64,000 bases of DNA from Polychytrium aggregatum (lineage: Eukaryota > Chytridiomycota > Chytridiomycetes > Polychytriales). The notes below the pieces were generated by a model. The model worked only from the letters and a program-made list of their open reading frames with translations. It had not been told where the DNA came from and did not search any database. Within the stretch, counting starts at the first letter, position 1, and each line of letters opens with the position of its first letter. This document shows, in pieces, positions 1 through 64,000 of the stretch. Made by a program: the position numbers and the translations under genes. The stretch covers positions 1-64,000 of the forward strand of contig NW_026516249.1 in the NCBI RefSeq assembly GCF_025602895.1. Reading direction: 5' to 3'.

Positions 1-3
1 AGG

Positions 4-150
4 GCAGGCGGGCTCAGTGGGGAGCCAGGCGAGACAAGATAACTCAGGCAGCAGGCCAGAGCAGACAGAAAACGCTTGCGAAGGCAGGAGGGCTCGGCGG
101 GGAGCCAGGCGGGACGGGAGCTGGGCAGCAAGCCAGAGCAGACAGGAATC
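4..150. repeat. Imperfect two-copy tandem repeat, unit about 80 bp
   Basis: The stretch from about 4 to 80 recurs from about 82 to 150 with substitutions and small indels; shared pieces include GGGGAGCCAGGCG and GCCAGAGCAGACAG. It lies in the leader of E9, as the 71-bp array does in E5. Confidence 0.6.
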
Positions 151-172
151 TAGAGGTCGGGGATATGTTAGA

Positions 173-184
173 CCGATGCTACCA
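173..184 (-). other. E9 primer binding site (tRNA type)
   Basis: The minus strand reads TGGTAGCATCGG directly after the LTR end. It begins with TGG, the complement of a tRNA CCA end. The same 12 bases follow the 5' LTRs of E5 (25815) and E6 (38362). Confidence 0.6.
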
Positions 185-343
185 TATGATGTAGACATAC
201 CTCTTTTATTTCCGTTGCCCCCTCCATCGAGGCGGGGCGAGCAGCCGCCTTTTATGCCTGGTGGTGGGGGCCGTTGGCGCGTGTTGGGTCACACAACAGC
301 GCGCACCCATTTCCATATCCATTACTTCGACACCCTACATCAT

Positions 344-478
344 GTGACTTCAACCTTAGTTCGACCACGTCGCTATCCCTGTGCTCATTGTCCATTACAT
401 CCATGACAGCTCCTTGGCGCTGGCTAAGCCCCATCGGGATGCCTTCCGGGTCGCCCCGGAGCTCCCTGTCCGCGTGCC
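344..478. other. Unassigned spacer between E9 and the E8 gag fragment
   Basis: No coding homology or repeat copy recognised. Probably retroelement debris. Confidence 0.3.
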
Positions 479-565
479 CGTTACATTCACCTTGGTCAAG
501 AAAATTCGGAGGTGACGGCGGTTACCATCGAACGGGTCAGGGAGTCGGACGATTGGATCCGACAT
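479..565 (-). pseudogene. E8 gag N-terminal fragment
   Basis: About 29 codons from an ATG at 565 match the start of the E4 and E7 Gag proteins (shared RLPDPFDGNRR and FLTKVN). Homology stops abruptly near 479. It lies just inside the E8 LTR, as expected for gag after a short leader. Non-functional remnant. Confidence 0.65.
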
Positions 566-567
566 GG

Positions 568-578
568 AAGAGGATTCT
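568..578 (-). other. E8 self-priming primer binding site
   Basis: Two bases beyond the LTR end (581), the minus strand reads AGAATCCTCTT. This is the exact complement of AAGAGGATTCT in the E8 LTR (7090-7100, minus), roughly 30-40 nt downstream of a TATA box. This is the Tf1-type self-primer arrangement. Confidence 0.65.
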
Positions 579-638
579 GATGTAACGAACGGGCGAGGAG
601 GAGAGTCTAATCCAGCTGTCGAGGTAACAGGAGGACGG

Positions 639-643
639 GCAAC
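639..643. repeat. Target site duplication of E1 (GCAAC), copy 1
   Basis: GCAAC at 639-643 is repeated exactly at 7003-7007, immediately outside the two E1 LTRs. Confidence 0.9.
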
Positions 644-1221
644 TGTCAAGACGGACAACGGGGCAAGCAGGGAAGTGCGCAAGAGTCCTAATGCAAGACT
701 CGAACGTAGGGAGAGGAGCGGGGACTGGACTGGGACACAGAGTGTCAAGTGTGAAGCCAAAGTTTTATTCTAGATCCAAGGCTTAGGATACTAAAAATAC
801 AAAGTGGCAAGACGAAGGCAAAGACAGAGGCTGGTCGGAGGGCTATTTATGCGAGCGCCAAGGATCGACGCTGCAGAGCGAGGGGGCAGGAGCGAAGCAG
901 CGGCGGGGAGGGCGAAGCAGCGAGCGAAGCAGGTGGCGGCCGTGACTCGGGATCCGTGAGTCAGCGGGCGTCAGTGGCGGCGGCATGGCGGCGCCAAGGC
1001 GTCAGGCGGCGTCGAGGCGGCGTCGTGGGCGTAACCCATGACCAACAGCAAGGAAGCGGGAACGGAACACAGACAGCGCGCGTGCTGGCGGAAGACAACA
1101 AGGCAGCACAGCGCGGGAAACAAACAAACAGAAGGAAGGGAAAGCGCTAAGGCAGGCAAACAGAAAGGAAAGGGCAAGGGTAAAGGAAGGAAGAGGGCAA
1201 AGGCAGAGGGTGTTCATGACA
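644..1221 (-). repeat. E1 3' LTR
   Basis: Starts TGTCAAG and ends TTCATGACA on the plus strand. It matches 6415-7002 along its whole length. It contains a TATA box (minus ATAAATAG at 850-843) and, about 30-35 nt downstream, GTCTTGCCA (813-805, minus), which is complementary to the primer site. Confidence 0.9.
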
Positions 1222-1232
1222 CTACCCCCCTC
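1222..1232 (-). other. E1 polypurine tract
   Basis: The minus strand reads GAGAGGGGGGTAGT abutting the 3' LTR, as expected for the plus-strand primer. Confidence 0.7.
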
Positions 1233-4200
1233 TCAAGGCCCGAGCTCCGAGAGGGCCAGGCTTCGAGGGATGAGAGGAGTGGTAGGCAGCGACAGGCTCC
1301 GGACAATGTGCAAGATTGCTGGCGGGCTCCCAGGTGCAATCCATCACCGTGTAGCCACGCCAGTGCACAAGATACTGGAGCTTACCTCGGAACAGCCTGG
1401 AGTCCAGGATCTGTTCGACTTCCCATTCGTCGTGGCCGTCGACTTGGATGGGTGGAGGGGGCGGGATGATTCGACCTGGGATCTTGTCATCGGCGGCAGG
1501 CTCGAGCAGGGAGACGTGGAACAGGATGATGCGCATGGACGAGGGCAAGTCCAACTTGAAAGCGCGGGAACCGACTTGAGCGACGATCTTGAACGGCCCA
1601 AGCTTGGTGTGGTCGAGCTTGGCCGTGGGTCGCTGGGTCTTGATGTTCTTGGCGGAGAGCCAGACTCGGTCTCCAACCTTGAACGGAGGGGAAGGGGAGT
1701 GGCCGGGGTCGTAGAACTTGGCTTGGGAGTCCTGGGCAAGGGCGATGTTGAACTTGAGTTCATCGTGGAGGGAGTGAATGGCTCGGGCTTGATCGTCGGC
1801 GACGGAGGCATTCTTGTGGTGTGCGGGGAAGGGCGACGGAAAAACGAGGGTGGTAGCCGGTGTAGGCAAAGAAGGGGGAGCAGCCGAGGGTTGCTTGAGA
1901 GGTGTTGTTGTAGGTGAACTTCGGCGTGAGGGAGAAGAGCTGGGCCCAGTCGTCTTGCTGGAAGTTGATGAAGCAGCGGAGGTACTGCTCGAGGATGGCG
2001 TTGACCCGCTCGGTCTGGCCGTCGGTCTGCGGATGGAAGGCAGTCGACATCTTGTGCTTGATCTTGAGGCGGGTCAGGACGGCTTGGAAGAACTTGGAGG
2101 CAAAGGTAGATCCTCGGTCTGAGACGATATCGTCTGGAAGACCGTGCTTGGTGAAGACGTGCTCGACAAACATCCGAGCAGTGTCCTTCGGCGTTGGCCT
2201 CGTTGCTTGACGGGACGAAGTGGGCCATCTTGGTGAATCGGTCGACAAACACACAGATGGCTGTGTGTCCAGAGGACTCGGGAAGCTGGGTGATGAAGTC
2301 GACCGGAGACAGAAGACCAAGGGCGATCGGGAACAGGGAGCGAGGCAAGGAGTCCGTAGGGCTTGTGACGGGAGTGCTTGTTCCGCTGGCAGGTGTCGCA
2401 TCCGGAGACATACTCCTTGATGTATCGACGCATGGTCGGCCAGTGGAAGGTCCGGGAGACGAGCTCGAAGGTCTTGGCGACGCCGAAGTGGCCGGCGGTC
2501 GGCGAGTCGTGGCACTCGACGAGGATCTTGCGCTTGAGCTCGGGGACATCGGGGACGCAGACGAGACCTTCAAAGAGCAGAAGGTCGTTGTCGACGGAGT
2601 AGCCGGGACAGGAGGCAGGATTCTTGAGGACTTGGGACAGGATCGGACCAAAGGTAGAGTCCTTCTTGAGGCTTGACTTGATGAGGACGGCGATATCCTC
2701 GGACTCGGGGGCAACGGGAACAGCTCGGAGGGCGGAAACGAAGAGTTTTGGTGGCAGCAGGGTCTGGGGTGTTCGGGGAGCTACGGGAGTCACCCCCCTC
2801 CTTAGGGAACTTGTCCTTGCGGGAGAGGGCGTCGGCGGCATTGTTGAGGGTTCCGGGTCGATACCTGATGACGAAGTTGTAGTCGCCAAGGATCTCGGAC
2901 CAACGGACTTGGCGACGGCTGAGGTTGCGGGAGGTCTGGAAGTATTCGAGGTTCTTGTGGTCGGTGACGACCTCGGTGGCTTGGGAGGAGAACTCGAGGT
3001 AGTGTCTCCATTGCTTGAAGGCTGCGACGATGGCGAGAAGTTCCTTATCATAGATTTGATAATTCATTTCTGCATCGAGCAGCTTCCGGGAGTAGAAGGC
3101 GCACGGGGTGGAGGAGGCCTTCGTCGTCGCGCTGACTGAGAAACAGCACCAAGAGCATAGTCAGATGCGTCGGCTTCGATGACGCACTGACGCTCGGGGT
3201 CGAAGTGGCGGAGGACAGGACCGGTGCTCAGGCATTCCTTAAGCTTCAGGAATGACGTTTGAGCCGAGGGAGACCAGGAGACTTGATGTCCTTCTTCAGG
3301 AGGTCCGTCAGCGGGGTGGCGATCTTGGAGTAGTCCTTGACGAACCGACGGTAGAAGTTCGCCAGGCCGAGGAAGACTTGGATGTCGTGGGCAGATCGGG
3401 GGATCTCCCACTCCTGGATGGCCTTGACCTTGTCGGGATCCATGGAGATTCCATCGGGCGAGATGATGAACCCGAGGAAGGCGACGGAGGACTGGTCGAA
3501 CTCACACTTTTCAAGCTTGAGTGAGAGTCCGGCGTCTTGGAGCTGGTCAGGACTTTCTTGACATGAGCCTCGTGCTCGGCAGGATCGGAGGAGTAGATCG
3601 AGGATGTCGTCCAGGTAGACGACCACGAACTGGTCAAGGTATTCTCGGAGGACATCGTTGACGAAGGCTTGGAACGAGGCAGGAGCGTTGGTCAAGCCGA
3701 ACGGCATGACGTTGTACTCGAAATGGCCGTAGCGGCAGCGGAAGGCCGTCTTCCACTCTTCACCTTCAGCGATGCGCAAGAGGTTGTATGCGCCTCGCAT
3801 GTCGAGCTTGGTGAAGATCTTGGCCTTGCCGAGGTTGTCGAACGTCTCGGCAATCAGAGGAAGGGACAGCGGTCGGCACGGTGATCTTGTTCAGGGCCCG
3901 GTAGTCGACGCAGAGACGGAGGGAGCCATCCTTCTTCTTGACGAACAGGACTGGGGCACCGGCAGGGGACTCGGAACGGCGGATGAAACCCTTGGACAAG
4001 TTCTCTGGATGTAGGTGTGGAGGGCGTCCATCTCCGGCTTGGAGAGGTTGTAGACGGGCCCAAACGACGGAGACGCACCTTCGACCAACGGGATCGTGTG
4101 GTCGTAAGGGCGGTGCTGGGGGAGCTTGTCGGCCTCGGACTTGGAAGAAAACACCTTGGCAAAGGACGAGTACTTGGAGGGACAGAGGGCTCGGCCTTGG

Positions 4201-5011
4201 GCTTGGCTCCAGCGTCGACGGAGCAGAGGGACAGGACTCGGGCAGCATCCAAGAGGAACACTTCCAGGCCTTCCTTCTGGACGGCGTGCTGGAAGGGGAT
4301 GCTGCCGATCAGGCTGACGCTGGGCAGGGACTGGGTCTTGGTCTTGGTCTTTGGACGGCAGGAGGCAAGGCAGGACTGGGCTTGGGCACGGCAGGAGGCA
4401 AGCAGGGAGGATCTCGGGCTACGGCTGGGGACTCGGCTGGGGACTTGGCAGGAGAACATCTTGGACTCGGGCAGGGACACGGCAGGCTCGGCGGGGACCT
4501 CAGCAGGGGACTCGGCAGGCGGCTCGGCAGGGCTGGACCTAGAGGACTGTGGCTCGGGAGAGAACGGGGAGGCCAAACTGTGGATAGAGGTGCAAGGCAA
4601 GAAAATAGAGTCATGGTGCCAGTCAAAGTAGGGTTTGTGTTTCTTGATCCAATCCATACCCAAGATGATCGGGTATGAAGCCAAGGGAATCAGCGCGAAC
4701 GAGATTTGTTCATAGTGGCTGATGCCTGTGATCATAGAAACACAAACTCCAAGACTAGACTCCATCGAAGAACCATCGGCAAGAGTGATGACGAAAGAAG
4801 TTTCAAAGGTGGGGAGAGCGTGGGTTGCGGCGAATCCAGTGTCCATAAACGACGTAACCGCGCCGGTATCGATCATGGCGGTTGCCCGTATGGACTCTGG
4901 ACCGCACAGCAGAGTCACAGCGAGGGAGGGCTGACGTTGGATGTCAGGCTCGGGAGGCGAAGACGAAGAAGCAAGAGCAGGTGGAAACGGTGGCAATGGT
5001 GACGGGGGCAA
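1222..5011 (-). pseudogene. E1 pol (PR-RT-RH-IN-chromodomain), multiply frameshifted
   Basis: Fragments in all three minus frames line up as one polyprotein. Protease has MIDTGAVTSFMD near 4870. RT has [11 protein letters not shown] near 3890 and YLDDIL near 3610. RNase H has [11 protein letters not shown] near 3170. Integrase has the zinc-binding stretch HFGVAKTFELVSRTF near 2470 and the core VSDRGSTFASKFF near 2110. The chromodomain (WEVEQILDSRLFRGKLQYLV) is near 1400. About nine frame changes separate these blocks, so no functional product is expected. Confidence 0.85.
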
Positions 5012-5106
5012 GATGGCAAAAGGCAGAAGAGTGATTTACCGTGGAGACATTACAGGAGGAAGATTTATGACATGATTGACGCCTAGGAAAGCTCCTCCGA
5101 CCTTTT

Positions 5107-6345
5107 CTAGGCAGAGAAGTTTTCCTGGTCGTCAAGTTTATTCACCTCAACGACAGCCAAAGAAGCATCGATGGCAGCCAAGCGGGAGGAGGTCTTATTG
5201 GGGCAGCGAAGGGCAATGTGCCCTTCCTGCTTGCAATAAAAGCAGCGGTTGGCAGCACGGAGGGCGGCCTTGTCCTCGGCGGTCAGCCTGCGAGCGGAGG
5301 CCTGGCTGAGGTCCATGGGCTGCGGAACGTTGAAGGCTTGAGCGGGGCGAGGAGGAGGAGCAGGAGCGAAGGGACGAGGAGCCGGACGGAAAGGGAGAGG
5401 AGCCGGACGAGCAGGAGCAGGAGCAGGAGCGGAGCGGTGGTTGGGACGGCGGGAGCGTTGGTCCTCCTGGCGGTTGTCGATGGCGATCGCCGCTTGCATG
5501 AGATCTTCGAGGTTGTCGAAGGAGCGGCGGGAGAGTTCGTCTTGGACCGAGGGCTTGAGTCCACTCTCGAGTGGAACATGAGAGGGTCTTGGGACCAAGT
5601 GACGAGGTGGACGGCTTGGCGGCGGTACTCGGCGGCATAGGCGGCGGCGGAGGTGACTTGGTAAAGCCTGACCATCTCGCGAGCAGCGGCGATGGTGGGC
5701 TGAACCTGGCCAAAGGCAGCACGGAGCCACTCGGAGAAACCGGCAAAGTCACGGATGGCAGGGGGGAGCACTCGGGGTCTCTCTCCAACTGATCGATGTA
5801 CGGCTGCATGTAGTCTGCAGCAGTACCATCGAGATAGGATAAGGCGTAAAACACCTTATCCCTTTCAGTCTGGAAGAGGGGAGGGTTGGACACGAAGGCC
5901 AGTCTGCAATGCGAGAGGAAGGCATTGCAGCGGCTCGGGTCCTTACCAGAGAAGCGATCAGGGGGACCTATCTGCCTGGTGGCAGAGTTGCGACCAGCAG
6001 GGTTGTCCTCGGGGTCTTGGGCAGGATCATCGACGTTCGTCAGGAACGCGAGTAGGGGCGACCTGCACGACCGGATCGGGGCGGGAGCGGGAGCAGGAGG
6101 AGGTAGCTGGGCCTGGTAGCTGCGGAGGGCCTCCTGGACACTGGCGGCGACAACTTGGCGGACATCCTCTTCACGGCGAGCCAGGACCTGGTCCATACGA
6201 TCGGTGATGCGGTTGAGCGCATCATCCTGATCGTGGAGGAACTTGGAAAAGTCCTGGAGAGAACGGGCGTTCTTCGGCGGAACTGGATAATGACCGCACG
6301 GATGGCCTGGAGCTCGGGCTCGGAAAGGCCAGAAGGGGAAGCCAT
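5107..6345 (-). pseudogene. E1 gag, frameshifted
   Basis: Capsid-like protein of a Ty3/gypsy element. The likely start is the ATG at 6345 (MASPSGLSEPEL). Capsid homology continues through RDKVFYALSYLDGTA near 5840. A CCHC zinc knuckle (CFYCKQEGHIALRC) lies near 5200 and the stop is at 5107. At least three frame changes are needed (near 6270, 5765 and 5570). At its end pol is in the -1 frame, as in E2, E3, E4 and E6, but the slippery site is not canonical (GGAAAAC at 5119-5125, minus). Confidence 0.75.
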
Positions 6346-6403
6346 TGGTAAAGAGATAGCGAAGGGACCGGGGCAAAGCAGGGCAAGTGGGGGGTTGTTG
6401 AAG

Positions 6404-6414
6404 GTCTTGCCAAG
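6404..6414 (-). other. E1 self-priming primer binding site
   Basis: The minus strand reads CTTGGCAAGAC immediately after the 5' LTR. Nine bases (TGGCAAGAC) are the exact complement of GTCTTGCCA near the expected transcript start in the LTR. Confidence 0.6.
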
Positions 6415-7002
6415 TGTCAAGACTGGGACAACGGGGCAAGCAGGGAAGTGCGCAAGAGTCCTAATGCAAGACTCGAACGTAGGGAGAGGAGCGGGGACTG
6501 GACTGGGACACAGAGTGTCAAGGTGTAAAGCCAAAGTTTTATTCTAGATCCAAGGCTTAGGATACTAAAAATACAAAGTGGCAAGACGAAGGCAAAAGGA
6601 CAGAGGCTGGTCGGAGGGCTATTTATGCGAGCGCCAAGGATCGACGCTGCAGAGCGAGGGTGGCAGGAGCGAAGCAGGGCGGGGAGGGCGAAGCAGCGAG
6701 CGAAGCAGGTGGCGGCCGTGACTCGGGATCCGTGAGGTCAGCGGGCGTCAGTGGCGGCGGCATGGCGGCGCCAAGGCGTCAGGCGGCGTCGAGGCGGCGT
6801 TCGTGGGCGTAACCCATGACCAACAGCAAGGAAGCGGGAACGGAACACAGACAGCGCGCGTGCTGGCGGGAAGACAACAAGGCAGCCACAGCGCGGGAAA
6901 ACAAACAAACAGAAGGAAGGGAAAGCACTAAGGCAGGCAAACAGAAAGGAAAGGGCAAGGGTAAAGGAAGGAAGAGGGCAAAGGCTGAGGGTGTTCATGA
7001 CA
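6415..7002 (-). repeat. E1 5' LTR
   Basis: Partner of 644-1221 with scattered single-base indels. It drives minus-strand transcription into gag. Confidence 0.9.
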
Positions 7003-7267
7003 GCAACGGGGAAACGGGGCAACGGACAGCGGGACAACGAGGCAAGGATGACGGCAAGTTGTATTGACGGACGGACGGGGAAATACAAAAGAATCCTCTT
7101 GCCGGGCCTCTCGTTTGGGCGTTAGCCCAACTTTTATATGGCCCGGCAAGCGGTCAGGACTACGTGGCGCAAGCGTTTGGGTGGGTAAGCTGGGGATCAT
7201 GTGGCGGCGCGTGCTGGCCGTCACAGGCGCCTGCCGTTCCTCCCGACCACGTCTCGCATCCCTGACA

Positions 7268-7589
7268 TATAAGGTTGGGGCAACGTATGCAAGATGAACA
7301 AGAGATGGGGGCGGTCAGGCAGGTCATGAGTCACCGGTGGGGGACACATGACCGGCAGCCGAATTGCAACCAATCGCAGCAAAGCGCGTGCACAAACAAA
7401 CCGGCGCGTGCGAAGAAGACAAAGGAAGCGGAGCAGCGCGGGAAAACGGAAGTGCGGATTGAGTGGGAAAGACAAGCAAAAGGCAGAAGATTGGAGGGGA
7501 ACTGCAAGCTACACACAAACAAACAGAAAGGCAAAAGAACATCCAAGTGTGCAGTCAAAGTGGAGAACAGACAGGAGCTATCCCTAACA
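7268..7589 (-). repeat. Partial LTR of the E3 family
   Basis: Matches the E3 LTR from TATAAGGTTGGGG to the terminal CCCTAACA (compare 14462-14787) with a few differences. The other part of the LTR is missing. Confidence 0.8.
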
Positions 7590-7722
7590 ATAGCCCTGCA
7601 TGTCCGAGCCAATGTTGAACACCAGTTCGAACAAAACATGTTCTTTGGTGTTCGGGGCTAAAAGCTATTAAAGCTCATACCAAGCACTTGGTCTTCGTCC
7701 TTGCGCTGGTTCACTCCTCACA
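7590..7722 (+). repeat. Partial LTR of the E2 family
   Basis: Matches the end of the E2 LTR (8438-8570), from ATAGCCCTGCATG to the terminal CTCCTCACA. It directly abuts the E3-type piece. Confidence 0.8.
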
Positions 7723-8107
7723 TACAGTCACATTGACAGTCATCGACCCTTTTGCATTATTCACCAGATTAATTCATTCATTTACTTTTATTTGATCACA
7801 GCGTAGCTTATCCTGTGGCTGAGCTTGATGACCTGATAGATTAGATGGTCCAAGTATTAACAGAGGAGCTCAGTGGCTGGAGGGAAAGCACACCCAGTAA
7901 ACTCTCTTATCACCCTTCTGAATATAAGATCATCACTCCCTCGTACGCTGTCCTTTGCTCCCTCCCCTTGCTCCTTGTTCTTGCCTTCGTTCCGATTCCC
8001 TCGCCCTGTCCGTGTCGTCCAGAGCCCGCCCAGTTTGCTGACGCTTGTTTCCCACACCCTGTTCCTAACTAGGTACAGCGATGTCGCCAGCTGGTCTCGG
8101 CCAAGCA
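7723..8107. other. Unassigned 385-bp spacer
   Basis: No gene, LTR copy or repeat recognised on either strand. Pyrimidine-rich in its second half. Confidence 0.3.
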
Positions 8108-8151
8108 TGTCAGGGATGCGAGACGTGGTCGGGAGGAACGGCAGGCGCACG

Positions 8152-8570
8152 TGTGATGACCAGCATCACAACGGACCAATGAGATTGTCCCGCATGCTCT
8201 CGCCCTCCGCACCAATCATGAGTCCCCACGTGTTTGTTTGCCCCCATGCATGAGCACGCGCCGTTGCCACCCGCGTCTACTGGTTTCCTGCCTCCCCCAC
8301 CGCTCGGCACATGTCCCCGGGCTGTGCCAAGCCTCTCTCGCTTGCACACCAGCCACTCTCGCACCCCCTTCTCGCTTCTCTGTGATGCTCCACCCTTCTC
8401 GCCCACTTTTGCCCCTCGACCTTCTCCCGGTCTATAAATAGCCCTGCATGTCTGAGCCTATGTTGAACACCAGTTCGAACAAAACTTGTTCTTTGGTGTT
8501 CGGGGCTAAAAGCTAATAAAGCTCATACCAAGCACTTGGTCTTCGTCCTTGCGCTTGTTCACTCCTTACA
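8152..8570 (+). repeat. E2 5' LTR
   Basis: 419 bp. It contains the TATA box TATAAATA at 8433-8440 and, downstream, GTTCGAACAAA (8473-8483), the complement of the primer site at 8572-8582. Confidence 0.9.
8431..8440 (+). promoter_or_regulatory. E2 TATA box
   Basis: TCTATAAATA lies about 40 nt before GTTCGAACAAA, the inferred transcript 5' end. Confidence 0.65.
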
Positions 8571-8571
8571 C

Positions 8572-8582
8572 TTTGTTCGAAC
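8572..8582 (+). other. E2 self-priming primer binding site
   Basis: TTTGTTCGAAC starts two bases after the LTR end. It is an 11-nt perfect complement of GTTCGAACAAA at 8473-8483 in the LTR. Confidence 0.7.
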
Positions 8583-8747
8583 TCTCTTCTACTGATACCA
8601 CCTGCTTGGTATCTTCCGCTCCTAGCCCCGCCCCTTTCCTAGTCCTGTCCGAACCTCAAGCACACTTGTGTCTGAGCCCTCTTCGCTCTCCTGTTCTTGA
8701 ACCTCCTCGCTTTTTTTTTTTTTCCCAGTCCCAGTCCCAGTCCCGCC

Positions 8748-9725
8748 ATGGATCCTGCCCTCGTGGACCGCCTCCGTGCCTTGGAGGCCGAGCTCGCCGA
8801 GCTCCGGACAGCTCGCGATGCTCCTGCCGCTGGGTACAGCGTGCAGATGCCGGACCGTTACGACGGTAACCGGCAAGGGTTCCGGGCATTCGTAAATCAG
8901 TGCAAACTGTATATACGAATGCAGCCCCACCGGTTCCCTGCTGACCCGATTAAGGTCGGATTCGTCATTAGTCTGCTCACTGGACCGGCTCTCCAGTGGG
9001 CGACTCCGATGCTTGAGATGGGTGATCCCCGACTCAACTCTTTTGGCGATTTCCTAGAACGCTTTTCCAAAGTGTTTGACGACCCTGATCGGGCCAGGAC
9101 TGCCGAGTCAGTGATCACCACACTGTCTCAGGGCAACCGCCCGTGCGCAGTCTATGCATCCGAGTTCCTTCGTATTGCCGCCGATACGACTTGGAACGAC
9201 GGTGCAAAGATCTCGTTCTTCCGACTTGGCTTGTCGGATGATGTCAGAGACGAACTTTCGCGAGTTCGCCCTCTGCCACGAGATCTGGAGGAGTACATCG
9301 AGCTTTGTAACGAGCTCGATGCACGAATCCGCGAGCGCCGTCAAGAGCGCCGAAGCACGCCTGCCCGCTACCGGTCTTCCCAGTTCGCCTTTGGTTCCGC
9401 CTCCGCTGCCGTTCCCGCCATCGCTCCCGCGCCCGTCCTCGCTCCGCCGCACCCCTCCTACATTGTTTCCGAGCCCATGCAAGTGGACTCTGCCGTCTCT
9501 GGACCCCTGACCGCCGAGGAGAAACAACGCCGCCGCCGCTTTGGACTCTGCCTGTACTGTGGCAAGAAGGGCCACTTGGTACGAAACTGCCCCGTCAAGT
9601 TTGGATCTACCAGAGCTACCGGACCGCCCCCTGGACCTCCCGGCCCGAGGATCATCCGCACCATCGTTTACGAAGATGGAGAAGTGCAAGACTTCAGTTC
9701 GGGAAACGACCAGGCCCGGTTCTAA
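8748..9725 (+). CDS. E2 Gag
   Basis: 325 residues; nucleocapsid and capsid precursor of a Ty3/gypsy element. The ATG at 8748 has a good context (CGCCATGG) and is preferred to any upstream non-ATG start. The capsid-like region holds RYDGNRQGFRAFVNQCKLYI near residue 30. The C-terminal CCHC knuckle is CLYCGKKGHLVRNC (about 265-280). The last codons contain GGGAAAC (9701-9707) in frameshift register, followed by a hairpin around the TAA stop, so a fraction of ribosomes should enter pol. Confidence 0.85.
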   Translation: MDPALVDRLRALEAELAELRTARDAPAAGYSVQMPDRYDGNRQGFRAFVNQCKLYIRMQPHRFPADPIKVGFVISLLTGPALQWATPMLEMGDPRLNSFGDFLERFSKVFDDPDRARTAESVITTLSQGNRPCAVYASEFLRIAADTTWNDGAKISFFRLGLSDDVRDELSRVRPLPRDLEEYIELCNELDARIRERRQERRSTPARYRSSQFAFGSASAAVPAIAPAPVLAPPHPSYIVSEPMQVDSAVSGPLTAEEKQRRRRFGLCLYCGKKGHLVRNCPVKFGSTRATGPPPGPPGPRIIRTIVYEDGEVQDFSSGNDQARF

Positions 9726-9743
9726 GTGAAGGCCTTGAACCGG
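9701..9743 (+). promoter_or_regulatory. E2 programmed -1 frameshift signal
   Basis: Slippery heptamer GGGAAAC at 9701-9707 is in the gag register (G GGA AAC). After an 8-nt spacer, CCGGTTC (9716-9722) pairs with GAACCGG (9737-9743), and the gag TAA is at the stem-loop junction. The -1 frame is open from here into pol. Confidence 0.75.
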
Positions 9744-9784
9744 AGCCGTGCCCACCGCCTTCCGAAAGTGAAGACATTGGTAAG

Positions 9785-12700
9785 GTGCCTTTGGTAAGTA
9801 CTGGGGAAGCAGTGATGTGCGGACAGCTTCGCCTTGCCTCTGGACCGGCGGACACTCTCAGCTCTGGCATAGTACCCGTGGCACCTCTGGTGTCACTGGG
9901 AACTGCACCTCATCCACAGGTGCAAATACCTGAGCTGTCCTGCCAACCCTCGGCAAAGTTAACTGTCTGTGCTAGCCGCAACCCTGGTGCCGAAGCTGGT
10001 ACCGAACCAAAGTCTTGTGTTTCGTCTGTTCGTCGTTGCTCGTTGGTTGTTCCCGTCGCTGTTCGTCTTCCTTCTGGTGATTCTCTGTCGTGCGAAGGAC
10101 TTGTCGATTCTGGTGCCTCTGGCAACTTTATCGACGAGGACTTTGTTGCTCGACACTCTGTCCCCACCTGCTCCAAGGCTTCGCCCTTGGCAGTGGAAGG
10201 CGTGGATGGTAAGCCGCTGTCGTCTGGCCCCATCCTCCGCGAGACTGCTCCACTCGAGGTGATTCTCGGGGACGTCTCGCAACGCCTTCGGTTCGATGTG
10301 ATCAGGTCTCCACATCAACCACTTATCCTTGGCTTTCCTTGGTTGCGCACCGCCGAGCCCAAGATTGTCTGGTCTCGCGGTCTTCTTTGTCTCCCTCCTT
10401 CTGTTGATTCCGACCCCTCTCCATGCACTACTTCTCTTTCGTCTTGCTCCACTTCCTCCAATGTCACTCCCCTTCTTGATGATTCCACTCCTTTGATTGA
10501 TCTAAGCTCCTCTCCTACGCTCCCACCTTCGTCTTCCCCTTCTTGTCTTGTTCCTCCCGAACCCCTTCGCTCTTCCCAAACCCCTTCTTCTGTTGTCAGT
10601 TCTCTTTCCCTCCTTGATGTACCTCCTCCTGTTGTTTGTTCTTCGGACATTGTTCAGAATAAAGTAACCGTCGAACATTATTCTGACCTTGTCCACGCCC
10701 CTCCTCTCAGCTCGGACGCTCCTCTCCGCGTCTGCAGCATTGATTACCGCTCGATGCGCGAGTCTTTGGATGCATGCAGGCATGGAACGCAACCCCTGAC
10801 CATCTTTCAGGTCCATGTCCTGCCCACTGACGAGCCGAGCACTGCGACTGTCGAAGTGCCTGCGGAGTACAAGGACTTCCTGTCTGTTTTCTCTAAACAG
10901 GAAGCTGACTCCTTGCCTCCGCATCGCCCTTATGACTGCCCCATTGACTTGGAGCCGGGCAAGTCGCCAAAGTTCGGGCCTCTGTACTCACTGTCCGAGC
11001 CCGAACTTCACGCTCTGCGTGACTATCTCGACGAGAATCTTGCCAAGGGATTCGTTCGTCCTTCGTCGTCCCCAGCAGGCTCACCAATCCTCTTCGTCAA
11101 GAAGAAGGACGGCTCACTTCGTCTTTGCGTTGACTACCGCGCACTGAACGGTATCACGGTAAAGAACCGTTACCCTTTACCGCTGATCGGCGAGCTGCTG
11201 GACCGACTTCGAGGCGCGAAGGTGTTCACTAAGCTGGACCTTCGTGGAGCCTACAATCTGCTGCGCATCCGCTCCGGGGACGAGTGGAAGACAGCTTTCC
11301 GTACTCGATATGGGCACTTCGAGTACTTGGTGATGCCCTTTGGGCTCACCAACGCGCCAGCGACGTTCCAGCACTTCATCAACGACGTCCTGCGCACCGA
11401 GTTGGACCAGTTCGCAATTGCGTATCTTGACGATATCTTGATCTACAGTGCTGATCCGTCGCAGCATGTAGAGCACGTCAAGCAGGTCCTCTCGAAGCTC
11501 CGAGCTGCAAAGCTGTATTGCAAGCTGGAGAAGTGCGAGTTCTCCAAAACCTCGGTCTCGTTCCTTGGTTTCATGGTCTCGCCCGAGGGCATCGGTATGG
11601 AGCGATCCAAGCTCTCTGCGATCTTGGATTGGCCCATACCGCGCAACATCTCGGATCTTCGATCCTTTGTCGGGTTTGCGAACTTCTATCGACGCTTCAT
11701 CGATGGATACGCAAAGATCGCGGGGCCCATGACTCGGCTCTTCCGGAAGACGCATGGCTTCCAGTGGTCCCGCGAAGCCGATAAAGCATTCAGATCCTTG
11801 AAGGATGCCTTCGTTTCGGAGCCCGTTCTGGTGCATCCGGACCCATCCAAGCCGTTCGTCGTAGAGTCAGATGCGTCGGACTTTGCGCTTGGATGCGTGC
11901 TCTCCCAGCGGGGTGCTGATGATCGCCTTCATCCTTGCTCGTTCCATTCGCGGACACTCTCGAATGCTGAACGTAACTACAGCATATACGAGAAAGAGCT
12001 GTTGGCGATCAAGGAGGCTTTCGAGGCGTGGCGACACTACCTCGAAGGCGCCCAGCATCCCGTTGCCGTTCTGACCGATCACAAGAACTTGGAGTACCTG
12101 GCAACGGCTCGCATCCTAAACCAGCGTCATGCACGGTGGTCCCAGTTCTTGTCTCGGTTCGACATCCGCATCCAGTACCGTCCTGGTGCGAGGAACGGCA
12201 AGGCCGATGCCCTGTCTCGTCGCTCGGACTACATCCCTTCGTCGGCCTCCGTGTCGAGGGATCCGCCTCTGCTTCTCGATCCTGCCGCGGTGATACGCGT
12301 GCTCCGAAGCAGAGACGCCCGCTCTTCGGTTGCAAGTCGCAGTGACCCTGTGGATTTGCTGCAGCTCATAGCCGAAGAGCAGGCTCGGGATCCCGGTCTA
12401 GACAAATACCGTCGTGACCCGAAGTTCGTCTGGAATGGCCAGTACCTCACCTTCCAGAACAGGATTGTGGTCCCAGAGTCGTGCCGAGTTCCGGCGCTCA
12501 AGTCGTGCCATGACCCAGTCGCTGTGGGTCATCCAGGCATCCGACGGACTCTGGCTCTGGTATCGCGACAGTTTTGGTGGCAAACCTATCGGAAAGATGT
12601 CAAAGAGTACGTCTCGACGTGCGACACCTGTGCACGCTCGAAAGCTCCGCGACACAAGCCGTTTGGGTTCCTGTTGCCACTCCAGACAGCCGATCGACCC

Positions 12701-13807
12701 TGGGGGACACTGACCATGGACTTTATCACTGATCTGCCAAAGTCCAAGGGTCACACCTGCATCTTTGTGGTGGTATGCAGCCTCACAAAGATGGCACACT
12801 TTATGTCCTGGCGTTCACTGCCGTCGGCGGAGGAGACTGCGTCACTGTTCCTCGACAATGTCTTTCGTCTCCATGGCCTCCCCGACACAGTGGTTTCAGA
12901 CCGAGGAAGTCAGTTCACCTCTCGGTTCTGGAAGGCACTCTGCACGCAGCTCGGGATCCAAACCAGTCTGTCCACGGCCTTCCATCCCCAGACCGATGGA
13001 CAGACTGAGAGGGTCAACCAGGTCATCAACCAATACCTGCGCTGTTACACGTCGTATCAGCAAGATGACTGGGCCGAGCTGCTGCCGTTGGCCGAGTTCT
13101 CTTACAATAACCTCGAGAACTCGTCAACACATGCCTCGCCATTCTTGGCAACCTATGGGTTCCACCCAAGGTTCGAAGTCCCCGTTGTCGCTGGCGGCCC
13201 TGATGTTCCCTCTGCCACGGAGAGGGTTGAACATCTCCAGCGGAACCTGGCACTGTTGAAGGAGAATCTTGAGAAGGCAAAGTCTGACTACAAGCACTTC
13301 TCAGATCTCCGGAGGTCCCAGGCTCCCGACTTGCGTCCGGGCGATCAAGTCTGGGTGCTGACTCGTAACATCAGCACCACTCGCCCAAGCAAGAAGCTGG
13401 ATTACCAGAGGATTGGACCATTCACCATCCTCGAGGCCGTCGGGACATTGGCTTTCCGCCTGGACTTGCCAAAGGACATAAAGGTGCACCCGGTGTTCCA
13501 TGTGTCTCTTCTTGAGCCCTACAAGAAGAACTCGCTTCCGGGTCGGGTGCAAGCGCCGCCCCCTGCGGTGGTCATCGATGGGAACTTGGAGTGGGAGGTC
13601 GAAGAGATCTTAGACTCCAAGTTCGTGCGCGGAAAGCTGCACTATCTCATCGATTGGAAAGGCTACCCGGTCACCGATCGAAGTTGGGAGCCCGCCGACA
13701 TTGTCTTTGCCCCAACGGTGGCCGCGGAGTACCACCGACGCTACCCAGACAAGCCTGGCCCCAGGAGAACTCAAGATGGAACACGCCGTAGTTTAAGGAG
13801 GAGATAG
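9785..13807 (+). CDS. E2 Pol: protease-RT-RNase H-integrase-chromodomain
   Basis: About 1340 residues from here, but the frame is already open upstream to the slippery site at 9701, so the true product is a Gag-Pol fusion. Protease has VDSGASGNF near 10105. RT has VDYRALNGIT near 11130 and YLDDILIYS near 11425. RNase H has ESDASDFALG near 11865. The integrase zinc finger (HPGIRRTLALVSRQFWW, CDTCARSK) is at 12510-12645. The DDE core includes MDFITDLPKS, VSDRGSQFTSRFW and QTDGQTERVNQ. The chromodomain (WEVEEILDSKFVRGKLHYLI) is near 13590-13760. All key residues look present. Confidence 0.9.
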   Translation: MPLVSTGEAVMCGQLRLASGPADTLSSGIVPVAPLVSLGTAPHPQVQIPELSCQPSAKLTVCASRNPGAEAGTEPKSCVSSVRRCSLVVPVAVRLPSGDSLSCEGLVDSGASGNFIDEDFVARHSVPTCSKASPLAVEGVDGKPLSSGPILRETAPLEVILGDVSQRLRFDVIRSPHQPLILGFPWLRTAEPKIVWSRGLLCLPPSVDSDPSPCTTSLSSCSTSSNVTPLLDDSTPLIDLSSSPTLPPSSSPSCLVPPEPLRSSQTPSSVVSSLSLLDVPPPVVCSSDIVQNKVTVEHYSDLVHAPPLSSDAPLRVCSIDYRSMRESLDACRHGTQPLTIFQVHVLPTDEPSTATVEVPAEYKDFLSVFSKQEADSLPPHRPYDCPIDLEPGKSPKFGPLYSLSEPELHALRDYLDENLAKGFVRPSSSPAGSPILFVKKKDGSLRLCVDYRALNGITVKNRYPLPLIGELLDRLRGAKVFTKLDLRGAYNLLRIRSGDEWKTAFRTRYGHFEYLVMPFGLTNAPATFQHFINDVLRTELDQFAIAYLDDILIYSADPSQHVEHVKQVLSKLRAAKLYCKLEKCEFSKTSVSFLGFMVSPEGIGMERSKLSAILDWPIPRNISDLRSFVGFANFYRRFIDGYAKIAGPMTRLFRKTHGFQWSREADKAFRSLKDAFVSEPVLVHPDPSKPFVVESDASDFALGCVLSQRGADDRLHPCSFHSRTLSNAERNYSIYEKELLAIKEAFEAWRHYLEGAQHPVAVLTDHKNLEYLATARILNQRHARWSQFLSRFDIRIQYRPGARNGKADALSRRSDYIPSSASVSRDPPLLLDPAAVIRVLRSRDARSSVASRSDPVDLLQLIAEEQARDPGLDKYRRDPKFVWNGQYLTFQNRIVVPESCRVPALKSCHDPVAVGHPGIRRTLALVSRQFWWQTYRKDVKEYVSTCDTCARSKAPRHKPFGFLLPLQTADRPWGTLTMDFITDLPKSKGHTCIFVVVCSLTKMAHFMSWRSLPSAEETASLFLDNVFRLHGLPDTVVSDRGSQFTSRFWKALCTQLGIQTSLSTAFHPQTDGQTERVNQVINQYLRCYTSYQQDDWAELLPLAEFSYNNLENSSTHASPFLATYGFHPRFEVPVVAGGPDVPSATERVEHLQRNLALLKENLEKAKSDYKHFSDLRRSQAPDLRPGDQVWVLTRNISTTRPSKKLDYQRIGPFTILEAVGTLAFRLDLPKDIKVHPVFHVSLLEPYKKNSLPGRVQAPPPAVVIDGNLEWEVEEILDSKFVRGKLHYLIDWKGYPVTDRSWEPADIVFAPTVAAEYHRRYPDKPGPRRTQDGTRRSLRRR
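13795..13807 (+). other. E2 polypurine tract
   Basis: AAGGAGGAGATAG abuts the 3' LTR and overlaps the pol stop codon. Confidence 0.6.
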
Positions 13808-13990
13808 TGTGATGACCAGCATCACAACGGACCAATGAGATTGTCCCGCATGCTCTCGCCCTCCGCACCAATCATGAGTCCCCACGTGTTTGTTTGCCCC
13901 CATGCATGAGCACGCGCCGTTGCCACCCGCGTCTACTGGTTTCCTGCCTCCCCCACCGCTCGGCACATGTCCCCGGGCTGTGCCAAGCCT

Positions 13991-13995
13991 CTCTC
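13991..13995. repeat. Target site duplication of E3 (CTCTC), copy 1
   Basis: CTCTC at 13991-13995 recurs at 20409-20413, directly outside the E3 LTRs. Confidence 0.9.
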
Positions 13996-14787
13996 TGTTA
14001 GAGTCCAAAGGGGACTCAACGGCAAAAGAAGAAGTGAGCTCGAAGTGAGCTCAGGGAAAGCAAGGGTAAAGTCCGAAGTGGACTCGGAGAGGGAGCGAGG
14101 GAAGCAAAGATCCGTTCAAGATAAGACTTGTCTCGAAATGAGACGTGAGGAACACTCAGAGAATAAAGTAGAAGGCACTTTATTTAGTCCTATTTTGAAC
14201 GCTGAGGTTCGACTACACATCGCGGGGGTCAGGCTATTTATAGACAAGTCCGGACTTGGCAGCGAAGGGCGGCCAAGGGAGGGAAAAGTGGGCGATCGAG
14301 CAGGGCGAAGGGGGCGATGCACGAACGAGGGCCGAGAAGGACCACCGAGACAGGCAGAGAACCAAAGCGAGAGAGGCGCAAGCAAAAGCGAAGCACCTGG
14401 CAGGAGAAACGTGCAAAGGCGAAGCAATGTGACTCAACGTCCAAGAAGCGGATTGGTCAAGTATAAGGTTGGGGCAAATGCATGCGAGATGAACAAGAGA
14501 TCGGGGCGGTCAGGCAGGTCATGAGTCACCGGTGGGGGGACACATGACCGGCAGCCGAATTGCAACCAATCGCAGCAAGGCGCGTGCACAAACAAACCGG
14601 CGCGTGCGAAGAAGACAAAGGAAGCGGAGCAGCGCGGGAAAACGGAAGTGCGGAAGGAGCGGAAAATGACAGGCAAAAGGCGGAAAATCGGAGGGGAACT
14701 GCAAGGCTACACACAAACAAACAGAAAGGCAAAAGAATAGCCAAGTGTGCAGTCAAAGTGGAGAACAAGCAGGAGCTATCCCTAACA
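13996..14787 (-). repeat. E3 3' LTR
   Basis: 792 bp. It holds a TATA box (minus TCTATAAATAGCC, 14245-14233) and AGCGTTCAAAAT (14203-14192, minus) about 30 nt further on. Confidence 0.9.
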
Positions 14788-14801
14788 TCATCCCCTTCCT
14801 T
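14788..14801 (-). other. E3 polypurine tract
   Basis: The minus strand reads AAGGAAGGGGATGA immediately before the 3' LTR. Confidence 0.6.
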
Positions 14802-17800
14802 AGCGACGAACTCCGGACGTCGCCTTCGGCTTTGAGGGATAGCGAAGGTGGAAGTCAGCAACAAGATCAGTGGCGTGGGAAACATTGGCAGCGGGCTCCC
14901 AAGACCGGTCAGTCTCGGAATAGCCCTTCCACTGAACCAAGTACTGTAAGCGACCACGGAAGAGCCGAGAATCGAGAACAGTCTCGACCTCAAACTCTTC
15001 CTGGGAGTTCAACAAGAATGGGAGGTGGTTCGGGTTGGGTGAACTCGGGAACAATGTCCTTCGTTCGGGGTTCAAGGAGGGATACATGAAAGACGGGGTG
15101 GACTTTGAGTGTGGAAGGGAGTTTAAGTTCAAAGGCAACGGGGTTGATGCGGCGAAGAACTTTAAAGGGGCCAAGCTTTTTCTGGTCAAGCTTGTTGGAG
15201 GGACGAAGGGTGCGGATGTGGCGACGATCAAGAAAAACGAGGTCGCCAACGGAGATGTCGGGAGTGGGGAGACGGGATTTGTTGGCCTGCAAAGTGTAGG
15301 ACTCTTGGGCAACCCGGAGGTTGGCCTTGAGATCCTCGAGAACGGTCTGAAGTCGGTCGACACGTTCTTCGGCAGAGGGCACAACAGAGGGATCACGGAT
15401 GATGGAGGGATCAAAAATGGGGTGATGGCCATGGACTGCAAAGAAGGGAGTCATGCCAGTGGAAGGTGTTTTCCGAGTTGTTGTAAGTGAACTCGGCAAG
15501 GGGAAGGTGAAGGGTCCAGTCGTCTTGCAGGTAATTGCAATGGATACGCAAATACTGCTCGATGACCTGGTTGAGAACCTCGGTCGAACCGTCGGTCTCG
15601 GGGTGGAAGGCAGAAGAAAGGGAAATCTTCGTCTTCAGAAGCTCATTGAAGCGCCTCCAGAAGGCCGAAGTAAACTGAGTTCCTCGGTCCGAAACAATAG
15701 ACCGGGGACAACCATGCAAGCGGAAGATGTGGGAGAGGAAGAGTTCGGCGGTTTGCTCGCCTGTAACCGTCTTCGTGGTGGGCACAAAGTGTGCTTGTTT
15801 GGACAGGCGGTCCTTAACCACGAAGATGGAGTCAAAGCCGTTCGAAGGTGGGAGATCCGTGATGAAGTCCATCGACAGGTCCCACCAACGTTCGGAAGGA
15901 ACGGGGAGAGGATGAAGTAAACCATAAGGGGAGTGACGGGACGGCTTGGCTCGCTGGCACGCTTCACAATTAGCAATGAAGCGACGCACAGACTTACGAA
16001 GCCGGGGCCAGTGAAAAGTCCCGGGAGATGAGCTCAACGGTCTTGGCAAGACCAAAGTGACCAGCGGCAGCGGAGCAGTGACGTTGCTCAAACACTTTGA
16101 GCTGGAGCTCGGGGGAAGGGACAACGATCAGGTCTTTAAAGTAAAGGAGACCGTCACGGAAGGAGTAATCGCCATCAAGACGTTTGGCGTTAAAGTCAGA
16201 AAGGAGGGAACAAGAAAGGGTGGCAGCTCGAATCTCGGAAAGAAAGTCGGGATTCGAGCCGATAACAGTGATGCTGTCGAGAGAAATAGACTCGAACAGC
16301 TGAAGGAAGTTGGTGGAGTGGAGGGAGTCACCAGGCTTTATCTCAAAGTCAGAACGGCGACTGAGAGCATCGGCTTTGGTGTTGAGGACGACCAGGGCGG
16401 TGGTAAATGCGAAAAGCAAAGTCAGAAAGGAATTGGGCCCACCGGAACTGGCGGCGAGAAAGTTGGGAAGCGGAAGTGAACCGGGTAAGGTTCTGATGAT
16501 CAGAGAATACAAGAGTGGGATGATCAGGGTCGGCAGCCATCAAGTAATGACGCCAGGCAGTAAAGGAATCGACAATGGCGAGGAGCTCTTTGTCGTGAGT
16601 GTCATAATTCACCTCGGCGGGACGGAATTGCCGAGAGTGAAAAGCAACGGGGTGAAGAGCGCCGTCAGGGTCAAACTGGGAAAGGACGGCACCCAAAGCA
16701 AAGTCAGAAGCATCGGGCTCGATGACAGCGGGTTTGGAGAAATCAAAGTAACGAAGAATCGGGGCAGAAGTGAAAGAACGTTTAAGAGAATCAAAAGCCT
16801 CTTGGGCCTCGGGAGACCAAGAGAAGGTGGAGGATTTGGTGGTGAGGGAAGTCAAAGGACGAGCAAGTGCAGAAAAGTCCTTGACGAAGCGGCGGTAAAA
16901 GTTTGCGAAACCAATAAAAACTTGGATGTCGCGAGCAGAAGAGGGAACAGGCCAAAGGGAAACGGCCTCGACCTTGGCAGGGTCCATTTTGATGCCATCG
17001 GCAGAAATGATCATGCCGAGAAAGTCAACTTCAGGAAGGTCAAAAGAACACTTGGCCGGATTGACCTTAAGGGAGTGTTCACGAAGGCGAGAAAGAACAA
17101 GCTTAACATGCTCCTCATGCTCCTGGGGATCTTTTGAGAAGATCAGGATGTCGTCAAGATAAATGACAACACAGACACCAAGGAGGTCCGAGAAGATGTC
17201 GTTCATAAAGAACTGGAAAGCAGCGGGGGCATTCGAAAGACCAAAGGGGATAACATTGTACTCAAATGAGCCAGATTTACAAACAAAAGCAGTCTTCCAC
17301 TCATCGCCCTTCTTGACACGAACCAAGTGGTAAGCATCAGGAAGATCAAGGTGTGAGAAGACGCGAGCAGAAGAGAGTTTATCCAGGAGATCCTGGAAGA
17401 GGGGAAGAGGGTAGCGGTTCTTCTTCGTGATGGCATTGAGGCCCCGGTAGTCGACGCAAAGGCGAAGACCACCATTGGGCTTCTTCACGAAGAAGCAGGG
17501 AGCACCAACGGGAGAAGAGGATTTGGAGATCCAACCACGTGCGAGGGCGTTGGTCAGATACTCCGAAAGAGCAGATTCCTCGGCCGGGGACAAAGGATAG
17601 ACTTTCCCCGGCTTTGGCAAACGAGGTTCCTTTCCATCCTCGGTCCGTACAAACTCAATAGACAAGTCATACGGACGATGAGGAGGCAAGGAAGAAGGAG
17701 GGTCAGACTTGAGGCTGAAAACGTCGCCAAACTCATTGTATTTGAGCTGGGACACCTCGAGAGTCAACAGGGGTGCCAGACTCGGCATACACCTTCGTCG

Positions 17801-18683
17801 TGAGCACGGACCTTATCGACACCGTAGGATACGTCTCCGGCGAAGGAGGACGGATATCCATTTGGGCAGCGAAAATGTCGAGCTTGTCTTCCCGTGCAAG
17901 ACGGAGAAGACTCGCCGCATTAACGAGCTCAATGTCGGGTGAAGATAAAGCCGTTGGCTCTTCAGAAAGCGAAGCAGAGTCAAGGCGGGAAGAAAGGGAA
18001 GGCGAAGTGCCAAAGGAGGGAACCGGTGTAAGGGAAGGACCGGAGGGAGGAGGAGTCAAAGGCGAAGTGCCCGAAGGGGGAGGCGAGGAGCCGGAAGCGG
18101 ACGGAGTGTCCAAGGAAGAAGCAGAGACATCCGCGAGGATGTGTCCATCAGCAAGGCAAGAGGGATCGGAGAATGAAAGGGAGAGGGACTTCCAATTAAC
18201 AACTGGATTATGCAAGCGCATCCAGGGAAGACCAAGAGTGATGGGAGTGGTGGAGAGTCGAGTCACAAGAAAAGAAATCGACTCGGTGTGGGAACCAATG
18301 GTCAGAGTCAAAGGCGCGGTTTGGAAACGAATGAAACCGGCCGAAGAACCATCAGCAAGGGAAACGGAGTAAGGAGTAGAAAGAGGGATAAGAGAGAGTT
18401 TATGGAGATCGGCAAAGGCAGGATCAATGAGGGCAAGAGCGGAACATCCATCATCAATAAAAACAGAAAGGGAGATGGAGACCGGGCCAGAAAGACTCAT
18501 GACGATAAGAGTGGCCGGAAGAAGAAGCTTATCGTCCGATAGTGACGAGTCAGAGGGGGAAGATGTTCGTATCGCCGAACAGACCACCTCGCTTACTTGC
18601 GAGGTGCTGCTCGGCTGTGAGCATTTCCCGAGTTCCGTTTGACCAGAACCGGGCACTGCTGAACATCGCGACTGCCGGGACAA
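14800..18683 (-). pseudogene. E3 pol, multiply frameshifted
   Basis: The order protease, RT, RNase H, integrase, chromodomain is complete but spread over three frames. Breaks lie near 17760, 16410, 16030, 15450 and 15010. The protease active site reads IDDGCS where D-S/T-G is usual. RT (17788-16349) is long and clean, with VDYRGLNAIT and YLDDILIFS. Integrase core has VSDRGTQFTSAFW and HPETDGSTEVLNQ. The chromodomain (FEVETVLDSRLFRGRLQYLV) is near 14960. Activity would require suppression of every break, or supply in trans. Confidence 0.85.
18585..18629 (-). promoter_or_regulatory. E3 programmed -1 frameshift signal
   Basis: GGGAAAT at 18629-18623 (minus) is in gag register. CACCTCGC and GCGAGGTG (18607-18600 and 18592-18585, minus) form an 8-bp stem with the gag stop TAA in a 6-nt loop. 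The spacer is about 15 nt, longer than in the other elements. Pol is in the -1 frame. Confidence 0.6.
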
Positions 18684-19546
18684 GACTTTTCCCCGCAGTA
18701 CAAGCAGAGACCCTGCTCACGACGTCGCTTTTTCTCGACGTCGGAGAGCTTAGCAGGGCGGACCGAGACAGAGTCAAGGTCCATGGGAGTGGGTGCAGAA
18801 GAGGAGGAAGAAGAAACATGCGCGGGAGAATGGTGGTGATGGGGAGCAGAGCGAGAAGAAGGAGGAGGAGGTTGGGAACGGGAGGAGACCTTGAGACGAT
18901 GGAGGGCATCGTCGTACTCGACCGCTGCCTTGATCAACTCGGGCAAGGAAGCGGGAGCGGGGCGGAGACCGATGAGGTGGAACTTGACCTCAGACTTCAA
19001 ACCCTCCTTGAAGAAGTGCATCTTGGTGGGTTCGTCAGTCTGGACGCGGGCGGCGAGCTGGACGAAGCGGGTGGCGAAGGCTTGGCAGGACTTGAGCTGG
19101 ACCAAGCGTTTGAGGTCGTTCAAGGCCTTATCTTGCGAGGAGGCCGTGTCCTCACCGAAGGTCGACTTGAGGGCAACTTCAAAATCCGCGAAGGAAGCCG
19201 GGAAGCGGTTGGCCATATAAAAGGCGGCCTCGTACCATTTGAAAGCTTCGCCGCGGAGGAAGGAGGTGGCATAAAGGACCTTCTGGCGCTCGGGCGCAAA
19301 GAAGGCAGGATCGGCGAGGAAGACGAGGTGGCACTGGGCGAGGAAGGCCGTCGTCTCGTCGCGGGAACCTAGGAACTCCTTGGGCTTGTTCACCTGGTAG
19401 ACCTGGCGGGGAGCGGCGGCGGGAGCTTGCAGATCTTGGATCTGACGATGGAGAGCAGCGTTCTGGGTCATGAGGGCGTTCATACGCTCCTCCATGCGCG
19501 CCAGGTACGCATTGAGATCTGCCGGGGGTGCAGCAGGCTCAGCCAT
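18593..19546 (-). CDS. E3 Gag
   Basis: About 317 residues from the ATG at 19546 (MAEPAAPPADLN). The capsid-like region includes KPKEFLGSRDETTAFLAQCH. The nucleocapsid region has CLYCGEK followed by a Cys, but the usual Gly-His of a CCHC knuckle is absent, so zinc binding is doubtful. The C-terminus carries GGGAAAT (18629-18623, minus) in frameshift register. The reading frame extends upstream into the LTR without an ATG. Confidence 0.8.
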   Translation of the reverse strand: MAEPAAPPADLNAYLARMEERMNALMTQNAALHRQIQDLQAPAAAPRQVYQVNKPKEFLGSRDETTAFLAQCHLVFLADPAFFAPERQKVLYATSFLRGEAFKWYEAAFYMANRFPASFADFEVALKSTFGEDTASSQDKALNDLKRLVQLKSCQAFATRFVQLAARVQTDEPTKMHFFKEGLKSEVKFHLIGLRPAPASLPELIKAAVEYDDALHRLKVSSRSQPPPPSSRSAPHHHHSPAHVSSSSSSAPTPMDLDSVSVRPAKLSDVEKKRRREQGLCLYCGEKSCPGSRDVQQCPVLVKRNSGNAHSRAAPRK

Positions 19547-19603
19547 CGGATCGACGAGGGAAAGAGAGGCGAAAGAAGAAGAAAGGCCGGGAAGCCAAGA
19601 GGG

Positions 19604-19615
19604 AGCGTTCAAAAT
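19604..19615 (-). other. E3 self-priming primer binding site
   Basis: The minus strand reads ATTTTGAACGCT two bases after the LTR end. It is a perfect 12-nt complement of AGCGTTCAAAAT in the LTR just downstream of the TATA box. Confidence 0.75.
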
Positions 19616-19617
19616 GA

Positions 19618-20408
19618 TGTTAGAGTCCAAAGGGGACTCAACGGCAAAAGAAGAAGTGAGCTCGAAGTGAGCTCAGGGAAAGCAAGGGTAGAGTCCGAAG
19701 TGGACTCGGAGAGGGAGCGAGGGAAGCAAAGATCCGTTCAAGATAAGACTTGTCTCGAAATGAGACGTGAGGAACACTCAGAGAATAAAGTAGAAGGCAC
19801 TTTATTTAGTCCTATTTTGAACGCTAAGGTTCGACTACACATCGCGGGGGTCAGGCTATTTATAGACAAGTCCGGACTTGGCAGCGAAGGGCGGCCAAGG
19901 GAGGGAAAAGTGGGCGATCGAGCAGGGCGAAGGGGGCGATGCACGAACGAGGGCCGAGAAGGACCACCGAGACAGGCAGAGAACCAAAGCGAGAGAGGCG
20001 CAAGCAAAAGCGAAGCACCTGGCAGGAGAAACGTGCAAAGGCGAAGCAATGTGACTCAACGTCCAAGAAGCGGATTGGTCAAGTATAAGGTTGGGGCAAA
20101 TGCATGCGAGATGAACAAGAGATCGGGGCGGTCAGGCAGGTCATGAGTCACCGGTGGGGGGACACATGACCGGCAGCCGAATTGCAACCAATCGCAGCAA
20201 GGCGCGTGCACAAACAAACCGGCGCGTGCGAAGAAGACAAAGGAAGCGGAGCAGCGCGGGAAAACGGAAGTGCGGAAGGAGCGGAAAAGACAGGCAAAAG
20301 GCGGAAAATCGGAGGGGAACTGCAAGGCTACACACAAACAAACAGAAAGGCAAAAGAATAGCCAAGTGTGCAGTCAAAGTGGAGAACAAGCAGGAGCTAT
20401 CCCTAACA
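19618..20408 (-). repeat. E3 5' LTR
   Basis: 791 bp, nearly identical to 13996-14787. The transcript-start motif AGCGTTCAAAAT is at 19825-19814 (minus). Confidence 0.9.
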
Positions 20409-20644
20409 CTCTCGCTTGCACACCAGCCACTCTCGCACCCCCTTCTCGCTTCTCTGTGATGCTCCACCCTTCTCGCCCACTTTTGCCCCTCGACCTTCTC
20501 CCGGTCTATAAATAGCCCTGCATGTCTGAGCCTATGTTGAACACCAGTTCGAACAAAACTTGTTCTTTGGTGTTCGGGGCTAAAAGCTAATAAAGCTCAT
20601 ACCAAGCACTTGGTCTTCGTCCTTGCGCTTGTTCACTCCTTACA

Positions 20645-21099
20645 CCCTGAGGCCCAAGCTCAGGCCGAAACAATCGATCTCACGGATCAGCCCACGCCCA
20701 AGAAACGCAGAGGCGATGGCCAAGAAGTCTCCCAGCCCATAGTCCCCAGTGGCCAGAAGCCGATCGAAACAACGATCGAGGAGCTCTACGGAGACTCCGA
20801 AATGTACCCCAACCCTCCCGATGTCGAGGCCGAGAAGAACTGGGCCATCGAAATTGCAGCCAAGGAAGAAAGGGGCGAAGCCTGTGAGGCCGACTACATG
20901 TCACTCACCTTTGACGAGATCACTTACCGTCGATTCCGCTTGGTCTTTGCACTCCGAGGCCACAGGGTCCGCTGCTCACGCTGTGCAGACAGGAAGCAGG
21001 CCTCATGGCACCTCGACCAAGACGACCACGACATCGTGTGCAAGAACAACATGATGAGCCCTGACAACCCGGCCAAGATTAAGGAGTGCGGCCAGCGCT
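20645..21099 (+). pseudogene. Unidentified ORF fragment trapped between LTRs
   Basis: About 150 codons are open between the E2 3' LTR and the E4 5' LTR. The fragment carries an IDLT motif, a basic KKRR patch, an acidic middle, and CSRCADRKQASWHL followed by DIVCKNN, a possible zinc-binding arrangement. The frame enters from the E2 LTR and stops at the E4 boundary, so both ends look truncated. I do not recognise the family. It may be a host nuclear protein exon or part of another mobile element. Confidence 0.4.
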
Positions 21100-21424
21100 T
21101 GTGACGAACCGGCGTGTTCGTCACATAGCGCGTGCACGCAGACTGAGCGACGCAGCGTGAGAACCTCGACCCGGTTCCCCGCACCGACTCTTGCTGGGCC
21201 CAAACTATATAAAGGCGCCATCCCCGTCGCCCGAGAGGCCCAGCAAGAGGAATCACCTGTATTCTCCGCCTTGCCCTGCGTCGTTCGCCAAATAAACGAC
21301 CGTCTCCAGTCCCCGTCCCCCCGATCCCGTCCTGCTTCCGCCCTGCCGTCGCCTCGCTTCCGTCCTGCCTTCGCTCGAGCCTCGCCCGCCGTTCCGTCCT
21401 CTCCAGCCCTGCCCGTCCGTGACA
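21100..21424 (+). repeat. E4 5' LTR
   Basis: 325 bp, TGTGACGAACC to CCGTGACA. TATATAAA at 21206-21213 is followed by AAGAGGAATCA at 21245-21255, which complements the primer site. Confidence 0.8.
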
Positions 21425-21426
21425 TT

Positions 21427-21437
21427 TGATTCCTCTT
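21427..21437 (+). other. E4 self-priming primer binding site
   Basis: TGATTCCTCTT, two bases after the LTR, is an exact 11-nt complement of AAGAGGAATCA in the LTR, 39 nt downstream of the TATA box. Confidence 0.7.
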
Positions 21438-21452
21438 CTTACCCTGCCTGCC

Positions 21453-22220
21453 ATGGCCGACGCTCCTCTCCGCCTCCCTGACCCATTTGACGGCAACCGT
21501 CGTCGCTTCCGTTCCTTCCTGACCCAAGTCAAGATCATCCTGTCCATCCACGAGGCCCGCTACCCCACGGACCGTCACCGGGTGGGCCTTGTGGGCACAT
21601 TGCTCGCCGGACCACCCGCAGACTGGTTCGCCAGCCTCGTTGCAACGGAGAGCCCCGCCATCCAAGATTTTGCCACCTTCGTTCGCCAGCTCGAAGCTCG
21701 TTTTGGCGACCCGCACTCCGTCGTCCGGTCTGAAGGCGCTATCATGCGCCTCACCCAAGGCAAGCGGTCTGTTGCGATCTTCGCCTCTGAGTTCCAGCTC
21801 CTCCAAGCGGAGATCCACTGGGACGAACAGGCTCTGATCGCCCAGTTTTACCGCGGGCTCAACACCGACGTCAAAGACATGCTCGCGATTCGAGGCGAGC
21901 TGCCTGCCACGCTTGAAGAGCTCATCGAAGTGGCGACTCGCCTCGACGCCCGCATCTACCAGCGCCGTCTCGAGGAGGACCGCCGCCCTCGCCGTCCCAA
22001 CCTCGAGCTGCCTCCACCCGCAGGATTCAAGGAAGCCCAAGACGACCCCTTGGTGGCTCAAGTCCCCGGCTCCGGTTCGGCCTCCCGCGAAGCCGAACGC
22101 AGACATCGCAGAGCCAATAATCTCTGCCTGTACTGCGGGGAGGCCGGACACTTTGTCAAGGCCTGCCCCAACCGCCGAACCAACACCGAGTCGGGAAACG
22201 ACATGCGCCAGAGCCTCTAA
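21453..22220 (+). CDS. E4 Gag
   Basis: 255 residues from an ATG in good context (GCCATGG). It has RLPDPFDGNRRRFRSFLTQV at the N-terminus, capsid homology to E7 and E8, and a CCHC knuckle (CLYCGEAGHFVKAC) near residue 225. Its last codons contain GGGAAAC in frameshift register. Confidence 0.85.
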   Translation: MADAPLRLPDPFDGNRRRFRSFLTQVKIILSIHEARYPTDRHRVGLVGTLLAGPPADWFASLVATESPAIQDFATFVRQLEARFGDPHSVVRSEGAIMRLTQGKRSVAIFASEFQLLQAEIHWDEQALIAQFYRGLNTDVKDMLAIRGELPATLEELIEVATRLDARIYQRRLEEDRRPRRPNLELPPPAGFKEAQDDPLVAQVPGSGSASREAERRHRRANNLCLYCGEAGHFVKACPNRRTNTESGNDMRQSL

Positions 22221-22238
22221 GGGCCGCTGCTCTGGCGC
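22193..22238 (+). promoter_or_regulatory. E4 programmed -1 frameshift signal
   Basis: GGGAAAC (22193-22199, read G GGA AAC) and a 5-nt spacer are followed by a perfect 10-bp stem, GCGCCAGAGC (22205-22214) with GCTCTGGCGC (22229-22238). The gag TAA is in the 14-nt loop. The -1 frame is open from here through pol. Confidence 0.8.
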
Positions 22239-25200
22239 TGACCGACAATGTCAGCAATAAAGTCTTTTCCAAACCTCAAAGACCAATTGCTACCGCCCAT
22301 CCCAAGGCCCAACCTGCCCTAACTCCCCGACCCGTACCCATCCCGCAACCCAGCCCCGCCTCGTTCTTCCAGGCCGCCCCCCAGCCCCAGACCATTCGAC
22401 CCGTCCAAGAGCATGCGCCGCTCTCAAACACCTCGACCACCGCCGCTACCACTTGCCCTCGGGCCAAGGTGGACCTCCGTTACCTCATGCACCCACCCAT
22501 CCTCGAGTCCAGCAACCTGCCCATCCACTTCCCAAAGCAGACTTCCCATGCCCCAGTCCCCCCACATGCTCCCCCACCTGGCAGCACGCCCCTCACAGCC
22601 AACACCGCCCCCACCACATGCCCCCCGCATGGTGGTGGCGACACGCCCGACCCCGACTGCGTGCATATGGTTGCCGCTTTGTCAATGATTGCACGCCGCC
22701 AAGACTCCAAGCTGTTCCTTATCCCCATCCAGCTCCAACAAGGTGACCTCGTGGCCCCAACGCTCGCCATGGTCGACAGCGGATGCTCCGCATGCTTGAT
22801 CGATCCCACGTTTGCCAAGGAAGTGGGACTTGCCATCCACACCAAAGACAAGCCACTGGCTGCGGAAGGCATCGACGGACACGCCCTTCCCACGATCACC
22901 GAAGAGACCGAGCCGCTGACGATTGCGGTCGGCGGCCACGAGCAGCCCCTCGTGCTCGACCTCATGCCCAGCCCGCACGCGCCAGTTGTGCTTGGCTTGC
23001 CTTGGCTTCACCAGCACAATCCCACAGTCGACTGGGCGGCCGGGACCGTCGATATCCCGACGGCTCCCATCGTTGTTGCCGCCTCTCACCCAACTGGAGG
23101 AAGCAATCCTCCAGCTACATTGCCGGAGAAGTACGGTGACTTTGCCGATGTGTTCAGTAAGGGAAAGGCAGACCGACTGCCCGACCACCGCCCATACGAT
23201 TGCAGCATCGACCTCGTCCCCGACAAGTCCCCCCCTTTCGGTCCCATTTACAATCTGTCGGTGGAAGAAACGAAAGCACTACGGGAGTACTTGGACGAGA
23301 ATCTTGCGAAGGGATTCATTCGCCCGTCCAAGTCTCCCGCGGCTTCCCCTGTCCTATTCGTTCGGAAGAAAGACGGCACACTGCGCTTGTGTGTTGACTA
23401 CAGAAGCCTGAACAAGATCACAGTTCGGAACCGGTATCCGCTTCCACTGATTCCCGCACTGCTCGAGCGCCTGAGCGGGGCAAAGGTGTTTTCGAAAATC
23501 GACCTGCGCGGTGCGTACAACCTTGTACGCATCCGTGCAGGCGACGAATGGAAAACAGCCTTCCGCACCCCGTTCGGCCTCTTCGAGTACTTAGTGATGC
23601 CCTTTGGGCTCACGAATGCACCCGCCGTGTTTCAGCATTTCCTTAACGATGTGTTCCGTGACCTCCTAGACACCTATGTGGTCGTCTATTTGGATGACAT
23701 TTTGGTGTTCTCGCCATCACAGAAGACACACGATCAACACGTCCGGGAAGTCCTCTCTCGCCTCAGAAGCCACGGGCTCTTCGGCAAGCTCGAAAAGTGT
23801 CACTTCGATTGCCAAGAGGTCGAATTCCTTGGTTATGTCGTATCTACAGGCTGTATCAGCATGGACCCGGCCAAAGTCCAGTCTGTTATCGAATGGAAGC
23901 CTCCCCACTCGGTCAAGGGAGTGCAACGGTTCCTGGGATTTGCAAATTTCTACCGACAATTCATCAACGCATACTCCTCCGTGGCAATCCCGCTCAACGA
24001 ACTTACTCGCAAGGACATCCCCTTTGCGTGGACACCCAAGGCACAGCATGCATTCGACTCACTCAAACAAGCCTTTACGTCCGCACCCGTCCTTGCACAT
24101 CCCAGGATGGATGCCCCATTTGTGGTCGAGACTGATGCGTCCGACTTTGCCATCGGAGCAGTACTCTCGCAGCCGGACGGGGAGGATGTGCTACGCCCCG
24201 TAGCCTTCCACTCCCGAAAGCTGCTGCCCAACGAGAGTCGCTACGATGTGCATGACAAGGAGTTGCTCGCCATCGTGGATGCATTCAAGAGATGGCGGCA
24301 CTTCCTGGTCGGATCGGCACATCGAGTCACGGTCCACACCGACCACAGAAATCTGCAGTATTTCATGACCGCACGGGCGCTCAACGGACGCCAAGCACGA
24401 TGGGCCATGACCCTGGCAAACTTTGACTTTGTCATTACTTTCCGACCTGGCAAGCTCCACACCAAGGCCGACGCCTTGTCTCGCAGGGCGGAGCATGGCT
24501 TTGAGGAGGGAGAAGGCTCCGCCCGGGTCGAACAGCCGCTCATACGACCCGAACAAGTCCTAGCCAGCGCCATCCATCAAGACGAGGCCGACGACGACGA
24601 GAGCGACCTCGACAAGGAGGATGCGCACGCTTGCCCAAATGACCTGGACGATACGCATCCGGATGGTACAGAAGATGCCGACCCTCTCCCAAGTCAGGAC
24701 GACCAGCACCACCCCCCAAGCCCGGAACGCCAGCTTGAGTTACTGCGTCAGTATCACGACAGTCCGCTCGCAGGACATTTCGGGATCTCCAAGACGTACA
24801 AGCTGCTCAGTCGTGACCACAGATGGCCCGGAATGAAGCGTGATGTTGCCGATTACGTGCGCACATGTGATACGTGTGCACGGGCCAAGACTCCAAGACA
24901 CCCTCCAAGTGGCCTCCTGGTACCACTCCCAGTCCCAAATCGGCCTTGGGGCTCAACATCAGTCGACTTCATAACGGACCTACCGCCAGCAAAGGGAATG
25001 GACTCGGTCATGGTCGTCGTGTGTCGCCTGACCAAGATGGCTCACTTCGTACCATGTACCAAAACAACCACTGCTCCACAGGCCGCCTCGCTGTTCATCC
25101 GTGAGGTTGCTCGACTGAATGGGATGCCAGACACGATCGTGTCCGACCGGGGCCCACAATTTGTCTCCCGCTTCTGGAGGCGACTCATGGAACTGCTCGG

Positions 25201-25513
25201 TGCCACGGTCAATCTCTCATCTGCGTTTCACCCGCAGACCAACGGGCAAACCGAGCGGGTGAACCAGATCCTGGAACAGTATCTCCGCTGTTATGTGTCA
25301 TACCAGCAGGATGACTGGTTGGAACTCCTGCCACTTGCAGAGTTTGCGTACAACAACGCAACTCACGAGTCGACAGGAGTGTCCCCATTCTACGCTAATT
25401 ATGGCTTGCACCCTCGTTTCTCAGTCCTCCAGCCACAAGCAACGGTCAATCCCGCCGGGGAGGGGCACGCAAAGCTCCTTGAAGATGTTCGTCAGCGTCT
25501 GACAAAGGTCTTG
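22197..25513 (+). pseudogene. E4 Pol, truncated after the integrase core
   Basis: Entered by -1 frameshift. Order is a proline-rich linker, protease (MVDSGCSACLID near 22770), RT (VDYRSLNKIT near 23395 and YLDDILVFS near 23690), RNase H (ETDASDFAIG near 24130), an acidic linker, integrase zinc finger (HFGISKTYKLLSRDH, CDTCARAK), and DDE core (VDFITDLPPA, VSDRGPQFVSRFW, HPQTNGQTERVNQ). It breaks at 25513 and runs about 29 codons into the E5 LTR before a stop. RT looks intact, but integration in cis should fail. Confidence 0.9.
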
Positions 25514-25814
25514 TGTGACACGATTGAGGATAATCGAGGTATAGCCGTGAGCGAGAGCTTTCTTACGATACCGATTTCATCCAGAACGGATGAGAACTGA
25601 CTGCTGTAGCACCGTGGGAAAGATTGTAGTGTATCGAGGGAGTAGTCCTGGGTTACTGTGTGTGTGTGTGTAGCTGGGGAACGGATAAGGAAATGGTGCG
25701 CGCTCCTGTATGACTCTGGGCGCGTCAACGCGTCAGGCTGCTGGACATATAAGGCCGCCCCCTCGCCCTGCTCTGCTGGAGATCATCTGGAAAAATATAG
25801 TGGCCTTGGCTACA
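25514..25814 (+). repeat. E5 5' LTR
   Basis: 301 bp with a short GT run near 25658 and a TATA-like CATATAAGG near 25745. It differs from the 3' LTR at about four positions by eye. Confidence 0.9.
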
Positions 25815-25826
25815 TGGTAGCATCGG
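25815..25826 (+). other. E5 primer binding site (tRNA type)
   Basis: TGGTAGCATCGG follows the LTR directly. Its first seven bases match the initiator-Met-tRNA primer site used by Ty1 and Ty3 (TGGTAGC). It is identical to the E6 and E9 sites. Confidence 0.7.
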
Positions 25827-25860
25827 CAACGACGGTTCTCCTCTCGCGTCCAGTTTTCCC

Positions 25861-27405
25861 AACGTTCCGATCTCTCCTCCTGTCTGTCTGCCCGAGGCCC
25901 CCGCCGTCTGCCCAACGTTCCGATCTCTCCTGTGAGGCTCTGCCGTGAGCCTGTCTGTCTGCCCAAGGCCCCCGCCGTCTGCCCAACGTTCCGATCTCTC
26001 CTGTGAGGCTCTGCCGTGAGCCTGTCTGTCTGCCCAAGGCCCCCGCCGTCTGCCCAACGTTCCGATCTCTCCTGTGAGGCTCTGCCGTGAGCCTGTCTGT
26101 CTGCCCGAGGCCCCGCCGTCTGCCCAACGCTCCGATCTCTCCTGTGAGGCTCTGCCGTGAGCCTGTCTGTCTGCCCAAGGCCCCCCGCCGTCTGCCCAAC
26201 GTTCCGATCTCTCCTGTGAGGCTCTGCCGTGAGCCTGTCTGTCTGCCCAAGGCCCCGCCGTCTGCCCAACGTTCCGATCTCTCCTGTGAGGCTCTGCCGT
26301 GAGCCTGTCTGTCTGCCCGAGGCCCCGCCGTCTGCCCAACGTTCCGATCTCTCCTGTGAGGCTCTGCCGTGAGCCTGTCTGTCTGCCCAAGGCCCCCGCC
26401 GTCTGCCCAACGTTCCGATCTCTCCTGTGAGGCTCTGCCGTGAGCCTGTCTGTCTGCCCAAGGCCCCCGCCGTCTGCCCAACGTTCCGATCTCTCCTGTG
26501 AGGCTCTGCCGTGAGCCTGTCTGTCTGCCCAAGGCCCCCCGCCGTCTGCCCAACGTTCCGATCTCTCCTGTGAGGCTCTGCCGTGAGCCTGTCTGTCTGC
26601 CCAAGGCCCCGCCGTCTGCCCAACGTTCCGATCTCTCCTGTGAGGCTCTGCCGTGAGCCTGTCTGTCTGCCCAAGGCCCCCGCCGTCTGCCCAACGTTCC
26701 GATCTCTCCTGTGAGGCTCTGCCGTGAGCCTGTCTGTCTGCCCAAGGCCCCCGCCGTCTGCCCAACGTTCCGATCTCTCCTGTGAGGCTCTGCCGTGAGC
26801 CTGTCTGTCTGCCCAAGGCCCCCCGCCGTCTGCCCAACGTTCCGATCTCTCCTGTGAGGCTCTGCCGTGAGCCTGTCTGTCTGCCCAAGGCCCCGCCGTC
26901 TGCCCAACGTTCCGATCTCTCCTGTGAGGCTCTGCCGTGAGCCTGTCTGTCTGCCCAAGGCCCCCGCCGTCTGCCCAACGTTCCGATCTCTCCTGTGAGG
27001 CTCTGCCGTGAGCCTGTCTGTCTGCCCAAGGCCCCCCGCCGTCTGCCCAACGTTCCGATCTCTCCTGTGAGGCTCTGCCGTGAGCCTGTCTGTCTGCCCA
27101 AGGCCCCCGCCGTCTGCCCAACGTTCCGATCTCTCCTGTGAGGCTCTGCCGTGAGCCTGTCTGTCTGCCCAAGGCCCCCGCCGTCTGCCCAACGCTCCGA
27201 TCTCTCCTGTGAGGCTCTGCCGTGAGCCTGTCTGTCTGCCCGAGGCCCCGCCGTCTGCCCAACGCTCCGATCTCTCCTGTGAGGCTCTGCCGTGAGCCTG
27301 TCTGTCTGCCCAAGGCCCCCGCCGTCTGCCCAACGTTCCGATCTCTCCTGTGAGGCTCTGCCGTGAGCCTGTCTGTCTGCCCAAGGCCCCCGCCGTCTGC
27401 CCGAC
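25861..27405 (+). repeat. Minisatellite in the E5 leader, about 21 copies of 70-72 bp
   Basis: The unit begins GTTCCGATCTCTCCTGTGAG. Copies are nearly identical. Length differences come mainly from a C-run of 4, 5 or 6, and a few copies carry GTTCCGAT versus GCTCCGAT or CCCAAGG versus CCCGAGG. The first copy is shortened. The last copy runs into the start of the coding region. The minus strand of the array is open in all three frames, which is a by-product of the repeat. Confidence 0.95.
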
Positions 27406-27439
27406 GCCCGAACTTGCTGGGGAGGCCCTGCCAGTACCC

Positions 27440-30400
27440 ATGACGGAGGAGACAATTACTTTTGAAGACCTTATTGCAGGGGAGTGGAAGCAATTCTGCA
27501 GTGTGGATGGCGACCTCAATCGGCTTGCCATCTCACTCACCCCCGAACAGCAAACCCTGGTCAGAACATTTTCTGCCAATTATCGACTCCGAGGACCCGC
27601 TGCAACGGACGTTCAACACACCCAACGCCAGTGGGAGATCAAGGTTGCTTTCCTCAGAAAGCTGGAGGCTGCGGTGCCGCCTTTCAAAGGCAGCCGCGAG
27701 GCCGGCACTGTGAATACCTTCCTTGTTTCAATGGATCAGGTTTTCTCGTATGCGGAGGACTACTATGTCGGACCAGCCCAGGTCCAGGCTGCCGCGACCC
27801 ACTTCCAAGACAAAGCTCACACATGGTGGTTCTCGCAGGACAACGCTGCCATGAGGTCCTCGTTAGACTCGTGGCAGAGCCTGCGGGACATCATAGTGGC
27901 AACATTCATTCCTGCGGACTCAGCCACAAAGGCTGAACAGGAACTTAAAGCCTTTTGCCAAGCAAAGAAGCTTCGAAGCCTCTCCAAGTATATCGAGCGA
28001 TTCCTGGAGCTCTCCGCAGCCGCAACAAAATTGACCACCTTTTCGAAGACCGGCTACTTCGTGGGCGGCCTTCACGACTCAGTGAGGCCGTATGTCCAGA
28101 TGCTGCCTAACTACGAGACGGAGCTCCGCGAGGACATTCCAGCACTGATCCGAGAGACGCTTCGTCTCGGCAGCATCTGGGACAAACAAGCTGCAACGGC
28201 TTATCAGCCCCCGCCTCCGCCGCCGCTCCCGCAAGTAGTCCCCATGGACATCGATGCTATCCATAGGGGACCAAGAGGTAGTGGCTCGTACCTCTCCTCA
28301 CGAGAGAGAGAGTTCCTTATACGAAACAAAGGGTGTTTCTACTGCCGCAAAGCCAATGCTGGGCATGTAGCCGCCCGTTGCCCGGAGAAGGAGAGGAACA
28401 AGACCCGTCAGAGAATCCCCGTGCGACAAGTCACGGCGACCTACGACCCCTACGAGCAAACGAACGCCTCCCACAGCTACCGATTGGAACCTCCCAATGC
28501 CACCGAGCCAAGACAGTCTCATGTTGGAAGCGATGACTCCCCTCAGTACGTATTCGGACCTGCTGCTCCGGACAGTCGTGACAAGCCTGGACTAACGGGT
28601 TGCCGCTCTCCAGTCAAGGTTGAACAAGTTCAAGGAGAGCAGACCCGTGGCCAGGAAGTCACGAGAAGTCCGCATGGGAGCGCAGATGCCGAGGTACATG
28701 AGGGTGATGTCTACGCTTGCCAAATAAAGACACTACCAAGTTCAATCGACCTGACGAGAGTGGTCGGGAAGCGAAGAGAGCCACCGCACGAAGGAGCAAT
28801 GAACGCCATATCAGAGAGCGCTTGCTTCCACTTCGTGGGTGCTGCTGGGGGACCAACCGGCATTCAAAAGCGCATCCGGTTCCTGCGAGACTCTGGAGCC
28901 AAGGGCAACGTTATCAAGCAAGCCCTAGCCCAGAGTCTAGGATGCAAGATGATCCCCTGCGATATACAGCTACGATTTGCGGACGATCGCACTTCTGTCT
29001 CGACAACAGCCACGGTCATCAGCCTCCGATGTGGATCGTACACGAGGCTCATCAATTGTGTTGTCGCCGACATTAAAGATGACCTCATCCTGGGCAATCC
29101 ATTCGATGAGGAGGTCCGCGTCCTGGATCAGAGGACCCAGGAGGGTCGGACAAGGATCACTTTCGTGGATCGGCGTAACACCCGACATGTTTGGACCAGC
29201 CTGCCAGCCGTGAAGGATCAACGAGTTAGGGCGATCCACATCGAAGCGGTATCCTTCAAGCAGCTCCAGAGAGAACTCAAAGAAGATGAAGTGCAGGTTG
29301 GAGTCGTCTTGGTAAGCCAATCCGAGGTCACCCAGATTAACAGAAACCCGAACGATAAGTCGCTGGCGGAACAGAAGGAGGAATACCTGGCCAAGCTTCC
29401 GCCAGCCATCCGATCTGTCCTGGAGAGATACATGGACGTATTCGAGGACCCCAAAGGTCTGCCCCCGCCTCGGCCGGAAGATCAGCACATCGAGCTGATC
29501 GATTCGAGGAAGCCTCCACCGTACAGACCCATCTTCCACTTGAGTCCCGAGGAGTTGACGGTGCTGAAGGCCAAGCTGGACGAGTTGCTCGAGAAGGGGC
29601 ATATCCGCCCCTCGACATCCAACTACGGTGCTCCGGTACTCTTTGTCAAAAAGGCTGACGGCACATTACGTATGTGTGTGGACTACAGGGCATTGAACGC
29701 CAACACGGTCAAGAACCGCACTCCGCTTCCGTTCATTGCGGAGATGCGGGACCGCTTGGCAAACAAAAGATTCTTCAGCGGACTCGATGTTCGCGACGGG
29801 TTCAACACGGTCCGCATGGATGAAGGCAGCATTGCGAAGACGGCCTTTCGGACAAGATATGGAACATTTGAATACCTAGTAATGCCGATGGGGCTTACCA
29901 ACTCCCCGGCCTGCTTCATGACGATGATGAACCGCATATTTCACGAGTTCTACGACAAGTTTATGGTCGCCTATGTCGACGATGTCCTTGTCTACTCGGA
30001 CACTTTAGAAGAGCATGCAGCCCACCTGGAACGAGTTCTCAAGAAGTTTAAGGAGAACGGCCTCTATGCCAAGTTGATGAAGTGCAGCTTCGCTCAGGAA
30101 TCGGTCCCGTTCTGTGGACATGAGGTGTCCAGACATGGGCTGAGTATCACGAAGGACAAGGCCAACGCTGTCCTGGACTTTGGCCAGCTGTCCTCGATCA
30201 CGGATGTGCAAGCCTTCCTGGGACTCACCAACTGGGTGAAGGACTTCATCCCCGGATACGCCGAGATATGTCTGCCATTGACAGGGCTACTTCCGAAGAA
30301 CACCGGATGGATATGGACCGAACAGGAACAGACCGCGGTAAGGGTGCTTCAGCACCACATATCGTCATACCCGGTCCTGAGATTCTACGACACCCAACTG

Positions 30401-32347
30401 CCGGTCGAGGTCCACTCTGACGCCTCCCGCTATGCGGGGGGTGGGGTGATCTTGCAACGATTCGACGATGGGCTTCACCCCATCCTGTATTGGTCCAGGA
30501 AGTGGACGAACACTGAACGCAACTACTCGACGTACGAGCATGAACTGCTGGCATTGCATGATTTAGTCAAACATGGTCGGCCATATCTGATGGGTTGCCA
30601 GTTCCATGTGGTTACGGACCATAAGGCACTCATCTGGCTCAACACCCAAGCCAATATCAATCGACGCCAGGCCCGGTGGATCCTGGATTTTCAAGATTAT
30701 GACTTCACTATTGAACATGTCCCCGGATCTCGAAACACAATCGCAGATGTACTCAGTCGAGCGCCATGCCACAGGCCCCTCTGCTCCAAGTGTAGGGGGA
30801 AGATTGACTCGGACACAGCTGCAGTCGATGTGAGGCCGGTCACGACCAGTCTCTCTGCCTCTTCCCTCCGTGACGAAGTAGGAGACGCTCTGGGGAACGA
30901 TGAATTGGCAATGACACTGCAGAAGTATCTCGATGGTCAGGATGTAGATGGCCGCTCCAAGGACGCACCACTGGAGCGTCTTACAAGAGTGGATGGCCTG
31001 ATCTTTTACGACCACGATCGACTCTACGTCCCGAAGGTGGAGTCGATACGAACACGGATCCTTCAAGAGCACCACGACGTCATCACTGTGGGCCATGTTG
31101 GACAGCTACGGACGCTCGAAAAGATTTCGCGCCAGTTCTGGTGGCCCACGTTGCGAGCGGATGTGACCCGCTATGTTGCAGCATGCGAGGTGTGCCAGAA
31201 GTCCAAACCCCGCAACCACCTCCTCGACGGCCTGCTGCATCCGTTGCCCATCCCTGAGGAACGATTCAGCTCGGTGTCCATGGACTTTGCCTTTATGCCA
31301 CTGTCGAAGAAAGGCAACGACAAGTGTCTGATCCTGGTGGATCGACTCACCAAGCTGGCACGGTTCGTTCCGTGCACAACCAAGTCCACGGCCGAGGACG
31401 TGGCATTGTTGTTTATTCAATACTGGGTCGTCTCCTTCGGACTCCCGACGGAGCTAATCTCGGACCGAGACTCCCTTTTCACATCGAACTTTTGGATAAA
31501 AGTCCTGACCACGCTTAAGATTTCCCAGAAGCTTACGACGGCCCGGCACCAACAGGCCAATGGCCAAGCTGAAGCAACGGTCAAGGACCTCAAGCAAAGA
31601 CTGGTCCCATTCGCCAACTACAAGGGCGATAATTGGGACGAGGTGGTGCACCTGCTGGAGTTTGGACACAACGACTCGGTGCACACCTCCACCGGATTCT
31701 CCCCATTCTATTTGGCATTCGGGGTACACCCAAGGACGATGCCAGGCAACGAGCATGCCACCGATGATCGAGTGGCAACCTGGAGTCTCCTGGAGGACCT
31801 CGAAGCCATACGAAGGATTGCAACACAACAACTCCAGGAGGCTCAGGATCATCAAACCCGGAGCGGGAACGAGAGAAGACAGGCGGGGGAGGAGCTCAAG
31901 GTTGGAGACATGGTCCTCCTTGAGCGCGAAGGTATCAACTGGGAGGCCCACAAGTTCAGGCCAGACCAAATCATCCCGCGTCGGCTGGGTCCGTTCAAGA
32001 TTACGGAGATCGAAGGACTTAACCACACCCTGGAGCTACCCCCTACACTAAGCCACATACACCCGACATTCCACCGCAAACTCCTGCGGAAGTTTATTGA
32101 GACGCCGGACGACTTCGCTTCAAGAGCGACTTACACAAGACCACCTGCAATCTCGGACGTCGAACCAATATTCAAGGTGGAGAAGTTGGTCAACGACAGA
32201 AAATACCGCAGGAAGCAACAGTACCTGGTACTGTGGGAAGGATATCCCCTTGAAGATGCCACTTGGGAATACGAAGACAACATTGCGGATGATGTGATAG
32301 GGGAATACTGGAGAGAGAAGGAGGTGGGTGTAGGGAGTAGTATGTAG
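27440..32347 (+). CDS. E5 Gag-Pol polyprotein in a single frame
   Basis: About 1635 residues from the ATG at 27440 (MTEETITFEDLIAGEW). The frame is open further up into the last repeat, but no better start is seen. Gag spans about 1-330, with a knuckle at about 300 spaced C-X2-C-X6-H-X4-C, two residues longer than usual. Protease has RDSGAKGNVI near 484. RT has VDYRALNANT and YVDDVLVYS near 843. RNase H has HSDASRYAGG. Integrase has the HHCC finger, SDRDSLFTSNFW and QANGQAEATVK. A C-terminal chromodomain lies near 1575-1630 (FKVEKLVNDRKYRRKQQYLV). No frameshift is needed, unlike E2, E3, E4 and E6. Confidence 0.9.
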   Translation: MTEETITFEDLIAGEWKQFCSVDGDLNRLAISLTPEQQTLVRTFSANYRLRGPAATDVQHTQRQWEIKVAFLRKLEAAVPPFKGSREAGTVNTFLVSMDQVFSYAEDYYVGPAQVQAAATHFQDKAHTWWFSQDNAAMRSSLDSWQSLRDIIVATFIPADSATKAEQELKAFCQAKKLRSLSKYIERFLELSAAATKLTTFSKTGYFVGGLHDSVRPYVQMLPNYETELREDIPALIRETLRLGSIWDKQAATAYQPPPPPPLPQVVPMDIDAIHRGPRGSGSYLSSREREFLIRNKGCFYCRKANAGHVAARCPEKERNKTRQRIPVRQVTATYDPYEQTNASHSYRLEPPNATEPRQSHVGSDDSPQYVFGPAAPDSRDKPGLTGCRSPVKVEQVQGEQTRGQEVTRSPHGSADAEVHEGDVYACQIKTLPSSIDLTRVVGKRREPPHEGAMNAISESACFHFVGAAGGPTGIQKRIRFLRDSGAKGNVIKQALAQSLGCKMIPCDIQLRFADDRTSVSTTATVISLRCGSYTRLINCVVADIKDDLILGNPFDEEVRVLDQRTQEGRTRITFVDRRNTRHVWTSLPAVKDQRVRAIHIEAVSFKQLQRELKEDEVQVGVVLVSQSEVTQINRNPNDKSLAEQKEEYLAKLPPAIRSVLERYMDVFEDPKGLPPPRPEDQHIELIDSRKPPPYRPIFHLSPEELTVLKAKLDELLEKGHIRPSTSNYGAPVLFVKKADGTLRMCVDYRALNANTVKNRTPLPFIAEMRDRLANKRFFSGLDVRDGFNTVRMDEGSIAKTAFRTRYGTFEYLVMPMGLTNSPACFMTMMNRIFHEFYDKFMVAYVDDVLVYSDTLEEHAAHLERVLKKFKENGLYAKLMKCSFAQESVPFCGHEVSRHGLSITKDKANAVLDFGQLSSITDVQAFLGLTNWVKDFIPGYAEICLPLTGLLPKNTGWIWTEQEQTAVRVLQHHISSYPVLRFYDTQLPVEVHSDASRYAGGGVILQRFDDGLHPILYWSRKWTNTERNYSTYEHELLALHDLVKHGRPYLMGCQFHVVTDHKALIWLNTQANINRRQARWILDFQDYDFTIEHVPGSRNTIADVLSRAPCHRPLCSKCRGKIDSDTAAVDVRPVTTSLSASSLRDEVGDALGNDELAMTLQKYLDGQDVDGRSKDAPLERLTRVDGLIFYDHDRLYVPKVESIRTRILQEHHDVITVGHVGQLRTLEKISRQFWWPTLRADVTRYVAACEVCQKSKPRNHLLDGLLHPLPIPEERFSSVSMDFAFMPLSKKGNDKCLILVDRLTKLARFVPCTTKSTAEDVALLFIQYWVVSFGLPTELISDRDSLFTSNFWIKVLTTLKISQKLTTARHQQANGQAEATVKDLKQRLVPFANYKGDNWDEVVHLLEFGHNDSVHTSTGFSPFYLAFGVHPRTMPGNEHATDDRVATWSLLEDLEAIRRIATQQLQEAQDHQTRSGNERRQAGEELKVGDMVLLEREGINWEAHKFRPDQIIPRRLGPFKITEIEGLNHTLELPPTLSHIHPTFHRKLLRKFIETPDDFASRATYTRPPAISDVEPIFKVEKLVNDRKYRRKQQYLVLWEGYPLEDATWEYEDNIADDVIGEYWREKEVGVGSSM

Positions 32348-32377
32348 TTAGAAATTTGATTTCAAATTTAGGGGGGG

Positions 32378-32678
32378 TGTGACACGATTGAGGATAATCG
32401 AGGTATAGCCGTGAGCGAGAGCTTTCTTACGATACCGATTTCATCCAGAACGGATGAGAACTGACTGCTGTAGCACCGTGGGAAAAATTGTAGTATATCG
32501 AGGGAGTAGTCCTGGGTTACTGTGTGTGTGTGTGTAGCTGGGGAACGGATAAGGAAATGGTGCGCGCTCCTGTATGACTCTGGGCGCGTCAACGCGTCAG
32601 GCTGCTGGACATATACGGCCGCCACCTCGCCCTGCTCTGCTGGAGATCATCTGGAAAAATATAGTGGCCTTGGCTACA
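32378..32678 (+). repeat. E5 3' LTR
   Basis: Partner of 25514-25814, preceded by the purine tract AGGGGGGG (32370-32377). Confidence 0.9.
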
Positions 32679-32932
32679 CCGTAGCGGGCCTCAAGGAGGG
32701 TGCAAAACTGGCGGAAGTCTTGAAGCGCAGGGTCCTCAGTGCGGACGAGGCTTGCGAACCAGTCGGCGGGCGGGCCGGAGAGGAGCGAACCGACGAGGCC
32801 AACTCTGTGGCTGGCAGTTGGATAGCGGGCATCGTTCAGGGTTAGGACGATGTTGACCTTCGTGAGGAAGGTCCTGAGTTGACGGCGGTCCCCGGTAAAC
32901 GGGTCGGGGAGACGGATGACGGGATCAGCCAT
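32679..32932 (-). pseudogene. E7 gag fragment
   Basis: About 85 codons from the ATG at 32932 (MADPVIRLPDPFTGDRR) through LLEARYG, closely related to E4 Gag. It is cut at 32679 by the E5 3' LTR. Confidence 0.8.
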
Positions 32933-32951
32933 AGCGAGGACGGGGTGAGGA

Positions 32952-32961
32952 AGAGAAGTCA
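32952..32961 (-). other. E7 self-priming primer binding site
   Basis: The minus strand reads TGACTTCTCT two bases after the LTR end. It complements AGAGAAGTCA in the LTR (33107-33098, minus), about 40 nt past a TATA box (TATATAAG near 33145). Confidence 0.65.
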
Positions 32962-33199
32962 AATGTAACGGACGGGGCGAGGGTGGACCGAGGCGAGGGC
33001 AAATAGGCAGGGCGAACAGGCAGGGCAAACGGGGACGGGGCCGAAAGGCGAAACTGGGAGCTGGACAGGAATATATTGCAGGACGGGAGAGTACAGATGA
33101 CTTCTCTCGCTGGGCTCTCGGAGGGCCGGAGAGGCAGCCCTTATATACTGAGGCCCAGCAAGAGACGATCGCGCGTGGCTTGGAACCAGCCAACGCACG

Positions 33200-33204
33200 C
33201 CCGA
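33200..33204. repeat. Target site duplication of E6 (CCCGA), copy 1
   Basis: CCCGA recurs at 38672-38676, directly outside the right LTR of E6. Confidence 0.9.
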
Positions 33205-33513
33205 TGTAACGTCCACTACTGGGACGTTGGGGCAAGACGGGGAGGGAGGGGGTACAAGACAAGACAGGACGGGGCAGAACAGGGCGGTGCTAGGCTACTC
33301 TAGCGGACGGGTGAGCTCGGGGAGCACTTACGTTTATTCACGATAAAACCGAACTCCAGACAAACGGGGGGAACGGGGGCAACCCGCAGGTATACCCTGC
33401 GGTGGCCTGCCTGCGGTGCGTGAAAACGCAAAGCGCAGCACAGGTCACGACCCACTGCGCCGCGCAGTACGCGCAGTACGCGCAGCACAGCGTCGGAGAT
33501 ACCATCTCCTACA
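33205..33513 (-). repeat. E6 3' LTR
   Basis: 309 bp with a short internal tandem GCGCAGTAC motif near 33460-33488 and AATAAA on the minus strand near 33337. Confidence 0.9.
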
Positions 33514-33522
33514 CTCCCACAC
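33514..33522 (-). other. E6 polypurine tract
   Basis: The minus strand reads GTGTGGGAG abutting the 3' LTR. Confidence 0.5.
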
Positions 33523-36500
33523 TTAAGAAGGCTTCCTGCGAGGAGCCCTGCGTGTGCTCTTTATTTGGGGCTCCTCGAGGTGTTTACCGTATTTACTCAG
33601 CTCCTCGGGTGCATGGGACAAGTCCTCCAGTGTTTGCCATGTGTTGCCCGAGTGTGGGTAACCAACCCACTTGACATAAAACCGAAGTGACCCATCAGCC
33701 ACTTTCTTGTGCCTCACGATCCTTTCGACTTCATATTCTTGAGTATAGTATTGTCCGAGGTCGTCTTCCAGTGGTGCGTCGTCCGGGACACCTTCGTCGG
33801 CGTCGGGGAACTGTGCTGGACTGCGGGTCGTGTGGCGACGCAGCTTGGACACATGGAAGACAGGATGGAGCTTGCTTCCAGGTGGCAAGTCCAACAGGTA
33901 GTTGAGGGGACTGGGTCGGGCCGCTATCTTGAACGGTCCTCGGTACTTGGGCAACAACTTCTTTGACTGGGCTTCGGGGACCTTGATGTTGTCGGCGTCC
34001 AGGTAGACAAGGTCTCCAACTTCAAAGGAGACATCCTGGTGTCGGCGGTCGTAGTACTTCGCCATCACTTGTTGCGCATCCGTGAGCGCGTCGGCGATCA
34101 TCTTGTGTCGGACTTGATGATCTTTGACAAAGGCACTTGGTTTGGGAGGCAATCCAGCCGTGGACTCGGTCAGTGTCAAGGAGGTGGGAACATCAGGCTG
34201 GAATCCGTAGAGCGCCTCAAAGGGGCTCAAGCCAGTTGTGCTCGACTTGGCGGTGTTGTATGCAAACTCTGCATGACTCAGCTGTATGTCCCAGTCGTCT
34301 TGGCTGGTCGAGGCGTATGTCCTCAGGTATTGCTCGAGGGTGCGGATCGTCCGCTCGGACTGTCCATCCGTTTGTTGGTGGTGCGAGGTTGACATGTTCA
34401 GCTTGGTGCCGAGATGGTCGAACAGACTTGTCCAAAACAAGGAGGTGAATCGGGGGTCTCGATCACTGACGATGGACTTTGGGAGGCCGTGGTGCTTGAA
34501 CACATGCTTGAAGAACAGCAGTGCAAGGTCAGGCGCGGAGCATGTCGTCTGGCACGGCACAAAGTGTGCCATCTTGCTGAACCTGTCGACAAAGACAGCG
34601 ATTGCATCGTGGTCCAACTTGGTCGTCGGTAGATGCGTGATGAGATCCATGGACATGCTGGTCCAGGGGCGGTCGGGAACAGGCAGGGGTTGCAGCAATC
34701 CTTGCTCTCGGGTCGTGCGTGACTTGACCATCTTGCAGGTATGGCAGGACTCGATGTACTTCTCGACGGTGCGCTTCATTCCAGGCCAGTATGCGACTTT
34801 GGCCAGTCGGTCGTATGTCTTCTCGACTCCAAAGTGTCCAGCGAGGGGCGAGTCGTGGACCTCTTGGAGCAACTTGGTCTTCAACGACGGAATGTCCGGC
34901 ACACAGACACGGCTGTCCTTCTTCAGGAGGAGCAGGCCATCACGCACTGTGTACTCGGATGATTCGTCGTCCTTGGGGAGCTTAGACACCTTTCGGAACA
35001 GTTCTCCGAACTGTTTGTCGTTGGCGATGTTGTCTCGGACAACATCCAGCATCGTGTTGTCGACACTGACAGTCGACTCGTACAGTGACGCCAATTGGTA
35101 GTCGGGGCGTCGGGACAGTGCGTCAGGCACCACATTGAGTTTGCCTTTCTGGTATACAACCTCGTAGTTGTACTCGGCGAGGAACTCCATCCATCGCGCT
35201 TGGCGTCGGCTCAGGTTCTTCTTGGTGTCGAGGTAACGCAGTGACTGGTGGTCCGTCACAATCTTGAAGGGCTTGGCGGTACCGTGGAGGTACACTCGGA
35301 ACTTCTGCAGCGCGTAGATGATCGCAAGCTGCTCCTTCTCGTGCACGGGATAGTTGATCTCGTGTTGGGACAGTTTGCGCGACTCGAAGGCAACGGGCCT
35401 TCCCTCCTGCATCAAAACAGCTCCCACCGCAAAGTCGGAGGCGTCGGTGTGCACGGAGACATCCGTGTTCGGGTCGAACACAGCGAGGACAGGAGCGTTC
35501 GTCAAGGCGTGCTTGAGGGTCTCGAACGCTTGGCGTTGTGGGTGGTCCCACACGAAGGGGCACTCTTTGCGGAGTAGGTCTGTGAGTGGACCGGCAGTGC
35601 GCGCCAGATCGGGGATGAATCGGCGGTAGTAGTTGACGAGACCGAGAAACGACTGCACGTCAGAGACGCATGCGAGCGGCGGCCACTCGACCACAGACTT
35701 GACCTTGGCGGGGTCGACTTCGATTCCTCTTCCTGAGACAACGTGTCCCAGGAACGGGACTTGATTCTTGAAGAACTCACACTTGGACAGTTTGGCATAC
35801 AACTTGTGCTCGCGTAGCTTGGCCAGCACGCGGGCGACATGACCTTCATGGGTCGCTTCATCCTTGCTGTACACAAGGATATCATCCAGGTACACGATGA
35901 CAGAGTTGTCGAGCTCTTGGCGGAACACATCGTTCATCAGCTGCATGAACGTGGCAGGTGCGTTCGTCAATCCGAACGGCAGCACTAGGAACTCGTACAG
36001 TCCGTAGCGAGTCCTGAAGGCGGTCTTGTGGACATCATCCTCGTGGATGCGGATCTGATGGTAGCCTGAGCGGAGGTCTATCTTGCTAAAGACCTTTGCT
36101 CCACTCAGACGATCCATCAACTCGTCGATCCTGGGCAACGGGTAGGTGTTCTTGATGGTCTGTTTGTTTAGTGCGCGATAGTCGACGCACATCCTGAGAT
36201 CACCTTCTTTCTTCTTGACAAAGAGCACTGGTGCACCATACGGTGACTGGCTCGGGCGGATGAACCCATGGGCGAGGAGGTCATCCAACTGGCGCTTGAG
36301 TTCGTCCATCTCCGTCAGCGACAGTTGGTACGTCGGTCTTGACGGAGGCGACGAGCCTGGTTCGATGTCGATGCGATGATCGACGGTGCGTTGGGGTGGC
36401 AGGCATTGTGGCAACTGGTCGGGGAATACGTCCTTGTACTCGTCGAGCAGCTTGGTCACCACAGGCGGGGGACCGGGACCGGCTTGGTCGGTGTCGTCGA

Positions 36501-37455
36501 CCTCACGCACGACACAGAGGAACGACGTGTCCTTCTTGATCAGCCTCTTGAATTGCATGGCTGAGAGGAGAGGTGGCATGTTGGGTGAGGCCATGCCCTG
36601 CAGGACAATGTCAGGGCCAACACGGACAGTGCGGCCTTTCCAGTCGACGACTGGAGTCGGCTCGGCACGAGCAAGCCAGCTCATGCCGAGGATGGCATCG
36701 AACTTGGTGTCGATCACTTGGAACAACAGGACAGGATGGTACTTGGGATGGAGGGCCACTCGCAGGACCACTTGGTGTGTGCACTGCTGCACACGATCGT
36801 CTGCAAGCGCCACACTCATCGGCGACTTCTTCTTGGTTGCATGTATGTTGAGCTCCTGGAGCAAGCGTCTGCTGACAAAGTTGCAGCTTGCTCCAGAGTC
36901 CACCATCATTCGGACGGTGTGACCTTGGACGGTGGCAGGGAGGTACAGCAGGGACTCTTCATGGTCCTCCTGCACAGCCTCCTGCACCATGACTTGACTT
37001 GGGGGAACGGGCGACACTTGGTCTTGGTTGGCTTCATCACGGCCACTCGGACATTTTGGATAGGGTTCGGCCATTGCGGGGGCCTGCGGCGTCAGCACGC
37101 CATTGCACACGACGTCCACGGCTTGCGGACACATGTCGGAAGCATCCGACACACACGACTTGACAGGGGTGAGGGCACAGGCGGTCCTGTCCCTCAAGGG
37201 TTCTTGATTTTCTTTTTTGTTTTGGTTTTCAATTTTGGTTTTCTCTTCACGTTCGTGGAGAGGCAGGCGGCTTGCGCCACCATGCACCTCTCGCACGACG
37301 CACAACACTTGGTTTGTTTCTCCTTCGGGGGAGGGGGCGAGGTGAACTTCCTCTGGAGACGCGTGGACTGCATTGAGCAATCCACGGCGTTGGTCTCCTA
37401 CTAGGGCTCCAGAGCCACCTAGTAGGGTCGGCCGTTTCCCGACTTCATGGGGCAC
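33523..37455 (-). CDS. E6 Pol: protease-RT-RNase H-integrase-chromodomain
   Basis: About 1310 residues, entered from gag by frameshift. Protease has [14 protein letters not shown] has [20 protein letters not shown] and YLDDILVYS (near 35885). RNase H has [10 protein letters not shown]. The integrase finger has [20 protein letters not shown] and CHTCKM; the core has [23 protein letters not shown] and [12 protein letters not shown]. The C-terminal chromodomain ([12 protein letters not shown]) is near 33740. All catalytic residues appear present. It lacks the ILDSxxxRGKL-type chromodomain start shared by E1, E2 and E3, so it belongs to a different lineage. Confidence 0.9.
37397..37440 (-). promoter_or_regulatory. 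E6 programmed -1 frameshift signal
   Basis: Minus strand: GGGAAAC (37440-37434), spacer GGCCGAC, then CCTACTAGG (37426-37418) pairing with CCTAGTAGG (37405-37397) as a perfect 9-bp stem with a 12-nt loop. The gag TAG lies in the stem. Pol is open in the -1 frame. Confidence 0.85.
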
Positions 37456-38240
37456 TCCTTGGCCTGGTGTCCCGGTCGGTGACAGAAGAAGCAGGAACCA
37501 TGGCGGAGGTCCTCCTGCTTCTGTCTGTCCTTGGGGGAGACAGTGGCAGCTTGCTGGAACCGGGAGCGGGGAGGGCCACGAGCCTCCATGGCGTTGACGT
37601 CAACGTCCATGGGCTCAGGCATGGGTCTTGCGGGCGGGGCCGGGCGAGGCGGACGGGCTGGGACGTGATGAGACCGATGGCCGCCTGCCAGCTGCGGGTA
37701 GAACTGGCGGCCATGGTACTGGACGTTGTCGAGGTTCTCGGCAACGTCCATCATCACGTCCAGGGACTTGCGGGCATCAGGGTTGCTGGCGATGTACTCT
37801 CTGATCTTGGGCTTGAGGCCCTTCTGGAAGAGGTACATCGCATCAGCAGAGCCCAGCTCCTCAATCTGGGAGGAGAGGTCTTCAAACTCCTCGATGTAGC
37901 GGGTCACAGAACCACGCTGCACGAGAGAGTATAGCTTGTCACGGGCAATGAGTTCAGCATTGGGGCTGCCGAAGCGGCGACGGAGGCGGTCCTTGAAGTC
38001 GTCAAACACACCTTCGCTCTGCTCGTCGAACCCTTGGCGGCGGTACCAACGGTACGCCTGGTCCTTTAAGCAGAGCTTGGCGGCGACGATGTGGTGGGTG
38101 GGGGCGACTTGGGCAGCATCGAGGTAGTCCTCGAGTTGCTGCAGCCAGTCCTCCACCGAGGAGGAGCGGCTCTTCCCAGTAAACACTGGGGCACGGAAGG
38201 TCTTGAGGAAGGCTTCCGGAAGTGGGCGGGGGTTGCTCAT
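37419..38240 (-). CDS. E6 Gag
   Basis: 273 residues from the ATG at 38240. A retrotransposon capsid domain ([19 protein letters not shown], then [16 protein letters not shown]) is followed by a proline-rich stretch and a CCHC knuckle ([14 protein letters not shown]) near residue 252. The final codons contain GGGAAAC in frameshift register and the stop lies inside the downstream hairpin. Confidence 0.9.
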
Positions 38241-38350
38241 GGCAGGGGCAGGCTCCAGGGACAGAGAGGAGAGTCGGTCGGCAAGAGAGGCGGGATCCAG
38301 CTTGAGGATCTAGAAAGAGGACAAACAGGACGAAAACAAGACGAGGATTT

Positions 38351-38362
38351 CCGATGCTACCA
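38351..38362 (-). other. E6 primer binding site (tRNA type)
   Basis: The minus strand reads TGGTAGCATCGG directly after the 5' LTR. Confidence 0.7.
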
Positions 38363-38671
38363 TGTAACGTCCACTACTGGGACGTTGGGGCAAGACGGGG
38401 AGGGAGGGGGTACAAGACAAGACAGGACGGGGCAGAACAGGGCGGTGCTAGGCTACTCTAGCGGACGGGTGAGCTCGGGGAGCACTTACGTTTATTCACG
38501 ATAAAACCGAACTCCAGACAAACGGGGGGAACGGGGGCAACCCGCAGGTATACCCTGCGGTGGCCTGCCTGCGGTGCGTGAAAACGCAAAGCGCAGCACA
38601 GGTCACGACCCACTGCGCCGCGCAGTACGCGCAGTACGCGCAGCACAGCGTCGGAGATACCATCTCCTACA
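38363..38671 (-). repeat. E6 5' LTR
   Basis: Identical to 33205-33513 by eye. Confidence 0.9.
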
Positions 38672-38702
38672 CCCGATGTGGCGACCACGCCGGGTCGTCA
38701 CA

Positions 38703-39016
38703 AGGGTCATTACTAGCAAAGTTTGATGAAGATTTAGTCAAAACTGACTGAGTCGTCATGTTTCATGTCTTAAAGTACAAATATTGGACCACTTTTCGAA
38801 ACCACTGTAACTCTACCTACCAACATTCATGCCCCAAGTGGATTATTCTCTTTCTCCAGTGCAAAGCGTACCTTTACCTCGGCAATACAACTTCGAAGGA
38901 ATTAGCATTTCTATCTCTTGATACGCTCAATCACTTCTCTTTCCCGCATTCTCCCTTGGCCAATATTATTCATGTACTACCGTCACTACCCACAACGCCC
39001 CGGCTGAACTTTCTAG
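38703..39016. other. Unassigned spacer after the retroelement block
   Basis: AT-richer than the elements to its left. No gene, LTR or repeat recognised. Confidence 0.35.
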
Positions 39017-39017
39017 G

Positions 39018-39190
39018 TGACCTTTGACAACGAGCTCAACACCTCGCAGGTGTGCAGCGCTTGCCACGAACACCTTCGACCCAATGATCAGGATGCACTC
39101 GGAGTTGCATATTCCCACTTTGTCAGGAGCCGTATCTCGATTGTGGAGACTGTAGAGTGTCTCGAGGTCTTCACTCGGAGGTGTATTGTT
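39018..39190 (+). pseudogene. Fanzor C-terminal remnant
   Basis: The DNA matches the end of the intact Fanzor (compare 49204-49435). FDNELNTSQVCSACHE corresponds to the Glu-containing motif and first Cys pair, followed by AYSHFVRS. The segment for the second Cys pair and the last catalytic Asp is deleted, and the match resumes in the terminal coding stretch (GTCGATTGTGGAGA, then CTTCACTCGGAGG). No functional product is expected. Confidence 0.75.
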
Positions 39191-40000
39191 AAATTGCTAA
39201 TGGCTCTGTTGGACCCAAGCCATCTCATATTACACTTACCTATGCTCTTTGATCTACTCACTCGTTTCTCACTGAACACAGCGCAAAGTCCCACATTCTC
39301 GATACTATGACCATCTTCATTTCCACTATTTTGTTCTTCCCCGCCTGCTCGTTCACCTCGCGTCTCAGGCATTGTTTGTAACTCTTCCGTGTGTTGATAA
39401 ATGCCAAAATGGGCTCCTCGTTATCCCGATCATCGAGATGACTTCGATCCTGTATTTTCCTATTCACTGCAATGTACTCCTGGTAGTGACGACAAGTCTT
39501 GGCCGCACAATTCCTCCATCCATATTTTATCGTCGCTTCTTGGTATCTTGTTGGGAGGCTAGCTTGATCCGCGGCCTATATCTCCCAAATAATATCGTTC
39601 CATGCCTGGAACCATCCTCAAACGTCTCACCACCGAATGTAATGAATCATCAACACATGAGGAATCTTGTGAAGGTTCCATATCATTGGCTCTCGCCCCA
39701 GAACCACCTCGATTACACTTATGATGCACACTCCGATTCACGCCACTCCCACAAATTTGTTCGCCATGTACTCGAGACTGGGTTGGGAGCTTGAATTTAT
39801 ATGAGTCCTGTGAGCTCAAGCACGCACCCGAGCCCCCACACATCGGCAATCATGGTGTTATTCGGGTGATTTAACTCCTCAGATGATGAATCATCTGACA
39901 AACATTCATCCTCCCTGAAAGCTCTGTAAACCCACGGCGAGTCGCCTCCGCATATCGCCACTTCCATATGATGGAATCCCTTGGTTACATCCTCGTGACC
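39191..40000. other. Unassigned intergenic stretch
   Basis: Contains open frames up to 140 codons with no recognisable domain. Includes the 3' flank of CCT1. Confidence 0.35.
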
Positions 40001-42964
40001 TTAATGGCCATGAGGATCTTCCTCCTTCTGTGGGGGGTCGAGCTTGATCATGTCGCTATAAGGAGAGGGATATTCGTTTGTTTAGTTCCAAAGTCGGCGG
40101 CCTCACCGATCACCTTGATCTCACTCTCGCCTTCCTCCGTCGCCACCACTCTCTTTCATTGATGAACGTACTCAATACGCAGGAGAGCGATTGCTGCTTC
40201 GGTGGCAGCCTTGAGTGACTTGATTTTGGAGATGGCAGGTTCCAAAACACCGGCTTTCATATTGTCACGAACAGTGCCGTTGATCAACTCAAGGCCAGAC
40301 CTGAGTCGAGTACACCACAAGGACAAGAAGCATCGTTCCTTAATAAGCCTTGAAAGAGAACTCTGCACCGTCAGGATTGTATCATACTTACCATCGAAGA
40401 TTGCGCTTTGCTTCGTCGGCGCCAGTGGCCTGGGAAGCGTTATGATAGGCCCGGAGACGGGCGATCAAATCGGTGGAATCTTTGGCGGCATTTACGGCAA
40501 GGGTTTTCGGAATCACGAGAAGGGCGTGGGCGAACTCTGCAATGGCGAGCTGTTCGCGCGAGCTCTGATGTCAAAGAAGCATTCATTAGGAGCCGTGACG
40601 GAGGCCATTTTGGTCCTAGATGCTTGGCACTGGATTCAATATGCTGTGGAGCTCTCGGTGTTTGCAATTGATCCAATCATCTCACCAGGGAGGTCGCAAA
40701 GTTTTCGAGGTAGATGGACAAGGCGGCTTCGACAGCTCCTCCACCTGGGACAACCGCGTTGCTTTCCAACGTTCGCTTGATAGCGCAAAGGCTGTCGTGG
40801 ACAGAGCGCTCGACTTCATCCAGCATATAGTCATTCGCTCCTCGGAGAATGATCGATGCGGCACTATGAACCTTGGTGCCCTTGATGAGAATGCATTCGT
40901 CATCGGAGATCCGCTCCTGCACAACTTCATCAGCGTATCCGAGGTATCCGGTTTCGAATGTTTCTTCGCCCTCCAGATTGGCAAGGGTAGAAATAAGCGT
41001 GGCTAATTCGCAGCAATGCGAAGAGACAGAAAAGCGGCCCACAGTAGATGAGCGCGGGCCGGGAGGCAGCCGATTCTCCAATTCCGCAGTTTCCGTCGTT
41101 GTGGTTGCGGCAAATTCACCTTTCGCCCACATTCATACCTCCGGAAGCCTTGGCGATCCTCTTGAGGTCGTCCTTTTTCACGCGACGCACGGCCATAGCT
41201 CCGGCTTCGACAAAGAGCTTGAGGCAAAGATCGTCAATGCCCTTGGTGGTCAAAATGACGTTGGCTCCGGAGGCAAGGATCTTCTTGATCCGCTCGGTCG
41301 TAATTTCGATTTCCCTTGATAGGAAAAGAAGCGTATCAGGCAACAAGCCACTGTAGAACCTGCCGAGCTTTGTACACGCCGGCATACCTGCGACGAATGT
41401 CCTCAAGCTTGTCAGGGTCATCAATTACAATATTGACACCGAGGTGCATTCTGGCCTTTTGGAGGTTAATATCGAGGCAGGCGATTTTTGCATCGATGAC
41501 ACGCGTTTTCATGGCTGCGCCAGGGATAACGGTGGTGGATTTTAGCTCGTGCTCAGTACCCGTCTTGCTCTGTATCAACTCCTTGGACCCAACACCAGCA
41601 CCACTTGATTTCAGCGAACCTTGAGAAGCAACAGTGCAGTTCAAAGCGTAGCCCTTCACGAAAATGCTCTCGCGGGTTGATTTGCCATGGGCCTTCAGAA
41701 TGTTGACGGCTTTGATTGGATACTTGACTTCTCCCTTTGGACTGGTGGTCTTCACAGCCAACATAGCGTCAACAACCATGCGGGAGAAGAATTCATCGTC
41801 ACTAGTTTCATGGATTTTGTCAGCTGCTGGGCAGAGGCACTCATTTCCAAATCCAATACCTGCCCGCTTGTCCCCAGCTTGGGCGCACTGACTGGGCTGT
41901 ACTGCTTAGGCTGAGCACATGGAGACGATAGCACACCTGCCAATGATCTTGGAAGACATGGACGTTTTGGCAATGTTGATCAGGCAGTCCTTGCCAAGAG
42001 CGTCGACTTTGACAGCCATTTGATCGGTAATAAACTTGATAGCCTCTTTTTGAGCCAAGCGATAGCCCGATATGATTGTGGTCGGATGGATCCTGTTGCG
42101 GGTCAGCTCCGAGGCACGTTTCAAAAGCTCGGCGGCGATGATGACCACAGATGTAGTGCCATCGCCGACCTCTTTATCCTGCTGCTGGGCAAGTTCCACA
42201 AGGACCTTCCCGGCAGGGTGTTCGACCTCAAGCAGCCTCAAGATGGTTGCTCCATCATTGGAAATCGTGACGTCCTGCCAGAGTTGGGGCGATCGTCCAG
42301 CGTTAGTGATCTATCGACATTCTGAAATCGGATGTACTCAACGCGTCTGACCAGCGACCGCTCTCTGTCCGAAGCAGTGGATACTTTGTGACAGATAATC
42401 CAATCGCCCCAGATCAGCTCACTCGAGCACACGGCGGCTCTGGCTCGTCAAAAGATGTTGGTAACTCCCTCTGCCTATGATCGATCCCGCCCACAATTCG
42501 ACCCAGATCAGCCTCCTCCTGGCCCTGAGAGCCACAAGGTGGCGATCTTGCCTGTGGAATCCATCAGAGCGAGATAGCGTTGCCCTTGGGTTATGAGCGC
42601 ACAAGTTAAAGAACACAAATTTACCCCAATGTCATCGACGAGCATCTTGTCCAAGCCGACAGGGCCGAGGGAGCTCTTGACAATGTTGGCGATCGCGACA
42701 GCAGCCAAAACTAGAGGTGGAAAAAAAAATCGTTTGTCACGGCCTCTATGGAAAAGTAGCGATCCACGAACAAGCCCCAATCCAAATCGTTCAGCTATCT
42801 CAGCAGGCTGCCTGAGATCTGCTCCAGGGAAGCCAGACCCTGAGGGCACTTTGCGATCCACCAGCCGGAGACAGGGAATGCAGGCGTCACATACCATTCT
42901 GCGATCGGACTTCTGAGCCTGAGGTTCTGTTTCCACCGATAGCAAGCGCTTTCTCTACAGCCAT
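40001..42964 (-). CDS. CCT1: T-complex protein 1 subunit alpha (CCT1), cytosolic chaperonin
   Basis: One of eight subunits of the TRiC/CCT folding chamber, which folds actin and tubulin in the cytosol. Exons (minus): 42964-42895, 42710-42625, 42274-41937, 41801-41620, 41514-41388, 41314-41139, 41002-40686, 40564-40392, 40300-40172, 40055-40001. Together they give about 550 residues, close to the animal and yeast length. Signatures include ANIVKSSLGPVGLDKMLVDD, GDGTTSVV (ATP site), MSSKIIG, KIACLDINLQK and VVPGGGAVEAALSIYLENF. Assignment to alpha rests on GEVKYPIKAVNILKAHGKS and the C-terminus RIDDMIKLD. The frame stays open without splicing 41619-41515, so a longer form is possible. Confidence 0.88.
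41515..41619 (-). other. Probable 105-nt in-frame intron inside a CCT1 open frame
   Basis: The minus strand starts GTTCGC, has GCTAAAAT as a possible branch site and ends CGCAG. Its length is a multiple of three with no stop, so it hides in the ORF. Removing it restores the conserved junction ASQ-AMKTR. Confidence 0.7.
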
Positions 42965-43486
42965 CTTGACGAGATCTCGGAGGTGCCAGGGAGACGGGGG
43001 TGATTGGGACAGCCGATGCGATCGCTGGTGTGGAGGAGACGGGGCACCTGGGTCCCTGGGCTGGGGAAACTGGCGGGGCTGGGTTGCAGCCAGGGCGAGG
43101 ACCAGCGAGGACCAGCGAGAGCCTGCGAGAGTCTGCGAGGACGAGCGAGACGATTGTCCACGTGTCCCCCGCAAATGGAAACCCCGAAAATGAATTCTTC
43201 ATTCGCTGCGCTTCATGCAGCAGCCAGCCTGTGGCCTGCCACCGGTCGAGTGGCGGGCTGGCTCGATCCGGTCTCCGCCCATGAGCCGTTTTTTTTCGCG
43301 ACTGTTGTCGGCCCTTGGTTTCCGACTGCTTCTTCTTACCACTGCCGCCGGCTCTTCATCTCCCGTATCCAAGTCTTGCCAGCGATCGTCTCGTTCGCGC
43401 CTGCCTCTGGCCCTTTGTTTCCTACTCCAGCTCAAAAACACCCACCACAGCCGGCCATTTTCTTGGACAAACCCGTGGACCCAGTC
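42965..43486. promoter_or_regulatory. Divergent intergenic region between CCT1 and the carrier gene
   Basis: About 520 bp separates the two divergent start codons, so it must hold both promoters. No TATA box is obvious. GCGAGGACCAGCGAG-like direct repeats occur near 43094-43145. An open frame continues upstream of the carrier ATG but shows no homology I can name. Confidence 0.4.
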
Positions 43487-45742
43487 ATGGATCAATCTAG
43501 CCCCCAGGAGCCATACTCCTTCAGCTCCTTCCAGCCCAAGACCAACCTTCCCTACCCAACCGTGCCCCCGCAGTTGACCCAATTTCGGACTGGTAGCAGC
43601 CTCCCATTCCAGCCGCTCTCTGAAGTGGAGTCGGACCCGATCACTAACAAAAGCGGGTTCTGGGCGGAAGGCGATGCCCAAGAGAGCGCAATGTCCTCCA
43701 GGGAAATCCTAGTTTATGCTGGACTCAAGTTTCTTGCATCGGCCCTTGTCTGCCCCTTCGAGGCCGTCAATATTCTCAGGGTAAGTTGTGACCGGTCGGC
43801 TTGGTAGACCGAGTGACTCATATCTCCACGAGCCTGGGCATCGTCATAACATTCTATAAAGTCGTGCCCCCCCCCCACAAGCGCATTGTATCATCAAGCG
43901 CCGTACCGATGCCTGTCGTTGGTCGCTCTCCTCCCCAGGGGCGACCGTTTCTACCCGCCTTCCCCAGCTAATTCCTGCGTCACCGTCTTTTCATCACGCC
44001 TCGAGCAGCAAATTCAATATAGCCCCTCGGACTTCCATCAGGCCCAGCTCTCGATGTCGGATGAACCCGGAGCCACCCACACCAACCACCCACCGGATGT
44101 ATGGTCTGCGTCCTGGAGATGCCACATTTGCTCCGCCTGTTGGTCGCTTGTGCCGAAACACCTTGAGCGATTTTGTGTCTCCGTGGCCCCTTCCTTTCAG
44201 CACTGCCCTCGACAACCGGGATCGACTGATCGACTGATCGACTGATCGACTGATCGACTGATCGACTGATCGACTGATCGACTGATCGACTGATCGACTG
44301 ATCGACTGATCGACTGATCGACTGATCGACTGATCGACTGATCGACTGATCGACTTATTCCCCTCGACTCCCACTCGACTCTATGTAGCTGGAACAGGAT
44401 TTTGAAGATTCAGATACCGCAGCTGGCGACCAGTCGGATCCATACCACCTCGCTTCCACCCAGCCCCAGAAGCATGACAATCGGCAATACCGGGGCCCAA
44501 AATCGTCTGTAGACTCGGCAGGGTATCTAATTCAAACATCGTTCGATAGAAACGACCCAACCCGTCCTGCGTTCAAACTTCCGATACTGGAAGGATCCGC
44601 CTTTTCTTCTATTGCCCAGATTGTGCGCCAGGAATCGCTCGCTTCCCTATGGAAAGGTCTGCCTCAGCTAGATCCGACATGTCGTTGCCATGAGAAAGCA
44701 CTTGCGCAAATCAATCTCGTAGATGGATGTGACCCCTAGTTCTCCCCCCCCCACTTTGTCTCTCAAGCCCGGTTTGCTCATCGAATGTTCATAACCGGTC
44801 CTGTAGGTCAATTTTCCCATTGGTGCTTTGATATGAGCCACATGTTCATGCAACCCTCTGTGGAAACAATGCTCAACGACACCTTTGAAATCGCGGATGC
44901 ATCCATTCCCCTTGTTCATCTGCAGCACCCTGGACCGAATCTCACCACCATTGTGGCGAGCTATGCCCTGACTGGATTCATTCTCTCCCCGCTAGATCTC
45001 GTGCGGACACGGTACGAGCCCTATTTTGCTACAAATGGAGTAAATCCGCTTGATGTATCTTATCCATAACCTTGCAGTTCATGGATTTAGCCGATAGTTG
45101 CCTAACATGACGCTGATTTTGCGACCGTTGGCTGATCGTCGTCCCGGATTTCCTAGCTTGATTGCCCAGACTGCTCACCGCCACCATCGAAAATATAAGG
45201 GTACACTCCACGCGCTGTCGACTGTCCTCGAGGAAGAAGGTCTCACCACGCTCTATTTCGGAACTCACTGCCTTCCCACCTTGATCCACTTCACTGTCCA
45301 ACCATTCTTTAAGAACGCCACGCAGCTGATCATCCAGCGATGGCTGAGGTTGTCTTCGGATGAGTCGCCCCTCACCGTCCTTGTGGCTGAAGTTGGTCTG
45401 ATCGGGCTCGAAATATTCATCTCCATGCCGATCGAGACAGTCAAGCGTCGACTCCAGTGCCAGGTATCGACGCCGTTTCCCAAAGAGCCCAAATACGAAA
45501 CCATGATTCAGCAGAGCAAGATACCCTACACGAGCTTTTGGGACTGCTTCTGGCGAATTATCAAGGAAGAAGGTGGGGTCAGAGTCAAGGGCCGTCATGG
45601 TAAAGTGTCACGCCGCAGAGGCTGGCTGAGTACCTGGGGGCTCAAGGGTCTGTACAAAGGCTGGAAGCAGCGCCTCGCCGCCAGAATTCTGCTATTGCTG
45701 CTCAACACTCTCACCAATGCTCTTGAAGATTCGGAACCATGA
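43487..45742 (+). CDS. Mitochondrial carrier family protein, Ugo1/SLC25A46-like
   Basis: Predicted exons 43487-43780, 44389-44656, 44807-45011 and 45157-45742 join to exactly 450 codons. Three carrier signatures are visible: CPFEAVNILR, SPLDLVRTR and MPIETVKRRLQCQ. The long disordered N-terminal half and the stretch QPSVETMLNDTFEI resemble Ugo1 and SLC25A46, outer-membrane relatives that act in mitochondrial fusion rather than solute exchange. Near the C-terminus, KEEGG and GLKGLYKGWKQRL are separated by about 20 unusual residues that may be an unrecognised short intron. Family assignment is firm; the Ugo1 orthology is inference. Confidence 0.7.
44219..44356. repeat. Octamer microsatellite (GATCGACT), about 17 copies
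   Basis: Near-perfect tandem array inside the first intron of the carrier gene. Confidence 0.95.
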
Positions 45743-46162
45743 TCGATCGCCGCGCGTCATCAGTCGGAATCTTCGAACCTACCTTCCGCCGCCCATCATC
45801 GATTCGAGATGCAGCACAGCTTATTAGGACTACCTACCATATCTTGACCATTGAATACATGTCCACTGCGACTGATCCTTGACTCCTGGCGACAGACCTC
45901 GCTGTCAGGCTTGATAAGGCCTCGTGGGCAAGGCAAGCCATCGTAATTTAGCTCTGGATCATTCCATGACTGAAGATGAGCCATAGTTCAGAGCAGGTCT
46001 CATCAATGGGTATCTGATTGAGTCGTTCTTCAGCAGTTGCTATGCCAGTCGCCGTCGACAGGCTTCTGTTGGACCAAGTGGCTGTCAGTCACGCGTGACA
46101 CTGATCCCATAGATCAATCTTCATGGCCAAGGATCGATCTACGCATCATGACCAGCAATGAT
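45743..46162. other. Intergenic spacer
   Basis: 420 bp between the carrier stop and the Tc1-like element. No feature recognised. Confidence 0.4.
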
Positions 46163-46811
46163 TACAGCGTATCCACCAAAAAACGGGACACCCAGGGTTT
46201 TGACCATTGATCAATATTTTGTTACCCAATACCATCGCGCGCTGGCCATGACCATTCGCCACACAACCACTCTCCAGAGGAAAGTTTCACTCTCACTCTG
46301 CCACACTGCCCTACAGCGAGCAGGTCTCTCACACAAGAGTGCAACACACCTCTACAAGTCCAAGCGACTGGATGAGCGAGTGGCACAGTTCAGGGACCAG
46401 GTCCGCTCCATCGACCCACGACGATTCGTTTTTGTCGATGAGACAGGGATCAGGAAATCCATTTTCCCTCTCTACGGATACTCACCGAAGGGTGCTCCGC
46501 TTCGCCAGCGCAATCACATGAAACACAAGTCCGTCTCGGCTGCATTTGCCATCAACCACTCTGGTGTGCTGCATCGCATGTACATCCCCACATCATTCAA
46601 GACACACTCGATGGTCGAGTTCTTTGAGCGAGCGAGCTTCCCAGACGACTCTGTGATTGTGATGGACAATGTCAGCATGCACAAGACACGGGCTGTCCTG
46701 GACTGCATCGAGCGCCGAGGATGGTCAGTGATCTTCACCCCACCTGCCTCGCCCGACTTCAATCCCATCGAGAACTTCTTTGGGGTTGAGTCCCCACCGA
46801 TTTGGGGTTGA
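46158..46811 (+). pseudogene. Tc1-like DDE transposase, damaged at both ends
   Basis: The catalytic core is readable: FVDETGI (first Asp), VIVMDNVSMHKT (second Asp) and PPASPDFNPIENFF (third acidic residue). Residues before about 50 lack the usual paired helix-turn-helix. The mini-copy at 49800-49925 preserves a piece of it (SVSKSTIHRWR). The frame ends abruptly after PIENFFG in a run of about 21-bp direct repeats. The protein probably cannot bind the termini, so movement would need a complete copy elsewhere. Confidence 0.75.
46163..46190 (+). repeat. Left terminal inverted repeat
   Basis: TACAGCGTATCCACC followed by AAAAAACGGGACA. Confidence 0.7.
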
Positions 46812-46836
46812 GTTCCTCCAATTTGGGGTTGTCCCT
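46779..46836 (+). repeat. Three direct repeats of about 21 bp at the transposase/Fanzor junction
   Basis: TTTGGGGTTGAGT(T/C)CC-type units recur three times. The transposase frame ends inside the second copy. Confidence 0.75.
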
Positions 46837-46944
46837 CCAATCAAGCCGCCATTTTCACGCCCAAATCCCTGGCTTGAACCTCTCGGCGATTTTTGAACAG
46901 GGTCGCTTCCAACCAGCCCGCAAAGACGGGTTCCTGCTCTCGGG

Positions 46945-46950
46945 TATAAA
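46945..46950 (+). promoter_or_regulatory. TATA box upstream of Fanzor
   Basis: TATAAA 130 bp before the Fanzor ATG, in a transposon-internal spacer of about 270 bp. Confidence 0.5.
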
Positions 46951-47079
46951 TGTCCCACCTTCGTCCTGCTGCTTTCTTCCCTCACCTCGCCTTGATCGGA
47001 TCATCGCGCTATTGTACGATAAAAAAAAGTCTCTGCTCTGACCAGTACCACTGGCAGGCACCCAGCATCCTCTGCCCCC

Positions 47080-49443
47080 ATGCCTCCGAAGCGTAAGGGT
47101 ACCGGTAATGGCCAGCCTCGGCCACCCAGGCCCAAGAAAGCCAAGTCACAGTCGGAGCCTGTCTCTGGTTCGTATTCTGATCCCACGCATGCTTGGTCGT
47201 CTGTTGCTCCGTCGCTCACCACCACTGCTTCTGCAGATCCAATGGATGTCGATCCCACCGAGCCTGGTCCCTCATCTGGTCCTGTCAAGCGATGTCCCAA
47301 GTGCGACGGTACCGACCACGAGCGAAGCAACACCAACAGGTGTCCCGAATATCACCCCCTCAAGAGTTCTGTCGTCCCACTCGTGGATGGAAGGTCATCT
47401 GCCCCTCAGTTCAGCTGCTTCAAGCAGACGATGGATGGCTGTTGTCTCAATCCCGCTCTCCGCGACAAGATCCAGGCCACCGTCGAGGCCATGACCCAGA
47501 TCCAGTTCGAGGCATCCAGGCTGCTCAACCTGCACATCCTCCGGTGCATCGAGCAGGATCTTCCCGTCCCCGTCATCTCCAAGTCCACCCCTGCTTTCAT
47601 CCGCCAATGCTTCAAGATCGTCCAGGACGGTGCGCTCTCCCCGACCAGGGACACCAAGAAATACAACGAGCATCTGGTCGCTTCCTTTCGCGACTATCAG
47701 ACCACTCGGCACGCAGACCTGCCTCCGGCCCCTCGTCTGCCTGATGGTGCTCACAGTCAGCTTCTCACACTGGCTGTCAATGCCTATGCCACCAACTGCA
47801 CCACGCACCTCGATCTGGCCTACTGGCGACTCCTTCGCCGCTTCTGCGCTGCCGTCTTCCCAGCCAACAAGCACAAGCACGAAGCCATCGAGGCTTGTCT
47901 CGAGCTCTTCGAGAAACCAGGGCAGACTCCACCCAAGGCCGATCTCGAGTTCCTCTATCCAGACTTTGGCCACGTCCTGGACGAGTTTCGGTACAGCAAC
48001 GACCAGGACCGCTTCCGGGCCCTACATCGCCTCTCACACCATGTGGGAATCCTCGCCCGGGACAAGATGGTCGACAATGTCCACAAGTGGATCGACTGTG
48101 ACATGCCCGCCCTCCGAGTCACCGAGCTGCAGCGCCAGGCCAAGCTGGACGAGCTCACTGCCAGAGGCATTCCCTCCGACGACAAGAGGTTCACCAACGC
48201 CAAGTCTGAGCTCGGCACCACCAAGGCCAAGATCAACAAGCTGGCATCCAGACTCAAGTGGGCCCTCAAGCAGCTCGCTCTGGACACTCCTCCGGCCGTG
48301 TGCACGATGGTCCCTCTGTGCACTGCGAAGGCCAAGTATGTCAAGATTGACACGGCCACTCTTTGGCAACTCCTGGGTCCAAAGAAGCGCCTTGACCTCA
48401 CCAGGGACAAGCTCAAGGAAGAAGGTGATGACGGTGTCAACAACCAGGATCGTCTCTGGCGCAGTTGCTTCAAGCTGCGTAGTTCCCCCTTCCGTGACCG
48501 GGATATCAATCACAAGCTGTTCAACTACGAGATCAGCACCGATGGCATTGGATGCACCATCGGTCTCGTCAAGTTTGTGCGTCGAACCGATCGCACCGAG
48601 ACCATCGAGCCTCCTCCGACTGCCGAGCAGCGCATCCAGGCCATCGGCAACCCAGACCCCAACCGCACCACTTGGATTGGAATTGACCCAGGCGTCGGCT
48701 CCATCTTCACGGCGGTCATCCAAGCACCGGGCCACCAAGACGAGGTGGTCTCATTCTCGAATGGTCACTATCAGCACATGTGTGGCCACAGGTCCGATAC
48801 TAAGTGGCACAATACCAAGAAGAAGCAGCTCAGCATCGAGACCTGGATGTCGACCACCCCCTCGCCCAAGGTGTCGTCCTCGGAGGCTTTCAAGGTCCAT
48901 CTCACCCATGTCCTGCGACCGGAGCTGCGAGTGCAGCTCGACTTCCACCTTGGCAAGAAGGCCCGTCACCATCGCTTCACGGGCCACAAGAGGCGCCAAG
49001 TGGCCGTCGACAGGATGTGCAAGGCCGTCCTGAAGCACGCCCCGATACGGACCGATGTGGTCATCGCCTTTGGCAATGCGTCATGGCGTCAAGGCAAGGG
49101 CTATGCATCCAGCCCTCGGAGGCAGCGGTTTGCTCAGTACTTTGAGCAATTCGAGCACCACCGACGCCGTCCCAATCACCATCATGGAAGCGTCAAGGTG
49201 GCCTCGACGAACGAGTTCAACACCTCGCAGGTGTGCTCCAAGTGCCTGGAGCCAGTTCGGTTGGAAGGACTCGATGCGCCCAGTGTTGCGAATTCCCACT
49301 TTGTCAGGAGCTGCAAGAATCCCAGCTGCCGGACAGTGTGGAATCGCGACGTCAATGCGGCGCGCAACATGATCACAGTATGCAGGTCGATTGTGGAGAT
49401 CGGAGAGCGACCGGCGGTCTTCACTCGGAGGCTGCCAAAGTGA
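47080..49443 (+). CDS. Fanzor RNA-guided DNA endonuclease (eukaryotic TnpB relative)
   Basis: 787 residues, intronless and uninterrupted. The N-terminus (PPKRKG...PKKAK) looks like a nuclear import signal. A CCHC knuckle (CPKCDGTDH...C) lies at about 72-88. The RuvC-like fold is in the last third: WIGIDPGVGSIF with Asp536; FGNASW at 664-669 where prokaryotic TnpB has Glu; TNEFNTSQVCSKC with Glu712 and Cys719/722; CKNPSC (745/750); WNRDVNAARNM with Asp757. The Glu712-TSxxCxxC pattern and the loss of the canonical Glu are the published hallmarks of Fanzors. Its place inside a Tc1-like element suggests the Fanzor1 group. The expected role is guide-directed cutting that favours element retention. 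Confidence 0.85.
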   Translation: MPPKRKGTGNGQPRPPRPKKAKSQSEPVSGSYSDPTHAWSSVAPSLTTTASADPMDVDPTEPGPSSGPVKRCPKCDGTDHERSNTNRCPEYHPLKSSVVPLVDGRSSAPQFSCFKQTMDGCCLNPALRDKIQATVEAMTQIQFEASRLLNLHILRCIEQDLPVPVISKSTPAFIRQCFKIVQDGALSPTRDTKKYNEHLVASFRDYQTTRHADLPPAPRLPDGAHSQLLTLAVNAYATNCTTHLDLAYWRLLRRFCAAVFPANKHKHEAIEACLELFEKPGQTPPKADLEFLYPDFGHVLDEFRYSNDQDRFRALHRLSHHVGILARDKMVDNVHKWIDCDMPALRVTELQRQAKLDELTARGIPSDDKRFTNAKSELGTTKAKINKLASRLKWALKQLALDTPPAVCTMVPLCTAKAKYVKIDTATLWQLLGPKKRLDLTRDKLKEEGDDGVNNQDRLWRSCFKLRSSPFRDRDINHKLFNYEISTDGIGCTIGLVKFVRRTDRTETIEPPPTAEQRIQAIGNPDPNRTTWIGIDPGVGSIFTAVIQAPGHQDEVVSFSNGHYQHMCGHRSDTKWHNTKKKQLSIETWMSTTPSPKVSSSEAFKVHLTHVLRPELRVQLDFHLGKKARHHRFTGHKRRQVAVDRMCKAVLKHAPIRTDVVIAFGNASWRQGKGYASSPRRQRFAQYFEQFEHHRRRPNHHHGSVKVASTNEFNTSQVCSKCLEPVRLEGLDAPSVANSHFVRSCKNPSCRTVWNRDVNAARNMITVCRSIVEIGERPAVFTRRLPK

Positions 49444-49543
49444 TCTGTTTTATTTCTTGTGGCTTTGCTTGACGCAAGCACATCGCATACTACAGGTTCA
49501 TGGAAACGGCTATATTGTCCCGTTTTTTTCTGAATAAAGTGTA
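49444..49543 (+). ncRNA. Candidate omega (guide) RNA region
   Basis: TnpB and Fanzor guide RNAs come from the 3' end of the gene up to the right end of the element. Here 73 nt lie between stop and TIR. A hairpin TGCTTG-ACG-CAAGCA sits at 49466-49480. The inverted mini-copy keeps this hairpin despite two changes that turn Watson-Crick pairs into G-U pairs. The boundaries may extend into the ORF, which is similarly conserved from 49380. No RNA data are available. Confidence 0.4.
49516..49543 (-). repeat. Right terminal inverted repeat
   Basis: On the minus strand TACACTTTATTCAGA is followed by AAAAAACGGGACA. An AATAAA poly(A) signal (49533-49538, plus) overlaps it. Confidence 0.7.
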
Positions 49544-49624
49544 CGATGGATTGCTGCACACCAACCTCGATTTCATTTTGACCGCTCTTGCGCAGTGGCC
49601 AGACTGGTGATCGAGTAGCCACGG

Positions 49625-49942
49625 TATACTTTATTCAGAAATAACGGGACACCACACCCGCTTTCATCAAGATGTAGTCTGTGATGAGCTCGCGTCAAAC
49701 AAAGCCATGAGAAATAGAACAGATCACTATGACAGCCTCCAAGTGAAGGCTACCGGTCGCTCTCCGTCTTCACAATCGACCTACACACTGGTATCGGAGC
49801 GCCAGCGGTGAATGGTGCTCTTGGACACACTGAATGACGGTGTAGCACCGCAACGCAGAATGGTCATAGCCAGCGTGGGTAACAAAATATTCGGCCCATG
49901 ACCAAATCACCAGGGTGACCCGATTGACTGTTAACAATGCTA
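49625..49942 (-). mobile_element. MITE-like deletion derivative of the Fanzor element, inverted
   Basis: It starts with a TIR (TATACTTTATTCAG at 49625, ACGGGACA to 49651). On the minus strand it carries, from its other end, a transposase helix-turn-helix fragment and then the last ~60 nt of Fanzor coding DNA plus the whole 3' region. The far TIR is degraded (near 49916-49942). It is about 80 per cent identical by eye to 49380-49543. Confidence 0.7.
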
Positions 49943-49943
49943 G

Positions 49944-50195
49944 TGCAGTGAAGGATTCGGATGGGAGGGTCGACGCAGCGTCTGTGTTCCGTCGTCGAAA
50001 CCCGATATCTATGGGGGAGGGGCCGTGAGAGTGCAGGGAGAGGGTCTTTGATTCACTTGATATTGTGTGTCGTCAGAACAATGATCCGCTCGTTTAGAAC
50101 AATACCGTGGCTGTCGGCCCTTCCGGCAATCGAGAATAGCCGCAGCCAGACCAAGCGGAGCGTGACCCATAGCAGCAACAGGCGACGAAGGGGCG
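49944..50195. other. Intergenic region upstream of the adenylate kinase gene
   Basis: 250 bp that must contain the promoter. No TATA box recognised. Confidence 0.4.
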
Positions 50196-51063
50196 ATGTT
50201 CTCTGCATTTCAAAGGCAGTTGGCTCTGGACGAAGGGGCTCACGATATCCCTTTCACTCCACCCACAATGTGGTCCTTACAGCAATTTGTTCAGAACGAA
50301 ACATATCAAGAAGCACGCGACTACTTTGAGCGCAACCAAATTAATCAGCTTCTCGAGGTTAGTTGATACAACGACGATCATTGAGCCTAGAGTTCGATGT
50401 TTGGGGCTTCTGGCCGCCCACCCCCGGAAGTGTGATCCTCACTCGATCTTTGGTGAGCTGGATTTCCCAGCTCGATGGACGGCGCCGTGCCCCGGTCGCT
50501 AAAACCCTGAGCATGTGCTTGGATATCACAGAGCATCATTACGGGTTTGACATTTGCACAGCCGGACGACCCGCTGCTCTTCATCGAAGATTGCATCAGC
50601 CGAATCCGGGCAGAGAAGCTCCTATCGGAGAAATCGCGCATTCGATGGGATCTGTTCATTCCCGCCGAAGCGAAAGAGGAGCAGCTCCAGCGAGAACTCT
50701 CGCTCAGGTCCCTTCTTGAACAAGACCCTCTCAGGCCAACGCTCAACCGGAAGAAATATCGCATTGCACCCCTTCCTCTGTTGCCAACAAAGAAGGTAAG
50801 AAGACTCGGTGGCTCGGTGCCGAAGAGTTACAGGCGTGGTCGCTGTCGTGCCGAGCCAACCCCATCAAATGATGTGTGTTTCCTGCAGCCCAGCACATCC
50901 AACGATCTCCAGAGAGTCTCGACCCCAGCAGATATACGCAGTGCAAGCGTGGCTTTTGCAGCAGATGCCATCCCGGCCAAGGCTGTCCTGCCCGGAATTC
51001 CACCCAACGGACAATCCAGGCCTCGAGGCAATATCGTATTCGTCCTCGGAGGTCCGGGATCTG
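50196..51063 (+). other. Adenylate kinase N-terminal segment (exons 1-3)
   Basis: Exons 50196-50357, 50532-50795 and 50889-51063. It contains the AK5/AK8-like N-terminal motif, a charged helix ([19 protein letters not shown]) and the first half of P-loop 1. Confidence 0.75.
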
Positions 51064-53227
51064 GTAAGCAACGTCGGTGAGTGGCATTGGTGGCGATTGT
51101 CACGGTGATGATCTTGTCTTCCACTTGCACTTCCTCACGAACTCGGCTCTGGAAATTGAGACCCTTGATCGGATGCTGGCTCCTCCGAGCTCCGGCTAGA
51201 GGCAGCACCCGAAAGTCTGATATCCTGGCATATGTATCTCGCCACCGATGCTGCCGATGCGTTGGTTGACCAGGAAAAGGAACCCAGTGCGTCAGACTAG
51301 CCCAAGAATTCAAGTACGCTCACTTGTCTGCTGGGGATTTGTTGCGGCAAGAAGTCTCCAGTAATTCTCCAATGGCCAAGGAAATCGACTCAATTATGAA
51401 GGAGGGGAAGATCGTGCCGATGGTATGGCCATATGCCGCCTGCAATGAAAAAGCAACGCCCCGTGCCATGCGATTCCGACTCGGGCTGATCGACCACTTG
51501 TCCTTGTGAATGACTCTGCGGTGTGTGGCAGGAAATCACGATTCGGCTCCTCCGCCAGGCCATGGATGCCGCAAAAGACTGCCCTGGGTTTCTTATCGAT
51601 GGCTTCCCGAGACAGCTCGACCAAGCCAAAGTGTTTGAAGAACAGATTGCCGCATGCAAACTTGTTCTGTTCTTTGATTGCCCCGAGCCTGTCTTGGAGA
51701 AGCGCTTGTTGAAACGGGGAGAGACCAGCGGCCGAGCAGACGACAACATCGATACGATCAAGAAACGCTTCAAGACCTTTGTCGATACCAGCTATCCTGT
51801 TATCGAGTACTTCACCCGCCTCGGCAGGTGTGCCAAGGCAGGTGCATGCTATGTGCGGCTGTGCTGTGAATAAGTCATGGCGCAGTGTGGCCGTGTTTGC
51901 GGCGTTGCCTCATTTCTTCCCCACAACCCCCCCCTACCGGGTTTCTCCAGATTTCGTCCGAACCGCCAGTCGACCAAGTTTACGCCCAAGCCAGAATGAA
52001 TCTTGTCGAGGGGCCGCTCAATCATCCGAACGTTATATTTGTGCTCGGTGAGTGTGTGTTTTTGATGTGGTGAACAGAGCCAATGCACTCATGATGAATC
52101 CCGGCTGCAATATTGTTTCCTGTTTCCCTGTTTCCCTGTTTCCCTGTTTCCCTGTTTCCCTGTTTCCCTGTTTCCCTGTTTCCCTGTTTCCCTGTTTCCC
52201 TGGTTCTCTCACCGTCCCTTGGCCCTGTCGGATGGAGGGCCACCTCCTATCCGTCGTTGCGGGGTGGGGTGTGTACAGAAATGGAACTACATAATGCTCA
52301 GAAAGCAGCCATGATAATATCCATTCCAACGTGGGCTCTCGCTCCTGCTCTCGAATGAACTTTAGGTGGACCGGGATCCGGAAAAGGAACACAATGTGCC
52401 ATACTGGCCAAGCAGTTCAGACTCGCGCATCTCAGCGCAGGTGATTTATTGCGGCATGAAGTCGAGACGGGCTCGGTCGTTGGTCAGCAAGCCTCCGGTC
52501 TCATGAAGGAAGGGAAGATCGTACCAATGGTGAGCCATTGACAGTCGGCTCTGGTCGACAGTGCAGTCATGTTCCCATCGGGCATCACTCCCTTGTATAC
52601 CGCTGCTATGCATTACATTGCGTTCTTCCTCATTCCAGCATCGATCTGGCTCCACACTCGATCTCGATCTCGATGCATTGTGGGCTTCTGAGCCCATCAG
52701 AAAACTAATAACGTACTCAAACTCATGCCCATCCAGGAAATCACCATTAGCTTGTTGAGGAAGGCCATGATTGAACATTTTAATACGATTGGATTTCTCA
52801 TAGGTGGGTACTCGCACAAATAACTCTAAATGGCACATTGAGTCCAGTTCCAAGTCTATCAACGTGCACAGTGGCGTTCCCAACAGACTATAGAGATTGC
52901 TGTGGTGTCAAAGCTCGGTATCGCTTCCTGCTTAGGTATCTAATCCGAGATTCCTTCAACCACGGTGTAAACAGATGGTTTTCCGAGAGCTCTCGACCAA
53001 GCAATTGAGTTTGAGCGAACAGTGAGTAGATTACACATCGGTGAACACGAGATTCTCTCATTCTTTGTCCACTAAAACCCGCCTTCATCCCCCTTCAACT
53101 TTCACTCACTCACTCACTCACTCACTCACTCACTCACTCACTCACTCACTCACTCACTCACTCACTCACTCACTCACTCACTCACTCACTCACTCACTCA
53201 CTCACCCACTCACTCACTCTCTCTCTC

Positions 53228-53292
<65 letters not shown>

Positions 53293-56200
53293 CACTCACT
53301 CACTCTCTATCCTTGTAACTGCCAATCGTAGGTCGGACCATGCAAAAAGGTCCTCTTCTACAACTGTCCACTCGATGTGCTGGAGCAACGTCTCCTCGAG
53401 CGCGGCAAGACAAGCGGTCGTGCCGACGATAACATCGATACAATCAAAAAGCGCTTCGTTACCTTTGAGAACCAGAGCATGCCTGTTGTGCAGCACTACG
53501 AATCCGTTGGAAAGCTCGTAAAGGTAATGTGGGTTTTGTTGAATCGCAGTATGCTCATTCGGCTAACTCATTTCTCGTATAGATTTCATCAATTCCGACG
53601 ATCGATGAGGTGTACGAGTTCACCAAGAGGGCCCTCGCAGATGTGCTCCCAATCAACCACCCAAATATAGTGTTTGTGATAGGTCTGGCCACGATGCTGT
53701 TGGCATGAACTTGCGAGTGTTGATAATCGTTAGTATTCACCAAATTGCTCCAACTCTCTTGGCTGCAGGAGGTCCTGGATCCGGAAAAGGAACGCAGTGC
53801 TCCCGTTTGGCTCAAGAATTTGGCCTCATCCATCTCTCAACGGGCGATCTCCTGCGAGAGGAAGTCCAAAAGGGGTCGGAGACGGGCCTCAAGGCCGATG
53901 CCATAATGAAAGAGGGCAAGATGGTACCCATGGTAGTGTGTCTTGTCATAAGTTTAGGATAGGCAAATTGGATCATGTTGATTCAAAGCCGACGGACAAG
54001 CAGCACCGATCTCGTATCTCTGTCGAGCTCATCCTTCTCGTTTCGCAGAGCCTCATCCTCTCGTTGCTCCGGAACCGCATTCAAGAGAACCAAACAGCGC
54101 CGGGGTTTTTAATCGGTAGCGTATAGCAATCATGCAGTGCTGTATCGGACTGAAAGGCTGACCGTATTATGGAACTATTCACGATTAGATGGATTCCCAA
54201 GAAGTATGGAACAAGCAGTGGAGTTTGAGCGGATGGTATGACGATACGGTTGCAAATTTCCAGTCTTGACCGCTTTTGTTTCAGAAGTAGTACGGATGAC
54301 TTCGTGGCGAGCTTATTCTTATGGCGGCCGATAGATTGGCCGTGGCCGAGTTGCGCTCTCGTTCAGCTGTCCTCTCGATGTCCTTGAGCGACGCTTACTG
54401 GAGCGCGGAAAGACAAGTGGCCGTGCAGATGACAACATCGACACAATCAAAAAGCGGTTCATCACCTTCCAGGAGGAAACCGTGCCGGTCATGAAGTACT
54501 TCAAAGACGACAGACGCGTTGTGGAAGTAAGCCTGTGGTCGCCGTCTGGGCAAGCCCAATCACCCTCAAACGGGGTTCTCAATACCAATTTGTCTGGACG
54601 AGTTGAATGAACAAGCATTCATGATCACAATACGAGCCACTGACTCACATCACTCTACCTAGATCACGTCCGTTGGAACCATAGACGAGGTGTACGAACA
54701 GGCCCGGACATCGTTCTTATTCATGAAGCCTCCAGTTCAACACCCAAACATTGTCTTTGTTCTTGGTAAGCACTCGATGCGCCGTTATGAAGGCCTGAAG
54801 CTGAAGTCAAATCATCCACGGTACTGATAATCTCTATGCAGGAGGTCCTGGGTCAGGAAAAGGTACCCAATGTGAGAAGCTCGCGCGAGAGTTTCACCTT
54901 GAGCATCTGAGCACCGGCGACCTGCTGAGGCGCGAACTCGAGAAAGGAACCGAGATCGGAAAGCAGTCACAGGCGCTAATGAATGAGGGTAAAATGGTTC
55001 CAATGGTACGTATATGGCGATGATTGGATGCGACCACCTGACTCTGAAAGCGTCACGCTGTTGACCACTCCATTTGACTTCAGAGAACGATCCTTACGCT
55101 CTTACGAAGCGCCATTGAGTCGAGGATGCATAGCCCCGGAATCTTGATTGGTAAAAAAGAGTTGTGGTGGCCTCCGTGATCCGCATCTACGCCGACTGCC
55201 AATGATCGTGGCTGTTTAACACTTCCAGCCCATTCACTTATTCATCTATGGATCCAGATGGCTTTCCAAGAACAATGGAGCAGCTGGATGAGTTCGAGCG
55301 GACGGTACGTGCTTAAGTAATCATGTATTTTGACGAACTTGTCTGGAGCGCTTTGGTGAAAGCAAAGTCCGGCATAATCCGCCAGATAACCAGGCTGATA
55401 TCCGTTCCTGCTCACAGATTTGCAGATGCAGGGCCGCTTTGTATTATCACTGTCCGCTCGACGTCCTTGAGTCCCGACTGCTTGAAAGAGGCAAGACCAG
55501 CGGCAGATCCGATGACAATATCGACACAATCAAGAAGCGCTTCAAGACTTTTGAGACCGAGAGTATGCCCGTGATCCAGTTCTTTGAACGCGGCGGACGC
55601 CTTACCAAGGTGATACTCGCAGCTCGGCATGAGCACTCTTTATCGACGGTTGCACATTCGATTGCATACACATTCGATTGCATGCACTCAAGTCATATAT
55701 TTATTGCTGACAATGAACATGCATACTGTTAGATTTTATCGGATAAATCTATTGACGAAGTCTATGCCGAGTCGCGACGACTATTTTCCCCTTTTAATCC
55801 TCTCAACCATCCAAATTTGTGGTTTGTGTTGGGTAGGTTTCTGATGCGCGCTGTGGGCGACCACCCCCAACGCTCGAGAGCTACCGATCCGGTTGCACTC
55901 GTATGCACTCGTGTCTCTCCTCCGCGATAGGAGGCAACACTATGCCCCCTTACATCCGCACAACAGAAATTACGTCGATTCGATAAAACACTAACAAAGT
56001 CAGATGCGTGATTCAGGTGGCCCGGGCTCAGGAAAAGGAACTCAGTGCGCAAAGCTAGCTGGTGACTTTGGATATGCACACATCAGCGCCGGTGATTTGC
56101 TCCGCGCAGAACTAGATAAGGGGTCTGAGGTCGGAAAGAGAGCCGAGAGTCTTATGAAAGAAGGAAAAATAGTCCCAATGGTTCGTAGCGTTGGAGCTGT

Positions 56201-58134
56201 GGCTATTTACTTCAAACCCCAAGTCAAACCTGTGCGCATTTTCCCTCGCCAAGAACAAAAGCTACTCCCACTAACCATGCGAATCGACAGGAAATGATCC
56301 TGAATCTCCTCCGAGATGCTATTACGGCCAACTTCAAATCACCTGGAGTGCTAATCGGTGAGGCGCTGGATATAGAAAGGCCGGCTTCATACACACCAGA
56401 GCTTGGCTGTCAAGGCTGTAGCTCGAAGTACAGACTCTGCGTGGCTGAACAATGTCGCTCACAACGAAAATGCCTCCCAGATGGATTCCCGAGAGCTGTC
56501 GACCAAGCAATCGAATTTGAACGATCGGTAGGCCCTCTCGGTGGCCAACCGAGAAGTTGAGCCAGTCGCTGATATACCGAAACCGCACTCTGTGTCCTCC
56601 GACAGACGTCGCTCTATACTCGATTGTATCCATAGGCAGTACACACTGACTCCTTCCTATTTTATCGCTATTGTGTTGACTCGGGTAGATTTGCTCCTGC
56701 AAAGCCGTTCTCTTCTACAACTGTCCACTCGATGTGCTGGAGCAACGTCTCCTCGAGCGCGGCAAGACAAGTGGTCGTGCCGACGATAACATCGATACAA
56801 TCAAAAAGCGCTTCAGAACATTCGAAGATCAAAGCATGCCTGTGATCGAGCATTTCCGGCAAACTGGACGAGTTATTGAGGTATCCCCTTGGCTGTTGCT
56901 GCGAATATCTCGAATATCGTGAATATCGCATCTAGGACGGTCAATGCCAGCTTGGAAATGGCCTGATGACTCATGAGGAGCATGAAGTGCGGCTGCATGC
57001 TGATTGGGATGTGAAATATCGTGCCAGATCTCATCAATCCCTTCGATCGACGAAGTCTATGAGAAATCTCGTCTAGCAATCCAATCCAAATCAAAGCCGT
57101 TTGAAGGGGAGAATATTATCTTCGTTCTCGGCGGCCCTGGATGTGGAAAAGGTAGCCACACCTCAGATACGTTTCATCGTCGTATCTATTTGATTGCCCG
57201 TGCATCCGACCAACAATCGATGCAACTCGCATGACCAAACTAATGTAATCGAAATCATCTGCTGCCGATAGGGACCCAGTGCGATATACTAGTGAAGCAG
57301 CTAGGCTTTGTGCATCTCTCCACCGGCGACTTGCTTCGAGAGGAGGTGCAAACGGGATCCGAGCTCGGGGCACAGATCGACCAGCTTATGAAAGATGGCC
57401 AAATGGTTTCGTTGGTAAGAGACAGATGGAGCATGTTGACGGATAGTAAGGATGCCCAGCTTGAGCTTTTCTGTCCCTCTTTCATTCTTTTATCTTTAAC
57501 TATTTCTCCTTCTTTCGGTGCCAAGAACACAACCTTGAGACTCCTCACAAACGCGATGGAAAAGAGTCGTGGCTGTCGTGGTTTCCTGGTCGACGGGTTT
57601 CCCCGAACGATGGAGCAGGCCGCAGAGGTGAGCGACGCATAGCCTGTGGAAAGCGTAGGTCGGCCTTGCACTAATCCAGCAGCACGTATGGTCTAATCCT
57701 TGTGACCAAGTTCGAACAAACCATTGGGAGCTGCAAGTTTGCGCTCTACTTTGAGGCCTCGGACGAAACTCTGACGGCGAGACTGATGAAGCGCGGCGCG
57801 ACTAGCGGGCGTAGCGATGACAACATGGAGAGTATTGTGAAGCGACTCAAGATCTTCCATGAGCAGAGCTTCCCTGTCATACAATTCTACCAATCTGATG
57901 GTCGGCTGCGAAAGGTAGTGAAGAGAAGAATTCGAGCGAGTTGGGCACAACAGGAGAGTCAAGTTCCGCGGGAGATTGGCATTGATGCATAAATGCATAA
58001 ATGCATGAATGCGCGAAACATAACCCCCCCCATCAATTTATTCTCCCATAACAATGCCACAGATTTCTGCCGAAGGCGATATCTCCGAAATCACAGCCGC
58101 AACGTTGGACTACTTTTCAACGTCCACAAACTAA
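50196..58134 (+). CDS. Six-domain adenylate kinase (AK5-like)
   Basis: Transfers phosphate between ATP and AMP. Thirty predicted exons join to 1326 residues with every junction in phase. The N-terminal segment ([16 protein letters not shown], then [13 protein letters not shown]) resembles the dimerisation/docking-like start of AK5 and AK8. Six kinase domains follow, each with a P-loop GGPGxGKGTQC, a DLLRxE AMP-binding helix, DGFPR and a short lid RGxTSGRxDDN. Short lids mark the AK1/cytosolic class. Joined linkers (xIDEVYxxxR) separate the domains. The start at 50196 is the first in-frame ATG; 50268 is an alternative. In zoosporic fungi a flagellar energy-supply role is plausible but inferred. 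Exons are listed in the domain entries. Confidence 0.88.
51274..52047 (+). other. Adenylate kinase domain 1
   Basis: Exons 51274-51422, 51532-51837 and linker 51951-52047. The 306-nt exon equals 67+47+192, the three separate exons of domains 2-5, so two introns are absent here. Its 3' intron starts GC (51838), not GT. Confidence 0.8.
51838..51950 (+). other. Probable GC-AG intron
   Basis: AAG|GCAGGT at the donor and CTCCAG at the acceptor. Only this donor keeps the phase-0 junction (xK|ISS) found after every other kinase domain; the nearby GT at 51828 would shift the frame. Confidence 0.65.
52123..52201. repeat. Octamer microsatellite (GTTTCCCT), about 10 copies
   Basis: Tandem array in the adenylate kinase intron after the domain 1 linker. 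Confidence 0.95.
52366..53682 (+). other. Adenylate kinase domain 2
   Basis: Exons 52366-52529, 52737-52803, 52975-53021, 53332-53523 and linker 53583-53682. All nucleotide-binding motifs are present ([31 protein letters not shown]). Confidence 0.85.
53100..53315. repeat. (CTCA)n followed by (CT)n microsatellite
   Basis: About 115 bp of CTCA repeats then about 75 bp of CT repeats within one adenylate kinase intron (53022-53331). It forms a pyrimidine-heavy strand just before the 3' splice site. Confidence 0.95.
53769..54765 (+). other. Adenylate kinase domain 3
   Basis: Exons 53769-53932, 54049-54115, 54189-54235, 54335-54526 and linker 54663-54765. Motifs intact ([41 protein letters not shown]). 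Confidence 0.85.
54842..55832 (+). other. Adenylate kinase domain 4
   Basis: Exons 54842-55005, 55084-55150, 55258-55304, 55418-55609 and linker 55733-55832. Motifs intact ([35 protein letters not shown]). Confidence 0.85.
56017..57151 (+). other. Adenylate kinase domain 5
   Basis: Exons 56017-56180, 56291-56357, 56481-56527, 56689-56880 and 57028-57151. The last exon fuses the linker to the start of P-loop 6. Motifs intact ([33 protein letters not shown]). Confidence 0.85.
57272..58134 (+). other. Adenylate kinase domain 6 and C-terminus
   Basis: Exons 57272-57414, 57526-57627, 57711-57914 and 58063-58134. The most divergent domain (P-loop [11 protein letters not shown], lid [11 protein letters not shown]). 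A short final exon replaces the usual linker and ends at TAA 58132-58134. Confidence 0.8.
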
Positions 58135-58997
58135 AGAGATGCAGAGACATGCTATCCTTGGATCCCTTGTACCGCACCCAACGACCCATGACGAACATGG
58201 CTACGACGACCGAGTCCGACAGAGACGGGGCAAATCGGCACGAGTCTCCATCGATGAATTACAGTTGCAGTATTTGGTTTGTCTCGTTTCCTGTCGGTGC
58301 TGTGCTCCTATCGCAAGTATACATGCACCAGCCGAGCTGAGTCAGCATGCCCTCGAGTCTTTGTGTCACTTTTTCTTGTGGACGCAAATACCCATGCGCC
58401 GGGACCAAACAGTGTGTCCAAGAGACAGGCTTTGCCGTTTCTTTTGGGAATAATGCATTGAAGCAAGCGATGCGAAGCGGTGCAGCGTGTCGAAGTAACC
58501 ATGGGACACACCGTCTCATTCGGACAAATACGGTGCACTCGCATCATATCGCACACCCGGTCAAGCGGGTCAACTCATTTTCGTGTGCGAGGGAGATGCA
58601 TGGAGTGAGTGGACTCGACGGAGATCAGCAAGCTGCTGCAGATGCAGTCACTGCAAGCCAAAGCACGAAGACATATCTAGTATGACGAAGAAAGACGTAG
58701 GGCAAAGAGAAAAATCGCCGGAGGACCCCGGCGAGCGGATTTCATGGAGTTTGGGTGCCATCTGATCCACACAACCCACAAGTCATTATGGGGTCGCTGT
58801 CGGTCCACAGCCAGCTCCACTCGCGCCGAGCTGGCTGTGGCGCAGTGCAGGATGACCCTCACATGACCAAGGCCGCCCAGCCACACCTCGCCGCCCAGCC
58901 CAAACGCCCGCGTCGACTTTGGTCGTCAGCACCAGCACCAGCACCAGCACCAGCACCAGCACCAGCACACGGCCCTGACGTTCCCTGAGCCCACGCC
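58135..58997. other. Intergenic region between the kinase and TBC genes
   Basis: 860 bp with no supported gene. Contains a (CAGCAC)n microsatellite near its end and presumably the TBC promoter. Confidence 0.45.
58926..58970. repeat. (CAGCAC)n microsatellite
   Basis: About seven hexamers roughly 30 bp before the TBC gene ATG, probably in its 5' leader. Confidence 0.9.
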
Positions 58998-61900
58998 ATG
59001 TTCATAAAGCCACTGGACCTGGCAGCGGTTGCGGACACAAATGTGTGGCAGGCCCATGCAGGCAATCAGCACTTTGCGCTGCAGTCTCGGAAGCAAACCC
59101 CGGCCCTCAAGTCGCTCTTCAGCTTCGCCAATATCGTTCCTCTGATCCCCGTGGCATCATCGCCTGACGCGGCCCTCAAGCGTCAGGTCGCCGATGCAGA
59201 GTTTCGGATCATTCTACGATGTGCAAACAAAAAAGAATACGTCGTTGCGGTTGATGCCACTTTTGAGAAAATTCATATGGACTGGAATTGGATCGAGAGC
59301 CATCTCTTCCTCAAGGTCTGTTAGCCAGCGCACTCGTGCATGATGCTGAGTCGCATCGTTTCTGAATGGGATCTTATCCAACACGCCGAGAATGCCGCCA
59401 AGACTGATCTCTCTGTCCAAACGGATTGGGCGCCTTGGCTGCTGCTCGGCCTGAAGCTTGCAGAGCTGGAGGCGGCCGATAGCGCTCCGACGCCCGAGCA
59501 TGTCGATAGCATTATCCTGGCGCAGTTCATCGAGCTGCACGAAGAATATCATGGTAGCCGTTGCGACACCCTGCTTCATTTGGCCATTCATTTGCGCCCC
59601 TGTCTTACATCACTGTCCATGGTTGCCGGCGAGTCTCCCACCCCAGATCGTAACACACTAAGACGTACGGCAGAGCGGACTGACACGGCAACTCCCCATG
59701 TCCACCAGACCCCAAATCGGCCAGCGAGCAAGCTAAATTGCTTGATCTCAAGTACAAGATGAACCGAATATTCCCAAGCCTTGAAGACGAAGTGGTGTTG
59801 CAAGGTCGCTCTCGATTTTAACGCTTGCAAAGCCGAGTTGGGTTGACCGACCCGCTGCTGACCGGCTTGCCATGCTCTGACCAGAGCCTGTCCTCAGGAC
59901 ACGTTCTTGTATCCAATGTCTGCCGGGTGCAAAACGAAACTGTGTGAGACCAAAGCCAGGAAAGAACTTGCCACCAAGGACTCTATCTGACTCGATACCC
60001 CCCTCTTGACCCATGCAGGCTACAAATGCATCTTTTTATCCGAAGAGGGCGCTCCGATTCGAGGGCAGTTCCTGATCACGCGCAACTACGCTTGCTTTTA
60101 CGAGTCTGATGCCGTCGATCGGCCTACGTCTCAAACTGCCTTATCAGTTGCCTTCAAGGATATCTTGAGCCTTCAGATTGTCAGTGCCAAGCGCGAGATG
60201 CTCTCAGACCCGCTCCAAATCAGCATCACGGACAGAAAGGTACGAGGATTCAGAGATTAGATTCTTAAAGACCAAGCGAATCCTCTATTGCAGCCGTACC
60301 GCATTGCTGGGGGTGAGCTATAAAGATCACTCGATCGTGATGCAACAAGTTGATCTATAGTTGCTTGGTGCACACGGACACAACCCAATAACCATGGATC
60401 ACGAGCTCAAGAGCGACCCCTCGATGTGTACATCCAATTTTAACGCGCGGTCGACCACCATACATTCGTACTTGGCACCAATTGGGCTCTCCTGACTCTG
60501 TCCGCACCTGGCATGACTCAAGTACAACTTCTCATCCAATCTCTATCGAAGGGAGATATTTCGGGCGCTGACCAATTTGACCAACGCCGCAATGCATCGA
60601 CTCATCAAAGGCGCCGAAAACTCGGGCCTGTCACTGGCCGATATGTATGCCAAAGCGAGCACCAACATGACTGGAGACCTATCAAACAATTCCATGAATC
60701 GAGGGGGCGGCCTCTTTGCCATGGGGAAGCTCCGGGAGGAGATATCTTCTCTCAAGGGTGCAAGTCTCAATCCGTCGCGGTCCTGGGACGAAGAGGACTT
60801 TGCCGATACCCGTCTCTCTGAAGGCCAAACCCCGAGGCCGTCCATGCCCAGCGAGAAGCGGAGTGACCCTATTCTGCAGCCGCTTTTGAACCACTCCGAA
60901 ATCGTCACCAAGACTATTAATAGTGTTGGCGATCTGGACATGCAGACCAAAGGAATTGAGTTTCGCAATCTCTTCCGCCTTCCTGCTGCAGAGACAATAT
61001 CGATCGAGGAGTCACCATGCTATTTCTGGCACAAGAGCACGTCAACTTCGCACGCGGGTACCCTCTATCTTACTGAGCGCTTCCTGTGTTTTGTTTCTCT
61101 GTCGATCTCGAATCCATCCAACGTGGCCCAAATCGGCCTTAATGCCCTCTCCAAGGTTACGCTGGCGACCGTGACCGACACATACACGTCGTTACTGTTC
61201 GACTCGCCACAGGACCCCATTCTTGTCTTTTCCGTTCCGTACTCCCACATTACGTCCGTCAAGAAACAACAGCCCACGGCCTTGACCCAAGTCGTCAATC
61301 TGACGTCGTTCTCCATGTCGGGCTACCTTGTGATTTCGTCGCGTAGCAAAGCAGAGTACTGGCTTTCGTTCAGCGCCGTTCCGGGGAAGGCCCGCGACAA
61401 AATCTCGGACGAAATCTTGCAACGGATGAAGTCCGTTGACTGGACATTCGACGACGACTTGGTTGTGGGAGGTAGGAACGGCTCCAACACCGAGGCGATC
61501 GGGGTTGGGGCTAGCCCCACAAATCCCAAGGGAGTCTACGATGCTGGCTCCAAAAAGAGCTCCAGCACAAGCATGGAGGAGTTCATGTCCTCGATCGAAG
61601 TCCTCAAGACCGAGGAGACTTTTGCGGCAAACATGGGAATTGAGGAAAAGGTTATTCCAATTGTAGAAATGGGTTTGAAGTTGCTCTTTGAGGACAGAGA
61701 TGCCGCCAAAACGGACGACTCAAGCCTGGAAAAACAAAAGCAGTGGGGAACCTATCTGGATATGAATGGCCGAGATATTTGCATGGTTAAAGATTTTCGA
61801 GCCATTCGTGAGCTCATTATCAAAACTGGCGGCTTGCCTGATTCCCTGCGAGGAGACTTTTGGTAGGTGCATCTGCGCGCAGATCTCCCTGCTGCCCACA

Positions 61901-64000
61901 TTACGCAAGCCATACTGACCTGAAATGGTATGCTTTTGCAGGATGATATGCTCAGGAGCCTGGTATTCGCGACCAAAGCCAGGCTACTATCGCAATATGC
62001 TCCGCAGCAATACGGGCCGTGTGTCGTTCTATATCGAGGAAATAGAGAAGGATGTTCGAAGGTGACTCTGCCGCCCTCGCGCCCTACACGCAATCGCACA
62101 GCCACAACCGCGCAACCGCACAACCGCACATACACACCGACAGTTGCTTTCCTCATAACGCGACACCCATCGATCTGCTAACGTTCACATCAACGATCGG
62201 CCCTTGGCTTCCGTCGTGACAGGAGTCTCCCAGAACACCCTGCTTATCAGTCCAATATCGGCATAGACGCTTTGCGGAGGATTCTGACGACGTATTCGTG
62301 GCGCAACCCCGCTGTGGGATATGCGCAGGCACTTAACATCATCACGGCGGTGCTACTCCTGCATTTAAAGGAGGAAGATGCTTTCTGGATGCTGTGTACG
62401 TATCGGACTTTTAGATCGGAGGTATCCTGTCGGACGACAGTATGAGAGAACGCATCGGAGCTTTTGTGCTTGTCCTCGATCTGATCGGAGTGGGTCAGCG
62501 CGCTTCGCATACTGATATGTAGAGCCACACACTTATCGGTGCACGACCTATGCTATGCAAAGGCACAATCGTCGAAAGTCTGCTCCCCGACCACTACTCA
62601 AAAACACTCGTTGGGTCTGTTGTTGACCAAGAGGTTTTCACGTGGCTCGTGGAGCAGCATCTGCCTGCCGTCTCGGCACAAATTGGGCAACTGTATATGG
62701 ATCTGTCAACGATATCGGTTCCTTGGTTTGTGTGTCTGTTTCTCAACTCGGTTTCGCTACGAATGGCTCCTACTTTCCTGGATGCCTTTTTTGTGGATGG
62801 CCCAAAGTTTTTATTCTGGACGGCGCTCGCGATTCTCAAGCATAACGAAAAAGAGCTCATCCAGAGTGGAAGAGACGACGACATCTTCATTGGCGCCATT
62901 CGTGGATTTTTCCAGAGGCTCTCTGGACCGGACTCCTCCCCTGGCGACACCAAGGCAAGCGGCTACCCGCTACTTGCTCAGATCTTGTCGCTGGCCTATG
63001 GCACCTTTGGTCCACTCATATCGACGGAGACAATCGAGGCCCTGCGAGCCAGATTCCGTCTCAAGGTTGTTCACCAAATGGAGGAGACCTCTCGCAAAAG
63101 CCAGGTTCGCAACCTGTGTGAGCAGGTGTCTCTCAAGTTCGACGAAGTCGCCATGATCTATGATGAGGTCCGTCGATTGGAATACAAGCACGAGGAAAAC
63201 CTCAATGACGGGCACTCGGAGGTGCTTGAACGGTCCCGAAGCCTGGAAAGCGAGATGCGCTCAGGCCTTATCCAGGCCGGTGGCTGGGGCATCCTCACGA
63301 ATGCGCTGTCACCCTCGACCGACACATCAGACAATGGGGGCTTTGGCTCGAAGGCGCTCACGCTCGTGGACTTCCGATCCATCTTCCGACTGGTGTCGCC
63401 TTGGCGATCGGGCGTGGCCATCGGCGACAGGGGCAAAGACGAGAAGCAAGTCGGTCTGGCCATATGCCTGATGGATCGCATTTTTCACTATTGCTCGATC
63501 CACCACAGCTTCCAGGGCAGTGACGACAAAAACGCCGGACTCAAGGTACCGCTCGTGGATCCAAGCAAAAAGTCCATGGCCTTCATTGTCGATCTTGCAA
63601 CGGTGGTGCACGTCCTCGATATTATTACAAAGCAACCACTTCATGCACGGCTTCGGTTCTTGTTTGATCTGCATGACGTGGACGGCGATTCGTTTCTGAG
63701 CGAACTGGAGCTCAAGGCCGTCATGGACAGTCTCCTGGAGATGTTTGACCAAAGTCGCCAAGAGCCAGTCCGCAGCAATGCTCCTGTGTCGCCGGTGTCG
63801 CGCGGTGACGAAGCTTACCTCGCGGCCGTGAGCTCGTTTCTCAATACCGCGCTCAAAATTGGCGGAGGCAAGAGCCAGAGCGAATCGACAGGAAGCAGCC
63901 TGCTCATGCCCTTGCACCAGCTCAAGAAGATGGAAAAATCAAGCAGTTACTATGGCGCGCCCAGCATCGACTCATCGGTGCTCTCTCTAGACCCGTCGAG
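58998..64000 (+). CDS. GRAM-TBC-EF-hand Rab GTPase-activating protein, TBC1D8/9-like (3' end missing)
   Basis: Stimulates GTP hydrolysis by Rab GTPases in membrane traffic. Predicted exons are 58998-59315, 59391-59553, 60019-60239, 60523-61862, 61942-62061, 62223-62395 and 62563 to the window edge, all in phase, giving more than 1250 residues. A first GRAM domain lies near 160-265 and a second near 375-475. The TBC domain begins near 670 ([24 protein letters not shown]). The Arg finger is in IEKDVRR and the Gln finger in GYAQALN, where YCQ is commoner. A canonical EF-hand loop ([12 protein letters not shown]) lies near 1150. Order and spacing match TBC1D9. Exons 2 and 4 have less certain acceptors. 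Confidence 0.8.

What the first reader, a model, noticed from the sequence alone, without database searches (positions are those of the whole stretch)
46163..49543. Intact Fanzor nuclease carried by a Tc1/mariner-like element with definable ends
A 787-residue Fanzor with all RuvC-like catalytic and zinc-binding motifs lies between TA-flanked imperfect 28-bp inverted repeats and downstream of a DDE transposase core. Seen directly: open frame, motifs, inverted termini. Established: Fanzors are eukaryotic TnpB relatives with RNA-guided DNA cutting. Inference: this copy is functional and moves, or moved, with the Tc1-like element.
Basis: partly seen in the sequence, partly recalled or inferred. 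Interest (0 to 1): 0.95.

Follow-up and report, generated by a model that had tools for sequence, protein, structure and literature searches.

The report
Transposon-borne Fanzor with homing-like insertion scars
A jumping gene in an unnamed eukaryote carries an intact-looking RNA-guided DNA cutter (a Fanzor), and the way its many relatives sit in the genome suggests that the cutter helps the jumping gene keep or copy itself into its sites, a role that has been an open question for Fanzors.

Summary
46163-49543 is one copy of a Tc1-like (DD34E) element with TA flanks and an open 787-aa Fanzor1 gene; the genome holds 257 matching right ends. This copy's transposase is a remnant: 244 bp (DNA-binding part) and the part after the catalytic E are missing. 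Complete copies are ~3.74 kb. Of 40 copies read, Fanzor is open in 27 and the 310-aa transposase in 8; Fanzor pN/pS is 0.32.

(2) A sister family with nearly the same transposase but a 40%-identical Fanzor and another right end has T at 10 of 21 sites. (3) In 7 of 66 copies the left end's first bases are replaced by 5-9 target bases that follow the TA, without footprint: the scar expected if an uninserted site was cut downstream of the TAM and repaired onto the element.

Best reading: the Fanzor acts as a TnpB-like homing/retention nuclease. This is inference; no activity was measured. Fanzor in Tc1/mariner elements is known since 2013.

The parts
46163..49543 (+). whole element, both TA duplications included (3381 bp); deletion derivative of a ~3.74 kb Tc1-like element
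46162..46164 (+). T-TA: proposed TAM (T is host, TA is the target duplication)
   Evidence: T 5' of the left TA in 63 of 66 independent insertions
46163..46190 (+). left terminal inverted repeat; first 6 bp after TA (CAGCGT here, CAGGCA/G in 47 of 66) are the variable, capture-prone bases
46248..46811 (+). transposase remnant, 187 aa from the family start codon; DD34E residues D 46437, D 46665, E 46770 kept
   Evidence: DDE_3 3.9e-22
46268..46269 (+). approximate point of a 244-bp deletion (helix-turn-helix region) relative to complete copies
   Evidence: same junction region in L011-L016, L019 and L043
46788..46824 (+). stretch where complete copies have about 105 bp more (transposase end); replaced here by GGGGTTGAGT-type short repeats
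46945..46950 (+). TATAAA, possible promoter of the Fanzor gene (by eye, untested)
47080..49443 (+). Fanzor1 gene, 787 aa, no intron needed
47293..47343 (+). N-terminal C-x2-C-x4-H-x7-C zinc-knuckle-like motif (C72, C75, H80, C88), conserved in family B
48685..48687 (+). catalytic D536 (IDPG)
49213..49215 (+). catalytic E712 (NEFNTS), aligned with SpuFz1 E541
49234..49329 (+). zinc ribbon C719, C722, C745, C750
49348..49350 (+). catalytic D757 (NRD), aligned with SpuFz1 D606
49444..49541 (+). putative omega-RNA scaffold: least diverged stretch of the family (0.027; 0.018 in its second half)
   Evidence: fold alone not significant
49516..49543 (-). right terminal inverted repeat
49544..49563 (+). 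predicted guide (right-flank host sequence after TA)
   Evidence: inference from TnpB/Fanzor architecture
49625..49933 (-). neighbouring 309-bp internally deleted relative (ghost/MITE-like), also inserted at T-TA
   Evidence: 82% over 168 bp to the right part

Best explanation
This is a transposase-dead copy of a Tc1-like, Fanzor1-bearing transposon. The transposase (supplied by complete copies) cuts and pastes the element into TA. The Fanzor gene plus the conserved 3' non-coding stretch form a homing/retention module: the right end is transcribed into a scaffold whose guide is the host sequence right of the insertion; Fanzor recognises the uninserted site as T-TA (TAM) followed by that guide and cuts downstream of the TAM; repair from the element-bearing homologue or sister copies the element in. 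Insertions at TTA are thereby kept, others are lost, and now and then the uncut tail between TAM and break is retained, leaving 5-9 target bases in place of the element's first bases. Shown by sequence: element anatomy, copy number, one-sided TTA, module swap, left-end captures, purifying selection. Inferred: that Fanzor cutting is the cause.
For: Fanzor1 identity: PF07282; two-sequence profile hits SpuFz1 (8gkh, E 7.9e-4) and GtFz1 (9cer, 0.029) first in the PDB; D536/E712/D757 fall on SpuFz1 D383/E541/D606 by alignment and by the 65-residue E-D spacing of SpuFz1. One-sided site: T 63/66 before the left TA against background 0.19 and 0.14; A after the right TA 12/65. In the 30 loci found by whole-element similarity alone it is 28/30. 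T is host sequence: 6 uninserted paralogues of the L023 site read TTA, and the joined flanks of L045 encode an uninterrupted P450 stretch. Module swap: family B (L131) shares 96% of 1015 bp of left end and transposase but its Fanzor is 40% identical and its right end differs; T at 10/21, Fisher 3e-6 against A. Captures: 7/66 loci with 5-9 target bases; for the 19 non-canonical left ends the summed match to the own target is 61, maximum 33 in 100000 shuffles; all 7 have T-TA once, without footprint. Fanzor pN/pS 0.32 overall, 0.35 and 0.30 in the two transposase-deleted classes; Fanzor open in 19 of 32 copies with broken transposase. 3' non-coding stretch least diverged. Precedents: SpuFz1 TAM CATA ends in TA and CA is conserved left of Spu-1 elements; Chlamydomonas Fanzor-Helitrons have 7-19 bp duplications downstream of TTTT, Fanzor-less relatives hardly any.
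Against: No RNA, protein, cleavage or TAM assay. Family B also exceeds background (10/21, p 0.003; 5/9 for full-length copies, p 0.016), so the shared transposase may itself favour T; in the strictest comparison (28/30 against 5/9) p is only 0.018. Two of the 21 B sites (L142, L145) are typed on pieces of only 82-90% identity. Captures were 0 of 10 in B copies with both flanks, which at that n says nothing. One capture copy (L012) has a broken Fanzor. L027's capture lies in a flank that resembles another element end. Microhomology at captures is only marginal (p 0.04-0.10). Omega-RNA fold z -1.5. No empty allele was found, so homing itself is not seen. pN/pS may be blurred by conversion or assembly.
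Confidence: 0.6

Rival explanations
1. The transposase itself prefers TTA on one side; the Fanzor is a passenger, and A and B differ because the right-end sequence changes how the transpososome meets the target.
For: Family B also has more T than background (10/21). W at -2 is enriched in A too (51/66), which looks like a general transposase preference.
Against: Left ends and transposase are nearly the same in A and B, yet T differs (63/66 against 10/21; 28/30 against 5/9 in the similarity-found sets). A right-end difference would have to act on the base beside the left end. It does not explain the captured target bases. Purifying selection on Fanzor argues against a pure passenger.
Confidence: 0.22
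2. The left-end captures come from the transposition reaction or ordinary gap repair (wider stagger, slippage), not from Fanzor cutting.
For: Only 7 of 66 copies; inherited variants of the first 6 bp (CAGCGT, CGGGCG) show that these bases are dispensable; microhomology weak.
Against: A 2-bp TA stagger cannot duplicate 7-11 bp. An excision gap would leave a footprint or a second TA; none is seen in 7 of 7. In the 30 similarity-found loci, captures are 4 left and, by eye, none right; the other 36 loci were picked by a pattern that includes the right terminus, so they cannot show right captures.
Confidence: 0.25
3. Fanzor has lost its role; pN/pS below 1 reflects ancestral selection or sequence mixing among copies.
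For: 13 of 40 copies have a broken Fanzor; singletons have pN/pS 0.53, less constrained than shared variants (0.30).
Against: Shared variants in transposase-deleted classes remain constrained (0.30-0.35), and all 8 copies with a complete transposase also have an open Fanzor.
Confidence: 0.15

Closest known systems
Fanzor1-bearing Tc/mariner elements (PGv-1, PUl-1, PUl-4; Bao and Jurka 2013, PMC3627910; passages and section 8 read)
   Same: Mariner-type transposase or TIRs plus Fanzor1, TA duplications, Fanzor-only copies with the same ends
   Different: Those authors did not know RNA-guided cutting and proposed a methyltransferase; in what I read no TAM-like one-sided site, no Fanzor swap on one transposase and no left-end captures are given for mariner elements
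Spu-1 elements / SpuFz1 of Spizellomyces punctatus (Saito 2023, PMC10432273; passages read)
   Same: Fanzor1, short inverted repeats, conserved CA beside TA at the left, TAM CATA ending in TA, ghost copies keeping ends and omega-RNA
   Different: No transposase was found within Spu-1; here complete copies carry it. TAM here would be TTA. The paper says the biological role of Fanzors is unknown
CRe-1/2/3 Fanzor-Helitrons of Chlamydomonas (PMC3627910 section 8)
   Same: Extra target-site duplications (7-19 bp) just downstream of a T-rich motif, rare in Fanzor-less relatives
   Different: Helitron, often 5' truncated; the cause was left open there. Here a cut-and-paste Tc1-like element with 5-9 bp captures
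[quoted passage not shown] passages of PMC11870625)
   Same: Guide from the flank, TAM at the other side, cut of the empty site, copy-in by repair
   Different: In IS200/605 the TAM is also the transposase's insertion motif; here the transposase needs only TA and the extra T appears to be imposed by Fanzor

Membership tests
Fanzor1 | TNB/OrfB zinc ribbon with C4 zinc finger and RD motif | tested here: met
   PF07282 6.4e-9; C719, C722, C745, C750, RD 756-757
Fanzor1 | DPG RuvC-I signature and shifted catalytic E | tested here: met
   D536 in IDPG; E712 aligned with SpuFz1 E541
Fanzor1 | closest solved relatives are Fanzor1, not Fanzor2 or TnpB | tested here: met
   Profile of 2 sequences: SpuFz1 7.9e-4, GtFz1 0.029 rank first of 7. 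Single-sequence search alone was not significant: best LaTranC at 0.65
Fanzor1 | Fanzor three-domain fold | tested here: inconclusive
   Single-sequence AlphaFold2 model mean pLDDT 38; no fold search made
Fanzor1 | omega-RNA from the right end and RNA-guided cutting | not testable with these tools
   Only indirect: 3' stretch conserved, fold z -1.5
Tc1/mariner (DD34E, Tc1-like) | DDE triad with 34 residues between second D and E | tested here: met
   DDE_3 3.9e-22; spacing 34
Tc1/mariner (DD34E, Tc1-like) | N-terminal helix-turn-helix | tested here: met
   Family: HTH_23 0.0015, below its cut-off, in the complete transposase of L131. Window copy: region deleted
Tc1/mariner (DD34E, Tc1-like) | terminal inverted repeats and TA duplication | tested here: met
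   22/28; right TA in 63 of 66
homing/retention nuclease (TnpB-like) | insertions confined to TAM-bearing sites on the side opposite the guide | tested here: met
   T-TA 63/66; B 10/21
homing/retention nuclease (TnpB-like) | uninserted allele converted to inserted | tested here: inconclusive
   No empty allele among 29 loci; 19 of 29 have a second contig with the same flank, none joined; captures are indirect
homing/retention nuclease (TnpB-like) | guide-dependent cutting of the empty site | not testable with these tools
   needs biochemistry

The most novel reading that the evidence does not exclude
Fanzor is a homing factor of a cut-and-paste transposon in a eukaryote: by cutting uninserted TTA-plus-guide sites it decides, after transposition, which insertions persist; exchanging the Fanzor/right-end module on the same transposase changes the site spectrum of the surviving copies; and 5-9 bp left-end captures are the molecular scars of its cuts. 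The 7-19 bp duplications of Chlamydomonas Fanzor-Helitrons would be the same scar.
Probability: 0.45. Interest if true: 0.85.

Novelty: new variant of a known kind. Interest (0 to 1): 0.66.

Why it matters
What Fanzors do for their hosts or transposons was stated as unknown in 2023. This genome offers a natural experiment: one transposase with two different Fanzor/right-end modules, more than 200 copies, ghost copies, and scars at the left end that can be predicted from TAM and cut position. It yields a specific TAM prediction (TTA), a guide start (after the right TA) and an explanation for the odd duplications of Fanzor-Helitrons, all open to ordinary assays.

Tried and rejected
Protein relatives in the 5.8-billion collection: none at E <= 1e-5 among 7952 candidates, none at E <= 1 among 8000 with the A/B profile. 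Single-sequence AlphaFold2: mean pLDDT 38, not used for fold search. RNA fold of the 3' stretch: z -1.5; neighbour relative -0.04; family B -1.1 and -1.7: no claim made. Empty alleles: the first joined-flank query was swamped by the repeat in L023's flank; the repeats without it found none at allele identity (40 of 55 and 40 of 54 candidates scored), one 84%-identical uninserted paralogue of the L028 site on C408. The idea that T belongs to the element rather than the target was rejected. A mirrored palindromic target was rejected (A after right TA 12/65). Dropped rows: L026, L046 (ends not readable); 11 of 77 as same-flank duplicates; for family B: L160/L161 and L177 (type unknown), L164, L168, L169 (left flank is an inverted B fragment), L166 (no TA), L143 and L155 (family A by sequence, not added to the 66), L148, L157, L165 (duplicates). 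Species: not identified.
Full report
OBSERVATION. The ORF 47080-49443 is open over 787 codons and matches PF07282 (Cas12f1-like TNB, 6.4e-9); the ORF before it matches DDE_3 (3.9e-22). The stretch 46163-49543 begins and ends with TA and has imperfect terminal inverted repeats, 22 of 28 identical. A search of the window's own assembly (64.68 Mb, 418 contigs, unnamed) scored 40 near-full copies out of 1256 first-look candidates. Pattern searches with up to 3 mismatches count 257 right ends and 500 left-end cores, reversed controls 0. Left ends outnumber right ends because related families share the left end (below) and because the right-end pattern is longer.

ANATOMY. Aligned with complete copies (about 3.74 kb, e.g. 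L032), the window copy lacks 244 bp of the transposase 5' part and about 105 bp after the catalytic E, where GGGGTTGAGT-type repeats stand instead. Complete copies encode 310 aa. The triad D, D, E is kept with 34 residues between second D and E (Tc1-like DD34E), but the window copy cannot make a complete transposase. The 244-bp deletion junction recurs in L011, L012, L015 and L016 besides the window copy (and their same-flank partners, and L043), the C-terminal change in 16 of 32 independent loci (classes G2 and G3), so deleted copies were multiplied in trans. Of the 40 copies read, 8 have the 310-aa transposase frame and 27 an open Fanzor; 19 of the 32 copies without a full transposase frame have an open Fanzor, and all 8 with a full frame do. 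Counting independent loci only, Fanzor is open in 21 of 32.

FANZOR IDENTITY. A profile of the window Fanzor and the family B Fanzor finds SpuFz1 (8gkh, 7.9e-4) and Guillardia theta Fanzor1 (9cer, 0.029) first in the PDB; the single sequence alone found nothing significant (best 0.65). The alignment puts E712 on SpuFz1 E541 and D757 on D606: the two SpuFz1 residues are 65 apart in the aligned chain, as E541 and D606 are (residue numbers from passages of PMC10432273 and PMC11423790). D536 stands in the DPG signature named for Fanzors in PMC10711439 (passages). All three and the four zinc cysteines are shared with family B. The AlphaFold2 model from one sequence was useless (mean pLDDT 38).

SELECTION. 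Pooled pN/pS of Fanzor over 21 intact independent loci is 0.32, 0.24 in residues 521-787. By class: complete-type 0.34 (16 loci), C-terminally deleted transposase 0.35 (11), doubly deleted 0.30 (5). Singletons give 0.53, shared variants 0.30, so decay after insertion is weaker constrained than what was propagated. The transposase of the 8 full copies gives 0.23. A caution: copies with the same flanks often differ inside (below), so lineages may be mixed.

INSERTION SITES. From 79 copies (40, 39 more by short fetches), 77 gave both junctions and 66 remain after removing same-flank duplicates. The base before the left TA is T in 63, A in 3. The base after the right TA is A in 12 of 65. Background for T before TA is 0.191 in the host part of the window and 0.136 in the flanks. 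For the 30 loci found by whole-element similarity alone the figure is 28 of 30, for the 36 found through end patterns 35 of 36. Genome-wide, exact left cores with six free bases count 251 after TTA and 33 after VTA (rows, duplicates and families not separated). The T is part of the target: the uninserted paralogues of the L023 site (36 of the 40 listed matches run across the junction) include 6 places within 3 mismatches that all read TTA, and the joined flanks of L045 encode an unbroken P450 stretch (PF00067, 6.5e-12).

SISTER FAMILY. L131 has 96% identity over 1015 bp of left end and transposase, but its 855-aa Fanzor is 40% identical and its right end is another sequence. Sites of copies typed as B by a B right end, B Fanzor sequence or the whole-element search have T before the left TA in 10 of 21 (L142 and L145 are typed less surely, one T, one not). 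Against A: p 3e-6. Restricted to copies found by whole-element similarity: 5 of 9 against 28 of 30, p 0.018. B exceeds background too (p 0.003 for 10/21; p 0.016 for 5/9), so the transposase may add some T preference of its own. The near-absolute T of A thus goes with its Fanzor and right end, not with the left end beside which it lies.

LEFT-END CAPTURES. The six bases after the left TA are CAGGCA or CAGGCG in 47 of 66. In 7 loci (L012, L027, L031, L045, L073, L075, L105) they are replaced by 5-9 bases identical to the host bases after the right TA; one more (L089, 4 bases) is ambiguous. For all 19 non-canonical loci the summed common prefix with the own target is 61; the maximum of 100000 shuffles is 33. 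The longest match among the 47 canonical loci is 3. Each of the 7 has T-TA once and no footprint, so the substrate was an uninserted site. A TA-stagger insertion cannot give this. A break some 10-20 bp downstream of TTA (published Fanzors cut 9-21 nt from the TAM; passages), followed by repair onto the element before the tail is removed, can. Microhomology between tail and element is only marginal (p 0.04-0.10). Bao and Jurka describe 7-19 bp duplications downstream of TTTT for Chlamydomonas Fanzor-Helitrons in about 70, 57 and 10% of three families, and 1 in 200 for a Fanzor-less relative, and leave the cause open (section 8 read); the present data suggest one cause.

3' STRETCH. Mean pairwise divergence over 32 copies is 0.027 for the 98-99 bases between stop codon and right end (0.018 for the second half), 0.044 for the intergenic stretch, 0.065 for the first 60 bp; Fanzor pS is 0.095. 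This is where the omega-RNA lies in Spu-1 (passages). The predicted fold is not significant (z -1.5). The TA would be both end of the TAM and end of the scaffold, so the guide would start at 49544; compare IS607 TnpB, where a fixed flanking base belongs to the scaffold (passage).

ALLELES. Queries of joined flanks found no uninserted allele for 29 loci; for 19 of the 29 a second contig carries the same flank, with the two halves apart or one half listed. Two second copies (C172 for L042, C368 for L018) hold only about 310 bp between the flanks: internally deleted versions in place. This fits efficient spread to homozygosity but also simple age, so I do not count it as support. In 6 of 7 same-flank pairs the element interiors differ by 25-130 substitutions while flanks differ by 0-3, except the left flank of L023/L024, a repeat, with 45: conversion between copies or assembly error, unresolved.

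LITERATURE. Searches of the held library listed no paper on Fanzor acting as a homing factor for a DNA transposon in a eukaryote; subscription papers are not held. Fanzor in Tc/mariner elements, TAM-like bases left of Spu-1 and TnpB retention are known. New, as far as these searches show, are the swap test, the one-sided survival pattern on a TA-only transposase and the capture scars in a Tc1-like element.

VERDICT. Element and Fanzor identity: about 0.97. Homing/retention by Fanzor as cause of TTA and captures: 0.6. The window copy is one unremarkable member of the family; the family is what is interesting.

Noticed in passing
L131 and (e.g. C135:236709-239460, C373:227629-230380): A third family: Fanzor 86-89% like family B, but only about 52 bp of the B transposase end is shared, so a Fanzor/right-end module seems to sit behind another left part. 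Over 20 copies listed.
   Followed up: partly
L011/L014, L012/L013, L016/L019, L023/L024, L030/L036, L031/L033: Contigs with the same flanks carry elements that differ inside by 25-130 substitutions, ends alike: ectopic conversion or polishing error.
   Followed up: partly
C172:8468-8896 and C368:84182-84619: Second copies of the L042 and L018 sites hold only ~310 bp between the flanks: in-place internal deletion, as after incomplete gap repair.
   Followed up: no
L023/L024 (C90, C25): Family A copy lies about 250 bp beyond the right end of family C elements, inside a repeat with many uninserted paralogues.
   Followed up: partly
46788-46840 and the same place in other copies: Variable GGGGTTGAGTCCCC-type short repeats replace the transposase 3' end; they differ in number between copies.
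   Followed up: no
window 9785-13807, 22469-25600, 27350-32347, 33523-37455: Long ORFs that by eye look like Ty3/gypsy gag-pol with chromodomain-like ends; no profile search made.
   Followed up: no
L045 flanks (C8): The insertion interrupts a cytochrome P450 gene.
   Followed up: no
47293-47343: Zinc-knuckle-like motif at the Fanzor N-terminus, one in A and two in B.
   Followed up: no
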